A stretch of DNA of 64,000 bases from Phycisphaerales bacterium (lineage in GTDB: Bacteria > Planctomycetota > Phycisphaerae > Phycisphaerales > UBA5793): positions 186,001 through 250,000 of the forward strand of contig JADZAS010000013.1 of the NCBI GenBank assembly GCA_020852515.1, read 5' to 3'. Shown here piece by piece: positions 1 through 64,000 of the stretch (position 1 is the stretch's first letter; each line of letters opens with the position of its first letter). A program made the translations under genes and the position numbers. Under the pieces are notes generated by a model that saw only the letters and a program-made list of their open reading frames with translations, did not search any database and was not told where the DNA came from.

Positions 1-761
1 TCGCCGACGAACGGATTGATGCACTTGCCGACGGCGAGGCCGAGCATGGGCGGCATGGGAACGATCCATCGGCGCACGCCGAGGATACTGCGAATCGTGC
101 TCACGAATTCGCGGAACGTGAAGCGTTCAGGACCGACGGCATCGGCTGCCGTATTGCCGGTGCGGTAGGCGTGGTCCACCATAAGCGCGGCCATGTCATC
201 GACGTGCAGGGGTCGCAGGGTGTATGAGCCGTCGCCGAAGAGACCGAAGACGGGGAAGCGGCGGAGCACCCACGCGATGTTGTTGACGAGGATATCGAAG
301 CGGCCGAAGAGCACGCCGGGGCGAACGATGGCATGCTGGATGCCGGTGGCGCGGAGAGCCTCTTCCAGTTTGTGCTTGCCGCGGTAGTAACCGAGGTCGT
401 CGGCTTCATCCGCGTGAAGGATGCTTACGTGAACAATGCGCGGCACGCCGGCCCGGACGGCGGCATCGAAGAGTCGCTTCGTGTTGGCGACGGCGGAATC
501 GAAGGTGAAGTTGCGGTGGTTGAACCGGACCCAGTAGGTGTTGTGCAGGACGGTCGCACCGCGCAGGGATTCCTCGAGACGGGCCGGGGCATCGAATGCA
601 AGAGGGTGGATCTCGAGTTGATCGCCGAACGGGTTCGGGCGGTTGGGGGAGTTCGTCAGCGTCCGCACGCGCGCGCCTCGCTGCAGGAGCTGCTCGGTCA
701 GGGAGCGGCCGGTGTAGCCCAGGGCCCCGGTCACGACGTGCAGAGGCGCAGCCCCGTTCAT
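1..761 (-). CDS. NmrA-like NAD(P)-dependent epimerase/reductase (partial)
   Basis: Reading the minus strand from the ATG at 761 gives an open frame that runs off the window start, so about 253 residues are visible and the C-terminus is missing. It opens with a Rossmann nucleotide-binding motif (VTGALGYTGR, a GxxGxxG loop) at about residues 9-18. Later it carries a YYRGKHKLEE segment, the Yx3K position of extended or atypical short-chain reductases. This fits the NAD(P)H-binding NmrA/epimerase superfamily, often annotated as NADH-ubiquinone oxidoreductase assembly-like or sugar epimerase. The substrate cannot be told. The next gene diverges from it across about 88 bp. Confidence 0.8.
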   Translation of the reverse strand, partial: MNGAAPLHVVTGALGYTGRSLTEQLLQRGARVRTLTNSPNRPNPFGDQLEIHPLAFDAPARLEESLRGATVLHNTYWVRFNHRNFTFDSAVANTKRLFDAAVRAGVPRIVHVSILHADEADDLGYYRGKHKLEEALRATGIQHAIVRPGVLFGRFDILVNNIAWVLRRFPVFGLFGDGSYTLRPLHVDDMAALMVDHAYRTGNTAADAVGPERFTFREFVSTIRSILGVRRWIVPMPPMLGLAVGKCINPFVG

Positions 762-849
762 GTTCAACTCCCGCCGCTTGCCAGGTAAGGCCGCGGCTTG
801 ACTATTCTTGCGTGCCGGGTGGTCGAAGCGAACGTCTGCGGAGAGAGCG

Positions 850-2319
850 ATGAAGATGAGGAGCATCAGCAGAAACATGCGAGCATCTGCAGGAGCGGCG
901 ATGGGCGCAGTCATGTGCTTGGCCGCGCCCGCCTGGCCGCAGAGTTCACCACTCGCAGCGGCGGATCGCGATGAATCCGTCCGCCTGCTGATCATTGCAC
1001 CTGAGGAACTCCGCGAGGCGCTGGCGGAGTTCGCAGCCTTCAAGCGAGACCGGCTCGGCTCGGTGGACCTCATCCCGCTCGACGATGCTCTCAGCCGCGG
1101 GGCGGCCGAGGCGCTGCAGTATCCTGACGAGACGATCGACGACCCCGCGCGGCTCAAGCACTTCCTCTACGGGCAATGGAAGGGCGAGGGCATCACGCAC
1201 GTGCTGCTCGTGGGCGACGCGGACGTGCTGCCGGTGCGCTACATGGTGCTCGACCGCATCACCGCCCCAGCCTTCGACTACGCGTTCTATCCGAGCGACC
1301 TGTACTACGCCGATCTCGCGCGGCGCGATGGAAGCTTTGACGACTGGAACAGCCGCAAGGATGACTTCCACAGCCGCTACTTCGGCGAGGTGCGCGGCGA
1401 GAAGAACAAGGATGACCCGATTAACTTCGACGACGTAGACTATCGACCTGAGATCGCGCTGGGACGCTGGCCGGTGAGCACGGCCGACGAGGCGCGGGCG
1501 GTCGCGGACAAATCGATGCGCCACGAGGCGGCGCTGGAGGCGCAGCAGGATGATGCTGCGCCGGAGGCAGCGCTGATCGCGGTCGGCGGCTGGGTCGATG
1601 CGCGCGGCAACCTGGATCAGACGGCGGCGAGGCTCCAGCCGCACTGGGCGATCGAGCGGCGCTACTACCGCGACGCCGGCTCGGCGGCCGACGCGCCCGC
1701 GCCGCCGGATGAGGCGCAACTGCTCGACCTGATCAACAGCGGCGTCGATCTCATCATCCACGCGGGGCACGGCAGCGACAACGTGTGGGAGCAGTGCCTG
1801 AGCGTCGCGACGCTGGAGAAGATCGAACCGCGCGACCGGTTGCCGGTGATGTTCTCGGTGGGCTGCTCGACGGCGCGGTTTGCGACGCTGCCGCCGTACG
1901 AGGCGTATGCGGATCTCGACCTGGCGGAGCATGCCGGGACCAACGGCGGCGAAGCGTTCACCGCTCCTCCGCCGCCGCCGTCGCCGTACGCGACGGGACG
2001 TTTCAACCACACGGGGCTTGGCGAGTCTTTTCTGCGCAGCACTGATCGCGGCTGCGTGGCGTACATCGGCTGCAATACGGGCAGCCAGCCGTGCGCGCTG
2101 ACGCTGCTGGATGGTTTCTCAGCGGAGATGGCGCGAAAGCGAGAGGACGGTTCACTCGTGCGCATCGGCGACTGCTGGACCGCGGCGATTTCGCACTACT
2201 ACGAGGCGGAGAACCTCGCGACGATTCAGCCCGACGAGGGCTGGTACCCCGCGAGCATCTTCTTCCAGGGGATGAAGTTCATGCTCCTGGGCGATCCGAC
2301 GCTGCCGATGGGGCGATAA
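850..2319 (+). CDS. Secreted gingipain-type (C25 family) cysteine peptidase-like protein
   Basis: A 489-residue protein. The ATG at 850 is preceded by GAGAGAGCG and opens a signal peptide (basic MKMRSISRNMR, then an Ala-rich stretch ending near AWPQ). An in-frame TTG at 808 is a less likely start. The middle carries the C25/caspase-fold hallmarks: a IIHAGHGSDN segment with candidate catalytic His at about 304 or 307, and FSVGCSTARF with candidate nucleophile Cys at about 339. The C-terminus (MKFMLLGDPTLP) matches the GDPTL motif common in gingipain-like proteins. Predicted to be an exported endopeptidase. It lacks the long adhesin tail of true gingipains, and its substrate is unknown. The family call rests on motif recognition only. 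Confidence 0.8.
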   Translation: MKMRSISRNMRASAGAAMGAVMCLAAPAWPQSSPLAAADRDESVRLLIIAPEELREALAEFAAFKRDRLGSVDLIPLDDALSRGAAEALQYPDETIDDPARLKHFLYGQWKGEGITHVLLVGDADVLPVRYMVLDRITAPAFDYAFYPSDLYYADLARRDGSFDDWNSRKDDFHSRYFGEVRGEKNKDDPINFDDVDYRPEIALGRWPVSTADEARAVADKSMRHEAALEAQQDDAAPEAALIAVGGWVDARGNLDQTAARLQPHWAIERRYYRDAGSAADAPAPPDEAQLLDLINSGVDLIIHAGHGSDNVWEQCLSVATLEKIEPRDRLPVMFSVGCSTARFATLPPYEAYADLDLAEHAGTNGGEAFTAPPPPPSPYATGRFNHTGLGESFLRSTDRGCVAYIGCNTGSQPCALTLLDGFSAEMARKREDGSLVRIGDCWTAAISHYYEAENLATIQPDEGWYPASIFFQGMKFMLLGDPTLPMGR

Positions 2320-2323
2320 TCGT

Positions 2324-2365
2324 TCTGCCTTCGCGCCGACCAGACCGAAGCGCGAGCGAGGCAGA
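2324..2365. terminator. Hairpin between convergent genes
   Basis: Between the stops of the peptidase (2319) and the ankyrin gene (2378) lies an inverted repeat: TCTGCCT-TCGCGC at 2324-2336 pairs with GCGCGA (2350-2355) and AGGCAGA (2359-2365), with a 3-nt bulge. There is no U-tract on either strand, so it may be a stabilising or Rho-assisted 3' end rather than a classical intrinsic terminator. Confidence 0.35.
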
Positions 2366-2377
2366 CTTGCGGCGTTG

Positions 2378-4081
2378 TCATTGAGTCATCTGCAAACGCG
2401 CCCACATCTCATATGCGGCGAGAACTACGACCGTGTTGTACAGCTCGCGGTTCTTCTCCGAAGGCTGACCACCACCCGCATCAATCGCTGTGTCGATGGA
2501 GCGAGCAAACGACTCGACATACTCGCTCAGTATCGGTCGGATGGCGGCGATGAACGCGGAGCGATCGTTCTGCAGGGCTCGCGGGAGGCGGGGCCGGGGG
2601 ATTCTCGTGTAGAAGTGCTCGTACGCCTGGTCGTAGTCGGCCGCGTGCGCGCACAGCCGGGCCACCGCGTGGTCGATCGGGCGATACCCGTTCTCGTCGA
2701 CTGCGAGGGGATCAGCGCCGGCCGCGAGGAGCGCTTCAGCTTTCACATCGGCATCGATCTGACCGTCCGCCACGTAGAACAGGAGCGGGCGCGGCGGTCC
2801 GCACTCGCCGCCGCAGCACCAGTGGCTTGAGCCGACGGCATTCGGATCGGCGCCAAGTTCACAGAGCACCCGCACCTCGATTCCGTACCCGAGAAATACC
2901 GCCTTGGCGAGCGGGGTCTCGCCGAGGTGGTTCTTCTGCTCGATGTTTACGCCCAGTTCCTTTAGATAGCCGAGCGTGTCGCGGACTGAGGTTGCTTCGG
3001 TTGCTTCGCCGCTCACGTCAATCGCGGCGTGAAAGGCGTTCCAGCCCAATTCGGTAACGGCGCGGAAATCAGCCCCCGCCTCGACGAGCGTTCTCATCAC
3101 ACGCAGGTCGCGATCCGACGACGCGACGGCTGACATGAAGATGGTGTAGCCACGGTCATCGGTCTCGTTGACATCGGCTCCGGCGGCAATCAGGGCGCGA
3201 ACGCGATCGAGGCCGAGCTCGCCATCGCTGACCGCGCTGCGCAGCGGCGACCATCCCAGGTCGTCACTCTCCTCAAGCGACAGCCCATGATGCATGAGCA
3301 ACTTGACGATCTCAAGCGATGAGGCGTAGTACATCGCCGTGCGCCGGCCGTCATCGCGGACATCGACTTGCGCCCCGCATTCGATCAAAAGGCGTACGCA
3401 GGCCGCTGATCCGCTGCTCGCCGCCTGAAAGAGGGGAATCTCGAAATGGCTCGGCGCCTCGGCCGGCTTCTCGAACTTCGAACCGACGTTTTCGGCAACC
3501 GAGCGAAACTCCTCCGGCATGCCCATCGCCTCCAATTGCGCCATGAGCGTCGCCTTGTGGTCCTTCGTCCGCTCCATCATGCGGCGATGTTCTTGAGCCG
3601 CGCTGTCGGCATCCCACACAGGATTTACCGGGAGCCCGCGGTCGAGCAATACGCGGAGCCGATCGACGTCGCCCGTCTCCGCGACGGTGGCGACGAGGCG
3701 CGCGGCGGTTCGACCGGACAGCGGAATGGCAGCGCCGGCGTCGAGCAGCAGGGTGAGGCGAGCCGCGTCACCCCCGGTCCGGTTGAACCACTCATGAACG
3801 CAACATGCATAGATCGCGGCCGATTCGCCTTGTCGAAGCAGTGCCGGGTCGGCTCCGAGCGCCAGGAGGACGCGCACGGTCTCGGCCGTGGCGCCGTCGC
3901 CCGATGCGGCCGCGGTCATCAGAGGTGTTCGATCACGGTAGCGCGCGTTCGGATCAGCACCGCCAGCGATCAGGCGTTCGATCGCATCACGATCCCCGCG
4001 ACGGGCCGCGCGGTGCAATAGAGGCTCCTCGCGGGCGTTCTCAGGCGTCTCCTTACGCAGAGGATCCGTGCACTCGCTCAT
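2378..4081 (-). CDS. Ankyrin-repeat protein
   Basis: A 567-residue protein without a signal peptide. Ankyrin helices recur along the first ~470 residues: LLHRAARRGDRDAIERLI with ADPNAR, TPLMTAAASGDG, VRLLIECGAQVDVRDDGR, SPLRSAVSDGELGLD, TPLAKAVFLGYG and others. These are separated by longer, less regular inserts, including a Cys-rich SSHWCCGGECGPPR segment. The last ~100 residues are not ankyrin-like. Such proteins act as protein-protein interaction scaffolds. No catalytic domain is visible and the partner cannot be inferred. The start ATG (MSECTDPLRK) has no strong Shine-Dalgarno sequence. Confidence 0.85.
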   Translation of the reverse strand: MSECTDPLRKETPENAREEPLLHRAARRGDRDAIERLIAGGADPNARYRDRTPLMTAAASGDGATAETVRVLLALGADPALLRQGESAAIYACCVHEWFNRTGGDAARLTLLLDAGAAIPLSGRTAARLVATVAETGDVDRLRVLLDRGLPVNPVWDADSAAQEHRRMMERTKDHKATLMAQLEAMGMPEEFRSVAENVGSKFEKPAEAPSHFEIPLFQAASSGSAACVRLLIECGAQVDVRDDGRRTAMYYASSLEIVKLLMHHGLSLEESDDLGWSPLRSAVSDGELGLDRVRALIAAGADVNETDDRGYTIFMSAVASSDRDLRVMRTLVEAGADFRAVTELGWNAFHAAIDVSGEATEATSVRDTLGYLKELGVNIEQKNHLGETPLAKAVFLGYGIEVRVLCELGADPNAVGSSHWCCGGECGPPRPLLFYVADGQIDADVKAEALLAAGADPLAVDENGYRPIDHAVARLCAHAADYDQAYEHFYTRIPRPRLPRALQNDRSAFIAAIRPILSEYVESFARSIDTAIDAGGGQPSEKNRELYNTVVVLAAYEMWARLQMTQ

Positions 4082-4203
4082 GCCCGCTTCCCTGTGCGAA
4101 CTTGACCAAAATCCGCTTCAATGATGTCTACAAAACAAAGCCGACACCTGCTGCGGCTGGCTCGAGCTTTGCAGAGCGAATCGTCCAACCGGCGATGAAG
4201 CGC

Positions 4204-5061
4204 TCAACCGCTCTTGCGGCTCTTGCGCGTCGTCTTCCTGCTGCTGAACGACTTTTCGATCTGCTCGACGGCGTCGAGGTTCTTGCAGCCGGACTCGCCC
4301 TGGTCCACGTCCACCTTGCCGATGCGGCTGGCGGTGTTGAACGCGCGATCGCGCAGGTGCTCGTGATGCGTGCCGATGGCGATCAGCGCGAGGTTCATCC
4401 CCTCGCGGGCCCGGTTGGCCGATGAGTGAATCTCGCGCTCGATCTGGTTGATCGCCGCGTCGAGCAGGGCCGGGTAGATCATCACGCCGTCCTTCAGTGC
4501 GGCGGAAATGATGCCGAACCCGCAACGACGCTCAAACTCGCGCTTCGAGCGCGTCCAGCGGTCGATGCGGCTGCCGGCCTGCGGGCTCCGCGCCACCAGC
4601 GCCGAGAACGAATCCGCCAGCACGTAGTTGTCCACCTGCCGCACCCACTGGTCCAGTTCGCTTGCAGTCAGCGCCTGGGGATCGGCCACGAGCGTCGCAA
4701 GCATGCGGGCGTCGTGGTTGCCCGTCGCCCACAACTGGCGGGCGAGGTCGTGGTCGTTGTGCACCTTGCGCGCGATGGACTTGAGTTGGGCCGGGCTCAC
4801 GCCGAAGCACTCGCCCTTGATGCCGTGCCTGACCGCCGCTTTGCGATTCGCGACGGTGCCCGCCTTCTTCAGGGCGGCCATGGTCTTGTCAAACGCAGGC
4901 GACGTGGGAATGGCCGCCGAGGCGCCCGAGTGAAGCGAGCCGTGATGGCCGTTGCGCGCGACGGGCGCGGGCCGCGTCTCCACGACGGGCGCCGCGGCGC
5001 CGGCGGCCGCGCTCTTGCTGCGGGGCGATCGGGATGGGGTTTTGGTTTGCGCCATCTTCAT
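4204..5061 (-). CDS. AlkD-like DNA alkylation repair protein (HEAT-like glycosylase family)
   Basis: A 285-residue protein. The first ~55 residues are a low-complexity basic/Ala-rich tail. The rest matches the DNA_alkylation (AlkD/AlkC) helical-repeat family: KGECFGVSPAQLKSIARK, DLARQLWATGNHDARMLA, WVRQVDNYVLADSF, FERRCGFGIIS and AREGMNLALIAIG. Family members excise alkylated bases, binding DNA through an ALK (HEAT-like) superhelix. The C-terminus is Lys/Arg/Ser-rich (SFSSRKTTRKSRKSG). ATG codons at 5061 and 5055 are both usable, with a GAGG-type site upstream. The exact substrate range is unknown. Confidence 0.82.
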   Translation of the reverse strand: MKMAQTKTPSRSPRSKSAAAGAAAPVVETRPAPVARNGHHGSLHSGASAAIPTSPAFDKTMAALKKAGTVANRKAAVRHGIKGECFGVSPAQLKSIARKVHNDHDLARQLWATGNHDARMLATLVADPQALTASELDQWVRQVDNYVLADSFSALVARSPQAGSRIDRWTRSKREFERRCGFGIISAALKDGVMIYPALLDAAINQIEREIHSSANRAREGMNLALIAIGTHHEHLRDRAFNTASRIGKVDVDQGESGCKNLDAVEQIEKSFSSRKTTRKSRKSG

Positions 5062-5288
5062 GGACCTCTTCTGGTCGACTGCTTGCCTGACGCCACGTCA
5101 GTGCCGAAAAGCGCTGAGACAAACCACCCGTTCGGCCTCTGGAGTCGGGAACCGAACCTGAGAGGCCCTCCGTTTGCCCGCCCGGACCGGTGGGCACATC
5201 GGGCCGCCCCAAAAGCCAGCGTTAGTGTAGGACACGTCAGGCCCGCGGTAGAGAGCAGCCGGGGCGTTTTGGTGCGAAAAGGCGGCCC

Positions 5289-5810
5289 TCAGCCGAGTAT
5301 CGAGCCCAGCCGCAGGGCCCGGCGGAGGTCCACAATCTGCCCGCAATGGGTGCCGTTATGGAAGACCATCCGCGAAATCAGACTGCAAAGAGGGGTCTCA
5401 GCTCTGCCCCACCGGGCAGTTTGATCCAGACGCGAGTCCTCGATGGTGCGGGCGGCGTGCGCCAGCCGCTCGCAGGCTGCATTGAAGATCGCTGTGCTCC
5501 GCGCCAGGCCGGGGTAGCGCTGCGGATCGTCGGTCGGCTGCGAGTCGAAGGAGACGGACTCGGTGCCAAAGCGGCGCGCATCGCCGCGATCCGCCCGCTC
5601 AATGAAGTCGGCCTCGGGCAGCGCCTGACCATCGAGCCGCTCGGCCGCGCGGTGCATCGTCAGGGCGCAGTGGCCCAGGCACCACGCCACGTGATTGGGC
5701 AGGCCGGGCGCCTGGGTGGTGCAGTTGGAATCATCGAAGCCGGCGAGATACCGCCGGAGCAATTCGCCGCTGTCACACACGGCCCGGGCGAGCATCTCTC
5801 CACGCGTCAT
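5289..5810 (-). CDS. DinB-like four-helix metalloprotein
   Basis: A 173-residue protein starting at the ATG at 5810, which has a good AGGAG site 9 nt upstream. The frame stays open to 5885, but those codons lack a ribosome site. It has the helical layout of the DinB/YfiT superfamily, with likely metal-binding histidines in NHVAWCLGHC (N-terminal third) and FHNGTHCGQI (C-terminal helix). The family includes thiol-dependent transferases and damage-inducible proteins of unknown reaction, so no substrate is claimed. It diverges from the ferritin-like gene at 5945. Confidence 0.68.
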   Translation of the reverse strand: MTRGEMLARAVCDSGELLRRYLAGFDDSNCTTQAPGLPNHVAWCLGHCALTMHRAAERLDGQALPEADFIERADRGDARRFGTESVSFDSQPTDDPQRYPGLARSTAIFNAACERLAHAARTIEDSRLDQTARWGRAETPLCSLISRMVFHNGTHCGQIVDLRRALRLGSILG

Positions 5811-5944
5811 GAAGTACGTCTCCTGCTCAATCTGGCGAGTCGCAGCCGCTGCGAATTGAGGCGGCTTCCCCGGTCCGGAGCGCAAAGCAGCACACTACCA
5901 TCGCTAAACAGGCGCATTGACCCCGGATTTGGAAAGGACCCGCA

Positions 5945-6421
5945 ATGGCCCCGAACAGCACCGACTCCAAAGAGAAGATCGTTCACCTTCTGCAGAAATC
6001 GTATAACGCCGAACTCGAAACGGTCATGAACTACCTCGCCAACTCCGTCAACCTCGACGGGATCCGGGCCGAGCACATCAAAGGCTCGCTCCAGGCGGAC
6101 GTCACCGCCGAACTGGGCCACGCGCAGCAACTGGCAGCCCGCATCAAGGTCATCGGCGGCTCGGTGCCAGGCTCGTTCAAACTGCGATGGACACAGGAAG
6201 CTCTCCAGCCGCCGCACGAGAGCACGGATGTGCTGGCGGTCATCAAAGGCGTCATCGCGGCCGAAGAGGAGGCGATCCGCGGCTACGAAGAGATCATCAA
6301 GGCCTGCGACGGCGTGGACTACGTGACCCAGGACCTGGCCATCACGATCCTTGGCGACGAGCAGAACCACCGCCGCGAGTTCATCGGCTACCTCAAGGAA
6401 ATGGAGGCCGACCGGGCGTGA
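5945..6421 (+). CDS. Ferritin-like/bacterioferritin-type diiron protein
   Basis: A 158-residue all-helical protein. Putative diiron ligands are spread over four helices: the Glu of NAELETVMNYL, ExxH in TAELGHAQQ, the Glu pair in AAEEEAIRGYEE, and ExxH in LGDEQNHRREF. This is the ferritin/bacterioferritin/rubrerythrin-like pattern and suggests iron oxidation and storage or peroxide handling. The C-terminus lacks a rubredoxin domain. Its stop overlaps the GTG start of the next gene (GTGA), so the two are probably co-translated. Confidence 0.85.
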   Translation: MAPNSTDSKEKIVHLLQKSYNAELETVMNYLANSVNLDGIRAEHIKGSLQADVTAELGHAQQLAARIKVIGGSVPGSFKLRWTQEALQPPHESTDVLAVIKGVIAAEEEAIRGYEEIIKACDGVDYVTQDLAITILGDEQNHRREFIGYLKEMEADRA

Positions 6422-6897
6422 GCGGCGAACCGCGCTTGCTCTTCGTCTACGGCACGCTGCGCCGCGGCGGCGGACAACCCGCAGCCCAGCGGCTCCACCG
6501 ACACGCGACATTCGCAGGGGAGGCTGTGATCAGCGGCCGCCTCTACGATGAGGGCCGCTACCCTGCAGCCGTGCCAGAAAGCGCGGTGGGTGAATCGATC
6601 CACGGCGAACTGTTCGAACTGCACGAGCCTGACCACTGCTGGCCGTGGCTCGACGCATACGAAGGCTACCGCCCGGCCGACGCCGCAGGCTCGCTGTTCA
6701 TCCGCCGTCTGGCCCAGACTCGGCAGGCGACAGGCGTTCGACAAGCATGGGTGTACTGGTACAACCGGTCCACCGAAGGCCTGGCGCGGATCCCGACCGG
6801 CACTTACGTTACCCCTCAGGCTCTGCGCGCCCTCACGGCCTCAGCGTCAGGCGCAACACCGCCGTGCGCTGCAGAAGCACGAACTGATCGCCAGTGA
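6418..6897 (+). CDS. Gamma-glutamylcyclotransferase-like (AIG2/GGCT) family protein
   Basis: A 159-residue protein beginning at a GTG that overlaps the stop of the ferritin-like gene. The N-terminal LLFVYGTLRRGG is the substrate-loop signature of the AIG2/GGCT fold. DAYEGY supplies the conserved acidic residue (E in the xYEGY motif). Family members cyclise gamma-glutamyl amines to 5-oxoproline, though many bacterial members are uncharacterised. The last 65 bp overlap the 3' end of the convergent sulfatase gene. Confidence 0.8.
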   Translation: MSGEPRLLFVYGTLRRGGGQPAAQRLHRHATFAGEAVISGRLYDEGRYPAAVPESAVGESIHGELFELHEPDHCWPWLDAYEGYRPADAAGSLFIRRLAQTRQATGVRQAWVYWYNRSTEGLARIPTGTYVTPQALRALTASASGATPPCAAEARTDRQ

Positions 6898-8857
6898 GCT
6901 CAGGCAGCGGCTCGGCCACCAGGGCCAGACCGTTGTTGAGTTGAGGGTTGTCACTCCACAAGTGGATGGCGTCGAGCAGGCTGACGTTGTGGCCGAGGCT
7001 GATGAGTGAGCCCAGAACGATCGGGCTGGGCTGGCCTGAATCCGGCAGCAGGTGCGGCGGAAGATCGACCATGCCGAGTCCCGGCGGCGCGATCGCCGCC
7101 TTGAGATCCGCAAAGCCCGGGCGGTCCCGCCACCACGGCAACGCAACCGTGTAAGCGCTGATCGGCCCGATATCGGTTTCCGAAGGGCTGTTCGCATCGC
7201 TCCCGAACTGGACCACCACCTGCGCCGACTCGACATCATCGAGAGTCTTGCCTTGTGGAAGGAGGCTGGAGATAGACTCGATGTCGAATCGGTACAGCGC
7301 GATCGCCTCGGCGCGGTCGCTCGAATTGCCGAAACCGATTGGCAACAGGTCCGTGTGCCACGTCCCCAGACTCGTCGCGGCCGCCGAATGCGTCAACGGG
7401 ACATCCACGTGCAGCGAGATCGGTAGTCCCACGGCCGAACACCAGTAGTCCACCACGGCATCCCGCATGGCCAGGTATTGAGCCTGCTGCTCTGCATTCA
7501 TCCCCTCCTGAACGAGGTCATGCTCTTCCAGAGGATCAGCGGCGAGGTCATAGAACGCATGGCCGTCGGGCGGAATAAAGCCGACGGCGCCGGCTCGCGT
7601 GATCAGCTTGAAGCGATCGTCCGCGAGTGCAACCCACTGTCCCTCCACCTGCTCGGCCGGGCCGCGACTCGAGAGCGTGTAGCGGCGCTGCGCTCCCGGT
7701 TCACCCCAGCCGATCTCTCCGGCGAAGCTCAGACCGTCGCGTGGGCCGCGACCGCGCATATTGACGGGCAGTGCGGCGATGTCGGCCAGCGTGTCGAACA
7801 CATCCACGGCGCTGACGAGTCGGTCGAGCTGCCGACCGTCGGCGGGAACGTTTTCGCCGAACACCACGAGCGGCACGCGCACGCCAGGCTCATAGAGCGA
7901 GCCCTTCCCGGGGCCCTCGGTCACCTCTGAAGGTGTGCCGTTGTCGGACGTGGCGAGAACGACCGTCCTGCTTTGCGATCGATATCGCCCGTCGCCGTTG
8001 ATGACCTGCAGCTCGACCAGCATTCGGCCCAGTTCCGTGTCCAGCGCTTCAACGACCGCACGATACCGGTCGCGCTCCGTGTCGAACTGGCGATCAGGTT
8101 TGTAGTACGGCTCGCCCGAGGGTAGGAGCGAGTCGTCTACGCGCCACCAGCCGAGCGGTTCGCGCTGCGACGGGTCGGTTCGATCATGCGGATCGTTGGT
8201 GCAGAAGAACAGCGCATACGGCGCCGAGGGATCCGGACGCCCGCGCACCGCATCGACGGCCTGATCCACCATCATTGTGATCAGTTCATCGCCGACTGCA
8301 ATCGGGTCGTCAAACGGGAGGAACTCGCTGCCGTCGATGAACACGTCAAAGCCCTGCTGCTGAGGAGTCACGCCGCCTTCTGCATCGACGCCAAGATGCC
8401 ACTTGCCCACCAGTGCCGTGTAATAGCCCTCCTTGCGCAGCGCCTCAGCGATCGTCCATTCCTGCGTCTGGAGCGATCGCTTGATGCGCTCCTGCGGCGG
8501 TCCAAGATCTCGACGGACAATGTGGTATATGCCCGTCTCATTCGCACTGCGGCCCGTCAACAGGCACGCCCGCGTCGGCGAGCACACCGGATTGACGCGA
8601 ACGGTCGTAAACGAGCGACCTCGCCGCGCGAGATTTGCCAGTTGCGGCGTGTGGCAGTTCAACCCGTTGGACCAGTCGGCGCCTTGAACCGCGTCGATGC
8701 CCTGATCGTCCGTCAAGATGAAAATCAGATTCGGCGGAGACTGTCCAAGGGCGCCCGCGGTCGCAGCCAGCATCATCGCGCCAATGCACGACCACACACA
8801 GCGCCCGCGCGCCGATAGCGTCGCAAAGCGTCCCCCCCTCGATACGCGCATTCGCAT
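6833..8857 (-). CDS. Exported arylsulfatase (Cys-type formylglycine sulfatase) with extra C-terminal domain
   Basis: A 674-residue protein. After a long signal peptide (about residues 1-39, ending ATAGALGQ) it reads PPNLIFILTDDQG (metal-binding Asp pair at 50-51). The formylglycine signature CSPTR follows, with modifiable Cys at about 92, then TGRSANETGIY. Later sulfatase motifs include LVGKWHLG and ATSDNGTPSE. It would hydrolyse sulfate esters, probably of polysaccharides, outside the cytoplasm. Roughly the last 180 residues are not sulfatase-like and look like an all-beta accessory domain. The window also encodes an anaerobic sulfatase-maturating enzyme (16367-17626) able in principle to activate a Cys-type site. 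The 3' end overlaps the GGCT-like gene. Confidence 0.9.
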   Translation of the reverse strand: MRMRVSRGGRFATLSARGRCVWSCIGAMMLAATAGALGQSPPNLIFILTDDQGIDAVQGADWSNGLNCHTPQLANLARRGRSFTTVRVNPVCSPTRACLLTGRSANETGIYHIVRRDLGPPQERIKRSLQTQEWTIAEALRKEGYYTALVGKWHLGVDAEGGVTPQQQGFDVFIDGSEFLPFDDPIAVGDELITMMVDQAVDAVRGRPDPSAPYALFFCTNDPHDRTDPSQREPLGWWRVDDSLLPSGEPYYKPDRQFDTERDRYRAVVEALDTELGRMLVELQVINGDGRYRSQSRTVVLATSDNGTPSEVTEGPGKGSLYEPGVRVPLVVFGENVPADGRQLDRLVSAVDVFDTLADIAALPVNMRGRGPRDGLSFAGEIGWGEPGAQRRYTLSSRGPAEQVEGQWVALADDRFKLITRAGAVGFIPPDGHAFYDLAADPLEEHDLVQEGMNAEQQAQYLAMRDAVVDYWCSAVGLPISLHVDVPLTHSAAATSLGTWHTDLLPIGFGNSSDRAEAIALYRFDIESISSLLPQGKTLDDVESAQVVVQFGSDANSPSETDIGPISAYTVALPWWRDRPGFADLKAAIAPPGLGMVDLPPHLLPDSGQPSPIVLGSLISLGHNVSLLDAIHLWSDNPQLNNGLALVAEPLPELTGDQFVLLQRTAVLRLTLRP

Positions 8858-9113
8858 AGAACACCCTCGCCCGTCGGCTGGATCAGCCCACGTCAGCCCC
8901 GGTTATCGGTCCCCGACGGAATCACCCTCGGGGCGAATATACCACAGACGGCTGAGCACGCAAGGGTCATTCGGTTAAACAGAACGAGAAATAGCCAGAA
9001 AATGGGCCGGTGAGATGATCCTACACGTCGATCCGCTCCCGCCCGTTCAGATGGGCGAGAAATTGGGCAGATGCGTTCGCCGGGAATGCTCTTCTCCGGC
9101 ACGGTGGTGTGCC

Positions 9114-10511
9114 CTACTCAAACTCATGCACGACAAGTTGGCTGATCTGGCAGTTGTCGGCATCGACGGCCTGGATGAGCACCTCGCCGAGGTTTGCTGC
9201 GTTGCGCGGGATGAATCGCGTGAGCGTGGCGATGCCGTTTGCATTGGCGGTGGCGGTGCCGGCGCGAATCGGGTTCTCAAGTTGGAGTGTGACGCCGTCG
9301 GTATGGTTGCAGCCGGGCACGAGGGTGCCCCCACCGGTCGTGCTGTAGAAGAAGTGAACGCGCGAGCCCGGCGTGCAGCCGGTGGCGCGGATGCCGTTGA
9401 GTGTTCCGGCGGTACCGGGTTGGGGGCCCTGAAGCGTCAGTGTCGGGCGGATGGGTGTGAGCAACACTGCGTGGTAGAGATAGTCACTGCCGCCGATGTG
9501 ATCGCCGTAGGCGACGATCTCGCCGTGGTCGTTGATGTCGGCGACGTTGAGTAGTTGCCGCCAGGTGTGGCCCGGCGGCAGCAGTGTCATCACATTCACC
9601 ATGGGACCGGAGCCTTCGTAAAGAAAGCCGCTGGTGTGTTCGAACCGGCGATCGACATCCAGGAATCCGACGACCTGGCCGGATTCATTGATGGCATAGG
9701 CTTCGGACTGTCCGCCGATGGACGGATTGTGAATGCTGCGGATGACGCGATCCTCCCACAACACGGCATGCCTGAGACTGCTTGAGTGAATGGCGTAGCC
9801 CGCGATGACTCCACCATCATTAATGTCCTCAGCTTCGCTCTGGCTGCCATTGGGTAGGGTTCCCAGATCAACCATTTCACTACTCTCCCATACAAAGGCG
9901 CGCTTCGCCGGCCCTTCATCACGAAAGGAGCCGCCGACGACCTGGTGGGAATTGTTGATTGCCGATGTGGAACTCCCTTGCCGGCCAAGATCCCCCAGAT
10001 CAGTAAATTGGCCGTCAATCCACAAGAAGGCGTGGTATCCTGAATCTGGCAAGTCGGATTGACCGGCAACCTCACCGACATCATTGATCGAATGCCCGAT
10101 GGAATCCTCGCCACTCAAAGTGCCGAGATCGACGACCGTTCCGTCGGCGCGCCACAGCACCGCGTGCTGAACGCCCAAGGCGATGTAGCTGTAGCCTGTC
10201 ACCTCGTCAGAGTCATTGATGTCATTGGCCCTGGTGTCGAACCCTTGAACCAGAGGCTCAAGATACTCCACAACGCCATTGCGCCAGATGAATGATCTGA
10301 CATCGACGTTCGACGCATCGAGCAGGCTCCCGACGATCACACCGTTGTTGTTGATGGCATACGGCGTATTTGCGCCCGCGCCACCGATGTCTCCCATGTC
10401 CACGATCGCGTAGCGCGCGGCCTCCTGGCCGCGCGCTGTGGAGCAGTGACCGGCCACTCCGAGCAACGCAGCGACAAAATGAGCCCATCGACGGGTTGAC
10501 AGATGGATCAT
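9114..10511 (-). CDS. Secreted HAF-repeat protein
   Basis: A 465-residue protein with a signal peptide (MIHLSTRRWAHFVAALLG, ending near STARGQ). The body is a tandem array of beta-rich repeats with the recurrent pattern xAINNxGxVVGxS ... HAFLWxxGxxxDLGTL (for example YAINNNGVIVG, NDINDSDEVTGYS, HSINDVGEVAGQS, SAINNSHQVVGGS). This is the HAF/probable-extracellular-repeat family common in planctomycete and proteobacterial exoproteomes. The C-terminal ~100 residues form a different domain containing two Cys-Gly pairs. The function is unknown, probably cell-surface or secreted. The upstream 216 bp (10512-10727) shows no recognisable signal. Confidence 0.85.
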   Translation of the reverse strand: MIHLSTRRWAHFVAALLGVAGHCSTARGQEAARYAIVDMGDIGGAGANTPYAINNNGVIVGSLLDASNVDVRSFIWRNGVVEYLEPLVQGFDTRANDINDSDEVTGYSYIALGVQHAVLWRADGTVVDLGTLSGEDSIGHSINDVGEVAGQSDLPDSGYHAFLWIDGQFTDLGDLGRQGSSTSAINNSHQVVGGSFRDEGPAKRAFVWESSEMVDLGTLPNGSQSEAEDINDGGVIAGYAIHSSSLRHAVLWEDRVIRSIHNPSIGGQSEAYAINESGQVVGFLDVDRRFEHTSGFLYEGSGPMVNVMTLLPPGHTWRQLLNVADINDHGEIVAYGDHIGGSDYLYHAVLLTPIRPTLTLQGPQPGTAGTLNGIRATGCTPGSRVHFFYSTTGGGTLVPGCNHTDGVTLQLENPIRAGTATANANGIATLTRFIPRNAANLGEVLIQAVDADNCQISQLVVHEFE

Positions 10512-10727
10512 GCCATGCTCCTTCGACGGCGAGGCGATTCATGGGCCTGTCACGCCATGGACAGCCGGCCCCACCCTTCGTACAACCGCGAGCGCAGTGG
10601 CGTTCTTCCAGAAGCACCAGACAATTCAGCCAGAGCCGACGAGAGAATGCGGGCCGCATCAGCGGGCCGCCGGCATCGCATAAAGTCGTCGTCTACGCCA
10701 TGAGCATCCGGCGCGCACGGATCGGGT

Positions 10728-12116
10728 TCAGCCAATCCGCTCCTGCGCGTTCATATGGGGACGCAGCACGGCCGGGATCGTCACGCTCCCATCTTCGTTC
10801 TGGTAGAGTTCGAGGATGGGGATGAGCAGGCGCGGGCTGGCGGCGACGGTGTTATTGAGTGAGTGGCACACGACAGGCTTGCCCGTCTCCGGATCGCGAT
10901 AGCGGATGTTGAGCCGCCGGCACTGGTAGTCGTAGAGGCGCGAAGCGCTGTGCGTCTCGCCGTAGGCTCCACCCGGCACGCCGTCGGCGTCCTCTTCGCC
11001 CCGGCTGGGCATCCACGTCTCGATGTCCACCATGTCGGCGTTCTTCACGCCTAGATCGCCCGTGCAGCACTGCAGCAGCCGATAGGGCAGTTCGAGGCGC
11101 TGGAGCAGCGACTCGACGAAGCCGATCATTCGCTGGTGCCACTGCCGGCTTTCCTGCTCGTCCGCCCGGCAGATGACGACCTGCTCGACCTTGTCGAACT
11201 GGTGAATGCGATACAGCCCGGTCGTGTCTTTGCCCGCAGCGCCGGCTTCGCGGCGAAAGCACGTCGACACCGTCGTGTAGCGCAGCGGCAGCTGCTCGAA
11301 GTCGAGAATCTCCTCCTGGTGGTAGCCCATGAGCCCGACCTCGCCGGTGCCAGTGAGATAGATGTCGTGCCCGCCGCCGCGCTCGCTCTCGCGAATCTCA
11401 TACGCCTGGTCGCGGCCGCTGGGGAAGAACCCGGTGCCGACCATCACCTGTTCGCGCACGATGACGGGCACGCTCAGCGCCGTGAAGCCGTGCTCGTTGG
11501 TCATCATGTCAAACGCATAGCGGAGCACGGCGTTGTGCAGGCGCATCCCGTCGCCGGTGAGCACGTAACTGCGCGACCCGGCCATCTTGACGCCGCGCTC
11601 GAATTCGAACAGCCCGAGCCGCTGGCCGATTTCGACGTGCGGGCGCGGCTGGAAGCCCTTGTTTTGCGCGAAGGACTCGTTCGTGTCGAACCAGGGGCAG
11701 TTCCAGCGGCGGATCTCGACGTTGTCGCTCGCATCGCGCCCGACGGGCACATCGGCATCGGCCGGCTGGGGTATGCGCAGCCAGATGTCGCGGCGCTGGG
11801 CCTCGAGCGCGCTCACCGCGCTGGAGAGTTCGGCCTCGCGCGTCTTGATCTCGGTCGGGCGGGCCTGCAGCCGCTGCATCTCCTGCTGCAGCGCGGGCTT
11901 TTCCGAATCAGGCGCCTTCTTGAGCCGGCCGGCCAGGGCGCCGATCTCTTTGCCGATGCGGTTCTTTTCAGCGGTCAGGTTCTGCAGTTCGGTCTGCGCT
12001 TCGCGCAGTTCGGTATCCAGGCGCAGCAGTTCGTCAATGTCAACGCTGACGCCCTTGTCGGCCGCAGCCTTGCGGAAGCGATCGGGATCATCGCGCAATT
12101 GCTTGAGGTCAATCAT
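10728..12116 (-). CDS. serS: Seryl-tRNA synthetase
   Basis: A 462-residue class II aminoacyl-tRNA synthetase that charges tRNA-Ser in the cytoplasm. The N-terminal ~115 residues are the long antiparallel coiled-coil arm (MIDLKQLRDDPDRFRKAAADKG, then Glu/Lys/Gln-rich helices). Motif 2 is FRREAGAAGKDTTGLYRIHQ. Motif 3 is LNNTVAASPRLLIPILE, the Thermus-type LNNT...PR form rather than the E. coli LNGSG...GR form. Length and domain order are normal. It reads away from nadK's 3' end, with 43 bp between them. Confidence 0.96.
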   Translation of the reverse strand: MIDLKQLRDDPDRFRKAAADKGVSVDIDELLRLDTELREAQTELQNLTAEKNRIGKEIGALAGRLKKAPDSEKPALQQEMQRLQARPTEIKTREAELSSAVSALEAQRRDIWLRIPQPADADVPVGRDASDNVEIRRWNCPWFDTNESFAQNKGFQPRPHVEIGQRLGLFEFERGVKMAGSRSYVLTGDGMRLHNAVLRYAFDMMTNEHGFTALSVPVIVREQVMVGTGFFPSGRDQAYEIRESERGGGHDIYLTGTGEVGLMGYHQEEILDFEQLPLRYTTVSTCFRREAGAAGKDTTGLYRIHQFDKVEQVVICRADEQESRQWHQRMIGFVESLLQRLELPYRLLQCCTGDLGVKNADMVDIETWMPSRGEEDADGVPGGAYGETHSASRLYDYQCRRLNIRYRDPETGKPVVCHSLNNTVAASPRLLIPILELYQNEDGSVTIPAVLRPHMNAQERIG

Positions 12117-12159
12117 GGCGGGCGCATGGTAGCGGCCTGTCGCGAAGCGGCCAGATGCG

Positions 12160-13029
12160 CTACTTCGACGTCGGCGGGGCGGCCCAGTGCATCTTGGTCG
12201 TCAGCGTGCGCCAGTAGTTGTTGCCCGGGTTGGCCACGAAACTGACCCGCCTTGCGTACTGGCGGATCGACACGCGGTCCCCGGCGCGAAGCGCGGCGAA
12301 CACCTGCCCGTCGATGACCATCGTCGTGCCCGGGTTGGCCCGCTCGACGCTCACGATCAGCGAAGTCGTCGGCGAAATGATGATCGGCCGAAACGCGAGG
12401 CTATGGGCCGCGATGGGCGTGATGGCAAAGCAGTCGAGGCGCGGCTCGATGATCGAGCCACCCGATGACACGCTGTAGGCAGTCGAACCGATCGGGGTGG
12501 AGATGATCAGCCCGTCGCCGTGCACCGAAGGCGTCGGCTCGCCGTCGAGCGTCAGGAAGAGTTCGATCATGCGAAACGGCGGTCCGGAAGTGATGACGCA
12601 GTCGTTCAGCGCGAGGTGGCGCTCGCGCGCGGCGGCGATGTCGCTGACGTCCGCGCCCTCCGGAAAGACGTGCACTTCGATGAGCATGTGCGAGTGCACC
12701 GCGAGTTCGACACCATCATCGAATATGTCGTGCGAGGCGGTGAAGAGGTCGGTCATGTGAAACTCGGCGAGGAAACCGAGCCGGCCGAGGTTTACGCCCA
12801 GCAGCGGGATGTCGAAGTTGACAAACCGCCGCGCCTGGCTGAGCAGCGTGCCATCGCCGCCGAGCACCACGGCGAGGTCCACGCCGGCAGTGGGCGGCTG
12901 CTCGCGCGACATCGCTTCGAACTCGGCCACGATGACAGCGCGCTGGGCGAGCCACTGGCGGAATTCGGGCAATACCGCCCGGATCTCGGGGCGGTCAAGA
13001 TTGGAAACGAGAAGCACGCGCCTGGGCAT
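12160..13029 (-). CDS. nadK: NAD kinase
   Basis: A 289-residue protein that phosphorylates NAD to NADP. Diagnostic motifs are VVLGGDGTLLSQARR (GGDG loop, about residues 56-70), NLGRLGFLAEF (second diacylglycerol-kinase-fold motif) and GDGLIISTPIGSTAYSVSSGG (the conserved TPxGSTAY substrate loop). The length matches bacterial NadK. It lies directly upstream of serS on the same strand and diverges from queE across about 100 bp. Confidence 0.95.
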   Translation of the reverse strand: MPRRVLLVSNLDRPEIRAVLPEFRQWLAQRAVIVAEFEAMSREQPPTAGVDLAVVLGGDGTLLSQARRFVNFDIPLLGVNLGRLGFLAEFHMTDLFTASHDIFDDGVELAVHSHMLIEVHVFPEGADVSDIAAARERHLALNDCVITSGPPFRMIELFLTLDGEPTPSVHGDGLIISTPIGSTAYSVSSGGSIIEPRLDCFAITPIAAHSLAFRPIIISPTTSLIVSVERANPGTTMVIDGQVFAALRAGDRVSIRQYARRVSFVANPGNNYWRTLTTKMHWAAPPTSK

Positions 13030-13132
13030 GGCGAGAGAGTATATCGCCGACCGCCCCGCGCTGCGGGCGCAGCGACGCCCCTACCCTTTTGGCTGCACCG
13101 CTCGAAAGCATGACGGCAACGGACCAACCCAC

Positions 13133-13816
13133 GTGACCGATACCCTTCGCATCAACGAGATCTTCCACTCGATTCAGGGTGAGTCGTCGTGGATCGGGCT
13201 GCCTTGCGTATTCGTGCGGCTCACGGGCTGCCACCTGCGCTGCACCTACTGCGACACCGAGTACGCCTTTCACGAGGGGCAGCGGCGGTCGATCGACTCG
13301 GTGGTCGAGGAAGTTCTGCACCATCCCGCCCCGCTCGTCGAGATCACCGGCGGCGAACCGCTGTTGCAGGAGGGCGTGCACGATCTGCTGAAGCGCCTCT
13401 GCGACGCCGGCCGCACGGTGCTCGTCGAGACCAGCGGCGCGTGCGACATCTCGGCGTGCGATCCGCGCGTTATCCGCATCCTCGATTTCAAGACGCCCGG
13501 CAGCGGCGAGGAGGCTCGCAACCTGTGGAGCAATGTCGATCATCTCACGGGGCGCGATGAAGTGAAGTTTGTCATCACCGACCGCGCCGACTACGAGTGG
13601 TCGCGCGAGATGGTGCGCGAGCACCGGCTGCTCGATCGGGCCGGCTGCGTCCTCTTCGCCGCGGTGTTCGAGCAGCCGCGCGGGCTCGAGATCGCCGGCT
13701 GCCCCTCGCTGCCGTTGGCAGACCTGGCGCGCTGGATCATCGAGGACGGTTTGCAGGTGCGCCTGCAAACGCAACTGCACAAGATCATCTGGGACCCGCA
13801 GACGCGCGGCGTGTGA
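13133..13816 (+). CDS. queE: 7-carboxy-7-deazaguanine synthase (radical SAM)
   Basis: A 227-residue protein. I chose the GTG at 13133 because the frame upstream of it overlaps nadK antisense and carries no family sequence, while VTDTLRINEIFHSIQGE is the standard QueE N-terminus. The radical-SAM cluster motif is CHLRCTYC (Cx3Cx2C), followed by DTEYAF, and the SAM-binding motif is EITGGEPLLQ. It converts carboxytetrahydropterin to CDG, the ring-contraction step of queuosine/7-deazaguanine synthesis. The other que genes are not in the window. The gene ends 12 bp before the convergent lipoprotein gene. Confidence 0.93.
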   Translation: MTDTLRINEIFHSIQGESSWIGLPCVFVRLTGCHLRCTYCDTEYAFHEGQRRSIDSVVEEVLHHPAPLVEITGGEPLLQEGVHDLLKRLCDAGRTVLVETSGACDISACDPRVIRILDFKTPGSGEEARNLWSNVDHLTGRDEVKFVITDRADYEWSREMVREHRLLDRAGCVLFAAVFEQPRGLEIAGCPSLPLADLARWIIEDGLQVRLQTQLHKIIWDPQTRGV

Positions 13817-13828
13817 TCCGCTGGAACC

Positions 13829-15100
13829 CTACTTCTGCAGAGCCACATCCCCGCCGGCGACGATCGAGAACGCGACCACCGACTCGGCCTGGTTCTGGCT
13901 CTGCTCGTCAATGATGCGCACCTTCAGGCGATAGCGGCCCATCGTGAGATTCGAGGGCAGCTGGATCTGCCGGGGCAGGAAGAAGTCATGGCGCACCTTG
14001 CCGCAGATGTCCTCAGCCGGAGCGGCAGGCCAGGCGTAGACCATCTGCCCGTCGCGCTCGGTGTAGAGTTCGAGTTCATGGCGTACGCGCGTGACGTACT
14101 TACCGTCGCCGCCGGGCACCGATTTGAACCCTTCAATCTCGACGTAGGTGAGCAGCGGCGTCGGCCGCATCGCCGGGAACTTGTACGACTCCACCTCGTC
14201 ATAGAGGCCGAAGTTGACGATGCGGCTGCACAGCCGGAAGTCAGCAATGCGCAACTGACCGGCCGCGTTGAGCGTGCCCGCGACCTCCTGCGTCTGTTTC
14301 AGCAGCGCATCAACGCCCGCGCCGGAAGAGAACGACTCGCCCGCCTTCGCAAAAAAATCCTGGTACGCACTGAGCACCTCGCGCTCGCGATCGGTCAGGT
14401 CGTGGATGGTCTGCGGGTCGGTGCGCCGCTGGCCGTCGAGCATCAGCAAAGCCGCGGCCACGAGATGCTCGCGCAGTGGCGAACTCGAATCCGCCGCCTG
14501 CATGGCCAATTGACTCTTGAGCGGCGGGATCAGATCCGCCAGTTTCAAAACGGGCGGGGCGCTCTGGGCCTGCGAATCCGCCCGCTGTTCAACACTGGCA
14601 AACGAAGCAGTGGGATTCGGTGACGGGGGGCCGATGAGGCGTAACGACTCGGACGACGCCTGCGGGCCCTCGTACACCGGCGGATCTTCGCGGGGCGGCG
14701 GCTGCACCGCGTGCCACATCACCGGCGGGCGCGCTGAAGTTGCGATTTCCGATTGCTCGTCGCGAAGGCGCTGGGCTTCCTCGTTGGCCCGGAGCCGCGC
14801 TCCGTTCTGGAGCTTCATGCGCTCCCAGCTGTCCAGCGGCATGAGCGGTGCGGCGACCAGCTCCTCGCCGCCCACCTGCCCGCCAGCCTGAGAAGGGGTC
14901 TCGAAATCCGAAGCGGGAGGCGCTTCGCGCGCACCCAATGGCGGCAGCGCCTGGGAGGCGTCGTAGCGCATGGGTCCGGCGGACTGATTCGCAGGACCCG
15001 TGCAGGACCCGATCGCCACGATTCCGGCGACAAGACACGCCGCGCAGCCAATGCCGGCAAAGCCGGAATGCAGATTGAAAGGAAGGAACTTGCGGTTCAT
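13829..15100 (-). CDS. Predicted lipoprotein of unknown function
   Basis: A 423-residue protein with a hydrophobic N-terminal segment ending in a lipobox-like VAIGSC at about residues 28-33, so it is probably a lipid-anchored periplasmic or outer-membrane protein. Residues ~35-190 are Pro/Ala/Ser-rich, low complexity and probably disordered. A helical middle follows, and then a C-terminal beta-rich region (YVTRVRHELELYTERDGQ, LTMGRYRLKVRIIDEQ) that resembles planctomycete lipoproteins of unknown role. No catalytic motif is seen. holA lies just upstream on the same strand, 65 bp away. Confidence 0.75.
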   Translation of the reverse strand: MNRKFLPFNLHSGFAGIGCAACLVAGIVAIGSCTGPANQSAGPMRYDASQALPPLGAREAPPASDFETPSQAGGQVGGEELVAAPLMPLDSWERMKLQNGARLRANEEAQRLRDEQSEIATSARPPVMWHAVQPPPREDPPVYEGPQASSESLRLIGPPSPNPTASFASVEQRADSQAQSAPPVLKLADLIPPLKSQLAMQAADSSSPLREHLVAAALLMLDGQRRTDPQTIHDLTDREREVLSAYQDFFAKAGESFSSGAGVDALLKQTQEVAGTLNAAGQLRIADFRLCSRIVNFGLYDEVESYKFPAMRPTPLLTYVEIEGFKSVPGGDGKYVTRVRHELELYTERDGQMVYAWPAAPAEDICGKVRHDFFLPRQIQLPSNLTMGRYRLKVRIIDEQSQNQAESVVAFSIVAGGDVALQK

Positions 15101-15165
15101 CGACTCAGCCTCCTGCTGTCAAGCGGCCATCCTGGCCGGTGTCGAAGTACGGATTGCTCAGAGCT

Positions 15166-16203
15166 TCATCGTCCGCCCGAGCCGAGGACCGACAGAAATC
15201 GCACCGCCAGTTGTTCGACGGCTCGCTCGGAAGTGCCAAGGCTCTGCCTGGGCCGGTGCACCGCCCGCAGGCATTCGCGCATGAGTTCGGCCAGGTCTGT
15301 CGCCGTGCACCGCCTGGCGGCCGACAGAAGCGCACTGACGGACGGCCCCCACAGCCGAAGCTGGCTGCACACGACCCGTTCGTTCTGACCCGCGTCGAAG
15401 AGCCGGCGAGCCGCGTAGATCTTGCGCGAGAGGTCGGTCATGGCGTAGAAAATGGGTACGGGATCGAGCCGGCTGATGGTCATGAGTTCGATGACCTTGC
15501 CCAGCGCCGTGGCCCCGTCGCCGGTGAGCAGCGCGTTCTGCACTTCCCACGCCTTCTCCTCGCGCGAGAGTTGAATCTGCTCGGTCACGAGATCGACGTC
15601 GATGACCCCGCCCGCAGTCTCGGTCATGAGCGACAGCCGCGCCAGTTCGGTATCGAGGCGCGACAGGCTGGCGCCGATGCGCTCGACAAGCAGCCCGGCC
15701 GCCCGCGGATCGATCGTGCAGCCGTAGCGCTTGGCGCAGCGCTGGATGCAGAAGGAGATGGCCATGGGCGGCTCGAGCGGCTCGCACTTGACTACGCGGC
15801 CGACGCTTTCGACCATCTTGTCGAGTTTGCCGGGATTCCACGCCCCAGCGCGGAGCACAAGGGTGACCGACTCCACAGGCGATTCGGTGTAGTGCTCGAT
15901 GCTGCGGCGGTTTTCGCCTCGCTTAAGGAACTCATCCGCCTCATCGACGACGATGATCTTGTACTGCTGCATCAGGCCGAGGCTGCGCGCCTCGTCGAGG
16001 ACGTCGGCTGCGGCGGCGCTGCCGCCGTCGAAGTGGAGCACATCCACCTCGCCCCGCTGGGTCTCGATCGCCTCGCGCAGCGTCCGCAGGTGCTCGGTGC
16101 GGAGGTAGTTCTCCGGCCCGTGGAGAATGACCACCCGCGCCGAATCGTCCAGAGGCCGGCCGGCCGCACCGCCCTTTGATTTGGTTGCTCCGCGCTTGGC
16201 CAT
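15166..16203 (-). CDS. holA: DNA polymerase III delta subunit
   Basis: About 345 residues from the ATG at 16203 (MAKRGATKSKGG). An in-frame upstream start at 16251 adds 16 atypical residues. The family pattern is clear: ARVVILHGPENYLRTEHLRTLR at the N-terminus (AAA+ fold without a functional P-loop), KIIVVDEADEF, NPGKLDKMVE, and the C-terminal collar with AWEVQNALLTGD. The delta subunit opens the beta sliding clamp within the clamp-loader complex. The length is typical for HolA. The gene diverges from the anSME gene across ~160 bp. Confidence 0.88.
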   Translation of the reverse strand: MAKRGATKSKGGAAGRPLDDSARVVILHGPENYLRTEHLRTLREAIETQRGEVDVLHFDGGSAAAADVLDEARSLGLMQQYKIIVVDEADEFLKRGENRRSIEHYTESPVESVTLVLRAGAWNPGKLDKMVESVGRVVKCEPLEPPMAISFCIQRCAKRYGCTIDPRAAGLLVERIGASLSRLDTELARLSLMTETAGGVIDVDLVTEQIQLSREEKAWEVQNALLTGDGATALGKVIELMTISRLDPVPIFYAMTDLSRKIYAARRLFDAGQNERVVCSQLRLWGPSVSALLSAARRCTATDLAELMRECLRAVHRPRQSLGTSERAVEQLAVRFLSVLGSGGR

Positions 16204-16366
16204 GCAAGTGGTGTCATAGTGGCCTGCGAGCCGGCGGGCAAGCGCGGCCATTCATCCCGAGCGGCGGTCCCGCTCTTGGAGGACGCCGTGGAGCAATCGG
16301 GGCGAAATTCCCCCTCCGCCAGCCGGGAGCTTCCCCTAGGCTGTATGTCCAGCCGAGGGCCATTGG

Positions 16367-17626
16367 ATGCAGGAGCCTCCCGCCTTCCATCTGCCGCAGA
16401 CCTCCGTGGGCAGCCACTGCTTCCACGCGATGGTCAAGCCCGTGGGCGCGGCGTGCAATCTGAACTGCCAGTACTGCTACTACCTGCACAAGGCGGATCT
16501 GCTCCATCAGCCGCGTCTGCCGCGCATGGATGACAACACCCTTGAGCAGCACATCCGCCAGTACATCGAAGCCCAAAACGGCGAAGAAGTGATCTTCTCC
16601 TGGCAGGGCGGCGAGCCGACGCTTCTGGGCCTCGACTTCTTCCGCCGCGTCGTGCAATTGCAGGATCAGTACCGCAAGCCATTCCAGCGGATCGAAAACG
16701 ACCTGCAGACGAACGGCACCCTGCTCGACGAACAGTGGGCCGCCTTCCTGAGCGAGCATCGCTTCATGGTGGGTCTCAGCGTTGATGGTCCGGCGGAGTT
16801 GCACGACCGCTACCGCGTCTCGCGCGGCGGGCAAGGCACGCACGCACGCGTCATGGTCGCTGCGAAGCTGCTTAAGGCCCACGACGTCATGTTCAGCACG
16901 CTCTGCGTGGTGAATCGCTGCAACTCGCGCCAGGCACGCGCCGTCTACCGCTTCCTGAGTCGGGAAGTCGGCGGTAGGGTGATCCAGTTCATCCCCTGCA
17001 TCGAGCCGCGCGACTTCCGCAACGCCGCTCCGGCTCAATGGGACCCATCCGAACTGCCGGTGGTGGGCACGCGGCGCGCCGCCCCCGCAGCCGCGGATTC
17101 GATCGTCACGGAGTGGTCGGTCGATCCGGTCGACTGGGGCAATTTCCTCTGCGACGTCTGGGACATCTGGTTCAAACACGACTACGGCCGCGTTTACGTC
17201 GACCTCTTCGAGACGGCGGTGGCGCAGCGCCTCGGCCTCCCCGCTCAAAAGTGCACCACCGCGGAGTTCTGCGGCAAGGCGATGGCGATCGAGCACAACG
17301 GCGACGCGTACTGCTGCGATCACTTCGTCTATCCCGAGTTCAGAATGGGGAACATCCACACGACCCACTGGGGAGACATGGCCTACAGCGAGCGCCAGCA
17401 GCAGTTCGGCTACGCCAAGCGCGATACGCTGCCGCGCTACTGCCGCGAGTGCCCGCACCTCCCGCTGTGCTGGGGCGAATGCCCGAAGAACCGCTTCGTC
17501 CGCACGCCGCAGGGCGAGGCTGGGCTCAACTACCTTTGCCCGGGACTCAAGCGGTTCTACGGCCACATCCGGCGCGATCTCGATGAGATCATCCGCCGGA
17601 TTCGAAGCGAACAGTTCACGCGCTGA
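16367..17626 (+). CDS. Anaerobic sulfatase-maturating enzyme (radical SAM/SPASM)
   Basis: A 419-residue protein. The N-terminal radical-SAM cluster is CNLNCQYC at about residues 30-37, followed by YYLHKADL. Next come SWQGGEPTLLG (SAM-binding GGEP), NDLQTNGTLLD and GLSVDGPAELHDRYR. The C-terminal SPASM-type Cys set (CTTAEFCGKAMAIEHNG, YCCDHFV, YCRECPHLPLCWGECPKN, YLCPG) is complete. These enzymes oxidise a Cys or Ser in exported sulfatases to formylglycine without oxygen. The Cys-type sulfatase at 6833-8857 is a plausible client. The gene ends 12 bp from the convergent feo operon. Confidence 0.92.
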   Translation: MQEPPAFHLPQTSVGSHCFHAMVKPVGAACNLNCQYCYYLHKADLLHQPRLPRMDDNTLEQHIRQYIEAQNGEEVIFSWQGGEPTLLGLDFFRRVVQLQDQYRKPFQRIENDLQTNGTLLDEQWAAFLSEHRFMVGLSVDGPAELHDRYRVSRGGQGTHARVMVAAKLLKAHDVMFSTLCVVNRCNSRQARAVYRFLSREVGGRVIQFIPCIEPRDFRNAAPAQWDPSELPVVGTRRAAPAAADSIVTEWSVDPVDWGNFLCDVWDIWFKHDYGRVYVDLFETAVAQRLGLPAQKCTTAEFCGKAMAIEHNGDAYCCDHFVYPEFRMGNIHTTHWGDMAYSERQQQFGYAKRDTLPRYCRECPHLPLCWGECPKNRFVRTPQGEAGLNYLCPGLKRFYGHIRRDLDEIIRRIRSEQFTR

Positions 17627-17638
17627 GCAGAGCGCGCC

Positions 17639-17830
17639 TCAAACGCGCTTGCCTTCGACCGTCAGCCCCGTGGTGCGGCGGCGCGTGGAGGTTGCGGCGC
17701 CGTCGGCGCAGTTCGGGCAGCCGGAGTTGCCCGGCCGGCCGAGCAGCGGCCGAACAATGAGCCAGATCCCGCCCAGCGCCGCGGCCGTCACGACGTAGAA
17801 CTGCCAGTCCCCCAGCGGCAGGCCGTCCAT
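17639..17830 (-). CDS. Small FeoB-associated Cys-containing membrane protein
   Basis: A 63-residue protein whose ATG overlaps the feoB stop (TGATG). It has one transmembrane helix (WQFYVVTAAALGGIWLIV), a short basic loop and a GCPNC motif, the layout of the FeoB-associated Cys-rich family. Its likely role is as an accessory to ferrous iron uptake through FeoB. The frame extends upstream into feoB, but those codons are shadow sequence. The C-terminal tail is Arg/Thr-rich. Confidence 0.75.
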   Translation of the reverse strand: MDGLPLGDWQFYVVTAAALGGIWLIVRPLLGRPGNSGCPNCADGAATSTRRRTTGLTVEGKRV

Positions 17831-19905
17831 CACGCCACCCCCATGAGCGTCAGCCCCTGATAGGTGATGAACGCGGCGACCCACGCCAGGCACGACATGT
17901 ACGCGAGTTGCAGGCCGGCCCACTTCCAACTCCCCGTCTCGCGGCGGGTCACTACAAGTGTCGGAAGACACTGCATCGCCAGCACGAAGAAGACGAGAAG
18001 GCTGGCGCTGGTGGCCGCGGTGAACACCGGCGAGCCGTCATCGCGCCGGGCATTTCGGATCCGGTCGATGAAGCCTGCATCTTCCGCGGCAGCCTCGTCT
18101 TCACCGGTGAGAAGGATCGACATCGTCGCCACGAAGACTTCGCGCGCTGCAAAGCTCGTCAGCACGCCGACGGTGAGTTGCCAGTCATAGCCCACCGGTG
18201 CGAACACAGGCTGGGCCAGCCGGCCGAGCCGGCCGGCGTAGCTTTCTCGCGTCGCGTGGCTCGCCTCAAGGCGCTGCGCCTCGGTCACCAGGGCCGTGGC
18301 GCCATCAGGATCGTGCGGCATCATCTGCCGCGCCTGCTGGCGCATCTCCACTGCCTGCGCCGGCGCCTCAACATGCGGATAAGCGCTGAGCCACCACAAC
18401 ACCACGCTGATGGCCAGGATGATCGTTCCCGCGTTTTTGAGGAACACCAGGCCGCGATCGATCGTCGTCCACACTGCCGTTCGCAGCGCGGGCATCTTGT
18501 AGGACGGCAGTTCGAGCACCATCGGCCGCGACCGACCGCGCAGAATCGTCCGCCGCACAAGCAGCGCGGTGATCAACCCCGCCACCGCCCCCAGCACGTA
18601 GCAACCGAAGAACGCCAGACCCGCCAGCCACGGCCGGTCGCGAAAGAGCAGCGTGGTGAGCAGCACGTACACCGGCACGCGGGCCGAGCAACTCATGAAC
18701 GGCGCCACGAGAATCGTCGCCAGCCGGTCGTGCCGATCGGGAATCAGTTTGGCCGACATGATGCCCGGCAGCGCGCAGGCGTGGCTTGAGAGCAGCGGGA
18801 CGAACGCCTGGCCCGGCAGGCCGAAGCGGCACATGATGCGGTCCATCACGAATGCCGCGCGAGCGAGGTAGCCCGTGTCCTCGAGCAGGCTGATCAGGAA
18901 AAACAGCAGGCAGATCTGCGGCAGGAAGACCACCGTCGCCCCCACGCCGCCAATCACCCCTTCGGCGAGGAGATCGTTGATCGCTCCCGCCGGCAGTGCC
19001 GCGCTGATCCATTCGCCCAGCGCGCCGAAAGCGGTTTCGATGAAGTCCATCAGCGGCGTGGCCATCTGGAAGATCGTGATGAACAGGAGAGCCATGACGG
19101 CGGCAAAGATCATCAGCCCGAGCACCGGATGCGTGAACGCCTTGTCGAGCCGCTCGGTGAACGTGTCGCTTGCGGCGCCGATCGCTTCGGCTCCGCCCAC
19201 GCTGCGGGCGACGGCGCGGTCGGCCCAATTCTCGAGCAGCGCCGGATCTGACGCGATGGCGCGCAGGCTCTCAACCGACGCATGATCTCCGTGTGCTTCG
19301 CGCACCGCCGCAAAGTCGTCAGCGGTGCGCACGAGTTCGTCGCGGATCTCGGCGGCGCCCGTTCCTCTCCTGGCCACGGTGGGCACGACCGGGCAGCCGA
19401 TCTGCCGCGACAATTCCTGGGCGTCGATCGTCAGCCCGCGCCGCTGGGCGATGTCGGTCATGTTCAGAGCGATGACCGTGGGAAGGCCGTGCGCCAGCAG
19501 TTCACCGACCAGAAGCAGATTGCGCGGCAGGTTCGTGGCGTCCACGACGATGAGCACCGCGTCCGGCCGCTGATAGAGCGCCGAGCCCTGCATGATGTCG
19601 CGGCACACGCGCGACTCGGGCACCTCCAGCGTGAGCCGGTACACGCCGGGAAGATCGATGATCTCCAGCGCCACGGGATGGCGGCGATCAGCCGGGCAGT
19701 GGCCGACGCGCGCTTCGGCCGTGATGCCCGGAAAGTTGGCGGTCTTGGCCCGCAGGCCGCACAGGCGATTGAACAGCGTCGTCTTGCCCGTGTTCGGGTT
19801 CCCGAACAGTGCGACGCGGAGCGAACGAGGCTCGCCTCGCGGCGCGCGCCGCTCTGCCGCGACGTTGCGGACCTGTGTCGCGCTATCCGGAATGACGCGG
19901 GTCAT
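17830..19905 (-). CDS. feoB: Ferrous iron transporter B
   Basis: A 691-residue inner-membrane protein. The N-terminal G domain has GNPNTGKT (G1, ~35-42), DLPGVYRL (G3, ~84) and NMTD (G4, ~148-151). A helical GDI region follows, and then two gate-type membrane domains (PLLSSHACALPGIMSAK and SCSARVPVYVLLTTL carry the conserved Cys-containing gate motifs). It imports Fe2+, coupled to GTP hydrolysis. It starts 1 bp after the feoA stop, making a feoA-feoB-associated-protein operon behind a Fur-box-like palindrome. Confidence 0.96.
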   Translation of the reverse strand: MTRVIPDSATQVRNVAAERRAPRGEPRSLRVALFGNPNTGKTTLFNRLCGLRAKTANFPGITAEARVGHCPADRRHPVALEIIDLPGVYRLTLEVPESRVCRDIMQGSALYQRPDAVLIVVDATNLPRNLLLVGELLAHGLPTVIALNMTDIAQRRGLTIDAQELSRQIGCPVVPTVARRGTGAAEIRDELVRTADDFAAVREAHGDHASVESLRAIASDPALLENWADRAVARSVGGAEAIGAASDTFTERLDKAFTHPVLGLMIFAAVMALLFITIFQMATPLMDFIETAFGALGEWISAALPAGAINDLLAEGVIGGVGATVVFLPQICLLFFLISLLEDTGYLARAAFVMDRIMCRFGLPGQAFVPLLSSHACALPGIMSAKLIPDRHDRLATILVAPFMSCSARVPVYVLLTTLLFRDRPWLAGLAFFGCYVLGAVAGLITALLVRRTILRGRSRPMVLELPSYKMPALRTAVWTTIDRGLVFLKNAGTIILAISVVLWWLSAYPHVEAPAQAVEMRQQARQMMPHDPDGATALVTEAQRLEASHATRESYAGRLGRLAQPVFAPVGYDWQLTVGVLTSFAAREVFVATMSILLTGEDEAAAEDAGFIDRIRNARRDDGSPVFTAATSASLLVFFVLAMQCLPTLVVTRRETGSWKWAGLQLAYMSCLAWVAAFITYQGLTLMGVA

Positions 19906-19906
19906 G

Positions 19907-20179
19907 CTACGGCCGGACGGTCGGTGGGAGAACGAGAATACGCTGCGCCAGGCTCCGCGCCAGGCCGATCCTCGTCGATTTGACCTGCACGATCCATGGG
20001 TCGCCGATCTTGCAGATCTTGAGTTGGCAGCGATCCGTCATGCCCATGGCGTTGAGCATGTCGCAGTCTTCACAGCGCAGATCGGCCCGGTAGAACGTGG
20101 CGCACTGCCCGCGGCCGAGTTGCGTCAGGCTGACGGCGGCATCATCGGCTGGGGCGTGCGGGGTAGCTGGGAGAGACAT
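19907..20179 (-). CDS. feoA: FeoA-domain ferrous iron transport protein
   Basis: About 90 residues from the ATG at 20179. A longer frame beginning at 20224 would start inside the Fur-box-like palindrome and is rejected. It has an SH3-like FeoA core (LGRGQCATFYRADL, LNAMGMTDRCQLKICKIGDP, IGLARSLAQRILV). FeoA is a small cytoplasmic partner of FeoB. An unusual CEDC pair lies in the middle (RCEDCDMLNAMG), suggesting a possible redox or metal-sensing variant. The feoB start follows 1 bp after the stop. Confidence 0.88.
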   Translation of the reverse strand: MSLPATPHAPADDAAVSLTQLGRGQCATFYRADLRCEDCDMLNAMGMTDRCQLKICKIGDPWIVQVKSTRIGLARSLAQRILVLPPTVRP

Positions 20180-20206
20180 GGCGTTACCTGGACCTCTCTG
20201 GGAGTA

Positions 20207-20225
20207 ATTGAGACTCGTTCTCAAT
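20207..20225. promoter_or_regulatory. Fur-box-like operator upstream of feoA
   Basis: ATTGAGACTCGTTCTCAAT is a perfect 7-bp inverted repeat (ATTGAGA/TCTCAAT) around a 5-bp centre. It lies 28 bp upstream of the feoA start. On the minus strand its core TGAGAACGAGTCTCA matches the common Fur operator core TGAGAATGATTCTCA at 13 of 15 positions. It most likely mediates iron-dependent repression of feoAB. Confidence 0.78.
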
Positions 20226-20394
20226 CGCTGCCATATTCATAGGCTGACCGGAGCCTTGACTCTAGTTTGCAGGCCATGATTGTCGGCTTCTGCCCCCGCC
20301 GCGAGCGCATAAAAGGACAATCCAATCACTTTCAGGGTGATTTCCCTGATGAACCCGCTGGACGCGCGAAGCCCGGAGGCGGAGCCGCGACCGC

Positions 20395-20916
20395 TCAGGC
20401 CGTCCACTGGCCCGCGTAATCGATCGGCCACGGGGTCGCCTGCCGCTCGGCGGCCTCGAAGAGACGCTTGGTGATCTGCCGCAGATGCAGAAGATCGTGC
20501 GCCGCCCACGAGGCGAGCAGTTGACCGGCGGGCACCGCTCCGACGCGCGGATGAACGTGCACGGTGGTCCAGTCGGGCGCTTCGAGCGACTCAAGCCAGC
20601 GCAGACTCGCCTGCCGCTCATCCAGGAATCGCCGCAGCGCCGTCCGCGGGTCTTGCGACTGATAGTCGCGGTCGCGGGCGGCCGCCTCGGGGTCGATGCG
20701 CGGCCAGTCGGTCTGGGGTTGCTTGAGAGTGAGTTTCACTCGCGTGCGAAAGTCTTCGACCTCTTCATCCGCCAGGTGGCAGAGGATTTCGGTGATGGAC
20801 CACGCGCGTCCATCCTTGCCGCGCGCTCTAAGCGTTTCTTCATCGAGATCGCGCACCAGAGGTGCGAGCACAGCGGGAAAACGCGCGAGCATGGCGATGC
20901 AGTGGTGTGCGTTCAT
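20395..20916 (-). CDS. DinB-family protein (second copy)
   Basis: About 173 residues from the ATG at 20916 (MNAHHCIAML). The frame is open further upstream without a ribosome site. The helical DinB pattern is clear, with putative metal ligands in WSITEILCHLADEE and LASWAAHDLLHLRQI, the HxxxDxxxH-like arrangement of YfiT/DinB_2 proteins. The reaction is unknown. It is distinct in sequence from the DinB-like protein at 5289-5810. The C-terminal DYAGQW is also seen in related DinB proteins. Confidence 0.8.
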   Translation of the reverse strand: MNAHHCIAMLARFPAVLAPLVRDLDEETLRARGKDGRAWSITEILCHLADEEVEDFRTRVKLTLKQPQTDWPRIDPEAAARDRDYQSQDPRTALRRFLDERQASLRWLESLEAPDWTTVHVHPRVGAVPAGQLLASWAAHDLLHLRQITKRLFEAAERQATPWPIDYAGQWTA

Positions 20917-21319
20917 GAGCGATCTTAGTCGCAGCGTATCTACCGGTTTTCCACGTGAAGACCTGTTCATCCGACCCCCGCGTGAGTGTCTCACTGAGGC
21001 ACTGACCTGATCCGTTCACGTGTCCCGCGGAAGTGTTGTTTCGAGTGATGAGTTCAAGCGGCGTTCGTCGATACAAGACGAACCGCCACGTCGCGGCGCC
21101 TGCCGTGTCCTTCGTGATGCGAGAGTCATCCAGCCTGGAGGGGCTGGAACGAAACCGAGTCCGGCGTCAAGCCTGAACTGCTGCCGAATCCGTGCGAGCC
21201 GCTTGCGGCGCGACGCGGTCACCCGCTTATCCGCGGCCGGCGAGGGGACGGCTCGTGCGAATCGCTTGCAGGGACGGCCTGCGCCGGACTCGACTACCTG
21301 GAGAGAAGGAGATGATCTC
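20917..21319. other. Gene-free stretch of about 400 bp
   Basis: No convincing coding frame lies here. The frame continuous with the next gene has no ribosome site and an atypical composition. I see one imperfect hairpin around 21056-21085 (TTCGTC/GACGAA core with GC-rich flanks). No tRNA, riboswitch core or clear promoter was recognised. A strong AAGGAG ribosome site at the right edge serves the gene at 21320. Confidence 0.5.
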
Positions 21320-21640
21320 ATGTCTCAGTCGAATGTTCGAGCGAACCACCGCCACGCGGTCGCGCCTTCAGCGCCGGCCGAGGTGCACTGCGCGCCCACG
21401 CCCCCATCGGCCGACGGTTCGGCCCTGCCGAGCCCTGGTCCAGCGCCCGGCGAACGATCCGGTGATCAGCCGGCGCGGCCGGTCAATGCGCCGGGTCGCT
21501 CGCTTGATGCGATCATGCAGGCATTTCGCCAGCAGCGCCGTCTCACGCAGGCGCAGGGGTCGCCGGCAGCGGTGATCGCCGACATCCTCTCGCGCACCGG
21601 CGGCGGGTCGCTGCTGGCCGACCTTAAGCGGCACGATTAG
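21320..21640 (+). CDS. Small protein of unknown function
   Basis: A 106-residue protein from the ATG at 21320, with AAGGAG 8 nt upstream, which decides the start. The N-terminal ~65 residues are Pro/Ala/Ser-rich and probably disordered. The C-terminal ~40 are helical and basic (RSLDAIMQAFRQQRRLTQAQG, ILSRTGGGSLLADLKRHD). There is no signal peptide and no recognised domain. The strong ribosome site supports real translation. Confidence 0.6.
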   Translation: MSQSNVRANHRHAVAPSAPAEVHCAPTPPSADGSALPSPGPAPGERSGDQPARPVNAPGRSLDAIMQAFRQQRRLTQAQGSPAAVIADILSRTGGGSLLADLKRHD

Positions 21641-21696
21641 TCGTTTCGGGGCGCGATTCTTGTCGCACGCGCCTTCGCCGGCCGCTACAACAGTGC

Positions 21697-22476
21697 ATGA
21701 GTCACCTGCCCCATGGACTGACGGCCGCCGCACGCGCCCGCCTGCGACGCGAACACACGCCCGAAGCGATCCAGTCGCGCCTCAGCGCCGGGATGCGGCA
21801 CAGCTATCTGCGCGACTTCATCTACGGCGCCATCGACGGCGCTGTGACGACCTTCGCCGTCGTCGCCGGCGTCGTCGGCGCTGATCTGCCGCTTGGAGTC
21901 GTGATCATCCTCGGCCTGGGAAACCTGTTCGCCGACGGATTCTCGATGGCCATCAGCAACTATCTGGGCACGCGCGCCGAGCATCAGATCCGCACGCGCA
22001 CGCGCCGCACAGAAGAAATGCACATTCGCACGATACCCGAAGGAGAGCGCGAGGAGATCCGTCAGCTCTTTGCCGGCAAGGGCTTCACGGGCGAACAGCT
22101 CGACATGGTCGTCGATGTGATCACCGCCGATCCGAAGCGCTGGGTGGACACCATGCTGACCGAAGAGCACGGGTTGGCGCTGGAAGGCGTCTCGCCCTGG
22201 CGGGCGGGACTCATGACGTTTATCGCCTTTGTGCTCATCGGATTCATTCCCCTGCTGCCGTATGTCTTTGACCTGATCGCCTCGGGCGCCTTTGGCGGCG
22301 CTGCATTCGAGTGGAGTGCGGCGATGACCGCTGCTGCGTTCTTCATCGTCGGCGCGATCAAGAGCCCGTTTGTGGATGAATCCTGGTGGCGCTCGGGGCT
22401 TGAGACGCTGCTCGTCGGCGGCATCGCCGCCGCCATGGCATTCGGCATCGGCGCAGCGCTGCAGGGATTGGCATAA
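21697..22476 (+). CDS. VIT1/CCC1-family iron/manganese transporter
   Basis: A 259-residue membrane protein. The first helix carries YGAIDGAVTTFAVVAGV, and the second GLGNLFADGFSMAISNYLG, both signatures of the VIT1/CCC1/nodulin-21 family. A charged cytoplasmic middle (EEMHIRTIPEGEREEIRQLF) corresponds to the metal-binding domain. Three more helices follow (GLMTFIAFVLIGFIPLLPYV, AAMTAAAFFIVGAIK, LLVGGIAAAMAFGIGA). It probably exports or sequesters Fe2+/Mn2+. It lies close to feoAB but has no visible Fur box of its own. Confidence 0.87.
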   Translation: MSHLPHGLTAAARARLRREHTPEAIQSRLSAGMRHSYLRDFIYGAIDGAVTTFAVVAGVVGADLPLGVVIILGLGNLFADGFSMAISNYLGTRAEHQIRTRTRRTEEMHIRTIPEGEREEIRQLFAGKGFTGEQLDMVVDVITADPKRWVDTMLTEEHGLALEGVSPWRAGLMTFIAFVLIGFIPLLPYVFDLIASGAFGGAAFEWSAAMTAAAFFIVGAIKSPFVDESWWRSGLETLLVGGIAAAMAFGIGAALQGLA

Positions 22477-22485
22477 AGCTTCAGT

Positions 22486-25305
<2,820 letters not shown>

Positions 25306-25541
25306 GGGTGAACTCCCGTCAGAATGAGATCGGCAAGAGGATGGAAGCGATCGCTGGTCCCGCCAGACTAATCTAGCACACGCGTCAGGATGTTCCAAAC
25401 GAGCCGCCTCCACCTTCGCGCGAGCCGCGCGGCCACCGCCGCAATGCGGGGTTTTCCCCGAGGCTCGTCAGCGGCGCTCGCGCCATCGCCTACGATCGCC
25501 CTCCGCCGCCAGCAGGTGGCAGTGCCCGAGAGACGTCCGCC

Positions 25542-27956
25542 ATGCACTTCCACAAACAGCCCAGTCCGCTGAGCCTCGCTCCGATCCGGGATCTGCAGAT
25601 CACCGAAAATACCGTCGCGGCCGGCGGGCAGATCGTGCTCGGCGGAGCGGGAACGCGCCTCGCCGCCCGGGTGCTCGCCGGCGGCATGTTTGAACTTACG
25701 TTCAATCGCGGCACCGCCCCACTCCCGCGCCACACGCCGCCGTTGCACGGCCTCCCGCAGGCGGATCCGCACGCCCGTTGCGAGCACGATGGCAGTGAAG
25801 TGCGACTCGCGTCGAGCGACGGGAGCATGCTCACGCTGCGACTGCCCGACCTGGCCATCGGATTGGCGTGCGGCTCGGGCGAAGCGCGGGCGCCGCTCAT
25901 ACCCGTGAGCGCCGAGCAGATCATCGGTTTCTGCGGCGAGAGGTTCGGCATGGGTCTGCCGCTGCCGGCCGACACGCCGTTCTACGGCTTTGGCGAGAAG
26001 ACCGGCCCGCTGAACAAGAACGGCCAGCGGATGAAGTTCTGGAACCTCGACGTGTGCAGCGACATGCCGCTGGGCTGGCAGAGCGATTCATACGACCCGA
26101 CCTATTGCGCCATTCCCGTGGCGATCTGGCCGATGCGCAATGCAAGCGGCTCGGTGTGCTACGTAGCGATCCTCGTCGACAACTCCGGCCCGGCGTGGTT
26201 CAACTGCCAGAGCGCCGACTTCGGCCTGCCTGAACTGCTCTACTTCGGCACGTACTGCGGCGAGCCGCGCTTCATCTTCATGACCGGCTCGACAATGGGA
26301 GAAGTCTGCGCCAAGCTGCTGCGCCTCACCGGCGCGCCGCCGATGCCGCCGCTGTGGGCACTTGGCAATCATCAGTGCCGCTGGGGCTACGACGAGCAGC
26401 GCCTGTACCAGCGCATTGTCGCCCAGTACGCCGAGGAGCAGATCCCGCTGCACGGCTTCTGGCTCGACATTGACTACATGGATCGCTACCGCGTATTCAC
26501 CTGGCACGAGCAGCGGATTCCGTCGCCTGAAAGACTGGCACAGTGGATGAGCGAACGCGGCGTGCGGCTGGTGACCATCATCGATCCCGGCGTGGCCATC
26601 GACGAGGATGATCCCCTCTACCGCAGCGGCTGTGAACAGGATCTGTTCTGTCATGCTCCTTCGGGTCGGCACTTCGTGGGCATGGTCTGGCCCGGCCAGA
26701 CGGTGTTTCCCGATTTCTCGCTGGCCGAGACGAGGCAATGGTGGGCGGGGCAAGTCGCGGCGCACCTGAAGCGCGGCGTCCACGGCATCTGGAACGACAT
26801 GAACGATCCCGCCACGGGCATGGCCGACGTCGATGACATGCTCTTTGCGCGCGGCGCCATCCGGCATGATTACCTGCACAACCTCTACGGCACGTTCATG
26901 GCCGAGGCGACGTTTCGAGGCTTTCGAGAGCACGACGCCAAAGCGCGGCCGTTTGTGCTGACGCGGTCGGCCTCGACCGGCATTCAGCGCTTCGCCGCCG
27001 TCTGGACAGGTGACAACGAATCAACATGGGCGCATCTGCGCATGGCTATTGCCGAGACGCTCAACCTGGCGCTCTCGGGCGTGTCGTTTAACGGCGCCGA
27101 CATCGGCGGGTTCATGAACACGACCAGCGCCGAACTGCTCGTGCGCTGGTACCAGGCGTCGCTGCTGTTTCCGTTCTTCCGCAATCACTCGCACAAGGAG
27201 TCGGCCCACCAGGAGCCGTGGTGTTTCGGGTCGGCGGCGCGCGACATCATCCGCGACGCGATCAACCTTCGCTATCGTCTGCTCGGGCGCCTCTACACCG
27301 AGTTCGCCCGGCACATCGAGTCCGGTGAGCCAATCGTGCGGCCGCTGTGTTACTTCAGCGATGATCCGCTCTACCGGGATGTGTCCGACGAGTACGCGCT
27401 GGGAGATGACATCATCGTCGCGCCGGTGGTGCAGTGCGGCGCTTCAAAGCGGTACGTCGTGTTGCCGCCGGGCCAATGGTTCGATCTCGCTGAGCGCCGC
27501 TGGCTGCAGGGCGGTGCGGCTTTCGAGCGCGGCGCGGCGCTCGAAGATGTGCCGCTCTTCATCCGCCGCGGCACGATCATCTGCGAACCGATGCCACCGG
27601 GCGGGTTATTCGTCGGCTGGGACTGCGATCTCACGAAGGTGAATTGGCGCCTCCACTGCTTCGGCGACCGCTGCCGGGGCGTGCAGGTGATCGACGACGG
27701 CCTGACCTGGACCGACCAGCCGCCGCCGGCGCATGAACTGGCGCTGCAGGACGGTCAGTTCAGCGGCACGTTCCCGCTCGATCGCATCGCCGAAGTGATT
27801 GTGCATGGCGCAGACATAGCCGCACTCTCGATCGGCGTTGAAGTCCTGCGCCGAATCGATCCCAACGAGGGCGTGGATGCTCAGAAGGCGACCGCGCCGC
27901 TCGCAACGCTGGTGCGTTTGCGCGAATCGCGCGCGTGCGCAAGATTCACGAGATAG
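25542..27956 (+). CDS. Alpha-glucosidase-like glycoside hydrolase family 31
   Basis: An 804-residue protein without a signal peptide. It has an N-terminal beta-sandwich (~1-240, with FYGFGEKTGPLNKNGQ), then a TIM barrel (PPLWALGNHQCRWGYDE, IPLHGFWLDIDYMD). The nucleophile region HGIWNDMNDPATG has a candidate Asp at about 419. The acid/base region is WTGDNESTW, with candidate Asp at about 491. SGVSFNGADIGGF and a beta-rich C-terminus follow. It probably hydrolyses alpha-linked glucosides in the cytoplasm. The canonical DMNE is DMND here, a conservative change next to the nucleophile. Confidence 0.93.
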   Translation: MHFHKQPSPLSLAPIRDLQITENTVAAGGQIVLGGAGTRLAARVLAGGMFELTFNRGTAPLPRHTPPLHGLPQADPHARCEHDGSEVRLASSDGSMLTLRLPDLAIGLACGSGEARAPLIPVSAEQIIGFCGERFGMGLPLPADTPFYGFGEKTGPLNKNGQRMKFWNLDVCSDMPLGWQSDSYDPTYCAIPVAIWPMRNASGSVCYVAILVDNSGPAWFNCQSADFGLPELLYFGTYCGEPRFIFMTGSTMGEVCAKLLRLTGAPPMPPLWALGNHQCRWGYDEQRLYQRIVAQYAEEQIPLHGFWLDIDYMDRYRVFTWHEQRIPSPERLAQWMSERGVRLVTIIDPGVAIDEDDPLYRSGCEQDLFCHAPSGRHFVGMVWPGQTVFPDFSLAETRQWWAGQVAAHLKRGVHGIWNDMNDPATGMADVDDMLFARGAIRHDYLHNLYGTFMAEATFRGFREHDAKARPFVLTRSASTGIQRFAAVWTGDNESTWAHLRMAIAETLNLALSGVSFNGADIGGFMNTTSAELLVRWYQASLLFPFFRNHSHKESAHQEPWCFGSAARDIIRDAINLRYRLLGRLYTEFARHIESGEPIVRPLCYFSDDPLYRDVSDEYALGDDIIVAPVVQCGASKRYVVLPPGQWFDLAERRWLQGGAAFERGAALEDVPLFIRRGTIICEPMPPGGLFVGWDCDLTKVNWRLHCFGDRCRGVQVIDDGLTWTDQPPPAHELALQDGQFSGTFPLDRIAEVIVHGADIAALSIGVEVLRRIDPNEGVDAQKATAPLATLVRLRESRACARFTR

Positions 27957-27962
27957 TCGAAC

Positions 27963-29051
27963 TCAGACCAGAATCTGAGCGGCCGGATTGCTCCATTGCC
28001 CGAGTTCCTGGCGGAACTTGGTGCCTTTGTCCACGATGAGCGTGCCGGTCGCATCGACCTCGACCTTGAAGCGCTCGAGCGGGCGCGGAGCCGGGCCTTC
28101 GAAATTGATGCCCGTCTTGCGGAAACCCGAGCCGTGGCAGGGGCACTTGAAGATCTGCGCGGCCGGAAGCCAGTTGGGAATGCAGCCCAGGTGCGTGCAG
28201 ACGGTGTTGATCGCGACGACCTTCTTGATGCCTTCCTCTTCGAGCGTGACGACCCAGATGTTCTGCGGCTTGTAGTCTTCGTAGACGCCTATTTCGGTGT
28301 AGGCCGTGAGTTTGCCGACGCGGACGCGCGTGGGCGGCAGGATCGGCGCCTTGGGAATCATGAACGACTGGAACCACGCGAGGGACGTCGCGCCGACGAA
28401 GACAAGCGCGCCCCACGCCGCGGCGACCGTGACGCCGAAACCGCGGCGCGTCATGCCGGCGCCGGAACTGACTTTCTCGGCGCGCTCTCGGATGCGCTCG
28501 GCGACGGATTTGCCGGGCCGCGTGTAGCCGGTGCCGACCATGGTGGCGAACTGGGCGTCGGGCGGCGCGCCCACCGGCAGCGCCTGCTGGATCGACTCGG
28601 GCTGTACCTTGGCCGTGCGCACCATGGCGCGCGGCCCGCCCGCTGACCGGCTGCCCGAGACATGCGCCGCTTCGAGCAGCTGCATCCACTTGGGATCGGG
28701 AGGAGCGTAACTGACGGCTGCAGCGGCCGCGCCTCCTCCGCCCTTGCCTCCCTCGGCGCCGGCGCCTGCGGGAGCTCCTGCGGCTTCCTTCTGCTTGGCC
28801 CACTCGGCCGGCTCGGGGCCTTCGACCTCGATCGCCTCAAACTTGATCACGTCGACCGGGCAACCCTCGGCCGCGGTGATGATCGAGGGCGTGAGCGGGC
28901 GGGTGAAATCCGCCTTGAGGGCCGGCGGCCGGATGACGCAGGTCTCTTCCTGCACATCGAAGACCTCCGGGCAGTCCGTCTCGCACGAGTCGCAGACGAT
29001 GCAGCCGGGTGCGATCCAGACCTTGACGATTTCCTTGTGCGTTTCCGCCAT
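27963..29051 (-). CDS. Ferredoxin-Rieske fusion membrane protein
   Basis: A 362-residue protein. Residues 17-28 form a ferredoxin motif CIVCDSCETDCP (Cx2Cx2Cx3CP), completed by AEGCPVDVI (Cys64). This is the layout of a single-[4Fe-4S] ferredoxin with an extra Cys27. An Ala/Gly-rich linker and a twin-Arg-like TRRGFGVTV with one membrane helix (~205-228) follow. A Rieske domain then carries CTHLGC (285-290) and CPCHGSGF (303-310), supplying the two Cys, two His and the disulfide. It would couple a [4Fe-4S] and a [2Fe-2S] cluster, but the helix would place the two on opposite faces of the membrane. No cytochrome b gene is adjacent. Confidence 0.86.
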   Translation of the reverse strand: MAETHKEIVKVWIAPGCIVCDSCETDCPEVFDVQEETCVIRPPALKADFTRPLTPSIITAAEGCPVDVIKFEAIEVEGPEPAEWAKQKEAAGAPAGAGAEGGKGGGGAAAAAVSYAPPDPKWMQLLEAAHVSGSRSAGGPRAMVRTAKVQPESIQQALPVGAPPDAQFATMVGTGYTRPGKSVAERIRERAEKVSSGAGMTRRGFGVTVAAAWGALVFVGATSLAWFQSFMIPKAPILPPTRVRVGKLTAYTEIGVYEDYKPQNIWVVTLEEEGIKKVVAINTVCTHLGCIPNWLPAAQIFKCPCHGSGFRKTGINFEGPAPRPLERFKVEVDATGTLIVDKGTKFRQELGQWSNPAAQILV

Positions 29052-29172
29052 TTCGACGCGCTCTCGCTGGAATCAGGTGCTTCCGCGGGTCCAGATCGAC
29101 GCGACCGAACCCTGGGTTCAGATCATACGCTCCCGCTGAACCATCTTCAGATGATTCGGCTCAATTCATGCA

Positions 29173-30339
29173 TCAGCCGTCCGATTCGCCGCTCGCCGCG
29201 GACTGCTGCTGCGCCTCGCGCGCGTCCAGGGCCGCTTTGGCCGCGGCGCGGACGGCGCTGTCGGGATCATCCGCGGCCAGTTTCGCAATCAGGTCCCAGA
29301 CCGCCGGCGACTCGACCCGCACGGCAAATCCCTTGAGGCGCGGGTCGAACCCGACCACCACGTTGATGGTGCTGGTGATGATCTTCCGCTGTGACGCGGG
29401 ATCGATCAGCCGCCCCTCCGGCACGCGGGCGTCGTAGGGCTGCTGACTCAGCCACTGACGGTCCAGCAGGGACATCACCACCGGGATGCCGCGCTGGTCG
29501 CCCATCACCGCCAGTGCCGTCCCGGCATTCCAGGCGATATCCCTGGAGGCGCCCGAGGCGGCCCCCAGTTCCTTAGCCAGCGCCTCGCGAACGGCGATGT
29601 CGCCCGGATCGGCCGCCACCGCGAGCACTGACATGGTGATGGGCACCAGCGAGTCGATCGGACGGTCGTCGCGCGGGTTTTCGGTCGGCCGCGGCGCGTT
29701 GCGCAGGACCTGAAGCAGTTCGGGCGCCAGAGGCCGCAGCGCCGCCATGTCGCCCCGCCAACCGTGCAGCCCCGAGACCGCGGCAAACCAGTCGTCAGGA
29801 TCGTCCGACTGCAGAAACTCGCGGAAGACTTCTACCGTGGAGGGGTCGCCGAGCAGCCCGAGCGTTCCCATGATGGCGCGCGAAAGTTCTTCGTGCCCGC
29901 CGCGGTTGAGCCTGGCGATCTTGGGCAGTTCGCTGGCGAGTCGGTGCTCGTCTTCCTGCGAGAGCCCCGGGCCGGCCGGGTCGGACGCCTCTTCGATGAT
30001 GCTCAGCAGACTCAGCGCGGTGCGGGCGCGCTCCTGGTCGGCCGGGGCGCCGCCGCCGGTCTTGCTCAGTGTTTCAAGCACGTTGCCCAGGCTCTGGGCT
30101 TTGCCTCCCAGCGACACGACCACGAGCCAGACAGCCAGCACGCCACCGACGATCAGCGCCGGGATGAGCACCAGCTGCAGCATCTGTCGACCGAAACCGA
30201 TCGACGGCGCACCGACTGCCGCGCTCTGCCGGGCCGCTGCCTGCTCGTGCAGGGCATACGCCTCGCGGTCTTCCCGGCCGATGACCTCGACGGGATCGGG
30301 TTCGGCTGCGCCGTCACTCCGGGGAACGTCGCTTGACAT
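29173..30339 (-). CDS. Membrane-anchored HEAT-like repeat protein
   Basis: About 388 residues from the ATG at 30339 (MSSDVPRSDG). An in-frame ATG at 30354 is equally possible. A cytoplasmic N-tail of ~50 residues precedes one membrane helix (MLQLVLIPALIVGGVLAVWLVVV). The rest is helical with repeat-like segments (SRAIMGTLGLLGDPSTVEVF, AWNAGTALAVMGDQRGIPVV, LAADDPDSAVRAAAKAALDA), resembling HEAT/PBS-lyase repeats. It is probably a scaffold or regulator on the outer face of the membrane. The ferredoxin-Rieske gene lies 121 bp downstream on the same strand, so a functional link is possible. Confidence 0.78.
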   Translation of the reverse strand: MSSDVPRSDGAAEPDPVEVIGREDREAYALHEQAAARQSAAVGAPSIGFGRQMLQLVLIPALIVGGVLAVWLVVVSLGGKAQSLGNVLETLSKTGGGAPADQERARTALSLLSIIEEASDPAGPGLSQEDEHRLASELPKIARLNRGGHEELSRAIMGTLGLLGDPSTVEVFREFLQSDDPDDWFAAVSGLHGWRGDMAALRPLAPELLQVLRNAPRPTENPRDDRPIDSLVPITMSVLAVAADPGDIAVREALAKELGAASGASRDIAWNAGTALAVMGDQRGIPVVMSLLDRQWLSQQPYDARVPEGRLIDPASQRKIITSTINVVVGFDPRLKGFAVRVESPAVWDLIAKLAADDPDSAVRAAAKAALDAREAQQQSAASGESDG

Positions 30340-30397
30340 GGCACCACCATCCATCGCGCCGCCCGGCGATCGTGAAAAAAAGCACGGGGCAGGCGCT

Positions 30398-30431
30398 AAA
30401 AAAAGCGGGATGTCCGAGACGGCATCCCGCT
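30398..30431 (-). terminator. Intrinsic terminator-like hairpin on the minus strand
   Basis: On the minus strand AGCGGGATG (30431-30423), a 10-nt loop and CATCCCGCT (30412-30404) form a perfect 9-bp stem followed by a run of T (30403-30398). It lies 52 bp after the comF-like stop (30483) and ends that transcript before the HEAT-like gene. Confidence 0.88.
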
Positions 30432-30482
30432 GTCGCGCCAATGGTAGTCGGCGGCGGCCGGATCTGCCACGCCGCGCCCATC

Positions 30483-31250
30483 TCAGAAGAGATCAGTCGG
30501 CGGGGCCGCCGGACCATCGCGCCCCGGCTCGGCGACCGTCAACACGGCGCAGGTGATCGAGCCGACCCCCGCCTGCCTCTCAAGGGTGCGGCAGGCTTCG
30601 GTGAGCGTCGCGCGAGTCGTCGTCACATCATCAACGAGCACGATGGAGCAGTTGCGCAGGAAGTTCAGACGCCTCACGCTGAACGCGCCGCGGATGTTCT
30701 CGCGCCGCTGCGACGGGCTCACGGCCCGCTGGGGCTTGCGCCCTTTCCTCTTCATGGCCCGAGCCAGGGGCAAGTCCAGCACCGAGGCGGCCCCGGCGGC
30801 GATGATGCGCGAATGATCGATCCCGCGCCGCCATCTCCGCCACGCCGAGGCGGGCACGGGCACGACCGCGTCGGCCTGCACGCCTGCATCTTTCAGGCAG
30901 CGGCCGAGGCGCTTACCCAGTTCCAGACCCATCGCATCCCACGCGTGAAATTTGATCTCGTGCACCCAGTCGCGCAGATCGCCGTGGTGCCGCCCGAGCC
31001 GCACGAGGCGCTCCCAGGGAAAGCGGCGCTTGCGGCAGGCGGCGCATCCCTTGCCCTCGATGAACTCGCCGGGGCCGGTTGAGCCGCCGCAGCGCGGGCA
31101 GTACGCCACACCGATGGCGTCGGGCACGAACGGCGGCCGGCCCTCCCGCGGGTCGCCGTCGAGCAGGCGCGCCGGATGCGGCCGCGACACCCCGATCCAT
31201 TCCCGCTCGATGCATTCTCCGGCGCTGAGCCAAGCCGCAGACCAGTTCAT
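30483..31250 (-). CDS. comF: ComF-family phosphoribosyltransferase-like protein
   Basis: About 255 residues from the ATG at 31250 (MNWSAAWLSA). A much longer open frame to 31925 is antisense to the pseudouridine synthase and is rejected. The N-terminal zinc finger has YCPRCGG and GCAACRKRRFPWER. The C-terminal PRTase fold has the PRPP loop IVLVDDVTTTRATLTEA. It also has the ComF signature RRGIDHSRIIA and KRKGRKPQRAVSPSQRRENI. In competent bacteria ComF helps DNA uptake; elsewhere the role is unclear. A clear intrinsic terminator follows. Confidence 0.9.
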   Translation of the reverse strand: MNWSAAWLSAGECIEREWIGVSRPHPARLLDGDPREGRPPFVPDAIGVAYCPRCGGSTGPGEFIEGKGCAACRKRRFPWERLVRLGRHHGDLRDWVHEIKFHAWDAMGLELGKRLGRCLKDAGVQADAVVPVPASAWRRWRRGIDHSRIIAAGAASVLDLPLARAMKRKGRKPQRAVSPSQRRENIRGAFSVRRLNFLRNCSIVLVDDVTTTRATLTEACRTLERQAGVGSITCAVLTVAEPGRDGPAAPPTDLF

Positions 31251-31301
31251 GGCGAAACAGCATAGACCAGCCCGCCGCGATGGCCCGGCGATAATCAGCG
31301 A

Positions 31302-31964
31302 ATGACCAGCGACAATCGCCAACCCGAAGTCGTCGCCCGGTGCGACGACTGGATCGTGGTGAACAAGCCGCGCGGCTGGCACAGCGTGCGCCTCGCGCAT
31401 CCTGATGCAGAAGGCGACGCGGAGCCGGTGCTTCAGGACTGGCTGGCGCGGCAATGCCCCGCGCAGGCGGAGCTGACCGAAGCCGGGCTCGTGCACCGGC
31501 TCGATCACCTCACCTCCGGGTGCATTCTTGCAGCCCGCAGCGCCGAGTCGGCAGCGCGCCTCAAGGGGCTCATCGCCGCTCCGCACGGCGGCATCGCCAA
31601 GACCTACCTGGCCATGGTGCAGGGGCCAATCGGCGCCGGCTCGTTCGATCTCTACTTCCAGTCGCGCTACCGCCGCTCGCGCCGCATCACCGTCCGCGAC
31701 ACCGGCAGCGAGCGCGAACGCGGCAGGTGCGCGTGGCGCGTGCGACAGGAGGCGCCCGGTCGCACACTGCTCGAGGTTGATCTGATCGGCCCGGGGCGGC
31801 GGCACCAGATCCGCGCCGGCCTGGCGCACCTCGGCCACCCGCTGCTCGGTGACGATCTCTATGGCGGACCGGAATGGGACGGCCGCTTCGGCTTGCACGC
31901 GTGGCGCCTGGTCATCGAAGGTCATCGCGTTGAAGCGCCCGCACCCGTCGAGTGGTGCATCTGA
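31302..31964 (+). CDS. RluA-family pseudouridine synthase
   Basis: A 220-residue RNA-modifying enzyme. It has the N-terminal DDWIVVNKPRGWHS motif, the catalytic HRLDHLTSGCILAARS (Asp in HRLD), GIAKTYLAMVQG, and the C-terminal GRRHQIRAGLAHLGHPLLGD. It isomerises uridine to pseudouridine in rRNA or tRNA; the site is unknown. There is no S4 domain, which suggests an RluA/TruC-like rather than RluC/D-like enzyme. The 3' end lies 21 bp before the next gene, so the two may be co-transcribed. Confidence 0.92.
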   Translation: MTSDNRQPEVVARCDDWIVVNKPRGWHSVRLAHPDAEGDAEPVLQDWLARQCPAQAELTEAGLVHRLDHLTSGCILAARSAESAARLKGLIAAPHGGIAKTYLAMVQGPIGAGSFDLYFQSRYRRSRRITVRDTGSERERGRCAWRVRQEAPGRTLLEVDLIGPGRRHQIRAGLAHLGHPLLGDDLYGGPEWDGRFGLHAWRLVIEGHRVEAPAPVEWCI

Positions 31965-31985
31965 ACGGACCTGCTATCGTCGGCC

Positions 31986-33221
31986 ATGCATCGAGCGGAC
32001 GTGGCGATCATCGGCGCCGGCGCTGCGGGTCTGATGACGGCGATCCAGGCCGGTCGGCGCGATCGATCGCACTCAGGTAGCCGCCGCATCGTGCTGCTCG
32101 ACGGCGCAGCGCGCATCGGCGCCAAGATCCTCGTTTCCGGCGGTGGGCGGTGCAACGTCACGCACGACGTCGTCGATGAACGCGCCTTTGCCGGCTCATC
32201 GCGCAATGCGATCCGCAAGGTCCTGCGGGCGTTCACCGCCGAGCAGACGGTCGCCTTCTTCGCCGAACTGGGCGTCACTCTCAAGCGCGAGGAGACCGGC
32301 AAACTCTTCCCCACCACGGATGATGCATCCACGGTCCTCGAAGCGCTGCTGCGCGAAGTGGAGCGCATCGGCGTGGCGCTCGAGCCGGCGCATCGCGTCG
32401 AAGCAATCGAGCGAGACGGCGGCGGCTTCAGAGTCTGCGGGCCGTGGGGCGAGTTGGATGCCCGCCGCGTCGTGCTTGCCACGGGTGGCAAGAGTCTTCC
32501 CAAGACCGGCTCGGATGGATTCGGCTACAACCTTGCGCGAAGCCTCGGGCACTCGATCACGCCGCGCATCTTTCCCGCGCTGGTGCCGCTGCGCCTGCCC
32601 GAGGGGCACTTCATTCGCGCCCTGAGCGGGCTCACGATCCCGGCGACGCTGGAGGTTCGAACCGCATCAGGCAAATCGCTGGTCTCGTTCACCGACTCGA
32701 CGCTGTGCACGCATTTCGGCCTCTCGGGCCCGTCGGTCCTTGACATCAGCCGCTACTACCTCGACGCCCGGGCCGATGATCCGCAAACTCAACTCGTCAT
32801 CAACTGGCTGCCGCTCACGAGCCGCGACGAGATCGACCGTCTGCTGCAGGCGCGCGATGGGCGGAGCGTGTCGAGCGTGCTGCGCGGCCTTCTGCCCGAG
32901 CGGCTGACCCGGGCGCTGTGCGAGCAGGCAAAGATCGATCCGGCTCTGCCCGTCAGCCGCCTCTCGCGCGAGTCGCGCCGGTTGCTGGTGCAGCACCTGA
33001 CGGCTCTGCCGCTGCCGATCTCCGGCGACAAGGGCTTTGCCGTCGCGGAAGTGACCGCCGGCGGCGTGCCGCTGAGCGAGATCAACCTGAACTCGATGGA
33101 GTCGCGCCTCTGTCCGGGCTTGTTTCTCGTCGGCGAAATCTGCGACGTGGATGGCCGCATCGGCGGGTACAACTTCCAGTGGGCCTGGTCGAGCGGCTAC
33201 GTGGCGGGGAACTCGGTCTGA
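31986..33221 (+). CDS. HI0933/YhiN-type FAD-dependent oxidoreductase
   Basis: A 411-residue flavoprotein. The N-terminal FAD-binding motif is DVAIIGAGAAGLMTAIQAG. The HI0933 signature SGGGRCNVTHD follows at about residue 53, then ARRVVLATGGKSLPKTGSDGFGY. The C-terminus has KGFAVAEVTAGGVPLSEIN and FLVGEICDVDGRIGGYNFQWAWSSG. The family is widespread and of uncertain function. It starts 21 bp after the pseudouridine synthase and precedes pyrD by 61 bp. Confidence 0.93.
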   Translation: MHRADVAIIGAGAAGLMTAIQAGRRDRSHSGSRRIVLLDGAARIGAKILVSGGGRCNVTHDVVDERAFAGSSRNAIRKVLRAFTAEQTVAFFAELGVTLKREETGKLFPTTDDASTVLEALLREVERIGVALEPAHRVEAIERDGGGFRVCGPWGELDARRVVLATGGKSLPKTGSDGFGYNLARSLGHSITPRIFPALVPLRLPEGHFIRALSGLTIPATLEVRTASGKSLVSFTDSTLCTHFGLSGPSVLDISRYYLDARADDPQTQLVINWLPLTSRDEIDRLLQARDGRSVSSVLRGLLPERLTRALCEQAKIDPALPVSRLSRESRRLLVQHLTALPLPISGDKGFAVAEVTAGGVPLSEINLNSMESRLCPGLFLVGEICDVDGRIGGYNFQWAWSSGYVAGNSV

Positions 33222-33282
33222 TCCGATCGATTTCAAGCGAGACGAAACTTGGCGCACTACCATCGTCCCGACCGCCTGGCGC

Positions 33283-34218
33283 ATGAGTGAAGCGCAGACT
33301 AACCTCGCGACGAACCTCGGCGGAGTTTTGCTTCGCAACCCTGTCGTGTTGGCCGCGGGCACGTGCGGGTACGTCGATGAGATGGCCGATGTGATCGACC
33401 TGTCGCGCATCGGCGCGGTCACGACCAAGTCCATCACCGCCGAGCCGCGCGAGGGCAACCGGCCCTGGCGCATTCTCGATGCGCCCGCCGGGATGCTCAA
33501 CGCCATCGGCCTGGCCAACATGGGACTCGAAGCGTTCGTGCGCGACCAGTTGCCCCGCGCCGCCAGTTGCCCGGCGACGGTCATCGGCTCGGTGGCCGGC
33601 AACAGCATCGCCGACTACGTCTCCATCGCGTCTGCCTTCGACGCCTCGCCGCACATCCCGGCCATCGAACTGAACGTGAGTTGCCCGAACACGGCTGACG
33701 GCCTGGTGTTCGGCGAGGATCCACAGTCGCTGCGAAACCTGCTGGCCGAAGTCCGGCCTGCCGTGACTCGCTCGAAACTCATCGTCAAGTTGAGCCCCAA
33801 CGCGCCGTCGATCGTGAAGATGGCCCAGGCCGCGATCGACGGCGGGGCCGAGGCGCTCACGCTCATCAACACCTTCACCGCCCTGGCCATCGACGTGCAC
33901 ACCCGCAAGCCGCGCATCGCCAACGGCACGGCGGGCTACAGCGGCCCGGCGATCCACCCCATTGCGGTGCGCATGGTGCGCGACGTCTATCGCAGCGCGG
34001 CCCGGCCGGCGGGCGTGCCGATCATCGGCCTGGGCGGGGTGATGCGGTGGGAGGATGCGGCTGAATTCATCCTCGCCGGGGCGACGGCCGTGGGCATGGG
34101 CACGGCGCTCTTTGTAGATCCAAAACTGCCCCTGCGCGTCGTGGCGGGGCTGGGGCGGTGGGTGAGCAGCCAGGGATGTGCAAGTGTTTCCGAACTCATC
34201 GGCCAGGTGGAGATGTAG
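33283..34218 (+). CDS. pyrD: Dihydroorotate dehydrogenase, class 1B-like
   Basis: About 311 residues from the ATG at 33283 (MSEAQTNLATNLGG). The frame opens earlier but only as a shadow of the preceding gene. It has LRNPVVLAAGTCGY, TTKSITAEPREGN and GMLNAIGLANMG. ELNVSCPNTADG supplies the class-1 catalytic Cys. LIVKLSPN and a C-terminal FMN phosphate site (GLGGVMRWEDAAEFILAGATAVGMGTA) follow. It oxidises dihydroorotate in pyrimidine synthesis. I do not see a PyrK partner gene. carA follows by 85 bp, consistent with a pyrimidine pair. Confidence 0.93.
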   Translation: MSEAQTNLATNLGGVLLRNPVVLAAGTCGYVDEMADVIDLSRIGAVTTKSITAEPREGNRPWRILDAPAGMLNAIGLANMGLEAFVRDQLPRAASCPATVIGSVAGNSIADYVSIASAFDASPHIPAIELNVSCPNTADGLVFGEDPQSLRNLLAEVRPAVTRSKLIVKLSPNAPSIVKMAQAAIDGGAEALTLINTFTALAIDVHTRKPRIANGTAGYSGPAIHPIAVRMVRDVYRSAARPAGVPIIGLGGVMRWEDAAEFILAGATAVGMGTALFVDPKLPLRVVAGLGRWVSSQGCASVSELIGQVEM

Positions 34219-34303
34219 AAACAAGGGCGGATGGTCCGGCCCGGCCAGCGCGCATTGAATCCGCCGACCCCGCCCTTCGAGGGCCGACTTCGCAGAGAGA
34301 AGC

Positions 34304-35554
34304 ATGCATCAGAAGAGCAGTCAAATTCCAGACCGCCCCTTGGCGCGCCTTGTGCTCGAAGACGGCACGATCTTCCACGGCCGCGCCTTTGGCGCCACCG
34401 CCGACGAGTCGGGAAATCCGCTGACCACGGCCGGCGAAGTCGTCTTCAACACTGCCATGTGCGGCTATCAGGAGTCGCTCACCGACCCCTCCTACGCCGG
34501 GCAGATCCTGACGATGACCGCTCCGCTCATCGGCAACTACGGCGTGAACGCGGAGGACATGGAGAGCAAGTCCATCCAGGTGGCCGGATTCGTCGTGCGC
34601 GAACTGAGCCGGGTCGTGAGCAATCACCGGGCGACGGTTGACCTCTCTACTTGGCTGGCGCAGGCAGGCGTGCTGGCGATCGAAGGTATGGACACTCGCG
34701 CCCTGACGCGCCTCCTGCGCACCGAGGGCGCCATGCGCGGCGTGATCAGCGCTGATGCCTCACTGACCGACGATCAACTGATCGAGCGGGCCAAGGCCAG
34801 CCCGAGCATGGCCGGCAGCAATCTCGCCGCAGACGTGAGCAGCCGTGAGGGATACGGCTGGACGCAGAATCTCGGGCACTGGGCCGGCCTGACGGATGAA
34901 AGCGGCCATCGCAGCCGAACCCGCCGGCCGCGCGTAGTCGCCATCGACTGCGGCGCCAAACAGAACATCCTGCGCCATCTCGCCGAGCGCGGCTGCGAGG
35001 TGCAAGTGCTGCCCTACGACGCTTCCGCCGAGCAGATCCGCGAACTCAAGCCCGACGGGCTGTTCATCAGCAATGGGCCGGGTGATCCCGCCGCAGTCGA
35101 TGCGACCATCGACACGCTGCGTCAGGTCGCCGGCGAGGTGCCGACGTTTGGCATCTGCCTCGGACACCAGCTGCTCTGCCTGGCGCTGGGCGCGAAGACG
35201 TACAAACTGAAGTTTGGCCACCGCGGCGCCAATCAGCCCGTCAAGAACCTGCTCACCGGCCACGTCGAGATCACGAGCCAGAACCACGGGTTCGCCGTCG
35301 AGACCGACTCCATCCAGCAGGCCGACTGCGAGCCGACCCACATCAACCTCAACGACGGGACGCTGGCAGGGTTCCGGCACCGAAGCAAGCCGATCCTCGC
35401 CGTCCAGTACCACCCAGAAGCATCGCCGGGGCCACACGACGCGGCCTACCTCTTCGACTGCTTCCTGCAGATGATGGAGAGTCGCCGGCCGATCACACGC
35501 GAAGAAATGAAGGCGGCCTGGGAGTCGGTCAAGCCGGGGGTCGTCACGGTCTGA
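34304..35554 (+). CDS. carA: Carbamoyl-phosphate synthase small subunit
   Basis: A 416-residue glutamine amidotransferase subunit. The N-terminal CPSase domain has LEDGTIFHGRAFGA and GEVVFNTAMCGYQESLTDPSYAGQ. The class-I GATase domain has GLFISNGPGDP, the nucleophile FGICLGHQLLCLALGA (Cys in GxCLGHQ) and the His-Glu of QYHPEASPGPHDAAYLF. It supplies ammonia for carbamoyl phosphate used in pyrimidine and arginine synthesis. It lies just after pyrD. The large subunit carB is not in the window. Confidence 0.97.
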   Translation: MHQKSSQIPDRPLARLVLEDGTIFHGRAFGATADESGNPLTTAGEVVFNTAMCGYQESLTDPSYAGQILTMTAPLIGNYGVNAEDMESKSIQVAGFVVRELSRVVSNHRATVDLSTWLAQAGVLAIEGMDTRALTRLLRTEGAMRGVISADASLTDDQLIERAKASPSMAGSNLAADVSSREGYGWTQNLGHWAGLTDESGHRSRTRRPRVVAIDCGAKQNILRHLAERGCEVQVLPYDASAEQIRELKPDGLFISNGPGDPAAVDATIDTLRQVAGEVPTFGICLGHQLLCLALGAKTYKLKFGHRGANQPVKNLLTGHVEITSQNHGFAVETDSIQQADCEPTHINLNDGTLAGFRHRSKPILAVQYHPEASPGPHDAAYLFDCFLQMMESRRPITREEMKAAWESVKPGVVTV

Positions 35555-35651
35555 GGGCCGGTCGCGGTCGGGCGGCGCCCCGGATCGCGGCGGCGCTGGC
35601 CCGGAGACCTCTCTTAGGGTGTTGTCCCACTTCCCGAACGCCGATGGTGCC

Positions 35652-35660
35652 TGCTATAGT
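35652..35660 (+). promoter_or_regulatory. Possible extended -10 promoter upstream of korA
   Basis: The sequence TGCTATAGT at 35652-35660 matches an extended -10 (TGnTATAnT) for the housekeeping sigma factor. The best upstream hexamer at 18-bp spacing is a weak TTCCCG (35631-35636). If used, transcription would begin near 35667 and read through the hairpin at 35713-35735 before korA. Confidence 0.4.
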
Positions 35661-35712
35661 TACCGAATTGACAGGCGAGCGGGCTGCAGGCTGGTTGAGG
35701 ACGTCAAGCCTC

Positions 35713-35735
35713 GCCCGGGTTTCCCGGCATTTTTT
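35713..35735 (+). terminator. Terminator-like GC hairpin with T-run before korA
   Basis: GCCCGGG, a TTT loop and CCCGGC form a short GC stem with one bulged C, followed by A and six T. It lies 160 bp after the carA stop and 62 bp before the korA start. It either ends the pyrD-carA transcript or acts as a leader attenuator for korA. Confidence 0.55.
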
Positions 35736-35797
35736 GGACTTTCTCCGCACCGCACACCGCCGATCACGCACACGCGAGAAGAAGGACGCTGCATCTC

Positions 35798-37699
<1,902 letters not shown>

Positions 37700-37781
37700 A
37701 CATCGAACGGCGCCTCGACGCGGACCGTACCAAACCAAGCGACCGGCCAATGGTCGACAGACCGACTGAATCGAGAAACTC

Positions 37782-38807
37782 ATGACGCAGATCGAACTTC
37801 CCAAGTACACCGCCAAAGACTTCGCCACCGACCAGGAAGTGCGCTGGTGCCCGGGCTGCGGCGACTACGCCATCCTCGCCGCGGTGCGCAAGGTGCTGCC
37901 TGACCTGAACCACCGCAAGGAAAACTACGTTTTCGTCTCGGGCATCGGCTGCTCGAGCCGCTTCCCGTATTACATGGGCACCTACGGCATCCACGGCATC
38001 CACGGGCGGGCGCCGGCCGTGGCCACGGGCGTCAAGGCCGCCAATCCGGAACTCGATGTGTGGCTCGTGACCGGCGACGGCGACGGGCTGTCCATCGGCG
38101 GCAACCACCTCATGCACATGCTCCGCCGCAACGTCAACATCAAGGTGCTGCTGTTCAACAACCGCATCTACGGCCTGACCAAGGGCCAGTATTCGCCGAC
38201 CAGCCTCGAAGGCCATCGCACGAAGTCCACGCCGATGGGTTCGATCGACCATCCGATTCATCCCATCAGTTTCGCGCTGGGCGTCGAGGCGACCTTCGTG
38301 GCCCGCTGCACCGACGTGAACAAGGGCGGGCTCAACATCCTCGGCGACGTGCTCAAGGCCGCCGCCAACCATCGCGGCAGCGCGTTCGTCGAAATCTACC
38401 AGGACTGCAACGTCTTCAACCACCAGGCCTTCTTCTACGCCACCGAAAAGGACACCGCCCGCGAGACGACCGTGCTGCTCGAGCACGGCAAGCCTCTGGT
38501 GTTCGGCGCCAACCGCGACAAGGGGGTCCGCCTCAACTCCACGCGACTCGAAGTCGTCAGCCTCGACAAGGTCAAGGAAGATGACCTGCTCTTCCACGAC
38601 GAGACGGACCCGGCGCTGGCCTTCCTGCTCAGCCGCATGAGCCACCAGCAGGGCATGCCCGAGCCGGTGGGCGTGTTCCACCGCATCCACAAGCCGTGCT
38701 ACGAAGACATGCTCACGGCGCAGATGAACAAGGCCATCGAACAGCGGGGCGAAGGCAATCTCGAAAAGCTCATCCACTCAGGCTCAACGTGGACTGTGGG
38801 CGAATAA
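37782..38807 (+). CDS. korB: 2-oxoacid:ferredoxin oxidoreductase, beta subunit
   Basis: A 341-residue thiamine-diphosphate-binding subunit. It has RWCPGCGDYAILAAVRK, SGIGCSSRFPYYM and HGRAPAVATGVKAANP. The TPP motif is VTGDGDGLSIGGNHLMHMLRRN (GDGD...N), then FNNRIYGLTKGQYSPTS. Cys residues in CPGCG and GCSS, plus a later DCNVF, match the [4Fe-4S] ligands of two-subunit KorAB enzymes. It follows korA by 82 bp on the same strand and is followed by a strong terminator. Confidence 0.95.
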   Translation: MTQIELPKYTAKDFATDQEVRWCPGCGDYAILAAVRKVLPDLNHRKENYVFVSGIGCSSRFPYYMGTYGIHGIHGRAPAVATGVKAANPELDVWLVTGDGDGLSIGGNHLMHMLRRNVNIKVLLFNNRIYGLTKGQYSPTSLEGHRTKSTPMGSIDHPIHPISFALGVEATFVARCTDVNKGGLNILGDVLKAAANHRGSAFVEIYQDCNVFNHQAFFYATEKDTARETTVLLEHGKPLVFGANRDKGVRLNSTRLEVVSLDKVKEDDLLFHDETDPALAFLLSRMSHQQGMPEPVGVFHRIHKPCYEDMLTAQMNKAIEQRGEGNLEKLIHSGSTWTVGE

Positions 38808-38849
38808 GCGCCGCTGAAGCCGGTCTCCCGCCGATGTGCGAGAATGAAG

Positions 38850-38879
38850 AATCGCCTGCGGAGTAAGCCGCAGGCGATT
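38850..38879. terminator. Perfect 12-bp stem-loop between convergent genes
   Basis: AATCGCCTGCGG at 38850-38861 pairs perfectly with CCGCAGGCGATT at 38868-38879 across a 6-nt loop (AGTAAG). On the + strand the stem is followed by TTGCTTTC, a weak U-tract. It lies 42 bp after the korB stop and before the convergent zinc-ribbon gene, so it probably ends korAB transcription and may serve both strands. Confidence 0.85.
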
Positions 38880-38966
38880 TGCTTTCTGCGGCCAGCATCG
38901 AAACGACTGGTCCACCATCTGCAGAGCGGCGGCGTATGTTGACGAGTGCGATCGACGTGAAGTGCT

Positions 38967-39512
38967 TCAGATGGACAGCAGTACGTGCAGGGTCGAGAAG
39001 TTCAGAAAGCCCACACCGAGCATGACGGCCACGGCGAGGATCAACCCTTCCACTTCGTCGTGCTCCTCGAACGCCTGCGAGGCGCTCCAGAACGCCAGGC
39101 CCAGAGCGCAGACGATGCCCGATGCGAACGCAGCGATGTAGGCATACGTCCCGTACCCCGCCTTGGCGCCGAGAAAGAGCATCAGCCAAGCGACCAGCGC
39201 CCAGATGAACATGGGCAGCACGCCATACGCGAGCCAGCGGAACGACAGCAGCCAGTAGAACATTACGGCCTGATCGTTCTTGTGGAGAATAGCTTCGCGA
39301 TACTCCGTGCCGCACTCCGGACACTTGTCGCTCGTGATGCCGCGCATGTCGTAGCCGCACTTGGGGCAGGTCCGTTCCTTCTCAACCGGAGTCGGAGGCT
39401 GCCAGAGCGCCACCGGACCTCGCTCGACCGGCGGCATCACGTCGTAGGTCTCGTCGCCGAGATCATCGAGCGAATCCTCGGTCGGTTGCGGCTGCTGCGG
39501 CGCTGCGCCCAT
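38967..39512 (-). CDS. Zinc-ribbon membrane protein of unknown function
   Basis: About 181 residues from the ATG at 39512 (MGAAPQQPQP); a start at 39542 is possible. An acidic, Pro-rich N-terminus leads to a zinc ribbon CPKCGYDMRG...CPECG at about residues 48-67, a signature frequent in planctomycete membrane proteins. Three to four helices follow (FYWLLSFRWLAYGVLPMFIW, YIAAFASGIVCALGLAF, LILAVAVMLGVGFLNF). The role is unknown. It does not obviously belong to the flanking operons. Confidence 0.8.
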   Translation of the reverse strand: MGAAPQQPQPTEDSLDDLGDETYDVMPPVERGPVALWQPPTPVEKERTCPKCGYDMRGITSDKCPECGTEYREAILHKNDQAVMFYWLLSFRWLAYGVLPMFIWALVAWLMLFLGAKAGYGTYAYIAAFASGIVCALGLAFWSASQAFEEHDEVEGLILAVAVMLGVGFLNFSTLHVLLSI

Positions 39513-39627
39513 GGGCGATCCCTCTGCGCCCAAGTGTACCATCGCGGCGGGGCGATCGCTTGTCCCGCCCGGGCCGATTCCGGCCGCGCAGCATGATCCC
39601 CGGCGCGCCCCGCCCGGCCGGCGCGGT

Positions 39628-41820
39628 CTACTTCACGTAGAGCAGTTCGCGGTACGTCGGCAGCGGCCAGAGGTCATCGGCGACGACCATCTCGAGGCGG
39701 TCGCAGTGCTCGCGCAGCCGGGCCATCATCGGGATGATCTCGTCGCGGATCGCCGCGCCGTGGGCGCCGATGTTGTGGTGCTCCTTTGCGAGCATGGCGT
39801 CGAGTTCGCTGATGCCGCCGCGCAGGTTCGTGACCATCGCGATGATCTCGCTGAGCATCTGCATCTCGTGCTCGCACTGCTGGCCGGCGGCCTCGGTGGC
39901 TGCGATCGCCTCGGCGACCTCGCACTGGTAGCGCAGCGCGGCTGGGAGAATGATCGTGCGCGCCATCGACAGCAGCGTCGCCGCTTCGATTGCCAGCGTC
40001 GTGTTGTAGCGCTCAAGTTTGATGTGGAAGCGCGACTCGTACTCGCGCTTGTTGAGCACGCCGTGGCGGCTGAACAGCGCCGTGTATTCCTTGTTGACCA
40101 TCGAGATGAGCGCATCGACGCTGTTGCGGATGTTCGGCAGGCCGCGCTTCTCGGCCTCGTCCTGCCAGGCCTGCGAATAGTTGTCGCCGTTAAAGATGAT
40201 CCGGCCATGGTCCTTGTAGATCTGCTTGACGACCTTGGTGACCGCGTCGCGCACCTTGACCGGCGTGGGGTCCTTGCCGATCTCCTTGCTCAGCGAGTCG
40301 GCGACTTGCGCGAGCGTGTCGGCCACCACGGTGTTGAGGACCGTGCAAGGCCAGGCGATCGACGCGGATGACCCTACGGCGCGGAACTCGAACTTGTTGC
40401 CGGTGAAGGCGAAGGGGCTCGTGCGGTTGCGGTCGCCGAAGTGGCGCGGCAGATGCGGCAGCGTGGTCACGCCGAGCTTGAGCGTTGCGGCGCGTTTGGA
40501 AGCGCCCTTGCCCGTCACGATCGATTCAAGCGCTTCGCTCAACTGATCGCCGAGGAAAATCGACAGGATGGCCGGCGGCGCCTCGTTGGCCCCGAGCCGG
40601 TGGTCGTTGCCCGGCGAGGCAATCGACGCGCGAATGAGCGGCGCGTACTGATCCACTGCGGCGATCACCGCGCAGAGAAACACGAGGAACACCATGTTGT
40701 CATGCGGCGTGTCGCCGGGCTCGAGCAGATTCACGCCCGTGTTGGTGGACATCGACCAGTTCGTGTGCTTGCCCGAGCCGTTCACACCGGCGAAGGGCTT
40801 CTCGTGCAGCAGGCAGTGCATGCCGTACTTGCGCGCCACGCGATCGAGCGTGGACATGGTCAGCATCTGGTGGTCAGCGGCGATGTTCGACCGCTCGAAG
40901 GTCGGCGCGATTTCGTACTGCCCGGGCGCAACTTCGTTGTGTCGCGTCTTGACCGGCACGCCCAGGCGGTAGAGGTCGCGCTCCACTTCGAGCATGCACG
41001 CGAGCACCCGCTGCGGGATCGCGCCGAAGTAGTGGTCCTCGAGTTGCTGACCCTTGGGCGGCTTGGCGCCGATGAGCGTGCGGCCGCAGGTGACCAGGTC
41101 GGGCCGCGAAAAGAAGTAGTGCGAGTCGATCAGGAAGTACTCCTGCTCGGCGCCGACGGTGGTGTACACGCGGGAGACATTGCTGCCGTCGCCCAGCAGG
41201 TTGAGCACCCGCATCGCCTGCTGGCTCAGTGCATCGTCGGAGCGGAGCAGCGGCGTCTTCTTGTCGAGCGCCTCGCCCGTCCACGATGCGAACGCGGTGG
41301 GAATGCACAGCACCGTGCCGTTGGGGTTCTCGCGAATGAATGCGGGGCTCGTGCAATCCCACGCGGTGTACCCGCGCGCCTCGAAGGTGGCGCGAATGCC
41401 GCCCGAGGGGAAACTCGACGCGTCCGGTTCGCCCTGGATGAGCGCGCTGCCGGAGAATTCCGTAACGGCCTTGCCGTCGGGCGTCGGAGAGAGGAACGAG
41501 TCGTGTTTCTCGGCCGTCAGTCCCGTGAGGGGGTGGAACCAGTGGGTGTAGTGCGTGGCGCCGCGCTCGATCGCCCACTCTTTCATGGCGCTGGCGACGA
41601 CGTCGGCGACGTCAGGCGCCAGCGGCTCGCCGATCTGGATGGTCTGCTGGAGGCGGCGGAACACGTCCTTGGGCAGGCGCTTGCGCATCTGCTCTTCGTT
41701 GAAGACGTTTTCGGCAAAGAGCGCTTCGGCGCTCTTTTCGAGGAAGTTGATCGACGGACTCTCGGACCGCCAGCGAATGACGGAAAGAATGGCGTCGTGC
41801 CTTGCCGCTCCAAGACTCAT
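39628..41820 (-). CDS. glnN: Glutamine synthetase type III
   Basis: About 730 residues from the ATG at 41820, with GGAGCAGGAG just upstream. The frame open to 41925 lacks a site. The length and sequence match GSIII rather than the ~470-residue [82 protein letters not shown], and [19 protein letters not shown] near the active site. It assimilates ammonium into glutamine. No PII-type gene is adjacent. I see no convincing -24/-12 element in the 270 bp upstream. Confidence 0.95.
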
Positions 41821-42090
41821 CGCGCTCCTGCTCCTTCTGGTGCGAGATTGAGGTGACCCAGTCGCGGCGGCTCCAGCCCGATGCGCACGCCGCGTGAAGC
41901 AGCAAGCATCGCGGCCCGAACGCAAAAGGCAAGAAAAACCCGCGTCCGCGCTGAGACTTTCGCCTGTTGCCTGCCGCTTTGCCCCTGCCCGACGAGGCGG
42001 CTCTGGCCGCCAGCAGAAGCCGAGGGCCCCGTAAGCCGTTGAAACGGGCGGGGATGCGCCTGCCGGCGATCGCCGAGCGCGGCCGCCGGA

Positions 42091-43092
42091 TCAGGGCCCT
42101 TCGTCGAGCAGTCGCCGCAGCGCCTGGCGGTAGTGCTGCATGGCCTTGTCGGCCTGACCGAGTTTCTCGTAGACCATGCCGAGGTAGTAGTGGCTCCGCG
42201 CCGGATCGGTGTTGAGCACGAGCGACTCGGTGAGCATCTTCTCGGCCTCTTCCAACCGGCCTTCGTGGAAGAGCAGAATGCCGCGCAGCAGTTTGCCGCG
42301 CCGGCTGGCGGCGTCGGACTTCATGACTTCATCGACGAGTGCGCCCGCTTCGTCAAAGCGCTGCATGGCGATGCACAGCGATGCGAGATCCAGCCGTGCT
42401 TCCATGTCCGCCGCATCGACTTCGATGGCGGTTCGCAATTCGCGCTCGGCCTGGTCGCGCAGCCCCTTCTCGCGCAGCAGGCTCGCGGCCGCACGGTGGC
42501 GGGCAGCGCGATCCGAGGGGGTGTCGTGGTGAAAGCCCTTGGCCGCGAGGTGCTCTTCGAGCTGCTTGTCATCGAGCAGACCCAGCGCATGGCGCCCGTA
42601 CGCGTCGAGCATGTGCAGGTAGTCGGGCTTGTAGCCGGCGATCACGTGCGACAGGCGGCCTTTGGCATCGACGACGATCGTCGTCGGCAGGACGATGATG
42701 CCGAGTTTGCCATAGAGCACTCGGTCGATATCGAGCCCCATGGGCCCGTGCAGGCCGGCGCCATCGCGAAAGTCCCGGAACCAGTCGGCCTGCACGACGT
42801 CGGCCGTAACATACTGCAATTCGAGGTCATCGCGCTTCAGATCCGCGACCACCTGCTGGGATTCGACCATGACTTTGGTGGAACTGACCTGCTGCGCCGC
42901 GACGTAGACGAGCACCAGTGCGTGGCCCCGCGTCGAAGGATTGTCCAGCGGCGCATCGCCCAGCGATTTGAGTGAGTAGGCCGGAACGGCCTGCCCGACC
43001 TTGACGACGCGCAGTTCATCGCCGAGCGCGGTTGAGGCGACCGCGATCGCGGCGATCGGCGCCCACAGAATGCTCCAGCGTGCAGTGCTCAT
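42091..43092 (-). CDS. Exported thioredoxin-fold/TPR protein (second copy of operon)
   Basis: About 333 residues from the ATG at 43092, with AAGGGG 8 nt upstream. A signal peptide (MSTARWSILWAPIAAIAVASTALG) precedes a TlpA/AhpC-like domain (VKVGQAVPAYSLKSLGD, HALVLVYVAAQQVSSTK, IIVLPTTIVVDAKGRLSHVIAG). The CXXC site is absent: the active-site loop reads AAQQVSS. The C-terminus has about four TPR units (AERELRTAIEVDAADMEARLD and others). It is the last gene of the haem operon and a paralogue of the protein at 52778-53803. A likely role is chaperone or assembly factor for the cytochromes rather than disulfide reductase. Confidence 0.85.
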   Translation of the reverse strand: MSTARWSILWAPIAAIAVASTALGDELRVVKVGQAVPAYSLKSLGDAPLDNPSTRGHALVLVYVAAQQVSSTKVMVESQQVVADLKRDDLELQYVTADVVQADWFRDFRDGAGLHGPMGLDIDRVLYGKLGIIVLPTTIVVDAKGRLSHVIAGYKPDYLHMLDAYGRHALGLLDDKQLEEHLAAKGFHHDTPSDRAARHRAAASLLREKGLRDQAERELRTAIEVDAADMEARLDLASLCIAMQRFDEAGALVDEVMKSDAASRRGKLLRGILLFHEGRLEEAEKMLTESLVLNTDPARSHYYLGMVYEKLGQADKAMQHYRQALRRLLDEGP

Positions 43093-43129
43093 GACTTGCC
43101 CCTTGTCCACGGCGGCCTCAACAGCCGCG

Positions 43130-44593
43130 CTACTTTCCATCCGCGGCCGGCGCGGCCTGGCCGGCATTGCCTTCGCCGGGCCAGACGGCCGGCCTTTCGA
43201 CCGGTTCGTATTCAACGGGATGATCACGGTTGTATTCGTACGGCACGTGGCATCCCGGCGCACACCTGCCGCCCGCGTTGAGCTTCTCGAAGTTGATCGG
43301 CAGCATCCAGCCTCCGGTGCCAAACGGCACGGAGTCGCGGATGTGATTTTCCTTGTTGCTCGCGTGCGTCTCGTGGCAGGCGCGGCAGGTGCGGCCCTTC
43401 GTGTCCTTGTTCACGTGCAGGTAGTGCAGGTTCAGATCGCCGTTGCGGAAATTGGTCAGCGCCGTCGTCCGCTCGTCGTGCACGAGATCCTTGTCGTGGC
43501 ACGAGAAGCACAATGCGTAACTCTCCTCGCGGAACGGAGCGTAGAACTGCGGCGGATACTCCTTGATGAGCAGGCGGAAGTTGCCCCCGCCGTGAATCTC
43601 GTGGCAGGCGGCGCAGTTGCCCTGCGCCACTGGCCCGTGCAGGCTCTTACCCGTGGCGAAGACCGCCTTCATGTTCGTCAGGTCGCGGCCGTCGGGCATC
43701 TTGATCGTGCGGTCGTGGCACTTGAGGCACAGATCCACCATGTCTGTTTTGAGGATCGTCGCGTGATCAGACGCGTGCGGCTCGTGGCAGTTCAGGCACT
43801 CCTGGTCCGTGGTCACGGCCGCGTGCTGCGTCGTCGCCGTGTCCACGATGTGCTTGATCGACTCGTGGCACGAGAGACAGAGTTCCTTCTTGTCGGCGAG
43901 CAGCATCATCGGGTGATCCGACGCGTGCGGGTCGTGGCAGGCGGTGCAGTCGGTGTTCACCGGGCCGTGCACGTAGCGCATCCGCTCGACCTGCTCCTTG
44001 GTTGACGTGTGGCACTGCAGGCACAGGTCCCGCCCCTGCGTGAGCAGGAGGTGGTCGTACTGCGAAGCGTGAGGCGAGTGACACGCCGCGCACGCGCCGG
44101 CGGCCACGGGGCCGTGCACCGTTGATTTGCCGGCAAAGACGTTGTCGTGGCACTGCTTGCACAGCGCCGCCGAACTGTCGGCCTTGAGGATCAGCCGGCT
44201 CGTTCCGCCGTGCGGGTCGTGGCAGGCAAGGCAGTCGCCCGTCTTGAGCGGCTCGTGAACCGTCGTAGCGCCCTGCACGTTCATCTCGTGGCAGAAGAGG
44301 CACAGGTCCTTGGCTTCGCGCACGAGCGAGAAGGTGTGCAGCTGCGTATCCAACGGCGCGTGGCATGCATCGCAGGCGCCCACTGCGGCGGGGCCGTGCA
44401 TGACTTCATGCGCCTTCACGTCGGCGTGGCAGCCCGAAGCCAGGCATGAGCCTGGCGCAATCTCGCCGGATGGCCGTTCGATGGGCGGTTGATTCAGCGC
44501 GGCACCGGCATCTGAAGAACGCTGCATTCCCATCAGCAACGATGCGGCGCCGATCGCTGCTGCAGTGGCGAAGATGGTCCAAGCCGATTTCAT
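43130..44593 (-). CDS. 15-haem c-type cytochrome (doubled-CXXCH family)
   Basis: A 487-residue exported protein (signal peptide MKSAWTIFATAAAIGAASLLMG). I count 13 CXXCH motifs plus an N-terminal CX4CH (CLASGCH, about residue 50) and a C-terminal CX3CH (CAPGCH), giving 15 haem sites. Most motifs sit in the doubled-CXXCH repeat (CLACHDPHG, CAACHSPHAS, CLNCHEPHAS) spaced ~25-45 residues apart. It probably conducts or stores electrons in the periplasm. Its start overlaps the stop of the lipoprotein cytochrome by 4 bp, so they are translationally coupled. Confidence 0.92.
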   Translation of the reverse strand: MKSAWTIFATAAAIGAASLLMGMQRSSDAGAALNQPPIERPSGEIAPGSCLASGCHADVKAHEVMHGPAAVGACDACHAPLDTQLHTFSLVREAKDLCLFCHEMNVQGATTVHEPLKTGDCLACHDPHGGTSRLILKADSSAALCKQCHDNVFAGKSTVHGPVAAGACAACHSPHASQYDHLLLTQGRDLCLQCHTSTKEQVERMRYVHGPVNTDCTACHDPHASDHPMMLLADKKELCLSCHESIKHIVDTATTQHAAVTTDQECLNCHEPHASDHATILKTDMVDLCLKCHDRTIKMPDGRDLTNMKAVFATGKSLHGPVAQGNCAACHEIHGGGNFRLLIKEYPPQFYAPFREESYALCFSCHDKDLVHDERTTALTNFRNGDLNLHYLHVNKDTKGRTCRACHETHASNKENHIRDSVPFGTGGWMLPINFEKLNAGGRCAPGCHVPYEYNRDHPVEYEPVERPAVWPGEGNAGQAAPAADGK

Positions 44594-46149
44594 GGCTGAC
44601 CTCCAGATTCCTTTTCCGGACCGGCGGGAGTGGCACTCTCGCCTGTTGTGGCATCCTCACCCGGCGTGCGGTGATAGGTCATGGCGACATGGCAGCCCGG
44701 GGCGCACTTGCCGCCATCCTCCGTGCGCTCGAATCCGAGGGGCATCATCCAGTTCGAACTCTCAAAGGGCACTTCCGTCGCCAGGTGCTGCTCGAGATCC
44801 GAGCCGTGGATCGCGTGGCAGGTCTTGCAGGAGCGTCCCTTTTCATCCCGATTCACATGGAGGTAGTGCAGGTTGCGATCGCCATCGCGGAAGTCGGTCA
44901 GAGCCGTCGTCTTCTCCGCGAGGACGAGATCTTTCGAGTGGCAACTGAAGCACAGCGCGTAGTTCTGCAGGTCGAAACTCGAGTAAAAGCCCGAGGGGAA
45001 CTCCTGCTTGAGCAGCCGGGTGTGCGTCGAGCCGTGCACGTTGTGGCAGGCAGCGCAGTCGCCCGACTCGACCGGCCCGTGCAGGAAGCGCCGGCCGGTC
45101 ACGCTGGCCGTCATGTTTGGAATGGTGCGCCCGTCCTCCGCCTTGACCGGCCGGTCGTGGCACGCCAGACACAGCGTCGTCTGCCGGTCGCGCAGCAGTT
45201 TGGGCCGGCCCGCGGCGTGCGGATCGTGGCAGTTGGCGCACGAATCCGCCGTGAACACGGCGGCATGCGGCGTGGTGGCGCCGGCGATCGCCTCTTCCAG
45301 GCCAGAGTGGCAGTCGAGGCAGAGCTTCTCGGTCGGCTGCTTGAGGTGGAAATCGAAATCCGACGTGTGCGCCGCGTGGCACGTCGTGCACTCCTGCCGC
45401 GCCGGCTCGTGCACGTAAGGCGCGTTGGAGATCACGTATTTCGTATCGGCGTGGCACGCGAAGCAGTGCTCGGATCCGCTGCCGCCCCGCAGCAGGTGCG
45501 CGTTGTTCGATTCATGCGGCTGGTGACAGGCCGAGCACTCCCCGGCCGCGAATGGCCCATGCGCGTGCTTGCCCTCTTCGAGGACATGGCAGGTCGAGCA
45601 GACCTGATCGATCGTCTCGCGAACGAGCAGAAACTTGCGGCCGGCATGCGGATCGTGACAGCCGGTGCAGCCGGGCGAATCGAGCGCTTCATGCTTGTGC
45701 AACTGCGTGTTGCCGGTCTGGTGGCAGAAGTTGCACGTGTCGTTTCCTGCGCGGACAAGCGGATAGACATGTCCGCCCGTATCCGCGGCGTGGCACGAGA
45801 AGCAGTCGCCGGCGGCGAGCGGACCGTGCAGGCGATCGGCCGCGCCGAAGACGGCGTGGCATTCGGGGGTGATGCAGGTCGCGCCTTCAGGCAGCGCCTC
45901 CGTCGGCCGCGGCGCGGGATGATCGGCTGCAATGAAGTGCGGCGTCGGCGGCGCGGGCTCGGACGGTGCCATGTAGCGCATGGCCGTGTCCGCCGTGCGT
46001 CGCGCCTCGACTGGAGGCTGCTCGCTTTCCTTCTCTTTCTTGCAGCCGCCGACGAGCGCCATCATCGCCGCCAGTGAAATGGCGATCACCCGCGCGCCGA
46101 GAGCCGGCCGCGGCCTGGATCGCATCGCACTGGTGGGCGGCCCTTTCAT
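44590..46149 (-). CDS. 15-haem c-type cytochrome, predicted lipoprotein
   Basis: A 519-residue protein. The N-terminus ends in a lipobox-like ALVGGC at about residue 36, so it is probably lipid-anchored. It has 13 CXXCH motifs, an initial CX4CH (CITPECH) and a final CX3CH (CAPGCH), the same order as its neighbour at 43130 and the first gene at 53800. Shared C-terminal blocks (NYALCFSCHSKD, FRDGDRNLHYLHVN, GRSCKTCHAIHG, VPFESSNWM) mark the three as paralogues. The start overlaps the upstream stop by one base (TAATG). Confidence 0.92.
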   Translation of the reverse strand: MKGPPTSAMRSRPRPALGARVIAISLAAMMALVGGCKKEKESEQPPVEARRTADTAMRYMAPSEPAPPTPHFIAADHPAPRPTEALPEGATCITPECHAVFGAADRLHGPLAAGDCFSCHAADTGGHVYPLVRAGNDTCNFCHQTGNTQLHKHEALDSPGCTGCHDPHAGRKFLLVRETIDQVCSTCHVLEEGKHAHGPFAAGECSACHQPHESNNAHLLRGGSGSEHCFACHADTKYVISNAPYVHEPARQECTTCHAAHTSDFDFHLKQPTEKLCLDCHSGLEEAIAGATTPHAAVFTADSCANCHDPHAAGRPKLLRDRQTTLCLACHDRPVKAEDGRTIPNMTASVTGRRFLHGPVESGDCAACHNVHGSTHTRLLKQEFPSGFYSSFDLQNYALCFSCHSKDLVLAEKTTALTDFRDGDRNLHYLHVNRDEKGRSCKTCHAIHGSDLEQHLATEVPFESSNWMMPLGFERTEDGGKCAPGCHVAMTYHRTPGEDATTGESATPAGPEKESGGQP

Positions 46150-47684
46150 TACGGCTCGTTTTCTGCGGGGCTGGCGCCGAGTCGGCTGCCGATCTCATTG
46201 CAGTTGTCGATCGAGAGATTGAGCAGCGCCGTGGCATAGGTGATGTTGTGCACGCCGTGCGCGGTCCGGACGAACTCCACGTTCTGGCTGGCGTCGTTGA
46301 AGAGCCGCTGCAGCGCCAGCCGCTCGGCGTCGTCGGTGATGCTCGCGCCGTCGAGTGCGACGCGGGCCTCTTCCACCGCCGCCTGCGCCTGGCTGAGCAG
46401 CAGATCGACGGAGTTCTTCCATACGTCCAGCACGCCCGTGTAGCGCGTCCCGTGGCAGGTGTCGCATGCCTTCTGGGCGGCGAGGTAGGTGTAGCCTGAC
46501 ACGCCGTGCGAAGCGCCGCTGGTCTCTTCGAGGTGACAGGCGATGCAGTCCACCTGCGAGGTGAACATGGGGCTGGGCATGTTGGGTACGCCGAAGCCGC
46601 CGACGCCGCTGTACATCTTCGCCGGGCCCGAGTGCGTCGCCGAGTGGCACTGCGCGCAGCCTTCGGAGGACTCGCCGGTCTCGTGAATCATGCCGGCCAG
46701 CGAGAGCGCCCGGTTCGGATTTGCCGTGAGATGATGCTCGATCTGCACGTGGCAGTTTGAGCATTCGAGTTTGTGTTCGCTGACGTGGGCCCGGTGCATG
46801 AGTTGCGTTTCGCCGTACTTGGCCAGTTGCTGGGGCTGATTGTGGCAGGTCCAGCACAACTGGCGCGGCACCTCGCCGTCGCCCTTGATCGCCTCGGAGT
46901 GGCAGTTCTCGCAGGCCACCTTGCGGTCGAGATACTCCTGGTGGTTGAAGAGGCCCGTGGCGAGTCGGATGTCACCCTTGGGTGCACCGTGGCACGAGCC
47001 GCAGCCGCCGAGCACTTCTTCATCGCGCCCGTGCTTGACGCCCTTGAAGTGGCAGGTGAAGCACGTGTCGAGCGTCACCACCAGGTGCTGGCCCTGCACG
47101 ATCTGCGAGTGACATGAGGAGCAGCGCAGTTCCTTGCCGCGGCGCAATTCGCCCAGGTGCGGCGCGTGATTGAAATGGATCTTGATCTTGTCGCCGCGCT
47201 GCGTGGGCACTTCCCACTCCACCAGCCCTTCGAGGAGGCGCTGGTCATGGCAACCCTCGCGCAGGCACGACTCGTCGCGGATCTCCGCGTGCGGCTTGGA
47301 TCCGTAGGTCCGGGTGACGTACTTGGCGACCTGGCTGCTCGCCTGCCACTTGCCCTTGAGCGTGTTCTTGATACCTGGTTCCATGTGACAATCGACGCAC
47401 GGCACGTCCTTGTGCGTCGATTCGTGCCAGGCCTGGTAGTACGGCTCCATGAGATGGCAATTACGGCAGAAGTCCGGCTCCATCGAGTACTCCGCAAACG
47501 CCAGGCTCCCTCCCACCACGATGAGCACCGCGTAACCCATCTTGGCCCACAGCGTCAGGCCGAAGGGGACATAGCGGCGTTTCACCCGCTTGACGCCCAG
47601 GATTCTCCACAAAGTGGGAATCGGCCGACCTGAATCCGGGGCCGTTTTCTCAGTTTCGACAGTGCCAGACATGTCAGACTCCAT
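46149..47684 (-). CDS. NapC-like membrane-anchored 12-haem cytochrome
   Basis: About 511 residues from the ATG at 47684, with GGAAGG 8 nt upstream. An ATG at 47672 is an alternative. After a cytoplasmic N-tail comes one helix (MGYAVLIVVGGSLAFAEYSM) and a NapC/NirT-like start (FCRNCHLMEPYYQAWHEST, then CVDCHMEPG). In total there are 11 CXXCH and one CX4CH (CLREGCH). The C-terminal ~100 residues have no haem motif and are helical. NapC-type heads accept electrons from quinol and pass them to periplasmic partners. A sigma54-type element at 47720-47735 sits just upstream. Confidence 0.9.
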   Translation of the reverse strand: MESDMSGTVETEKTAPDSGRPIPTLWRILGVKRVKRRYVPFGLTLWAKMGYAVLIVVGGSLAFAEYSMEPDFCRNCHLMEPYYQAWHESTHKDVPCVDCHMEPGIKNTLKGKWQASSQVAKYVTRTYGSKPHAEIRDESCLREGCHDQRLLEGLVEWEVPTQRGDKIKIHFNHAPHLGELRRGKELRCSSCHSQIVQGQHLVVTLDTCFTCHFKGVKHGRDEEVLGGCGSCHGAPKGDIRLATGLFNHQEYLDRKVACENCHSEAIKGDGEVPRQLCWTCHNQPQQLAKYGETQLMHRAHVSEHKLECSNCHVQIEHHLTANPNRALSLAGMIHETGESSEGCAQCHSATHSGPAKMYSGVGGFGVPNMPSPMFTSQVDCIACHLEETSGASHGVSGYTYLAAQKACDTCHGTRYTGVLDVWKNSVDLLLSQAQAAVEEARVALDGASITDDAERLALQRLFNDASQNVEFVRTAHGVHNITYATALLNLSIDNCNEIGSRLGASPAENEP

Positions 47685-47719
47685 TCCCGAGACCTTCCGC
47701 AGGACCCCATTGCAACAGT

Positions 47720-47735
47720 TGCAACCCGCATGCCC
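47720..47735 (-). promoter_or_regulatory. Sigma54-type promoter inside the haem operon
   Basis: The minus strand reads GGGCATGCGGGTTGCA, matching the sigma54 consensus TGGCACG-N4-TTGCA at 10 of 12 defined positions, with exact GG-N10-GC spacing and a perfect TTGCA. Predicted start of transcription is about 47709, giving a 25-nt leader to the NapC-like ATG at 47684. It occupies the longest gap between genes of the operon. Confidence 0.6.
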
Positions 47736-47743
47736 CGGAGGCG

Positions 47744-49999
47744 TCACAGGGCCTGAAGTCCTCCCAGAATGATGAGCACCACCATGCCCGTTCCGATGAG
47801 CATCGCCACCACGCCGACCACGATCGCGGTGATCCGCTGCCAGCGGGGCGCGGGGCCGGTGCGGAACTTGTCAAGCCGCTGCCGCTCCACGAGGTGCGCG
47901 TATTCCGCGGCCCGCTCGTGTTTCATTTCCTCTTCCGGAACGCGGCCGGTGAAGATGACGTCATCCACGGGGAATTTCTCGAGTCGCAGGTGCGCGTTGA
48001 AGAAGTGGATGGTGAAGATGAACCCGACGGCCAGCAGCGCCTCGTAGCCGTGCACGACCATCGCGATGTTGAACGCCCAGCCGGGCAGCACGTGCGCTGC
48101 AGTCTCGGGGAACCACAGGAGCAGACCCGAGCCGCCGATGATGAACGTGCCGACGATCTCAGCCCAGTAGTCGAACTTTTCCCAGTACGTCCAGCGGCCG
48201 AAGGCGGGCTTGCCGCGCCCGGTGATGAACCAGCGGAACATGCCCACGCAGTCCTTCACGTCTTTCCAGCGCGGGAACAGCGAGTGCGGGCCGAACAGCC
48301 AGCCGAACACCGTGCGGGTCGGGCCAAGCGGGGTGGATCGCGCTTGCTGAGCCACCTCGCGGCCGGCCCTGAGGACGCCGATCACATGCAGGACGAAGTT
48401 GAACATCAGCATGATGGCGAAGAAGCGGTGCCACGTTCCTGCGGCATCGACCCCGCCAAACACGCTCGCCAGGGCGCCGGCCCAGGGCCGGTCGGAGAAG
48501 AACAGCGGGATGCCGGTGAACGTCAGGCCGAAGAAACTCGTGATCACCAGCACGTGATTGACGCGGTTGATGCGCGTGAAGCGGCGAATGGCCACACCCT
48601 TGCGCAGATCCGGCCGCGGGCCATTGCGCCGCCGCTCGATGACCATGCGGATGAACCACAGCAGCGAGTGCAGGCCAAAGAAGCCAAACGCGGAGCTGAT
48701 GACGATCAGGAAGTACAGCCACACGCCGTGCAGCAGCGGATAGCGGTCGCTGTCGCGGTAGTCCGCGTGCGGGTCGAACATCGCGAAACTGGGCGTGGCG
48801 CCTTCGTGACACTTGGCGCACACCTGGACCCGGTGGTCGCCATGCAGAGCCGAATTGGGATCGCTGATGGGCAGGATGTCGTGGGCGCCGTGGCAGTCGC
48901 TGCAGCGCGCCGGCCGCGTCGAGCCCAGTTGCGTCACCTGGCCGTGGTAACTGTCGCGGTAGGTTTCGTAGAACGTGGCGCGGCGGGAGCCGGACATCGC
49001 CGGGTCGTTGTGGCAGTCGCCGCACTCGTTGACGATGTCAAGCATGAACGAAGACACGTTCGTGCGGGTGATGCTGTGCGCGGTATGGCAGTCGGTGCAC
49101 ACCGGCGCCTTCTGGCCGTTCTCTTCCCCGTTGACGCGCACCTTTGCGTGCACGCTCGTGGCGAAGGTTTCGCTGATGCCCACGTGGCAGCGGCCGCAGG
49201 TCGCGGGCACCTGGTCGCGGTGGACCGGCGAGCGTTCATCGGTCGCCGGATGCACTTCGTGGAAGCCGTGGCAGTCAGCGCACGTCGCGGCGACGACGAG
49301 ACCGCCCTGCGTGATCGCCTTGCCGTGCACGCTCTCCAGATATGCGCTCACCAGCGCCTCGCCGCCCTGCTCGACGGAAGAATTGGTCGCGTGCTGGCTG
49401 TGGCAGCCGGCGCACGTGGCGACAATGTTCATCGGGTACGTCTTGGAGTTGCGGTCGCGCGGCGGGAGAATGTCGTGCCCGCCGTGGCACGTCGAACACG
49501 TTGGGGTCTGGCCGTTGCCCGGCTGGGGGCTTTCAGCGTGCACGCCGCGCGTGAACGCCGCCGCCTCGGACGTGTGGCAGGAAGACGTCGTGCACGACGC
49601 CGGCCGCAGCGTCTGAGCATGCGGCAGGGCCGCGGCGTCGGCGTGGCAGTCGATGCACGAGAGCATCGAGTGCTGCGGGAAGGGAATCTGGTCGGCTGAG
49701 ATGTACAGCGCCGGCCGGGTCGCCGGCTCTTCCTCGCCCGGCACGGTCTGCCGGTCCGTCTGGCCGATCATCGATCGCCGCTCGAATGGATCCAGCGTGG
49801 CGATGTGCGCCTGGCCGTGACAGTTGAGGCAGCGGCGATTGTCGGTAGGCGAGGGGGCATCCTGTTGCGCCGGCGCCGCAGCGGCGACCGCGAACAGGAT
49901 GCACACAACCATGAAAGCCTCCCGGCACCGGGAATGCGATTGAGGCTTGGACCGCTCAGCGGCGAAGCGCTTTCCAGACTGTCTGCTCAGAGGAATCAC
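47744..49999 (-). CDS. 11-haem cytochrome c fused to membrane cytochrome b
   Basis: A 751-residue protein from the GTG at 49999, 12 bp after the upstream stop. An ATG at 49912 with a strong GGGAGG is an alternative but gives a signal peptide lacking basic residues. Exported N-terminal ~420 residues carry ten CXXCH and one CX4CH (CTTSSCH). The C-terminal ~320 residues have about five helices resembling formate-dehydrogenase-gamma/cytochrome b561 (FTRINRVNHVLVITSFFGLTFTG, WHRFFAIMLMFNFVLHVIG, AMVVHGYEALLAVGFIFTIHF) with paired histidines for b-haems. It is probably a quinol-linked entry or exit point coupled directly to c-haems. Confidence 0.9.
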   Translation of the reverse strand: MIPLSRQSGKRFAAERSKPQSHSRCREAFMVVCILFAVAAAAPAQQDAPSPTDNRRCLNCHGQAHIATLDPFERRSMIGQTDRQTVPGEEEPATRPALYISADQIPFPQHSMLSCIDCHADAAALPHAQTLRPASCTTSSCHTSEAAAFTRGVHAESPQPGNGQTPTCSTCHGGHDILPPRDRNSKTYPMNIVATCAGCHSQHATNSSVEQGGEALVSAYLESVHGKAITQGGLVVAATCADCHGFHEVHPATDERSPVHRDQVPATCGRCHVGISETFATSVHAKVRVNGEENGQKAPVCTDCHTAHSITRTNVSSFMLDIVNECGDCHNDPAMSGSRRATFYETYRDSYHGQVTQLGSTRPARCSDCHGAHDILPISDPNSALHGDHRVQVCAKCHEGATPSFAMFDPHADYRDSDRYPLLHGVWLYFLIVISSAFGFFGLHSLLWFIRMVIERRRNGPRPDLRKGVAIRRFTRINRVNHVLVITSFFGLTFTGIPLFFSDRPWAGALASVFGGVDAAGTWHRFFAIMLMFNFVLHVIGVLRAGREVAQQARSTPLGPTRTVFGWLFGPHSLFPRWKDVKDCVGMFRWFITGRGKPAFGRWTYWEKFDYWAEIVGTFIIGGSGLLLWFPETAAHVLPGWAFNIAMVVHGYEALLAVGFIFTIHFFNAHLRLEKFPVDDVIFTGRVPEEEMKHERAAEYAHLVERQRLDKFRTGPAPRWQRITAIVVGVVAMLIGTGMVVLIILGGLQAL

Positions 50000-50011
50000 G
50001 ATCCACCCGCT

Positions 50012-51631
50012 TCACGCAGTGTGCTCCCGGTCGAGGAAGGATGACTTGTAGTACACGAGCAGGCCGGAGAACGCCAACAGCAGCACCACCGCGGCAGAAC
50101 CGACCTTGGTCTGCTGGCGCTGCTGCTCACGCAGCCGCTCGATGAGTTCATGCGTTGCCTGAATCCGATCAACCCCGTCGCCGATTTCCGCGGCGAAGTT
50201 GTTGATGTCGCGCATGTTGAAACTGTGAAACACCTGCCGCAACCGCGAATTCACTTCCGCGGCGTTCTGTTGCGCCTGCTCGAGCGAGAGGTTGCGATAG
50301 CCCCACGTGGTAAGATCGCCGCTGAGATCGGTCGATTTCGCAACCTGCGCTTCCGTCTCGATCAGAATCTCCTTGATTCGCTTGACGGACTCCATCGTCG
50401 CCGCCCGATGGCACGGCGAGCAGCGGCCGCCCTCGGCTCGCGAGCGCGTGTCGATGATCTCGGGCGAAGGCTGGGTGATCTTGTGGCTGCCCTGGCCGTG
50501 ACAGTAGAGACACGTCGGGTCGCCGAAGTCGCCGTGCGGGCTGCCGAGGTGCTTTTCCTTGATGTCGGCGTGGCACTTGCCGCAGAAGTACGACACGGCC
50601 CGGCCGCGCGTCTGGCTCACGAATTCGCTCTCGTTGAGGTAGGTGACGAGGAAGTCCGCCTGCCGCTCGAGGTGCGCCGCCCGCTTGAACGCATCATCCG
50701 ACTCGAACTGATCGCGCCGCAGCGCCGCGTTGCCGCCGTGGCATCCGTCGCAGCCCACGTTGGCCGCGTAGTGCACGCTGTGCTTCCATTCCAGTTCGAC
50801 GATCTCGCTCGACCGGCCCGGCAGGTTCATGTGGCACTGCACGCAGTTGCTCTGTGCGTAGGGATCAGCCGCATGCTGCTCAGCGGGTGGAGGCGACGCT
50901 TCAGGTGGCGATGCGGCCTGGGCGCGCGAGGCGTGCAGCGCGATCGCGCCCAGCCCCGCCATCAACAGCAGGCCGTGGTGTTTAAGACCGGCGAACGGCG
51001 GCTCCGTCTCCGGCTGGCCCTCGCGGTAAAGCACGCGCCGGATCGCCCGCCGCTCGTGCGCCACCAGCGCGTAGAACACAATGATGGCGATGGCCGTGAA
51101 GATGAAGAACAGGGGACGGTGTCCGAAGTACTCGGAGAGCGGCGCCAGTTGCTCGCCCTCCGCAGTCATCCTTTCGGGCCAGCCGCCCCAGAACGTGAAG
51201 ATGATCGCCAGCGCCGCCACAGTCGTCACCGCGATGCGGTAGAACCACTTCGGCCGCGTGCGCGCCCGTTGGCCGCGATACCAGAACGGCAGCAGCACGA
51301 TAACGAGTATGACCGGCCCCTGGCTCAGAACGCCCCAGGTCTTGCCGCTCAGCCCCAGAAGCGTTGTCGGCCAGACGCGCAGGTACTGATACACCGCCAG
51401 GAAGTACCACTCGGGCTTGATGCCCACGGGCGTCGAGCCGCGCGGGTTGGCGGGCTGCTCCTCGTGAACCATCCCGTGCACGCCGAGCATGTCCAGCAGC
51501 ACGGGCAGCGTGACCAGAAACATGATGATCGCCAGGCACACCAGCACGGAAACCGTCATCTTGATGATCTCGTTGGGCCAAAAGGGCTCCAACTGATCGG
51601 GTTCGTATTGCTCGCGGTAGTCAACGCCCAT
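50012..51631 (-). CDS. Cytochrome b C-terminal (subunit IV-like) domain fused to pentahaem cytochrome c
   Basis: A 539-residue protein. Residues 1-200 are subunit-IV-like with the quinol-site PEWY (73-76, in KPEWYFLAVYQYLR) and about four helices. A further hydrophobic segment (~218-240) leads into a periplasmic domain with five CXXCH motifs (first Cys at about 263: CVQCH, CDGCH, CGKCH, CLYCH, CSPCH). A helical region and a C-terminal membrane helix (AAVVLLLAFSGLLVYY) close the protein. It replaces both subunit IV and the usual cytochrome f or c1 with one chain. It follows the cytochrome b gene by 22 bp. Confidence 0.92.
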   Translation of the reverse strand: MGVDYREQYEPDQLEPFWPNEIIKMTVSVLVCLAIIMFLVTLPVLLDMLGVHGMVHEEQPANPRGSTPVGIKPEWYFLAVYQYLRVWPTTLLGLSGKTWGVLSQGPVILVIVLLPFWYRGQRARTRPKWFYRIAVTTVAALAIIFTFWGGWPERMTAEGEQLAPLSEYFGHRPLFFIFTAIAIIVFYALVAHERRAIRRVLYREGQPETEPPFAGLKHHGLLLMAGLGAIALHASRAQAASPPEASPPPAEQHAADPYAQSNCVQCHMNLPGRSSEIVELEWKHSVHYAANVGCDGCHGGNAALRRDQFESDDAFKRAAHLERQADFLVTYLNESEFVSQTRGRAVSYFCGKCHADIKEKHLGSPHGDFGDPTCLYCHGQGSHKITQPSPEIIDTRSRAEGGRCSPCHRAATMESVKRIKEILIETEAQVAKSTDLSGDLTTWGYRNLSLEQAQQNAAEVNSRLRQVFHSFNMRDINNFAAEIGDGVDRIQATHELIERLREQQRQQTKVGSAAVVLLLAFSGLLVYYKSSFLDREHTA

Positions 51632-51653
51632 GGGCGTGTCCTTCCTGGTTCGC

Positions 51654-52313
51654 TCAAAGCGGCTTGGAAATCCCCGTCCGGCGGATCATGACAAAGTGCA
51701 TCCCCATGAACGCGCTCATGATCGCCGGCAGAATCCAGATGTGCAACGAGAAGAAGAACCCCAAAGTCTCCCCCGTGATCGCCTTGCCTCGGCGGACCCA
51801 CTCCACGATGCCCGCGCCGAGAAAGGGGACGGCGCTGGGAATCTCCGTACCCACCTTGGCGCCCCAGTAGCTCAGCTGCGTCCACGGCAGCAGGTAGCCC
51901 GTAAATGCCATCATCGTCGTGAGCAGCAGCAGCAGCACGCCGCTGACCCAGTGCAACTCGCGCGGCGCCCGGTAGATCTTGTAGTAGGCGATGCGAGCCA
52001 TGTGCATGAGCACGAGCGCGATCATCAGGTTCGCCGCCACCGCGTGAATGCGCTGCACCAGCCAGCCCATGGTCACGTTTGACTTGATGAACGTCACGCT
52101 GTCCCAGGCGCTTTCCGGGTGCGGCTTGTAGTACATGAGCAGCAGCATTCCGGTAAACACCTGCACGAGGAACGTGAAGAACGCCAGCCCGCCGAAGCAG
52201 CCCGCCCACGAAAGCGTGCGCGGCACCCACTTCTTCGTGACGTTTTTTTCCAGTTCGGGCGTCACGTCGAAGCGGTTGTCAATCCAGCCGTAGATGCGTC
52301 GAATCACACTCAT
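51654..52313 (-). CDS. petB: Cytochrome b6-type subunit (N-terminal cytochrome b)
   Basis: A 220-residue, four-helix protein. Haem b ligands are H90 and H104 on helix B and H191 and H206 on helix D. The H191-x14-H206 spacing is the b6 rather than the bc1 type. Cys39 (SWAGCFGG, followed by FLVQVFTG) aligns with the b6 Cys that covalently holds the extra haem ci/cn. It forms the quinol-oxidising core with the Rieske protein and the subunit-IV fusion on either side. The gap to the Rieske stop is 9 bp. Confidence 0.94.
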   Translation of the reverse strand: MSVIRRIYGWIDNRFDVTPELEKNVTKKWVPRTLSWAGCFGGLAFFTFLVQVFTGMLLLMYYKPHPESAWDSVTFIKSNVTMGWLVQRIHAVAANLMIALVLMHMARIAYYKIYRAPRELHWVSGVLLLLLTTMMAFTGYLLPWTQLSYWGAKVGTEIPSAVPFLGAGIVEWVRRGKAITGETLGFFFSLHIWILPAIMSAFMGMHFVMIRRTGISKPL

Positions 52314-52322
52314 GTCAGTCTC

Positions 52323-52781
52323 TCAGGAGATGATGAGATTGCCTTCCTTGACTTCGAACGGAATTTCAACAAGCGGAGCGCTCACGGGGCCGCTGACGAC
52401 CTGGCCCTCGCCGCTGAACACGGCGCCGTGGCAGGGGCAGTGGAAGTTGCCGTGGGCCGTGTCCCAGACCACGTTGCATCCCAGGTGCGTGCACGACGCG
52501 TTGAAGACACGCGGCCCGGCTTCGCTCATCACGACCACGACCTGCTGGCCGTGGAAGTCGGCGTAGTACGCCTGCCCCGGCGTCAGCCGATCAAGCGGAA
52601 TCTGCACCGGCTTGGATTCACCCAGCCGCACGGGCAGTTTGAGGAACGCGACGATCGGGTAGACCACGGTTCCGACGGTGATCGCCGCAGCGCCGCCGAT
52701 GCAGGCCTGACAGAAGCGCCTTCTGCCGCCGTCATGCGGTTCGCGTGGCCCATCATGGACGTGATCGCTGGCCATGGTCAT
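52323..52781 (-). CDS. petC: Rieske [2Fe-2S] protein of the bc complex
   Basis: A 152-residue protein. The N-terminus has a twin-Arg-like RRRFCQACIGG followed by a hydrophobic anchor (~27-47). The cluster motifs are CTHLGC (97-102) and CPCHG (115-119): ligands C97, H99, C115, H118 and a C102-C117 disulfide. It moves electrons from quinol at the PEWY site to the c-haems. The ATG overlaps the preceding stop (ATGA). Two extra Cys in the signal region (FCQAC) are unusual. Confidence 0.95.
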   Translation of the reverse strand: MTMASDHVHDGPREPHDGGRRRFCQACIGGAAAITVGTVVYPIVAFLKLPVRLGESKPVQIPLDRLTPGQAYYADFHGQQVVVVMSEAGPRVFNASCTHLGCNVVWDTAHGNFHCPCHGAVFSGEGQVVSGPVSAPLVEIPFEVKEGNLIIS

Positions 52782-53803
52782 TGCTCCGCTCCCTGCCGCT
52801 CGAGCAGCAGTTCAGCCGCCCGCTTGTAACTGGCGGCGGCCTCGGGCATCTTGTTGCGCTGTTCGAGGATCATGCCCATGAGGTAGTGCGCGCGGGGCTG
52901 GGTCGGATCGCGGTCGAGCACTTCGCGCACGAGCGTCTCGGCCTGGTCCAGTTCGTTGGCGCCGCGCACCGCCTGCACGTACGCCACGCCGAGCGTCGCT
53001 TCGACGAGATCGGGATTCTCCGCCAGCACGGCACGAAACTGCGCTTCGGCTTCGGCGATGCGATGGCGCTTCAGGTTCAGCCGCCCGAGGCCGAGCCGCG
53101 CTTCGACGCTCTGGGGCCACAGCGCGATGGCCTCGCGGTACTTCTCGTCGGCCATCTCGTCGAGGCCGCGCCGCGCCAGTTGCCGCGCCAGCAGCGTTAC
53201 ACGACCGGCGCGAATCTCCACCTCGCTCAGTTCGCTTGCTGCATCCGGGTGAAGCGCCGCTTCAAATCGCTCCACGCTCAGGCGCCCGAGTCCGACGAGC
53301 AGCGCGTCCGTCACGATGTCGCCCATGCGCGGCGTGACGCCTGCCAGGCTGTAAATCACCCGGCCGTCGCCGCCGACCACCACGACCGTGGGCATCACGC
53401 TCACGCGGTAGGCTTCGTACGCCCGCCGGTTCGGATCGTGCAGCACGACGCCGGCAAAGTCCAGCGCTTCAGCTTGCGTCTTCAGATCGAGGCGCGATGC
53501 GTTTTGGGCGATGACCAGCACGGGCGCGATGCGGTCGCCCGCCAGCCGGGGATCATCGAGCACGCGCTCGATCACCGCGCATCCTTCGCGCGTCGGCTGG
53601 TGGTAGAGTTCGCCGAAGATCAGAACATACGGCCGGCCCTGCACGCTCTGGGCGTCGAAGACGTTGCCGTCGAGGTCCGCGAGCACCAGCGGCGGCGCCT
53701 CCGAGCCGCGCGGCGGCATGGCGGCGCTTCCCGCCGCAATACACGCTGCCGCAGTCAGCACAGCGCCCCATCGCACGGCGGACGCAAGAAGATCGAGTCT
53801 CAT
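52778..53803 (-). CDS. Exported thioredoxin-fold/TPR protein (first copy of operon)
   Basis: A 341-residue protein with a signal peptide (MRLDLLASAVRWGAVLTAAACIAAGSAA). The thioredoxin-like domain (APPLVLADLDGNVFD, RPYVLIFGELYHQPTREGC, VSVMPTVVVVGGDGRVIY) has only one Cys where CXXC is expected. About four TPR units follow (EKYREAIALWPQSVEARLGLGR, AEAQFRAVLAENPDLVEATLG). It has the same architecture as the protein at 42091-43092. It overlaps its neighbours by 4 bp at both ends, placing it firmly in the operon. It probably has an assembly or docking role. Confidence 0.87.
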   Translation of the reverse strand: MRLDLLASAVRWGAVLTAAACIAAGSAAMPPRGSEAPPLVLADLDGNVFDAQSVQGRPYVLIFGELYHQPTREGCAVIERVLDDPRLAGDRIAPVLVIAQNASRLDLKTQAEALDFAGVVLHDPNRRAYEAYRVSVMPTVVVVGGDGRVIYSLAGVTPRMGDIVTDALLVGLGRLSVERFEAALHPDAASELSEVEIRAGRVTLLARQLARRGLDEMADEKYREAIALWPQSVEARLGLGRLNLKRHRIAEAEAQFRAVLAENPDLVEATLGVAYVQAVRGANELDQAETLVREVLDRDPTQPRAHYLMGMILEQRNKMPEAAASYKRAAELLLERQGAEQ

Positions 53804-55212
53804 TGGCGGCCTCCCTCGGGCACACTGGCGGGCTCGGCCTGCGACAGATCACCCCGGGCGTAACTCTGTTCTTCATGGCAGCCCGGCGAGCAGCGCCCGC
53901 CATCATCCATCGCTTCAAAGTTGATCTCGAGCATCCAGCCGCTCGAACCGAACGGCACCGCCTCGCGGATGTGGAACGGCCGCTTGGAAGCGTGCACCTC
54001 GTGGCAGGCCCGGCAGGTCCGCCCCTTTTCCTGATTCACATGCAGGTAGTGCAGATTCTGATCGCCCTCGCGGAATCGCGTTACACCAATGCCCGATCTG
54101 GCCGTCACCATCTCCGGCAAGTGGCACGTGAAGCACAGCGCGTAGCGATCAAGATCGAACGCCGCGTAGAACTCGGGCGGATACGTCTTCACGAGCAGGT
54201 TCGCGTTCTCAGCCGCGTGCGGCTGATGGCACGACGAGCACGAGCCGGCGCGAATCGGGCCGTGATGGTCCGGCGAGTCGTGCAGCAGCAGCGCCATGTT
54301 CGTCAGCGTTCGGCCGTTCCCCGTTACAAGTGGCTGGCTGTGACAGGTGAGGCAGGTGTCCGGCTCGGGCCGTTTCTGGAGACTGGGCAACGTCGAAGAG
54401 TGCGGCGAGTGGCAGCCGGTGCAGCCGTTGGCCTGGTGGACCGCGCCGTGCACCACCGGCGCGGCATCGATCTTCTCCATCATTTCGCCGTGGCACGTGG
54501 CGCATAGCTCATCAGTCGCCGCGCGCAGCATGAACGGGTTGGGCGAGGCGTGCGGGTTGTGGCAACTCGTGCAGCCCTGCTCCATCGCTTCGTGCACGTG
54601 CAGCCCGGCGCCGCTCTGCGCCACCTCGGTGTGGCAGTCGGCGCAGAGTTCGTTCGTGTCCTTGACGAGCAGGTTCGCCTTCCAGGAAGAATGCGGCTCG
54701 TGGCAGAGAATGCACGCGCCGGCCGCGACCGGGCCGTGCACGTGCACCAGCGGGTCTTCTTCGTGCACGTGGCAACTCACGCACAATCCGCGCGTCGGGT
54801 CGGCGATGAGCATCATCCGGTGTTCCGAGCCGTGCGGATCGTGACAGCCGGTGCACTGTCCGTTGGCCACCGGCCCGTGCACGACGGTCCGATGCTCCAT
54901 GAGGTGGCAGTTGGAGCACAGCGTGTCCTGGTTGATGGTTTTGAAGGTGTGCTCTCGCGGCTCGTCGTACTGGTGGCAGGCGTCGCACTTGCGCTGCGCC
55001 GCCGGGCCGTGGACGAACTTGTGATCCAGCGTGGAGGCGTGGCAGCCTGCCTGGGCGCAGGATTCGACGGCCGTAGTGGGTCGTGGAGGTGCGTCTTCGG
55101 CAATGACAACGCCGTGTGACAGCAGCCCCGCCGCGGTTGCCGCCAGCCAAGCCGGTGACAAGCGGCTCCTCCATAACGTGATTTCGGGGTATTTCGACAA
55201 TGCAGCCTCCAT
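53800..55212 (-). CDS. 15-haem c-type cytochrome, first gene of the operon
   Basis: About 470 residues from the ATG at 55212. A longer frame to 55920 is antisense shadow. The predicted sigma54 start (about 55219) leaves only 7 nt before this ATG. An in-frame TTG at 55161 has GGAGGA 5 nt upstream and is a serious alternative start. It has the same pattern as the two other 15-haem proteins: CX4CH first (CAQAGCH), 13 CXXCH, and CX3CH last (CSPGCH, after GSSGWMLEINFE). Conserved HGP and DPH/SPH segments flank the motifs. The product is periplasmic. Confidence 0.9.
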   Translation of the reverse strand: MEAALSKYPEITLWRSRLSPAWLAATAAGLLSHGVVIAEDAPPRPTTAVESCAQAGCHASTLDHKFVHGPAAQRKCDACHQYDEPREHTFKTINQDTLCSNCHLMEHRTVVHGPVANGQCTGCHDPHGSEHRMMLIADPTRGLCVSCHVHEEDPLVHVHGPVAAGACILCHEPHSSWKANLLVKDTNELCADCHTEVAQSGAGLHVHEAMEQGCTSCHNPHASPNPFMLRAATDELCATCHGEMMEKIDAAPVVHGAVHQANGCTGCHSPHSSTLPSLQKRPEPDTCLTCHSQPLVTGNGRTLTNMALLLHDSPDHHGPIRAGSCSSCHQPHAAENANLLVKTYPPEFYAAFDLDRYALCFTCHLPEMVTARSGIGVTRFREGDQNLHYLHVNQEKGRTCRACHEVHASKRPFHIREAVPFGSSGWMLEINFEAMDDGGRCSPGCHEEQSYARGDLSQAEPASVPEGGRQ

Positions 55213-55229
55213 CGCGCCGGCTGGACGCT

Positions 55230-55245
55230 TGCACGTTCCGTGCCG
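55230..55245 (-). promoter_or_regulatory. Sigma54-type promoter of the haem operon
   Basis: The minus strand reads CGGCACGGAACGTGCA, matching TGGCACG-N4-TTGCA at 10 of 12 defined positions, with perfect GGCACG and exact GG-N10-GC spacing. The predicted start of transcription is near 55219. It faces the first cytochrome gene and lies about 1 kb from a gene for a sigma54-dependent response regulator. Confidence 0.65.
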
Positions 55246-55435
55246 CGCCGACCAAGCACTGCACCCCGGTTTCCGGACTCGATCGCTCGATTTCGAGGGC
55301 GCGGGCACGGAAGGAGGCCCCGCGCCCGGGGCGACTTTCCTGTTTGTGAGAATGCGCGGCGCCCAGGCTTCCCAAATGCGGAATGACAGAACCGGAAATC
55401 CGCACTCAGCCGCACCGCCGAGGGCCTCGCGCTCG

Positions 55436-55451
55436 TGGTATGGGACTTGCG
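55436..55451 (+). promoter_or_regulatory. Sigma54-type promoter of the NTF2-like gene
   Basis: TGGTATGGGACTTGCG keeps the invariant TGG and TTGC with exact GG-N10-GC spacing; three other consensus positions differ. The predicted start near 55462 is 19 nt before the ATG at 55481, and a GGAG site lies between. It diverges from the haem-operon promoter, 190 bp away. Confidence 0.5.
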
Positions 55452-55480
55452 ACGACACTCCATCAACGAATGGAGCCCTC

Positions 55481-56095
55481 ATGAAACATCCGCTGACTGT
55501 TCTCACTGTCGCCCTGCTCATCACCGCGCCCAATTTCGGCGCTGCCCGACCCTGGCAGACGCCGCCGGGGCACCCGGACGTCACCCCGCAGGGCCACCCG
55601 GCCGTGACCGACGCGCCTAAGCCGCCGCCCACGGACCATCCGCCGATTCCGGCCCCGCCGTACGCGACATCCGTCGAAGTCCTCGTCAACACCGCGTTCG
55701 AAACGATCTCGGGGGGGCGGGGCGAAGCGCGCGACTGGGACAAGTACCGCGATCTCTTCTTCCCCGATGCGCGTCTGTACAGTGCGCAGGTGATGGGCGA
55801 CACCGCCGTCGTGGGCGGCATGACCGTCGATGAATTCATCGCCCGCGAGCAGAAGTACCTCGAAGGCTCGGGGTACTTTGAGAAGCCCATCAGTCTGAAA
55901 ATCGAAGAATTCGGCCACATCGCGCAGGTGCGCAGCGTCTATGAATCGCGCCGCCGCGCCGAAGACGAAGCGCCCTACACACGGGGCGTCTACAGCATTC
56001 AGCTCGTCGAGTCGGGCGGCAGGTGGTGGATCCTCAACATGCTCTGGCAGCGCGAAGACCCGCAGAATCCGATCCCGGACGAGTATCTGCAGTAG
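55481..56095 (+). CDS. Exported NTF2-like (SnoaL-type) protein
   Basis: A 204-residue protein. The ATG at 55481 has GGAG 5 nt upstream and opens a signal peptide (MKHPLTVLTVALLITAPNFGAA). A Pro/His-rich linker (~25-60) precedes an NTF2-like alpha+beta domain (LVNTAFETISGGRGEARDWDK, LFFPDARLY, DEFIAREQKYLEGSGYFEK, GRWWILNMLWQRE). Such domains bind small ligands or act as non-catalytic partners. The function is unknown. Its divergence from the haem operon and its own sigma54-like element suggest membership of the same regulon. Confidence 0.8.
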   Translation: MKHPLTVLTVALLITAPNFGAARPWQTPPGHPDVTPQGHPAVTDAPKPPPTDHPPIPAPPYATSVEVLVNTAFETISGGRGEARDWDKYRDLFFPDARLYSAQVMGDTAVVGGMTVDEFIAREQKYLEGSGYFEKPISLKIEEFGHIAQVRSVYESRRRAEDEAPYTRGVYSIQLVESGGRWWILNMLWQREDPQNPIPDEYLQ

Positions 56096-56198
56096 CGCCC
56101 GCCTTCGACAATCATCTGTCCTCAGCGCAACTCGGGCCGGCCCGCCGACTTTCAGGCGGGCTGGCCGAGTACAATTTCACCCAGACCCGCGAGGTGTA

Positions 56199-57546
<1,348 letters not shown>

Positions 57547-57548
<2 letters not shown>

Positions 57549-57572
57549 AAAAGGTACCTGGCACCTTTTGTT
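57547..57572. terminator. Palindrome/bidirectional terminator between convergent genes
   Basis: AAAAGGTACCTGGCACCTTTT (57549-57569) has 7-bp arms AAAAGGT/ACCTTTT. The minus strand ends in a T6 run and the plus strand in T4. It lies between the stops of the response regulator (57548) and the YgbA-like gene (57595) and can end both transcripts. The A/T-flanked GGTaCCtGGCACC form resembles dispersed palindromes seen beside REP-associated transposases; that link is from memory. Confidence 0.65.
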
Positions 57573-57594
57573 AAGATGGGTGGTTTATTGCGGG

Positions 57595-58005
57595 TCAAAA
57601 GAGCAGCTTGAGCAGGTAGTCCAGCCGGCCGCGCAGGACGATCCGCTTGCCCGACTCGCGCATCACCTCGCGGATCTGCTGCCGGTAGGTCGGGTGATAG
57701 CAGTGGCTCGGGCAGTGCTTGCACGCCGGCTTGGGGTCAAACGGACACGTCGCCCGTTTCACCCAGGCGTGCTGCAGCAGACGGGCGCACTGCGGGCAGA
57801 GCACCGGCGGCCGGCGCATCACGTCCTCCCACCCCGCCGCCGTGATCGGCGCTTTCTCACTTTCTCGATTCTGGTGATTCGCGCTGCAGTACATCTCAAT
57901 AAAGAGACCCAGCAGCCTCAGGTCTTTGCGGAGTTTCCGGTCCTCCGAAGCGTCTGATCGGAGCACCGGCAGGCGAAAAGTGCGATTGGCGGTTGAAAGG
58001 CTCAT
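57595..58005 (-). CDS. YgbA-family (NO-associated) cysteine-rich protein
   Basis: About 136 residues from the ATG at 58005 (MSLSTANRTFRL). The frame is open to 58029, but that codon lies upstream of the predicted transcription start. It matches the YgbA 'nitrous-oxide-stimulated promoter' family: DLRLLGLFIEMYCSANHQ, LCPQCARLLQHAWVKRATCPF, KPACKHCPSHCYHP, IREVMRESGKRIVLRGR. The Cys pattern (CPQC, C, CKHC, C) suggests a metal or Fe-S site. In enterobacteria ygbA is induced by NO through NsrR. Here a sigma54-type promoter precedes it and the neighbours are a two-component system. Confidence 0.87.
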   Translation of the reverse strand: MSLSTANRTFRLPVLRSDASEDRKLRKDLRLLGLFIEMYCSANHQNRESEKAPITAAGWEDVMRRPPVLCPQCARLLQHAWVKRATCPFDPKPACKHCPSHCYHPTYRQQIREVMRESGKRIVLRGRLDYLLKLLF

Positions 58006-58024
58006 GGTTCCCGGCCATCGCACG

Positions 58025-58040
58025 TGCAAATGCCGTGCCC
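58025..58040 (-). promoter_or_regulatory. Sigma54-type promoter of the YgbA-like gene
   Basis: The minus strand reads GGGCACGGCATTTGCA, differing from TGGCACG-N4-TTGCA only at the first base, with exact GG-N10-GC spacing. The predicted start near 58014 leaves a short 9-nt leader before the ATG at 58005. It is the closest consensus match of the four elements in the window. Confidence 0.65.
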
Positions 58041-58076
58041 GGCCGGCCTGGCGCGCCGTTTGTAGATCAAGGCTCG

Positions 58077-59192
58077 ATGCTCCGACGTCGCCTGCTACTG
58101 GGACTTGGCTCCATGATCGTCCTGTTCGCCGTACTGGCGATCGGGTCGGTCCTGCTGCTCAACCGCCTCGTCGGCGAGATCGACGACATCAAGGCCACCA
58201 GCACCACCTACATCTCGCAGTTGCACGATCTCGGCGGGCACGTCACCGGCGTCGAGTCGGCGCTCTACGCAGCCGGGCCCCAGGCGGTGCCCGCGGCGGC
58301 ACTTTCGCAGACCGCGGCCGACATGCGCCAGGCGATCGACCGGCTCGGCGCCGCCTCGCTCAACTGGCCCGAGCAGTCCCCGGCGCCCGGCCTCGCCGGC
58401 CGGCTGGTCGAAACCGTGCCGGCTTTTGCCGACCGCCTCGACGCGCTGGCGCGGCTCTCGGATGCCGCGGACATCGGCGAAGCGCGCGACCAGGTCCTGC
58501 GCAGCCACGTCGGCGTTCAGACCGACATTCTCGAACTCACCCGACTGGCCCGGGCCTTCGCCGCCGACAGCCAGACCGCGATCACCAACCGCTTCCGCTG
58601 GATTGTGCTCGGCGTGGCGGTGGCGTCGATTCTCGTCGTCAACGTCTCGATCCTCGTCGGGCTGCGGACGGTTGGCCTCGTGCTGCAGCCGATGGAGCAG
58701 ATCATCGCCGCCACGAGCATCTGGGCCCGCGAACGCTTCGACCACCGCATCGCACTCGACCAGCCCGATGAGTTCGGCCAACTGGCGCGTGCGCTCAACC
58801 AGATGGCCGATCGCCTCGAGGTCAGCGAACTGCGCAAGATCGAGACGCTGCAGCAGACGGCGCGCATGCTCAATCACGAGTTGAACAACGCCCTGGCGAT
58901 CATCAGCCTGCAGGTGCAACTGCTCGACCGCAGCCGCAACGCCTCGCCTGAACTCAAAGACCGGCTGGATCGAATCCGCGCCTGCCTGGCGCGCATGACC
59001 AACACGGTGGACCTGCTCAAGCAGGTTCGGCGCATTGTGCTTACCGACTATGTGCCGGGCGAGAAGATGCTCGACCTGCCGCGATCGATCAGCGAGGGCG
59101 GCAGCGCCGAGGACGAGCCGCCGCCGGCCGAAGTCGCCGTGGTTCCCGCCTCGACCTCCACTCCCGCTGCCCAAGGCCCGCAACTCACGTGA
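58077..59192 (+). CDS. HAMP sensor with histidine-box but no ATPase domain
   Basis: About 371 residues from the ATG at 58077 (MLRRRLLLGLGS). It has two membrane helices (~8-28 and ~180-202) flanking a ~150-residue periplasmic helical sensor. A HAMP domain follows (IAATSIWARERFDHRIALDQPDEFGQLARALNQMADRL), then a dimerisation/phosphoacceptor-like helix with NHELNNALAIISLQ. The protein then ends in a Pro/Ser/Ala tail: no N, G1 or G2 box. It overlaps the complete kinase by 4 bp (GTGA), so the two probably work as a pair, with the partner kinase acting on its His. Confidence 0.85.
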   Translation: MLRRRLLLGLGSMIVLFAVLAIGSVLLLNRLVGEIDDIKATSTTYISQLHDLGGHVTGVESALYAAGPQAVPAAALSQTAADMRQAIDRLGAASLNWPEQSPAPGLAGRLVETVPAFADRLDALARLSDAADIGEARDQVLRSHVGVQTDILELTRLARAFAADSQTAITNRFRWIVLGVAVASILVVNVSILVGLRTVGLVLQPMEQIIAATSIWARERFDHRIALDQPDEFGQLARALNQMADRLEVSELRKIETLQQTARMLNHELNNALAIISLQVQLLDRSRNASPELKDRLDRIRACLARMTNTVDLLKQVRRIVLTDYVPGEKMLDLPRSISEGGSAEDEPPPAEVAVVPASTSTPAAQGPQLT

Positions 59193-60550
59193 CGCACGCA
59201 TTCTCCCCCGCCAACAACCGCCTGCTGCTCAGCCAGGTACGCTGGCTGGTGTCGCTGCGATGGGGCGCGGGCGCCGCCGTCGCGATCGCCGCGCTCATCG
59301 ATCGCGTATGGCTTCAGTGGTTCCCAAACGCCACGGCCGCGCTCATGCTGGGCATAACGATTCTCGGCTTCAACGCCATGGTGGCCGCCTGGACGCGCCG
59401 CAGCATTCCGCTCATGCGCCACCCCCGCCGCCTGCTTCTGGCCGTCTGGCTGCAGATCGGCGTCGATCTCTCCCTTCTGGCGATCCTCACGGTGTGGACG
59501 GGCGGGCTGGGCAGCATCATCAGCGGCTTTTTCGTCTTTCATATGGTCTTCGCCAGCCTGCTGCTCGGCCAGGTGATGTCCTATCTCGCGGCGACATACG
59601 CCGTGTGCATTTTCTTTACGCTGCTGTGCACGCTTGGCCCTTCGCCGTCCAGCCGCGCCGACGCTCTGGCCGCAGTCGGCTTCATCCTGACGCTCTACCT
59701 CACGGTGTTCATCGCCAATCACCTCACGACCCGTCTGCGCCTCAACGAGCAGCGCCTTCACGAACACTCGCGCCGCCTCCTGGAGATGTCCCACCGCCTG
59801 CGCGATCAGCAGCAGGCGATGGTGCAGCACGAGAAGATGGTGGGTCTCGGGCAACTCGCCGCGGGCCTGGCGCACGAGATCGCCAACCCCCTAGCCTCGA
59901 TGGACAGCGTGCTGCAGCTGATGATTCGCAAGCCCGAGCGAGCCACCGAGTCCGCCATTCGCACCCTGCGCGAGCAGATCGACCGCATCAGCAACATCAT
60001 CCGTCAGATGACCGCGTTTGCGAGGCCCGACGATCCAACCGGCCCGCCGGTTCCGATCGGCCAACTCATCGAGCGCGTGAAGCGCATCATCCAACTCGAC
60101 CCTCGCGCGCGGCACGTGCAACTGATCGAAGATCTCGATCACCGTCTCGCGGCCCAGTGGCTGGTTCCCACCGCCCTTGAGCAGGTGCTCGTCAATCTCT
60201 CGCTCAATGCGCTGGATGCGATGGCGGGCGTCCCGGATCCGCGCCTGACCATCCGCCTCATCCACCGCGCTCATCACAACGTGATCGAGGTGCAGGACAA
60301 TGGCTCGGGCATCGCGCCCGAGGATCTGAACCGCATTTTCGAGCCCTTCTTCACCACCAAGCCGGTCGGAAAGGGCACGGGTCTGGGGCTGTCGATCTCG
60401 TATCGGCTCGTTGAGAAGCACGGCGGCACGCTGCGCGTGAACAGCACCGTCGGGCACGGAACGACGTTTAGTATGGTTTTTTCCAGCCCGCGAGCGGCGC
60501 TGCGAGCCTCGGAGCCGGCCGACCCGGAACCTGAGCCGGCCCGCGTTTGA
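59189..60550 (+). CDS. Membrane sensor histidine kinase
   Basis: A 453-residue protein. The GTG start overlaps the previous stop. About six membrane helices fill residues 14-178, followed by a coiled linker. The H-box is LAAGLAHEIANPL (H229), the N-box NLSLNALDAM, G1 DNGSGI, F-box FEPFFTTK, and G2 GKGTGLGLSI. The N-terminal RWLVSLRW and the six-helix layout resemble RegB/PrrB/ActS redox kinases; this is a loose likeness. The likely target is the NtrC-type regulator at 56199-57548. Confidence 0.94.
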   Translation: MTHAFSPANNRLLLSQVRWLVSLRWGAGAAVAIAALIDRVWLQWFPNATAALMLGITILGFNAMVAAWTRRSIPLMRHPRRLLLAVWLQIGVDLSLLAILTVWTGGLGSIISGFFVFHMVFASLLLGQVMSYLAATYAVCIFFTLLCTLGPSPSSRADALAAVGFILTLYLTVFIANHLTTRLRLNEQRLHEHSRRLLEMSHRLRDQQQAMVQHEKMVGLGQLAAGLAHEIANPLASMDSVLQLMIRKPERATESAIRTLREQIDRISNIIRQMTAFARPDDPTGPPVPIGQLIERVKRIIQLDPRARHVQLIEDLDHRLAAQWLVPTALEQVLVNLSLNALDAMAGVPDPRLTIRLIHRAHHNVIEVQDNGSGIAPEDLNRIFEPFFTTKPVGKGTGLGLSISYRLVEKHGGTLRVNSTVGHGTTFSMVFSSPRAALRASEPADPEPEPARV

Positions 60551-60612
60551 CCGCGTTCGCCAACGCGCGTACAAAGGGCCGTCCGCAAGTCTGACGCTGG
60601 GAATTGAGCCCG

Positions 60613-61110
60613 ATGCGCACGCTGCTTCTGCTTCGACACGCCAAGTCGAGCCATGCCGACGAGGGCGTAGCCGACCACGATCGACCTCTCACCAGGCGCG
60701 GCCGCCGCGATGCTCAGCGCTTGGGCCGCCTGCTCGACGAACTCGATTTGATGCCGCAAGTGATCATCGCCTCGACCGCGCAGCGCACGCTGGAGACCGC
60801 CGAACTGCTCGTTGAAGCGAGCGGGACCGCGACGCGCATCGATCCGGATGAGCGGCTGTACCTTGCCTCAAGCGGCGCGATCCTTCGCATACTGCAACAG
60901 GCGCCGATACAGGCGCGTTGCCTGATGGCCGTCGGTCACAATCCAGGACTGGAGGAACTGCTGACCGGCCTCACCGGCCGGGCGGAGCAGATGCGCACGG
61001 CCACGCTCGCGCAGATTGAATTTCCCATCGACTCATGGACCGACGTGAAAGACGGCACGCGCGGCCGGCTCAAACAGATGTGGCGGGCGCGCGATCTGGA
61101 TGACTCATAA
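60613..61110 (+). CDS. sixA: SixA-like phosphohistidine phosphatase
   Basis: About 165 residues from the ATG at 60613; a TTG at 60604 is possible. It has the histidine-phosphatase fold: the nucleophile RHAKSSH (~9-15), RPLTRRGRRDAQRLG, STAQRTLETAELL and the second catalytic His in VGHNPGLEELL. It removes phosphate from phosphohistidine proteins and could damp the phospho-signalling of the adjacent two-component system; that link is inference from position only. Confidence 0.9.
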   Translation: MRTLLLLRHAKSSHADEGVADHDRPLTRRGRRDAQRLGRLLDELDLMPQVIIASTAQRTLETAELLVEASGTATRIDPDERLYLASSGAILRILQQAPIQARCLMAVGHNPGLEELLTGLTGRAEQMRTATLAQIEFPIDSWTDVKDGTRGRLKQMWRARDLDDS

Positions 61111-61130
61111 CGAGTCCGGCCAAGCGCCTT

Positions 61131-62234
61131 TCAACGCTTTGGCCCGACGCCCTCCACCTGGCGCAGGCGCCGCGCCAGCGCCGTGAGCGCGGTGTACTCG
61201 CCTTCGACGAGCAGTTCATCCCCCGGCTCGAGCACGGTCTCCGGCCCGGGGAAGAGCCGCGACCCATCGCTCGACTTGCGCCGCACGACGCCGATGCCGT
61301 GTTCACTCATCAGCTCCCCGACCTTGCGGCCGCACATCGGCCCGCCGTCGCATACCTGCCAGCGCTGCATGACCACGAGCCGGTCGTCGATGGCGAAACT
61401 GTACTCGATCGATCGATCGACGGCGGCCATGGTGAACGACGGAGCCGAGATGGCCGACTGCGACATCGCCAGGTGAATGTCGAACGCATCGCCCACCTTG
61501 TCGGCGATGTTCTGATCGAACATGCGCATCACCACGGGCAGGTCGGGAACGAGGTGGCGCGCATCGAGCGCGATTTCGAGATTGGCCAGGTCGTCATCGG
61601 TGGCGAGGATGATGCTCTTGGCCTTGCGGATGTTCGCCTCTTCGAGAAGGGCTTCGCGCCGGGCGTCGCCGATGAACAACGGCGAGCCGTCGCGGCGCAC
61701 GTCTTCGAGGAACTGGTTGTTGGCGTCGCGCTCGAATACGACCACCGCTTCTCCCAGTTTGCGCAGCAGTTTGAAGACCCGGTAGCCGAGCCGGCCGAGG
61801 CCGACGAGCACCACGTGATCGTGCATCGATGTCGCCATGGTTCTGCACCAACTCCGTTCGTAGCGCCGGCGGTCGCGGAGCATCAGGGAGAAGTCCACGA
61901 TGCCTTCGATGATGATGGTCAGCCCGAACACCGGCATGAGAAAGAACAGCGGGCGGATCGCCCATGACTCGGGAAACCGCTCGGGCGGCTCGCCGAACAC
62001 GAGGCTCCACGAGTAATACACCGCCTCCCACAGCGAGAGGCGCTCCGGAGCGTGGTAGACGCGAAAGATCAGCGCGCCCGTCGCGACAATGAGAACCATC
62101 AGCAGCAGGCGCAGCCGAAAGTGTGCCACGGCGGTGCGGAAGAAGCACCATTCGCGCCACCAGCGCGAGCCGACGAACCGCGTCCGGCCATGCTCTGTTG
62201 GGATGTGCAATCGGTCGAGCCGTCGCCCGGGCAT
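61131..62234 (-). CDS. Two-helix channel-like protein with RCK (TrkA-N/TrkA-C) domains
   Basis: About 367 residues from the ATG at 62234 (MPGRRLDRLH); the frame opens to 62375 without a site. Helix 1 (LRLLLMVLIVATGALIFRVY), a pore-like loop (LSLWEAVYYSWSLVFGEPPE) and helix 2 (LFFLMPVFGLTIIIEGIVDF) are followed by TrkA-N (HVVLVGLGRLGYRVFKLL) and a C-terminal TrkA-C domain (GSRLFPGPETVLEPGDELLVEG). This is the K+ channel/RCK architecture, but the TVGYG filter is absent. Ion selectivity is therefore uncertain. Confidence 0.88.
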   Translation of the reverse strand: MPGRRLDRLHIPTEHGRTRFVGSRWWREWCFFRTAVAHFRLRLLLMVLIVATGALIFRVYHAPERLSLWEAVYYSWSLVFGEPPERFPESWAIRPLFFLMPVFGLTIIIEGIVDFSLMLRDRRRYERSWCRTMATSMHDHVVLVGLGRLGYRVFKLLRKLGEAVVVFERDANNQFLEDVRRDGSPLFIGDARREALLEEANIRKAKSIILATDDDLANLEIALDARHLVPDLPVVMRMFDQNIADKVGDAFDIHLAMSQSAISAPSFTMAAVDRSIEYSFAIDDRLVVMQRWQVCDGGPMCGRKVGELMSEHGIGVVRRKSSDGSRLFPGPETVLEPGDELLVEGEYTALTALARRLRQVEGVGPKR

Positions 62235-62419
62235 GCGCAGCCTCCGCAGGCACAGCGTATCCCCTCCGCGGCGATTGTTCCCGAGCGACTCCGATGCGCG
62301 GGCCAACTGAGAATCAGCGCCGCCGGTCTGGCTTGGCGCAGGGCGATCTGTTAGGATGATCCTGGCCGGCCGCACGGAAGTCCGGCCGGCTCCATTGACT
62401 TTGAGAGAGGGAGGCTGAC

Positions 62420-63796
62420 ATGCTTCACCTGATGCGTCGATCCGGATGCGCCGCCAGCGGCGCTGTGTTCGCCGCCTTTCTGGCCGTGACGGCGGTGGGG
62501 CTGCCCGCGCGCGTGGCGCTCGCCCTGCCCCCCCTGCCCGATGACTTCGTCAATGACGAGACGATGGTGCTCGTGGTTGTCGATCTCGTGCAGGCCACGC
62601 CCGCCGCGATCGACGCCACCGGCCGGGGCATCATCGAGAACATTCCCGAACTCGGCGAACAGATTGCCAAGTTGCGGACCGACTATGAACCGCTGGTGCG
62701 GGCGGGCGGTCGCCTCATCGTCATCGCCGGCGCCGAGCCGGAGAATGACGACCTCTTCGCGTTCATGCCCGTGGCGGGAATCCACGTGGACGCCGACAGC
62801 TGCGACGAAGCGGCGCTGACGGAGCTGCTCAAAAAGCACGCCAACGAGTTCACAAGTGAGCCCGTCATCGAGCGCCAGGGGGATTGGATGCTGCTCTGGC
62901 AGTCGCACCGTCTCAAACTCACCAACCCGCCCAAGGACGGGCCCGATCTCGAGCTGCCGGGCTTCGATCCCGAGCGCTGCAATCGCGTGCGCGCTGCATA
63001 TGAATCAATGAACGGCCGGGCGATGGCCATCGCCTTCATCCCCACGCTGCGCGACCGCGACGAAGCGCGGGAACAGTGGGACGCCCTCCCCGACGAAATA
63101 CACGAGTCGCCGGCGGGAGCGGCGATGCTGCTGCGCATGGCGGTGCAGATGCACGGCTGGATCGATCTCGGCCACAACCCATCCGTCACCGGCGTCATCG
63201 AACTGCCCGAGGCGTCGATGGCCGCGAAGCTCAAGGCGATCATCGACTCCTTGCCGGGCCTGTTCATGATGCAGCTCGAATCGCTCGAGGATGAAGAGGC
63301 GATTCAACTCGAGCAGGAAATGGAGCCGGAAATGGCGCTGACGTTTCGCGTTCTGCGCTCGCTCTCGTGCGTGCACCAGGGCAGCAAAGTGACGCTCTCG
63401 ATCGGGCAGGCGGATCTGCGGCCGATTCTCGATCTCGCCGGGCCGATCCTCGTTAAGCAGCGCGAGCAGGCAAAGCAATACCAGGCCATGAGCCAGTCGC
63501 GACAGATCGGCATGTCGCTGCATTTGTACGCGAATGATCACAACAATCAGTGGCCGAATTCACTCGACGACCTCGTCACCGCCAAAATGATGACGCGCGA
63601 ACAACTCGACGAGATGCTCACGCATCCGGTCACTGGCGAAAAGAACGCATTCCAGTATGTCAAACCGGACAAGCCGCTCGATCAACTCGAGGAACCCGCC
63701 CTCGTCGCAGTGCTCTACGAACTCAAGAACGGCCAGATCAATCGCGCAGGCATCACCTGCTACGCCGACGGGCACGTCGAGGTCGGCGAGCAGTAG
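62420..63796 (+). CDS. Exported planctomycete-type protein of unknown function
   Basis: A 458-residue protein. The ATG at 62420 follows AGAGGGAGGCTGAC, a strong ribosome site, and opens a signal peptide (~1-35, ending RVALA). The body is acidic with no recognised catalytic domain. Near residues 355-390 it has SRQIGMSLHLYANDHNNQWPN, a segment typical of DUF1559/type II secretion pseudopilin tails in planctomycetes, and ends ITCYADGHVEVGE. An inverted repeat GGCCGG...CCGGCC (about 62363-62387) lies in the leader. It is probably surface-associated or periplasmic. Confidence 0.78.
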   Translation: MLHLMRRSGCAASGAVFAAFLAVTAVGLPARVALALPPLPDDFVNDETMVLVVVDLVQATPAAIDATGRGIIENIPELGEQIAKLRTDYEPLVRAGGRLIVIAGAEPENDDLFAFMPVAGIHVDADSCDEAALTELLKKHANEFTSEPVIERQGDWMLLWQSHRLKLTNPPKDGPDLELPGFDPERCNRVRAAYESMNGRAMAIAFIPTLRDRDEAREQWDALPDEIHESPAGAAMLLRMAVQMHGWIDLGHNPSVTGVIELPEASMAAKLKAIIDSLPGLFMMQLESLEDEEAIQLEQEMEPEMALTFRVLRSLSCVHQGSKVTLSIGQADLRPILDLAGPILVKQREQAKQYQAMSQSRQIGMSLHLYANDHNNQWPNSLDDLVTAKMMTREQLDEMLTHPVTGEKNAFQYVKPDKPLDQLEEPALVAVLYELKNGQINRAGITCYADGHVEVGEQ

Positions 63797-63824
63797 CGGC
63801 CGCCAGGCACCCTACGATTCGCGC

Positions 63825-64000
63825 GTGCCAAAGCCAGCCAATCGCCAGCCACCTCGCCACGACGGCGCTGCTCGACGACCGCCGCGCAAGCCGCCGCTGC
63901 GCCTGCAGACCACGACGCTGTGGGAATACCCAAGCCAGCACTACGACTCGCCCAACGTCGGCGCCATGCAGGGCGACAAGGACTACGCCGGCGCGACGCC
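63825..64000 (+). CDS. Possible DNA methyltransferase (partial, 5' end only)
   Basis: From the GTG at 63825 an open frame runs off the window end (58 codons). After a basic Pro/Arg-rich N-terminus it reads TTTLWEYPSQHYDSP and MQGDKDYAGAT, which I associate with the N-terminus of a family of bacterial DNA methyltransferases (TTTLWxYPSQHYG...GDxxYxGATP). Too little is visible to see the catalytic motif, so the assignment is tentative. Confidence 0.55.
   Translation, partial: MPKPANRQPPRHDGAARRPPRKPPLRLQTTTLWEYPSQHYDSPNVGAMQGDKDYAGAT

Follow-up and report, generated by a model that had tools for sequence, protein, structure and literature searches.

Outward-facing sigma-54 promoters and tandem dyads suggest shared control of a multihaem cytochrome operon and an NtrC-type activator operon in a Phycisphaerales bacterium

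How a planctomycete might govern the synthesis of a multihaem respiratory chain is the question raised by the interval 55201-55480 of the window, i.e. the whole stretch of 64,000 nucleotides analysed here, since this interval lies between a minus-strand cytochrome operon and plus-strand genes for an NTF2-like protein and an NtrC-type activator. An earlier note, made from the sequence of the stretch, had claimed two outward-facing -24/-12 elements with exact GG-N10-GC spacing in this region, and both are present: CGGCACGGAACGTGCA at 55230-55245 on the minus strand (predicted start 55219) as candidate promoter of the decahaem cytochrome operon, and TGGTATGGGACTTGCG at 55436-55451 on the plus strand (predicted start 55462) as that of the NTF2-like/activator operon. 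The two 16-mers stand back to back, contain the GG-N10-GC core and come close to YTGGCACG-N4-TTGCW, the minus element matching 10 of 12 positions of the sigma-54 consensus. The published form of the latter is mrNrYTGGCACG-N4-TTGCWNNw (quoted in PMC2725144), and ChIP-seq mapping in E. coli has revealed sites with the same variants as those seen here, namely A or G at -14 and G at -11 (PMC4591121). Because the sigma-54 weight matrix had been drawn up by hand from that consensus and gives approximate scores, plain consensus matches were counted in addition. Absence of rpoN, which the earlier note had named as a finding that would speak against the promoters, does not apply: the genome harbours one complete copy, and the encoded RpoN comprises the AID, CBD and DBD domains.

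Among 2000 dinucleotide shuffles of 55213-55480, a site as good as the minus element arose in 0.05% and one as good as the plus element in 1.15%, while the two together never appeared (0/2000). On a larger scale, the figures are compatible with chance matches in a GC-rich genome: sites scoring at least as high as the plus element are not in excess across the window (6 observed vs 7.6 in shuffles), and a genome-wide count of the strict pattern YGGCACGNNNNNTGCW yielded 24 matches vs 40 for the reversed control. Genome-wide counts were therefore dropped as evidence for promoters; in a GC-rich genome without an excess of matches a single match proves nothing, and conservation constitutes the evidence. 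The comparison with close relatives (Planctomycetota/Phycisphaerales metagenome assemblies) bore out the expected conservation, as position, direction and core of the elements are kept upstream of orthologous operons. Both elements are retained in 5/5 congeneric genomes and most of the spacer between them has changed; the plus element reads TGGTATGGGACTTGCA or CGGTACGCCRRTTGCA in all five, and the divergent sites in the loci L055 and L056 match as well. On the cytochrome side, nine loci beyond the five congeners carry the element at the head of the operon in the form TGGCAC-N6-(G/A)TGC, and across the class a sigma-54 element accompanies 14 of 15 operon heads, each with a background rate of 0.2-3%. 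In operons headed by a different cytochrome gene, the site stands before that gene instead. The sole exception among the 15 heads is the locus L036 of genome G051, where no sigma-54 site is found in the 400 nt upstream of the first-cytochrome orthologue; in this locus (contig C41), TGGCATGGCTTGTGTT occurs at -473 upstream of the cytochrome gene at 14350-15663. Given such conservation in place and direction, as well as the occurrence of paired dyads in genomes that had no part in defining them (see below), it is exceedingly improbable that the two elements are chance matches.

The minus element also contains the palindrome GCACG-N3-CGTGC, perfect in 5/5 congeners, and might hence be an operator for a repressor or some other factor instead of a promoter. 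In distant first-cytochrome orthologues, however, TGGCAC and TGC stay in register while the palindrome is gone; it is lost in G005, L055, L056 and L057 as well as in the differently headed operons, all of which preserve a -24/-12 pattern of unchanged direction. This retention of the -24/-12 pattern without the palindrome favours a promoter, to which the distance between element and start codon is also suited, so that an operator is very unlikely.

The first gene of the operon (53800-55200, minus) encodes a decahaem-type cytochrome c (Pfam Paired_CXXCH_1, 2.7e-61), the start of which was corrected to the TTG at 55200, with GGAGG five bases upstream and a leader of 19 nt. This codon is preferred over the rejected ATG at 55212 because the latter would leave a leader of only 7 nt devoid of a ribosome site, and because the congeners start with TTG or GTG behind leaders of 18-21 nt. 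The NTF2-like gene, starting with the ATG at 55481, likewise has a 19-nt leader. The remaining operon (43130-53803, minus) encodes a TlpA/TPR protein, a Rieske protein, a cytochrome b in an N part and a C part, together with haem c, a multihaem/b561 protein, a NapC-type protein, itself a multihaem protein, and two decahaem cytochromes. A likely internal sigma-54 promoter, GGGCATGCGGGTTGCA at 47720-47735 on the minus strand, precedes the NapC-type gene and is conserved in G004, G001 and G003. Rfam and tRNA scans of the window gave no matches.

As possible activator sites, the earlier note had pointed to an inverted pair, TTTCCGG at 55270-55276 and CCGGAAA at 55392-55398. Both words are present, but TTTCCGG is absent in G001 and both are absent in G002 and G003; since the pair is not conserved across congeners, it was rejected. 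The conserved blocks between the two promoters in congeners are two 18-bp dyads of the consensus WTTCYC-N6-GRGAAW, to which no strand is assigned: UAS 1, a likely activator site (TTTCCTGTTTGTGAGAAT, 55336-55353), is centred at -125.5 relative to the minus start and -117.5 relative to the plus start, and UAS 2, a likely second site (CTTCCCAAATGCGGAATG, 55368-55385), lies 32 bp away and is a weak match to the matrix. This matrix was built from four congeneric copies of UAS 1 and applied to nine held-out operon-head promoters, resulting in a Fisher p of 9e-11 vs windows of the same loci, although p-values of this kind overstate because related genomes are not independent. In the held-out loci, a dyad is centred at -70 to -220 for 18 of 44 sigma-54 sites, as opposed to 1.4 expected from rotated dyad positions (maximum 7 in 1000 rotations). 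Ten fresh genomes of the class, retrieved only after the motif had been settled, showed such a dyad at 9 of 21 sites vs 0.42 expected (maximum 5 in 2000); no dyad/promoter pair was found in five of the ten, for which short contigs are partly responsible. Moreover, when 104 offsets were tried, 18 of 23 cases had their best second dyad at a distance of 32 or 33 bp, and the same spacing applies to every pair of the fresh set, some second copies being low-scoring. Placed 70-220 bp upstream, in tandem and in helical phase, the dyads exhibit the layout of NtrC-type enhancers. Sites three helical turns apart are a known arrangement, as exemplified by NtrC at glnAp2, where tandem sites 32 bp (three turns) apart lie about 100-140 bp upstream, although the dyad sequence differs and the target is nitrogen metabolism. 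In the bacterium's own genome, the strict word TTCYC-N6-GRGAA is found at nine sites, equal to the control, one of which is the predicted ccmE/tetrahaem enhancer described below.

With respect to the plus-side neighbours, the earlier note was right about the sigma-54 activator, while its NTF2-like assignment stands only weakly: the small secreted protein encoded at 55481-56095 (plus) reaches 20.4 bits for DUF4440, below the cut-off of 25.2, and its gene is kept in 7 of 61 relatives. The next gene (56199-57548, plus) encodes an NtrC/ZraR-type enhancer-binding protein composed of a receiver, a sigma-54 AAA+ domain (PF00158, 1.7e-67) with the GSFTGA loop visible in the alignment, and a Fis-type HTH (PF02954, 1.4e-10), which identifies it as NtrC-type. 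Two kinase genes follow on the plus strand. HK1 (58077-59192) is, by domain search, a membrane sensor with HAMP and HisKA, and HK2 (59189-60550) is a PilS-like membrane histidine kinase which, owing to its HisKA and HATPase_c domains, provides the nearby kinase of a two-component system. HAMP, usually along with HisKA, was found in HK1 of the window and of three relatives (L126:6810-7832, L131:6920-7966, L044:16787-17860), and an ATPase domain was detected in none of these four; HK1 and HK2 possibly form a split or trans-acting kinase pair.

Between activator and kinases, the minus strand carries a gene for a YgbA_NO family protein (57595-58005; PF11756, 1.2e-17; start codon uncertain). Its sigma-54 promoter, GGGCACGGCATTTGCA at 58025-58040 (minus), attains the top score of the window and is conserved in 5/5 congeners. 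A sigma-54-like element before HK1, TGGCGCGCCGTTTGTA at 58049-58064 (plus), features GT at -12 and reads TTGCA there in G002 and G003. The gene order NTF2-like, activator, ygbA-like, HK1, HK2 is kept in the genus, in other orders the activator still accompanies HK1 and HK2, and the ygbA-like gene adjoins kinase genes in relatives. Directly before HK1, other genera encode a PhnD-like periplasmic binding protein (L126:5664-6677; PF12974, 1.1e-48), and ORFs similar to the L126 protein occur in L039, L044, L123, L129 and L131; no such gene precedes HK1 in the window's genus. In those other genera, the PhnD-like protein may serve as signal input.

Sigma-54 activators are numerous in this genome, with 52 first-look candidates, and it is conceivable that the promoters are sigma-54 dependent but that a different regulator binds the dyads, the adjacent activator controlling something else. 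Such an arrangement is unlikely in light of several observations that tie the activator to the operon: its orthologue is present in 10 of 61 relatives, all of them belonging to the 12 that possess the cytochrome family; the genes are adjacent in several families and orders; the recognition-helix segment GIG[LV]SSLYRK is invariant across 12 orthologues; and the layout of the dyads is typical of NtrC-type activators. Co-occurrence and helix conservation suggest that the adjacent activator itself binds the dyads.

Taken together, 55201-55480 is in all likelihood a shared sigma-54 control region, at whose tandem dyads the neighbouring activator switches on both divergent units. The proposal of the earlier note that the NtrC-type system controls the cytochrome operon thereby gains support from the conserved promoters and neighbours, the presence of rpoN, the co-occurrence of activator and cytochrome genes, and the dyads at enhancer distance. 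In the proposed mechanism, sigma-54 RNA polymerase would wait at both -24/-12 elements until the activator, phosphorylated by the adjacent HK1/HK2 pair, binds the dyads at 55336-55353 and 55368-55385 and assembles into a ring, which would then loop to the polymerase at either promoter. The decahaem/Rieske/cytochrome-b/multihaem operon and the activator's own operon would consequently be raised together. The sequence is hence best read as a putative two-component sigma-54 regulon of the NtrC/ZraR type that serves multihaem respiration and whose activator operon is autoregulated, with binding of the dyads, looping, autoregulation and phosphorylation by HK1/HK2 as predicted steps.

Further probable targets of this system are the ygbA-like gene and, outside the window, ccmE together with a tetrahaem cytochrome gene. 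In relatives, pairs of dyad and promoter precede ccmE and a radical-SAM gene as well as genes encoding small tetrahaem cytochromes and a multihaem lipoprotein. On the strength of these relatives, the own genome was predicted to carry such a pair at its tetrahaem gene, and the pair was subsequently found: roughly 84 kb outside the window, the predicted enhancer occupies the gap between the tetrahaem gene and ccmE, and 5/5 congeners have the dyad centred at -167.5 to -169.5. The radical-SAM target of G025 was set aside, as a close homologue is absent from the own genome. Near the NapC and ygbA-like promoters, no dyads were found in this genus; in L126, the NapC promoter carries its own dyad.

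The ccmE/tetrahaem promoter of the own genome features GT at -12. The same replacement of GC occurs in the tetrahaem promoters of the five congeners (L105:6278-6293, L106-L109) and of G016, in ccmE promoters and in the HK1 element at 58049-58064, and L042:18628 is listed among the sites with a conserved GT; GC is present in the orthologous tetrahaem promoters of L044 and L055. The idea of a new promoter class was abandoned, given that GT at -12 is already seen in the sigma-54 sites of E. coli pspA, pspG and ygeW (PMC4591121). Two further sets of sites came to light in the course of the comparison. A cluster of small multihaem cytochrome genes (L103; G051:C69:10000-29900) combines several strong dyads with sigma-54 sites, the distance being constant at -138.5 to -140.5, and also has dyads at 10393/10426 and 15234, for which a sigma-54 partner was not found. 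Three dispersed, similar stretches of ~60 bp (L058, L079 and L080, at G000:C3:83124, C35:87946 and C36:15136) have at their end a near-perfect sigma-54 promoter, TGGCACGCCATTTGCT, behind which come GGGAAGTACCTA and then differing sequence without a clear gene.

As to the inducing signal, an electron-acceptor, redox or NO-related cue is a guess. YgbA_NO proteins are members of nitrosative-stress regulons in proteobacteria, so that an NO-related cue for the activator is faintly possible by analogy; ygbA is mentioned in PMC1274295. A more far-reaching and rather doubtful extension holds that one two-component sigma-54 switch governs the whole Phycisphaerales-type multihaem module, consisting of the electron-transport operon, the activator operon and cytochrome maturation, to which some genomes add the radical-SAM gene, which may serve haem synthesis. 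A nitrogen-oxide or redox signal would enter via the unusual split HK1/HK2 sensor, with HK2 perhaps supplying the ATPase domain that HK1 is without.

The arrangement is known in kind, while the dyad motif and the target set are newly defined. ZraSR of E. coli is likewise a two-component system, whose NtrC-family activator contains receiver, AAA+ and Fis-type HTH domains and is autoregulated; unlike the window's system, it responds to zinc and envelope stress, targets a periplasmic protein instead of a respiratory chain and uses other binding sites. The ZraSR/zraP locus also features divergent sigma-54 promoters flanking one intergenic region (PMC4591121). In Desulfovibrio, the sigma-54 activator gene DVU3142 is divergent from the multihaem cytochrome operon ohc, an octahaem operon, with sigma-54 promoter and activator sites that were inferred by comparative genomics; DVU3142 is, however, treated among one-component activators, and cytochromes, binding sites and phylum differ (PMC4641369). 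The RpoN regulon of Geobacter sulfurreducens connects sigma-54 to extracellular-respiration cytochromes and has a very similar promoter consensus, while phylum, operons and activators differ (PMC2725144). In the literature searched, no paper on the planctomycete system was found, and the word cytochrome is absent from the main text of a 2025 survey of sigma-54 regulons (PMC12316311).

The analysis thus links a multihaem respiratory chain of planctomycetes that are known mostly from metagenomes to a candidate activator, a dyad motif and a list of targets. In such genomes, the dyad motif can locate further members of the chain and hint at the electron acceptor. For sigma-54 control of respiration, the locus adds a clear case from a lineage other than the proteobacteria and the Desulfovibrio/Geobacter groups.
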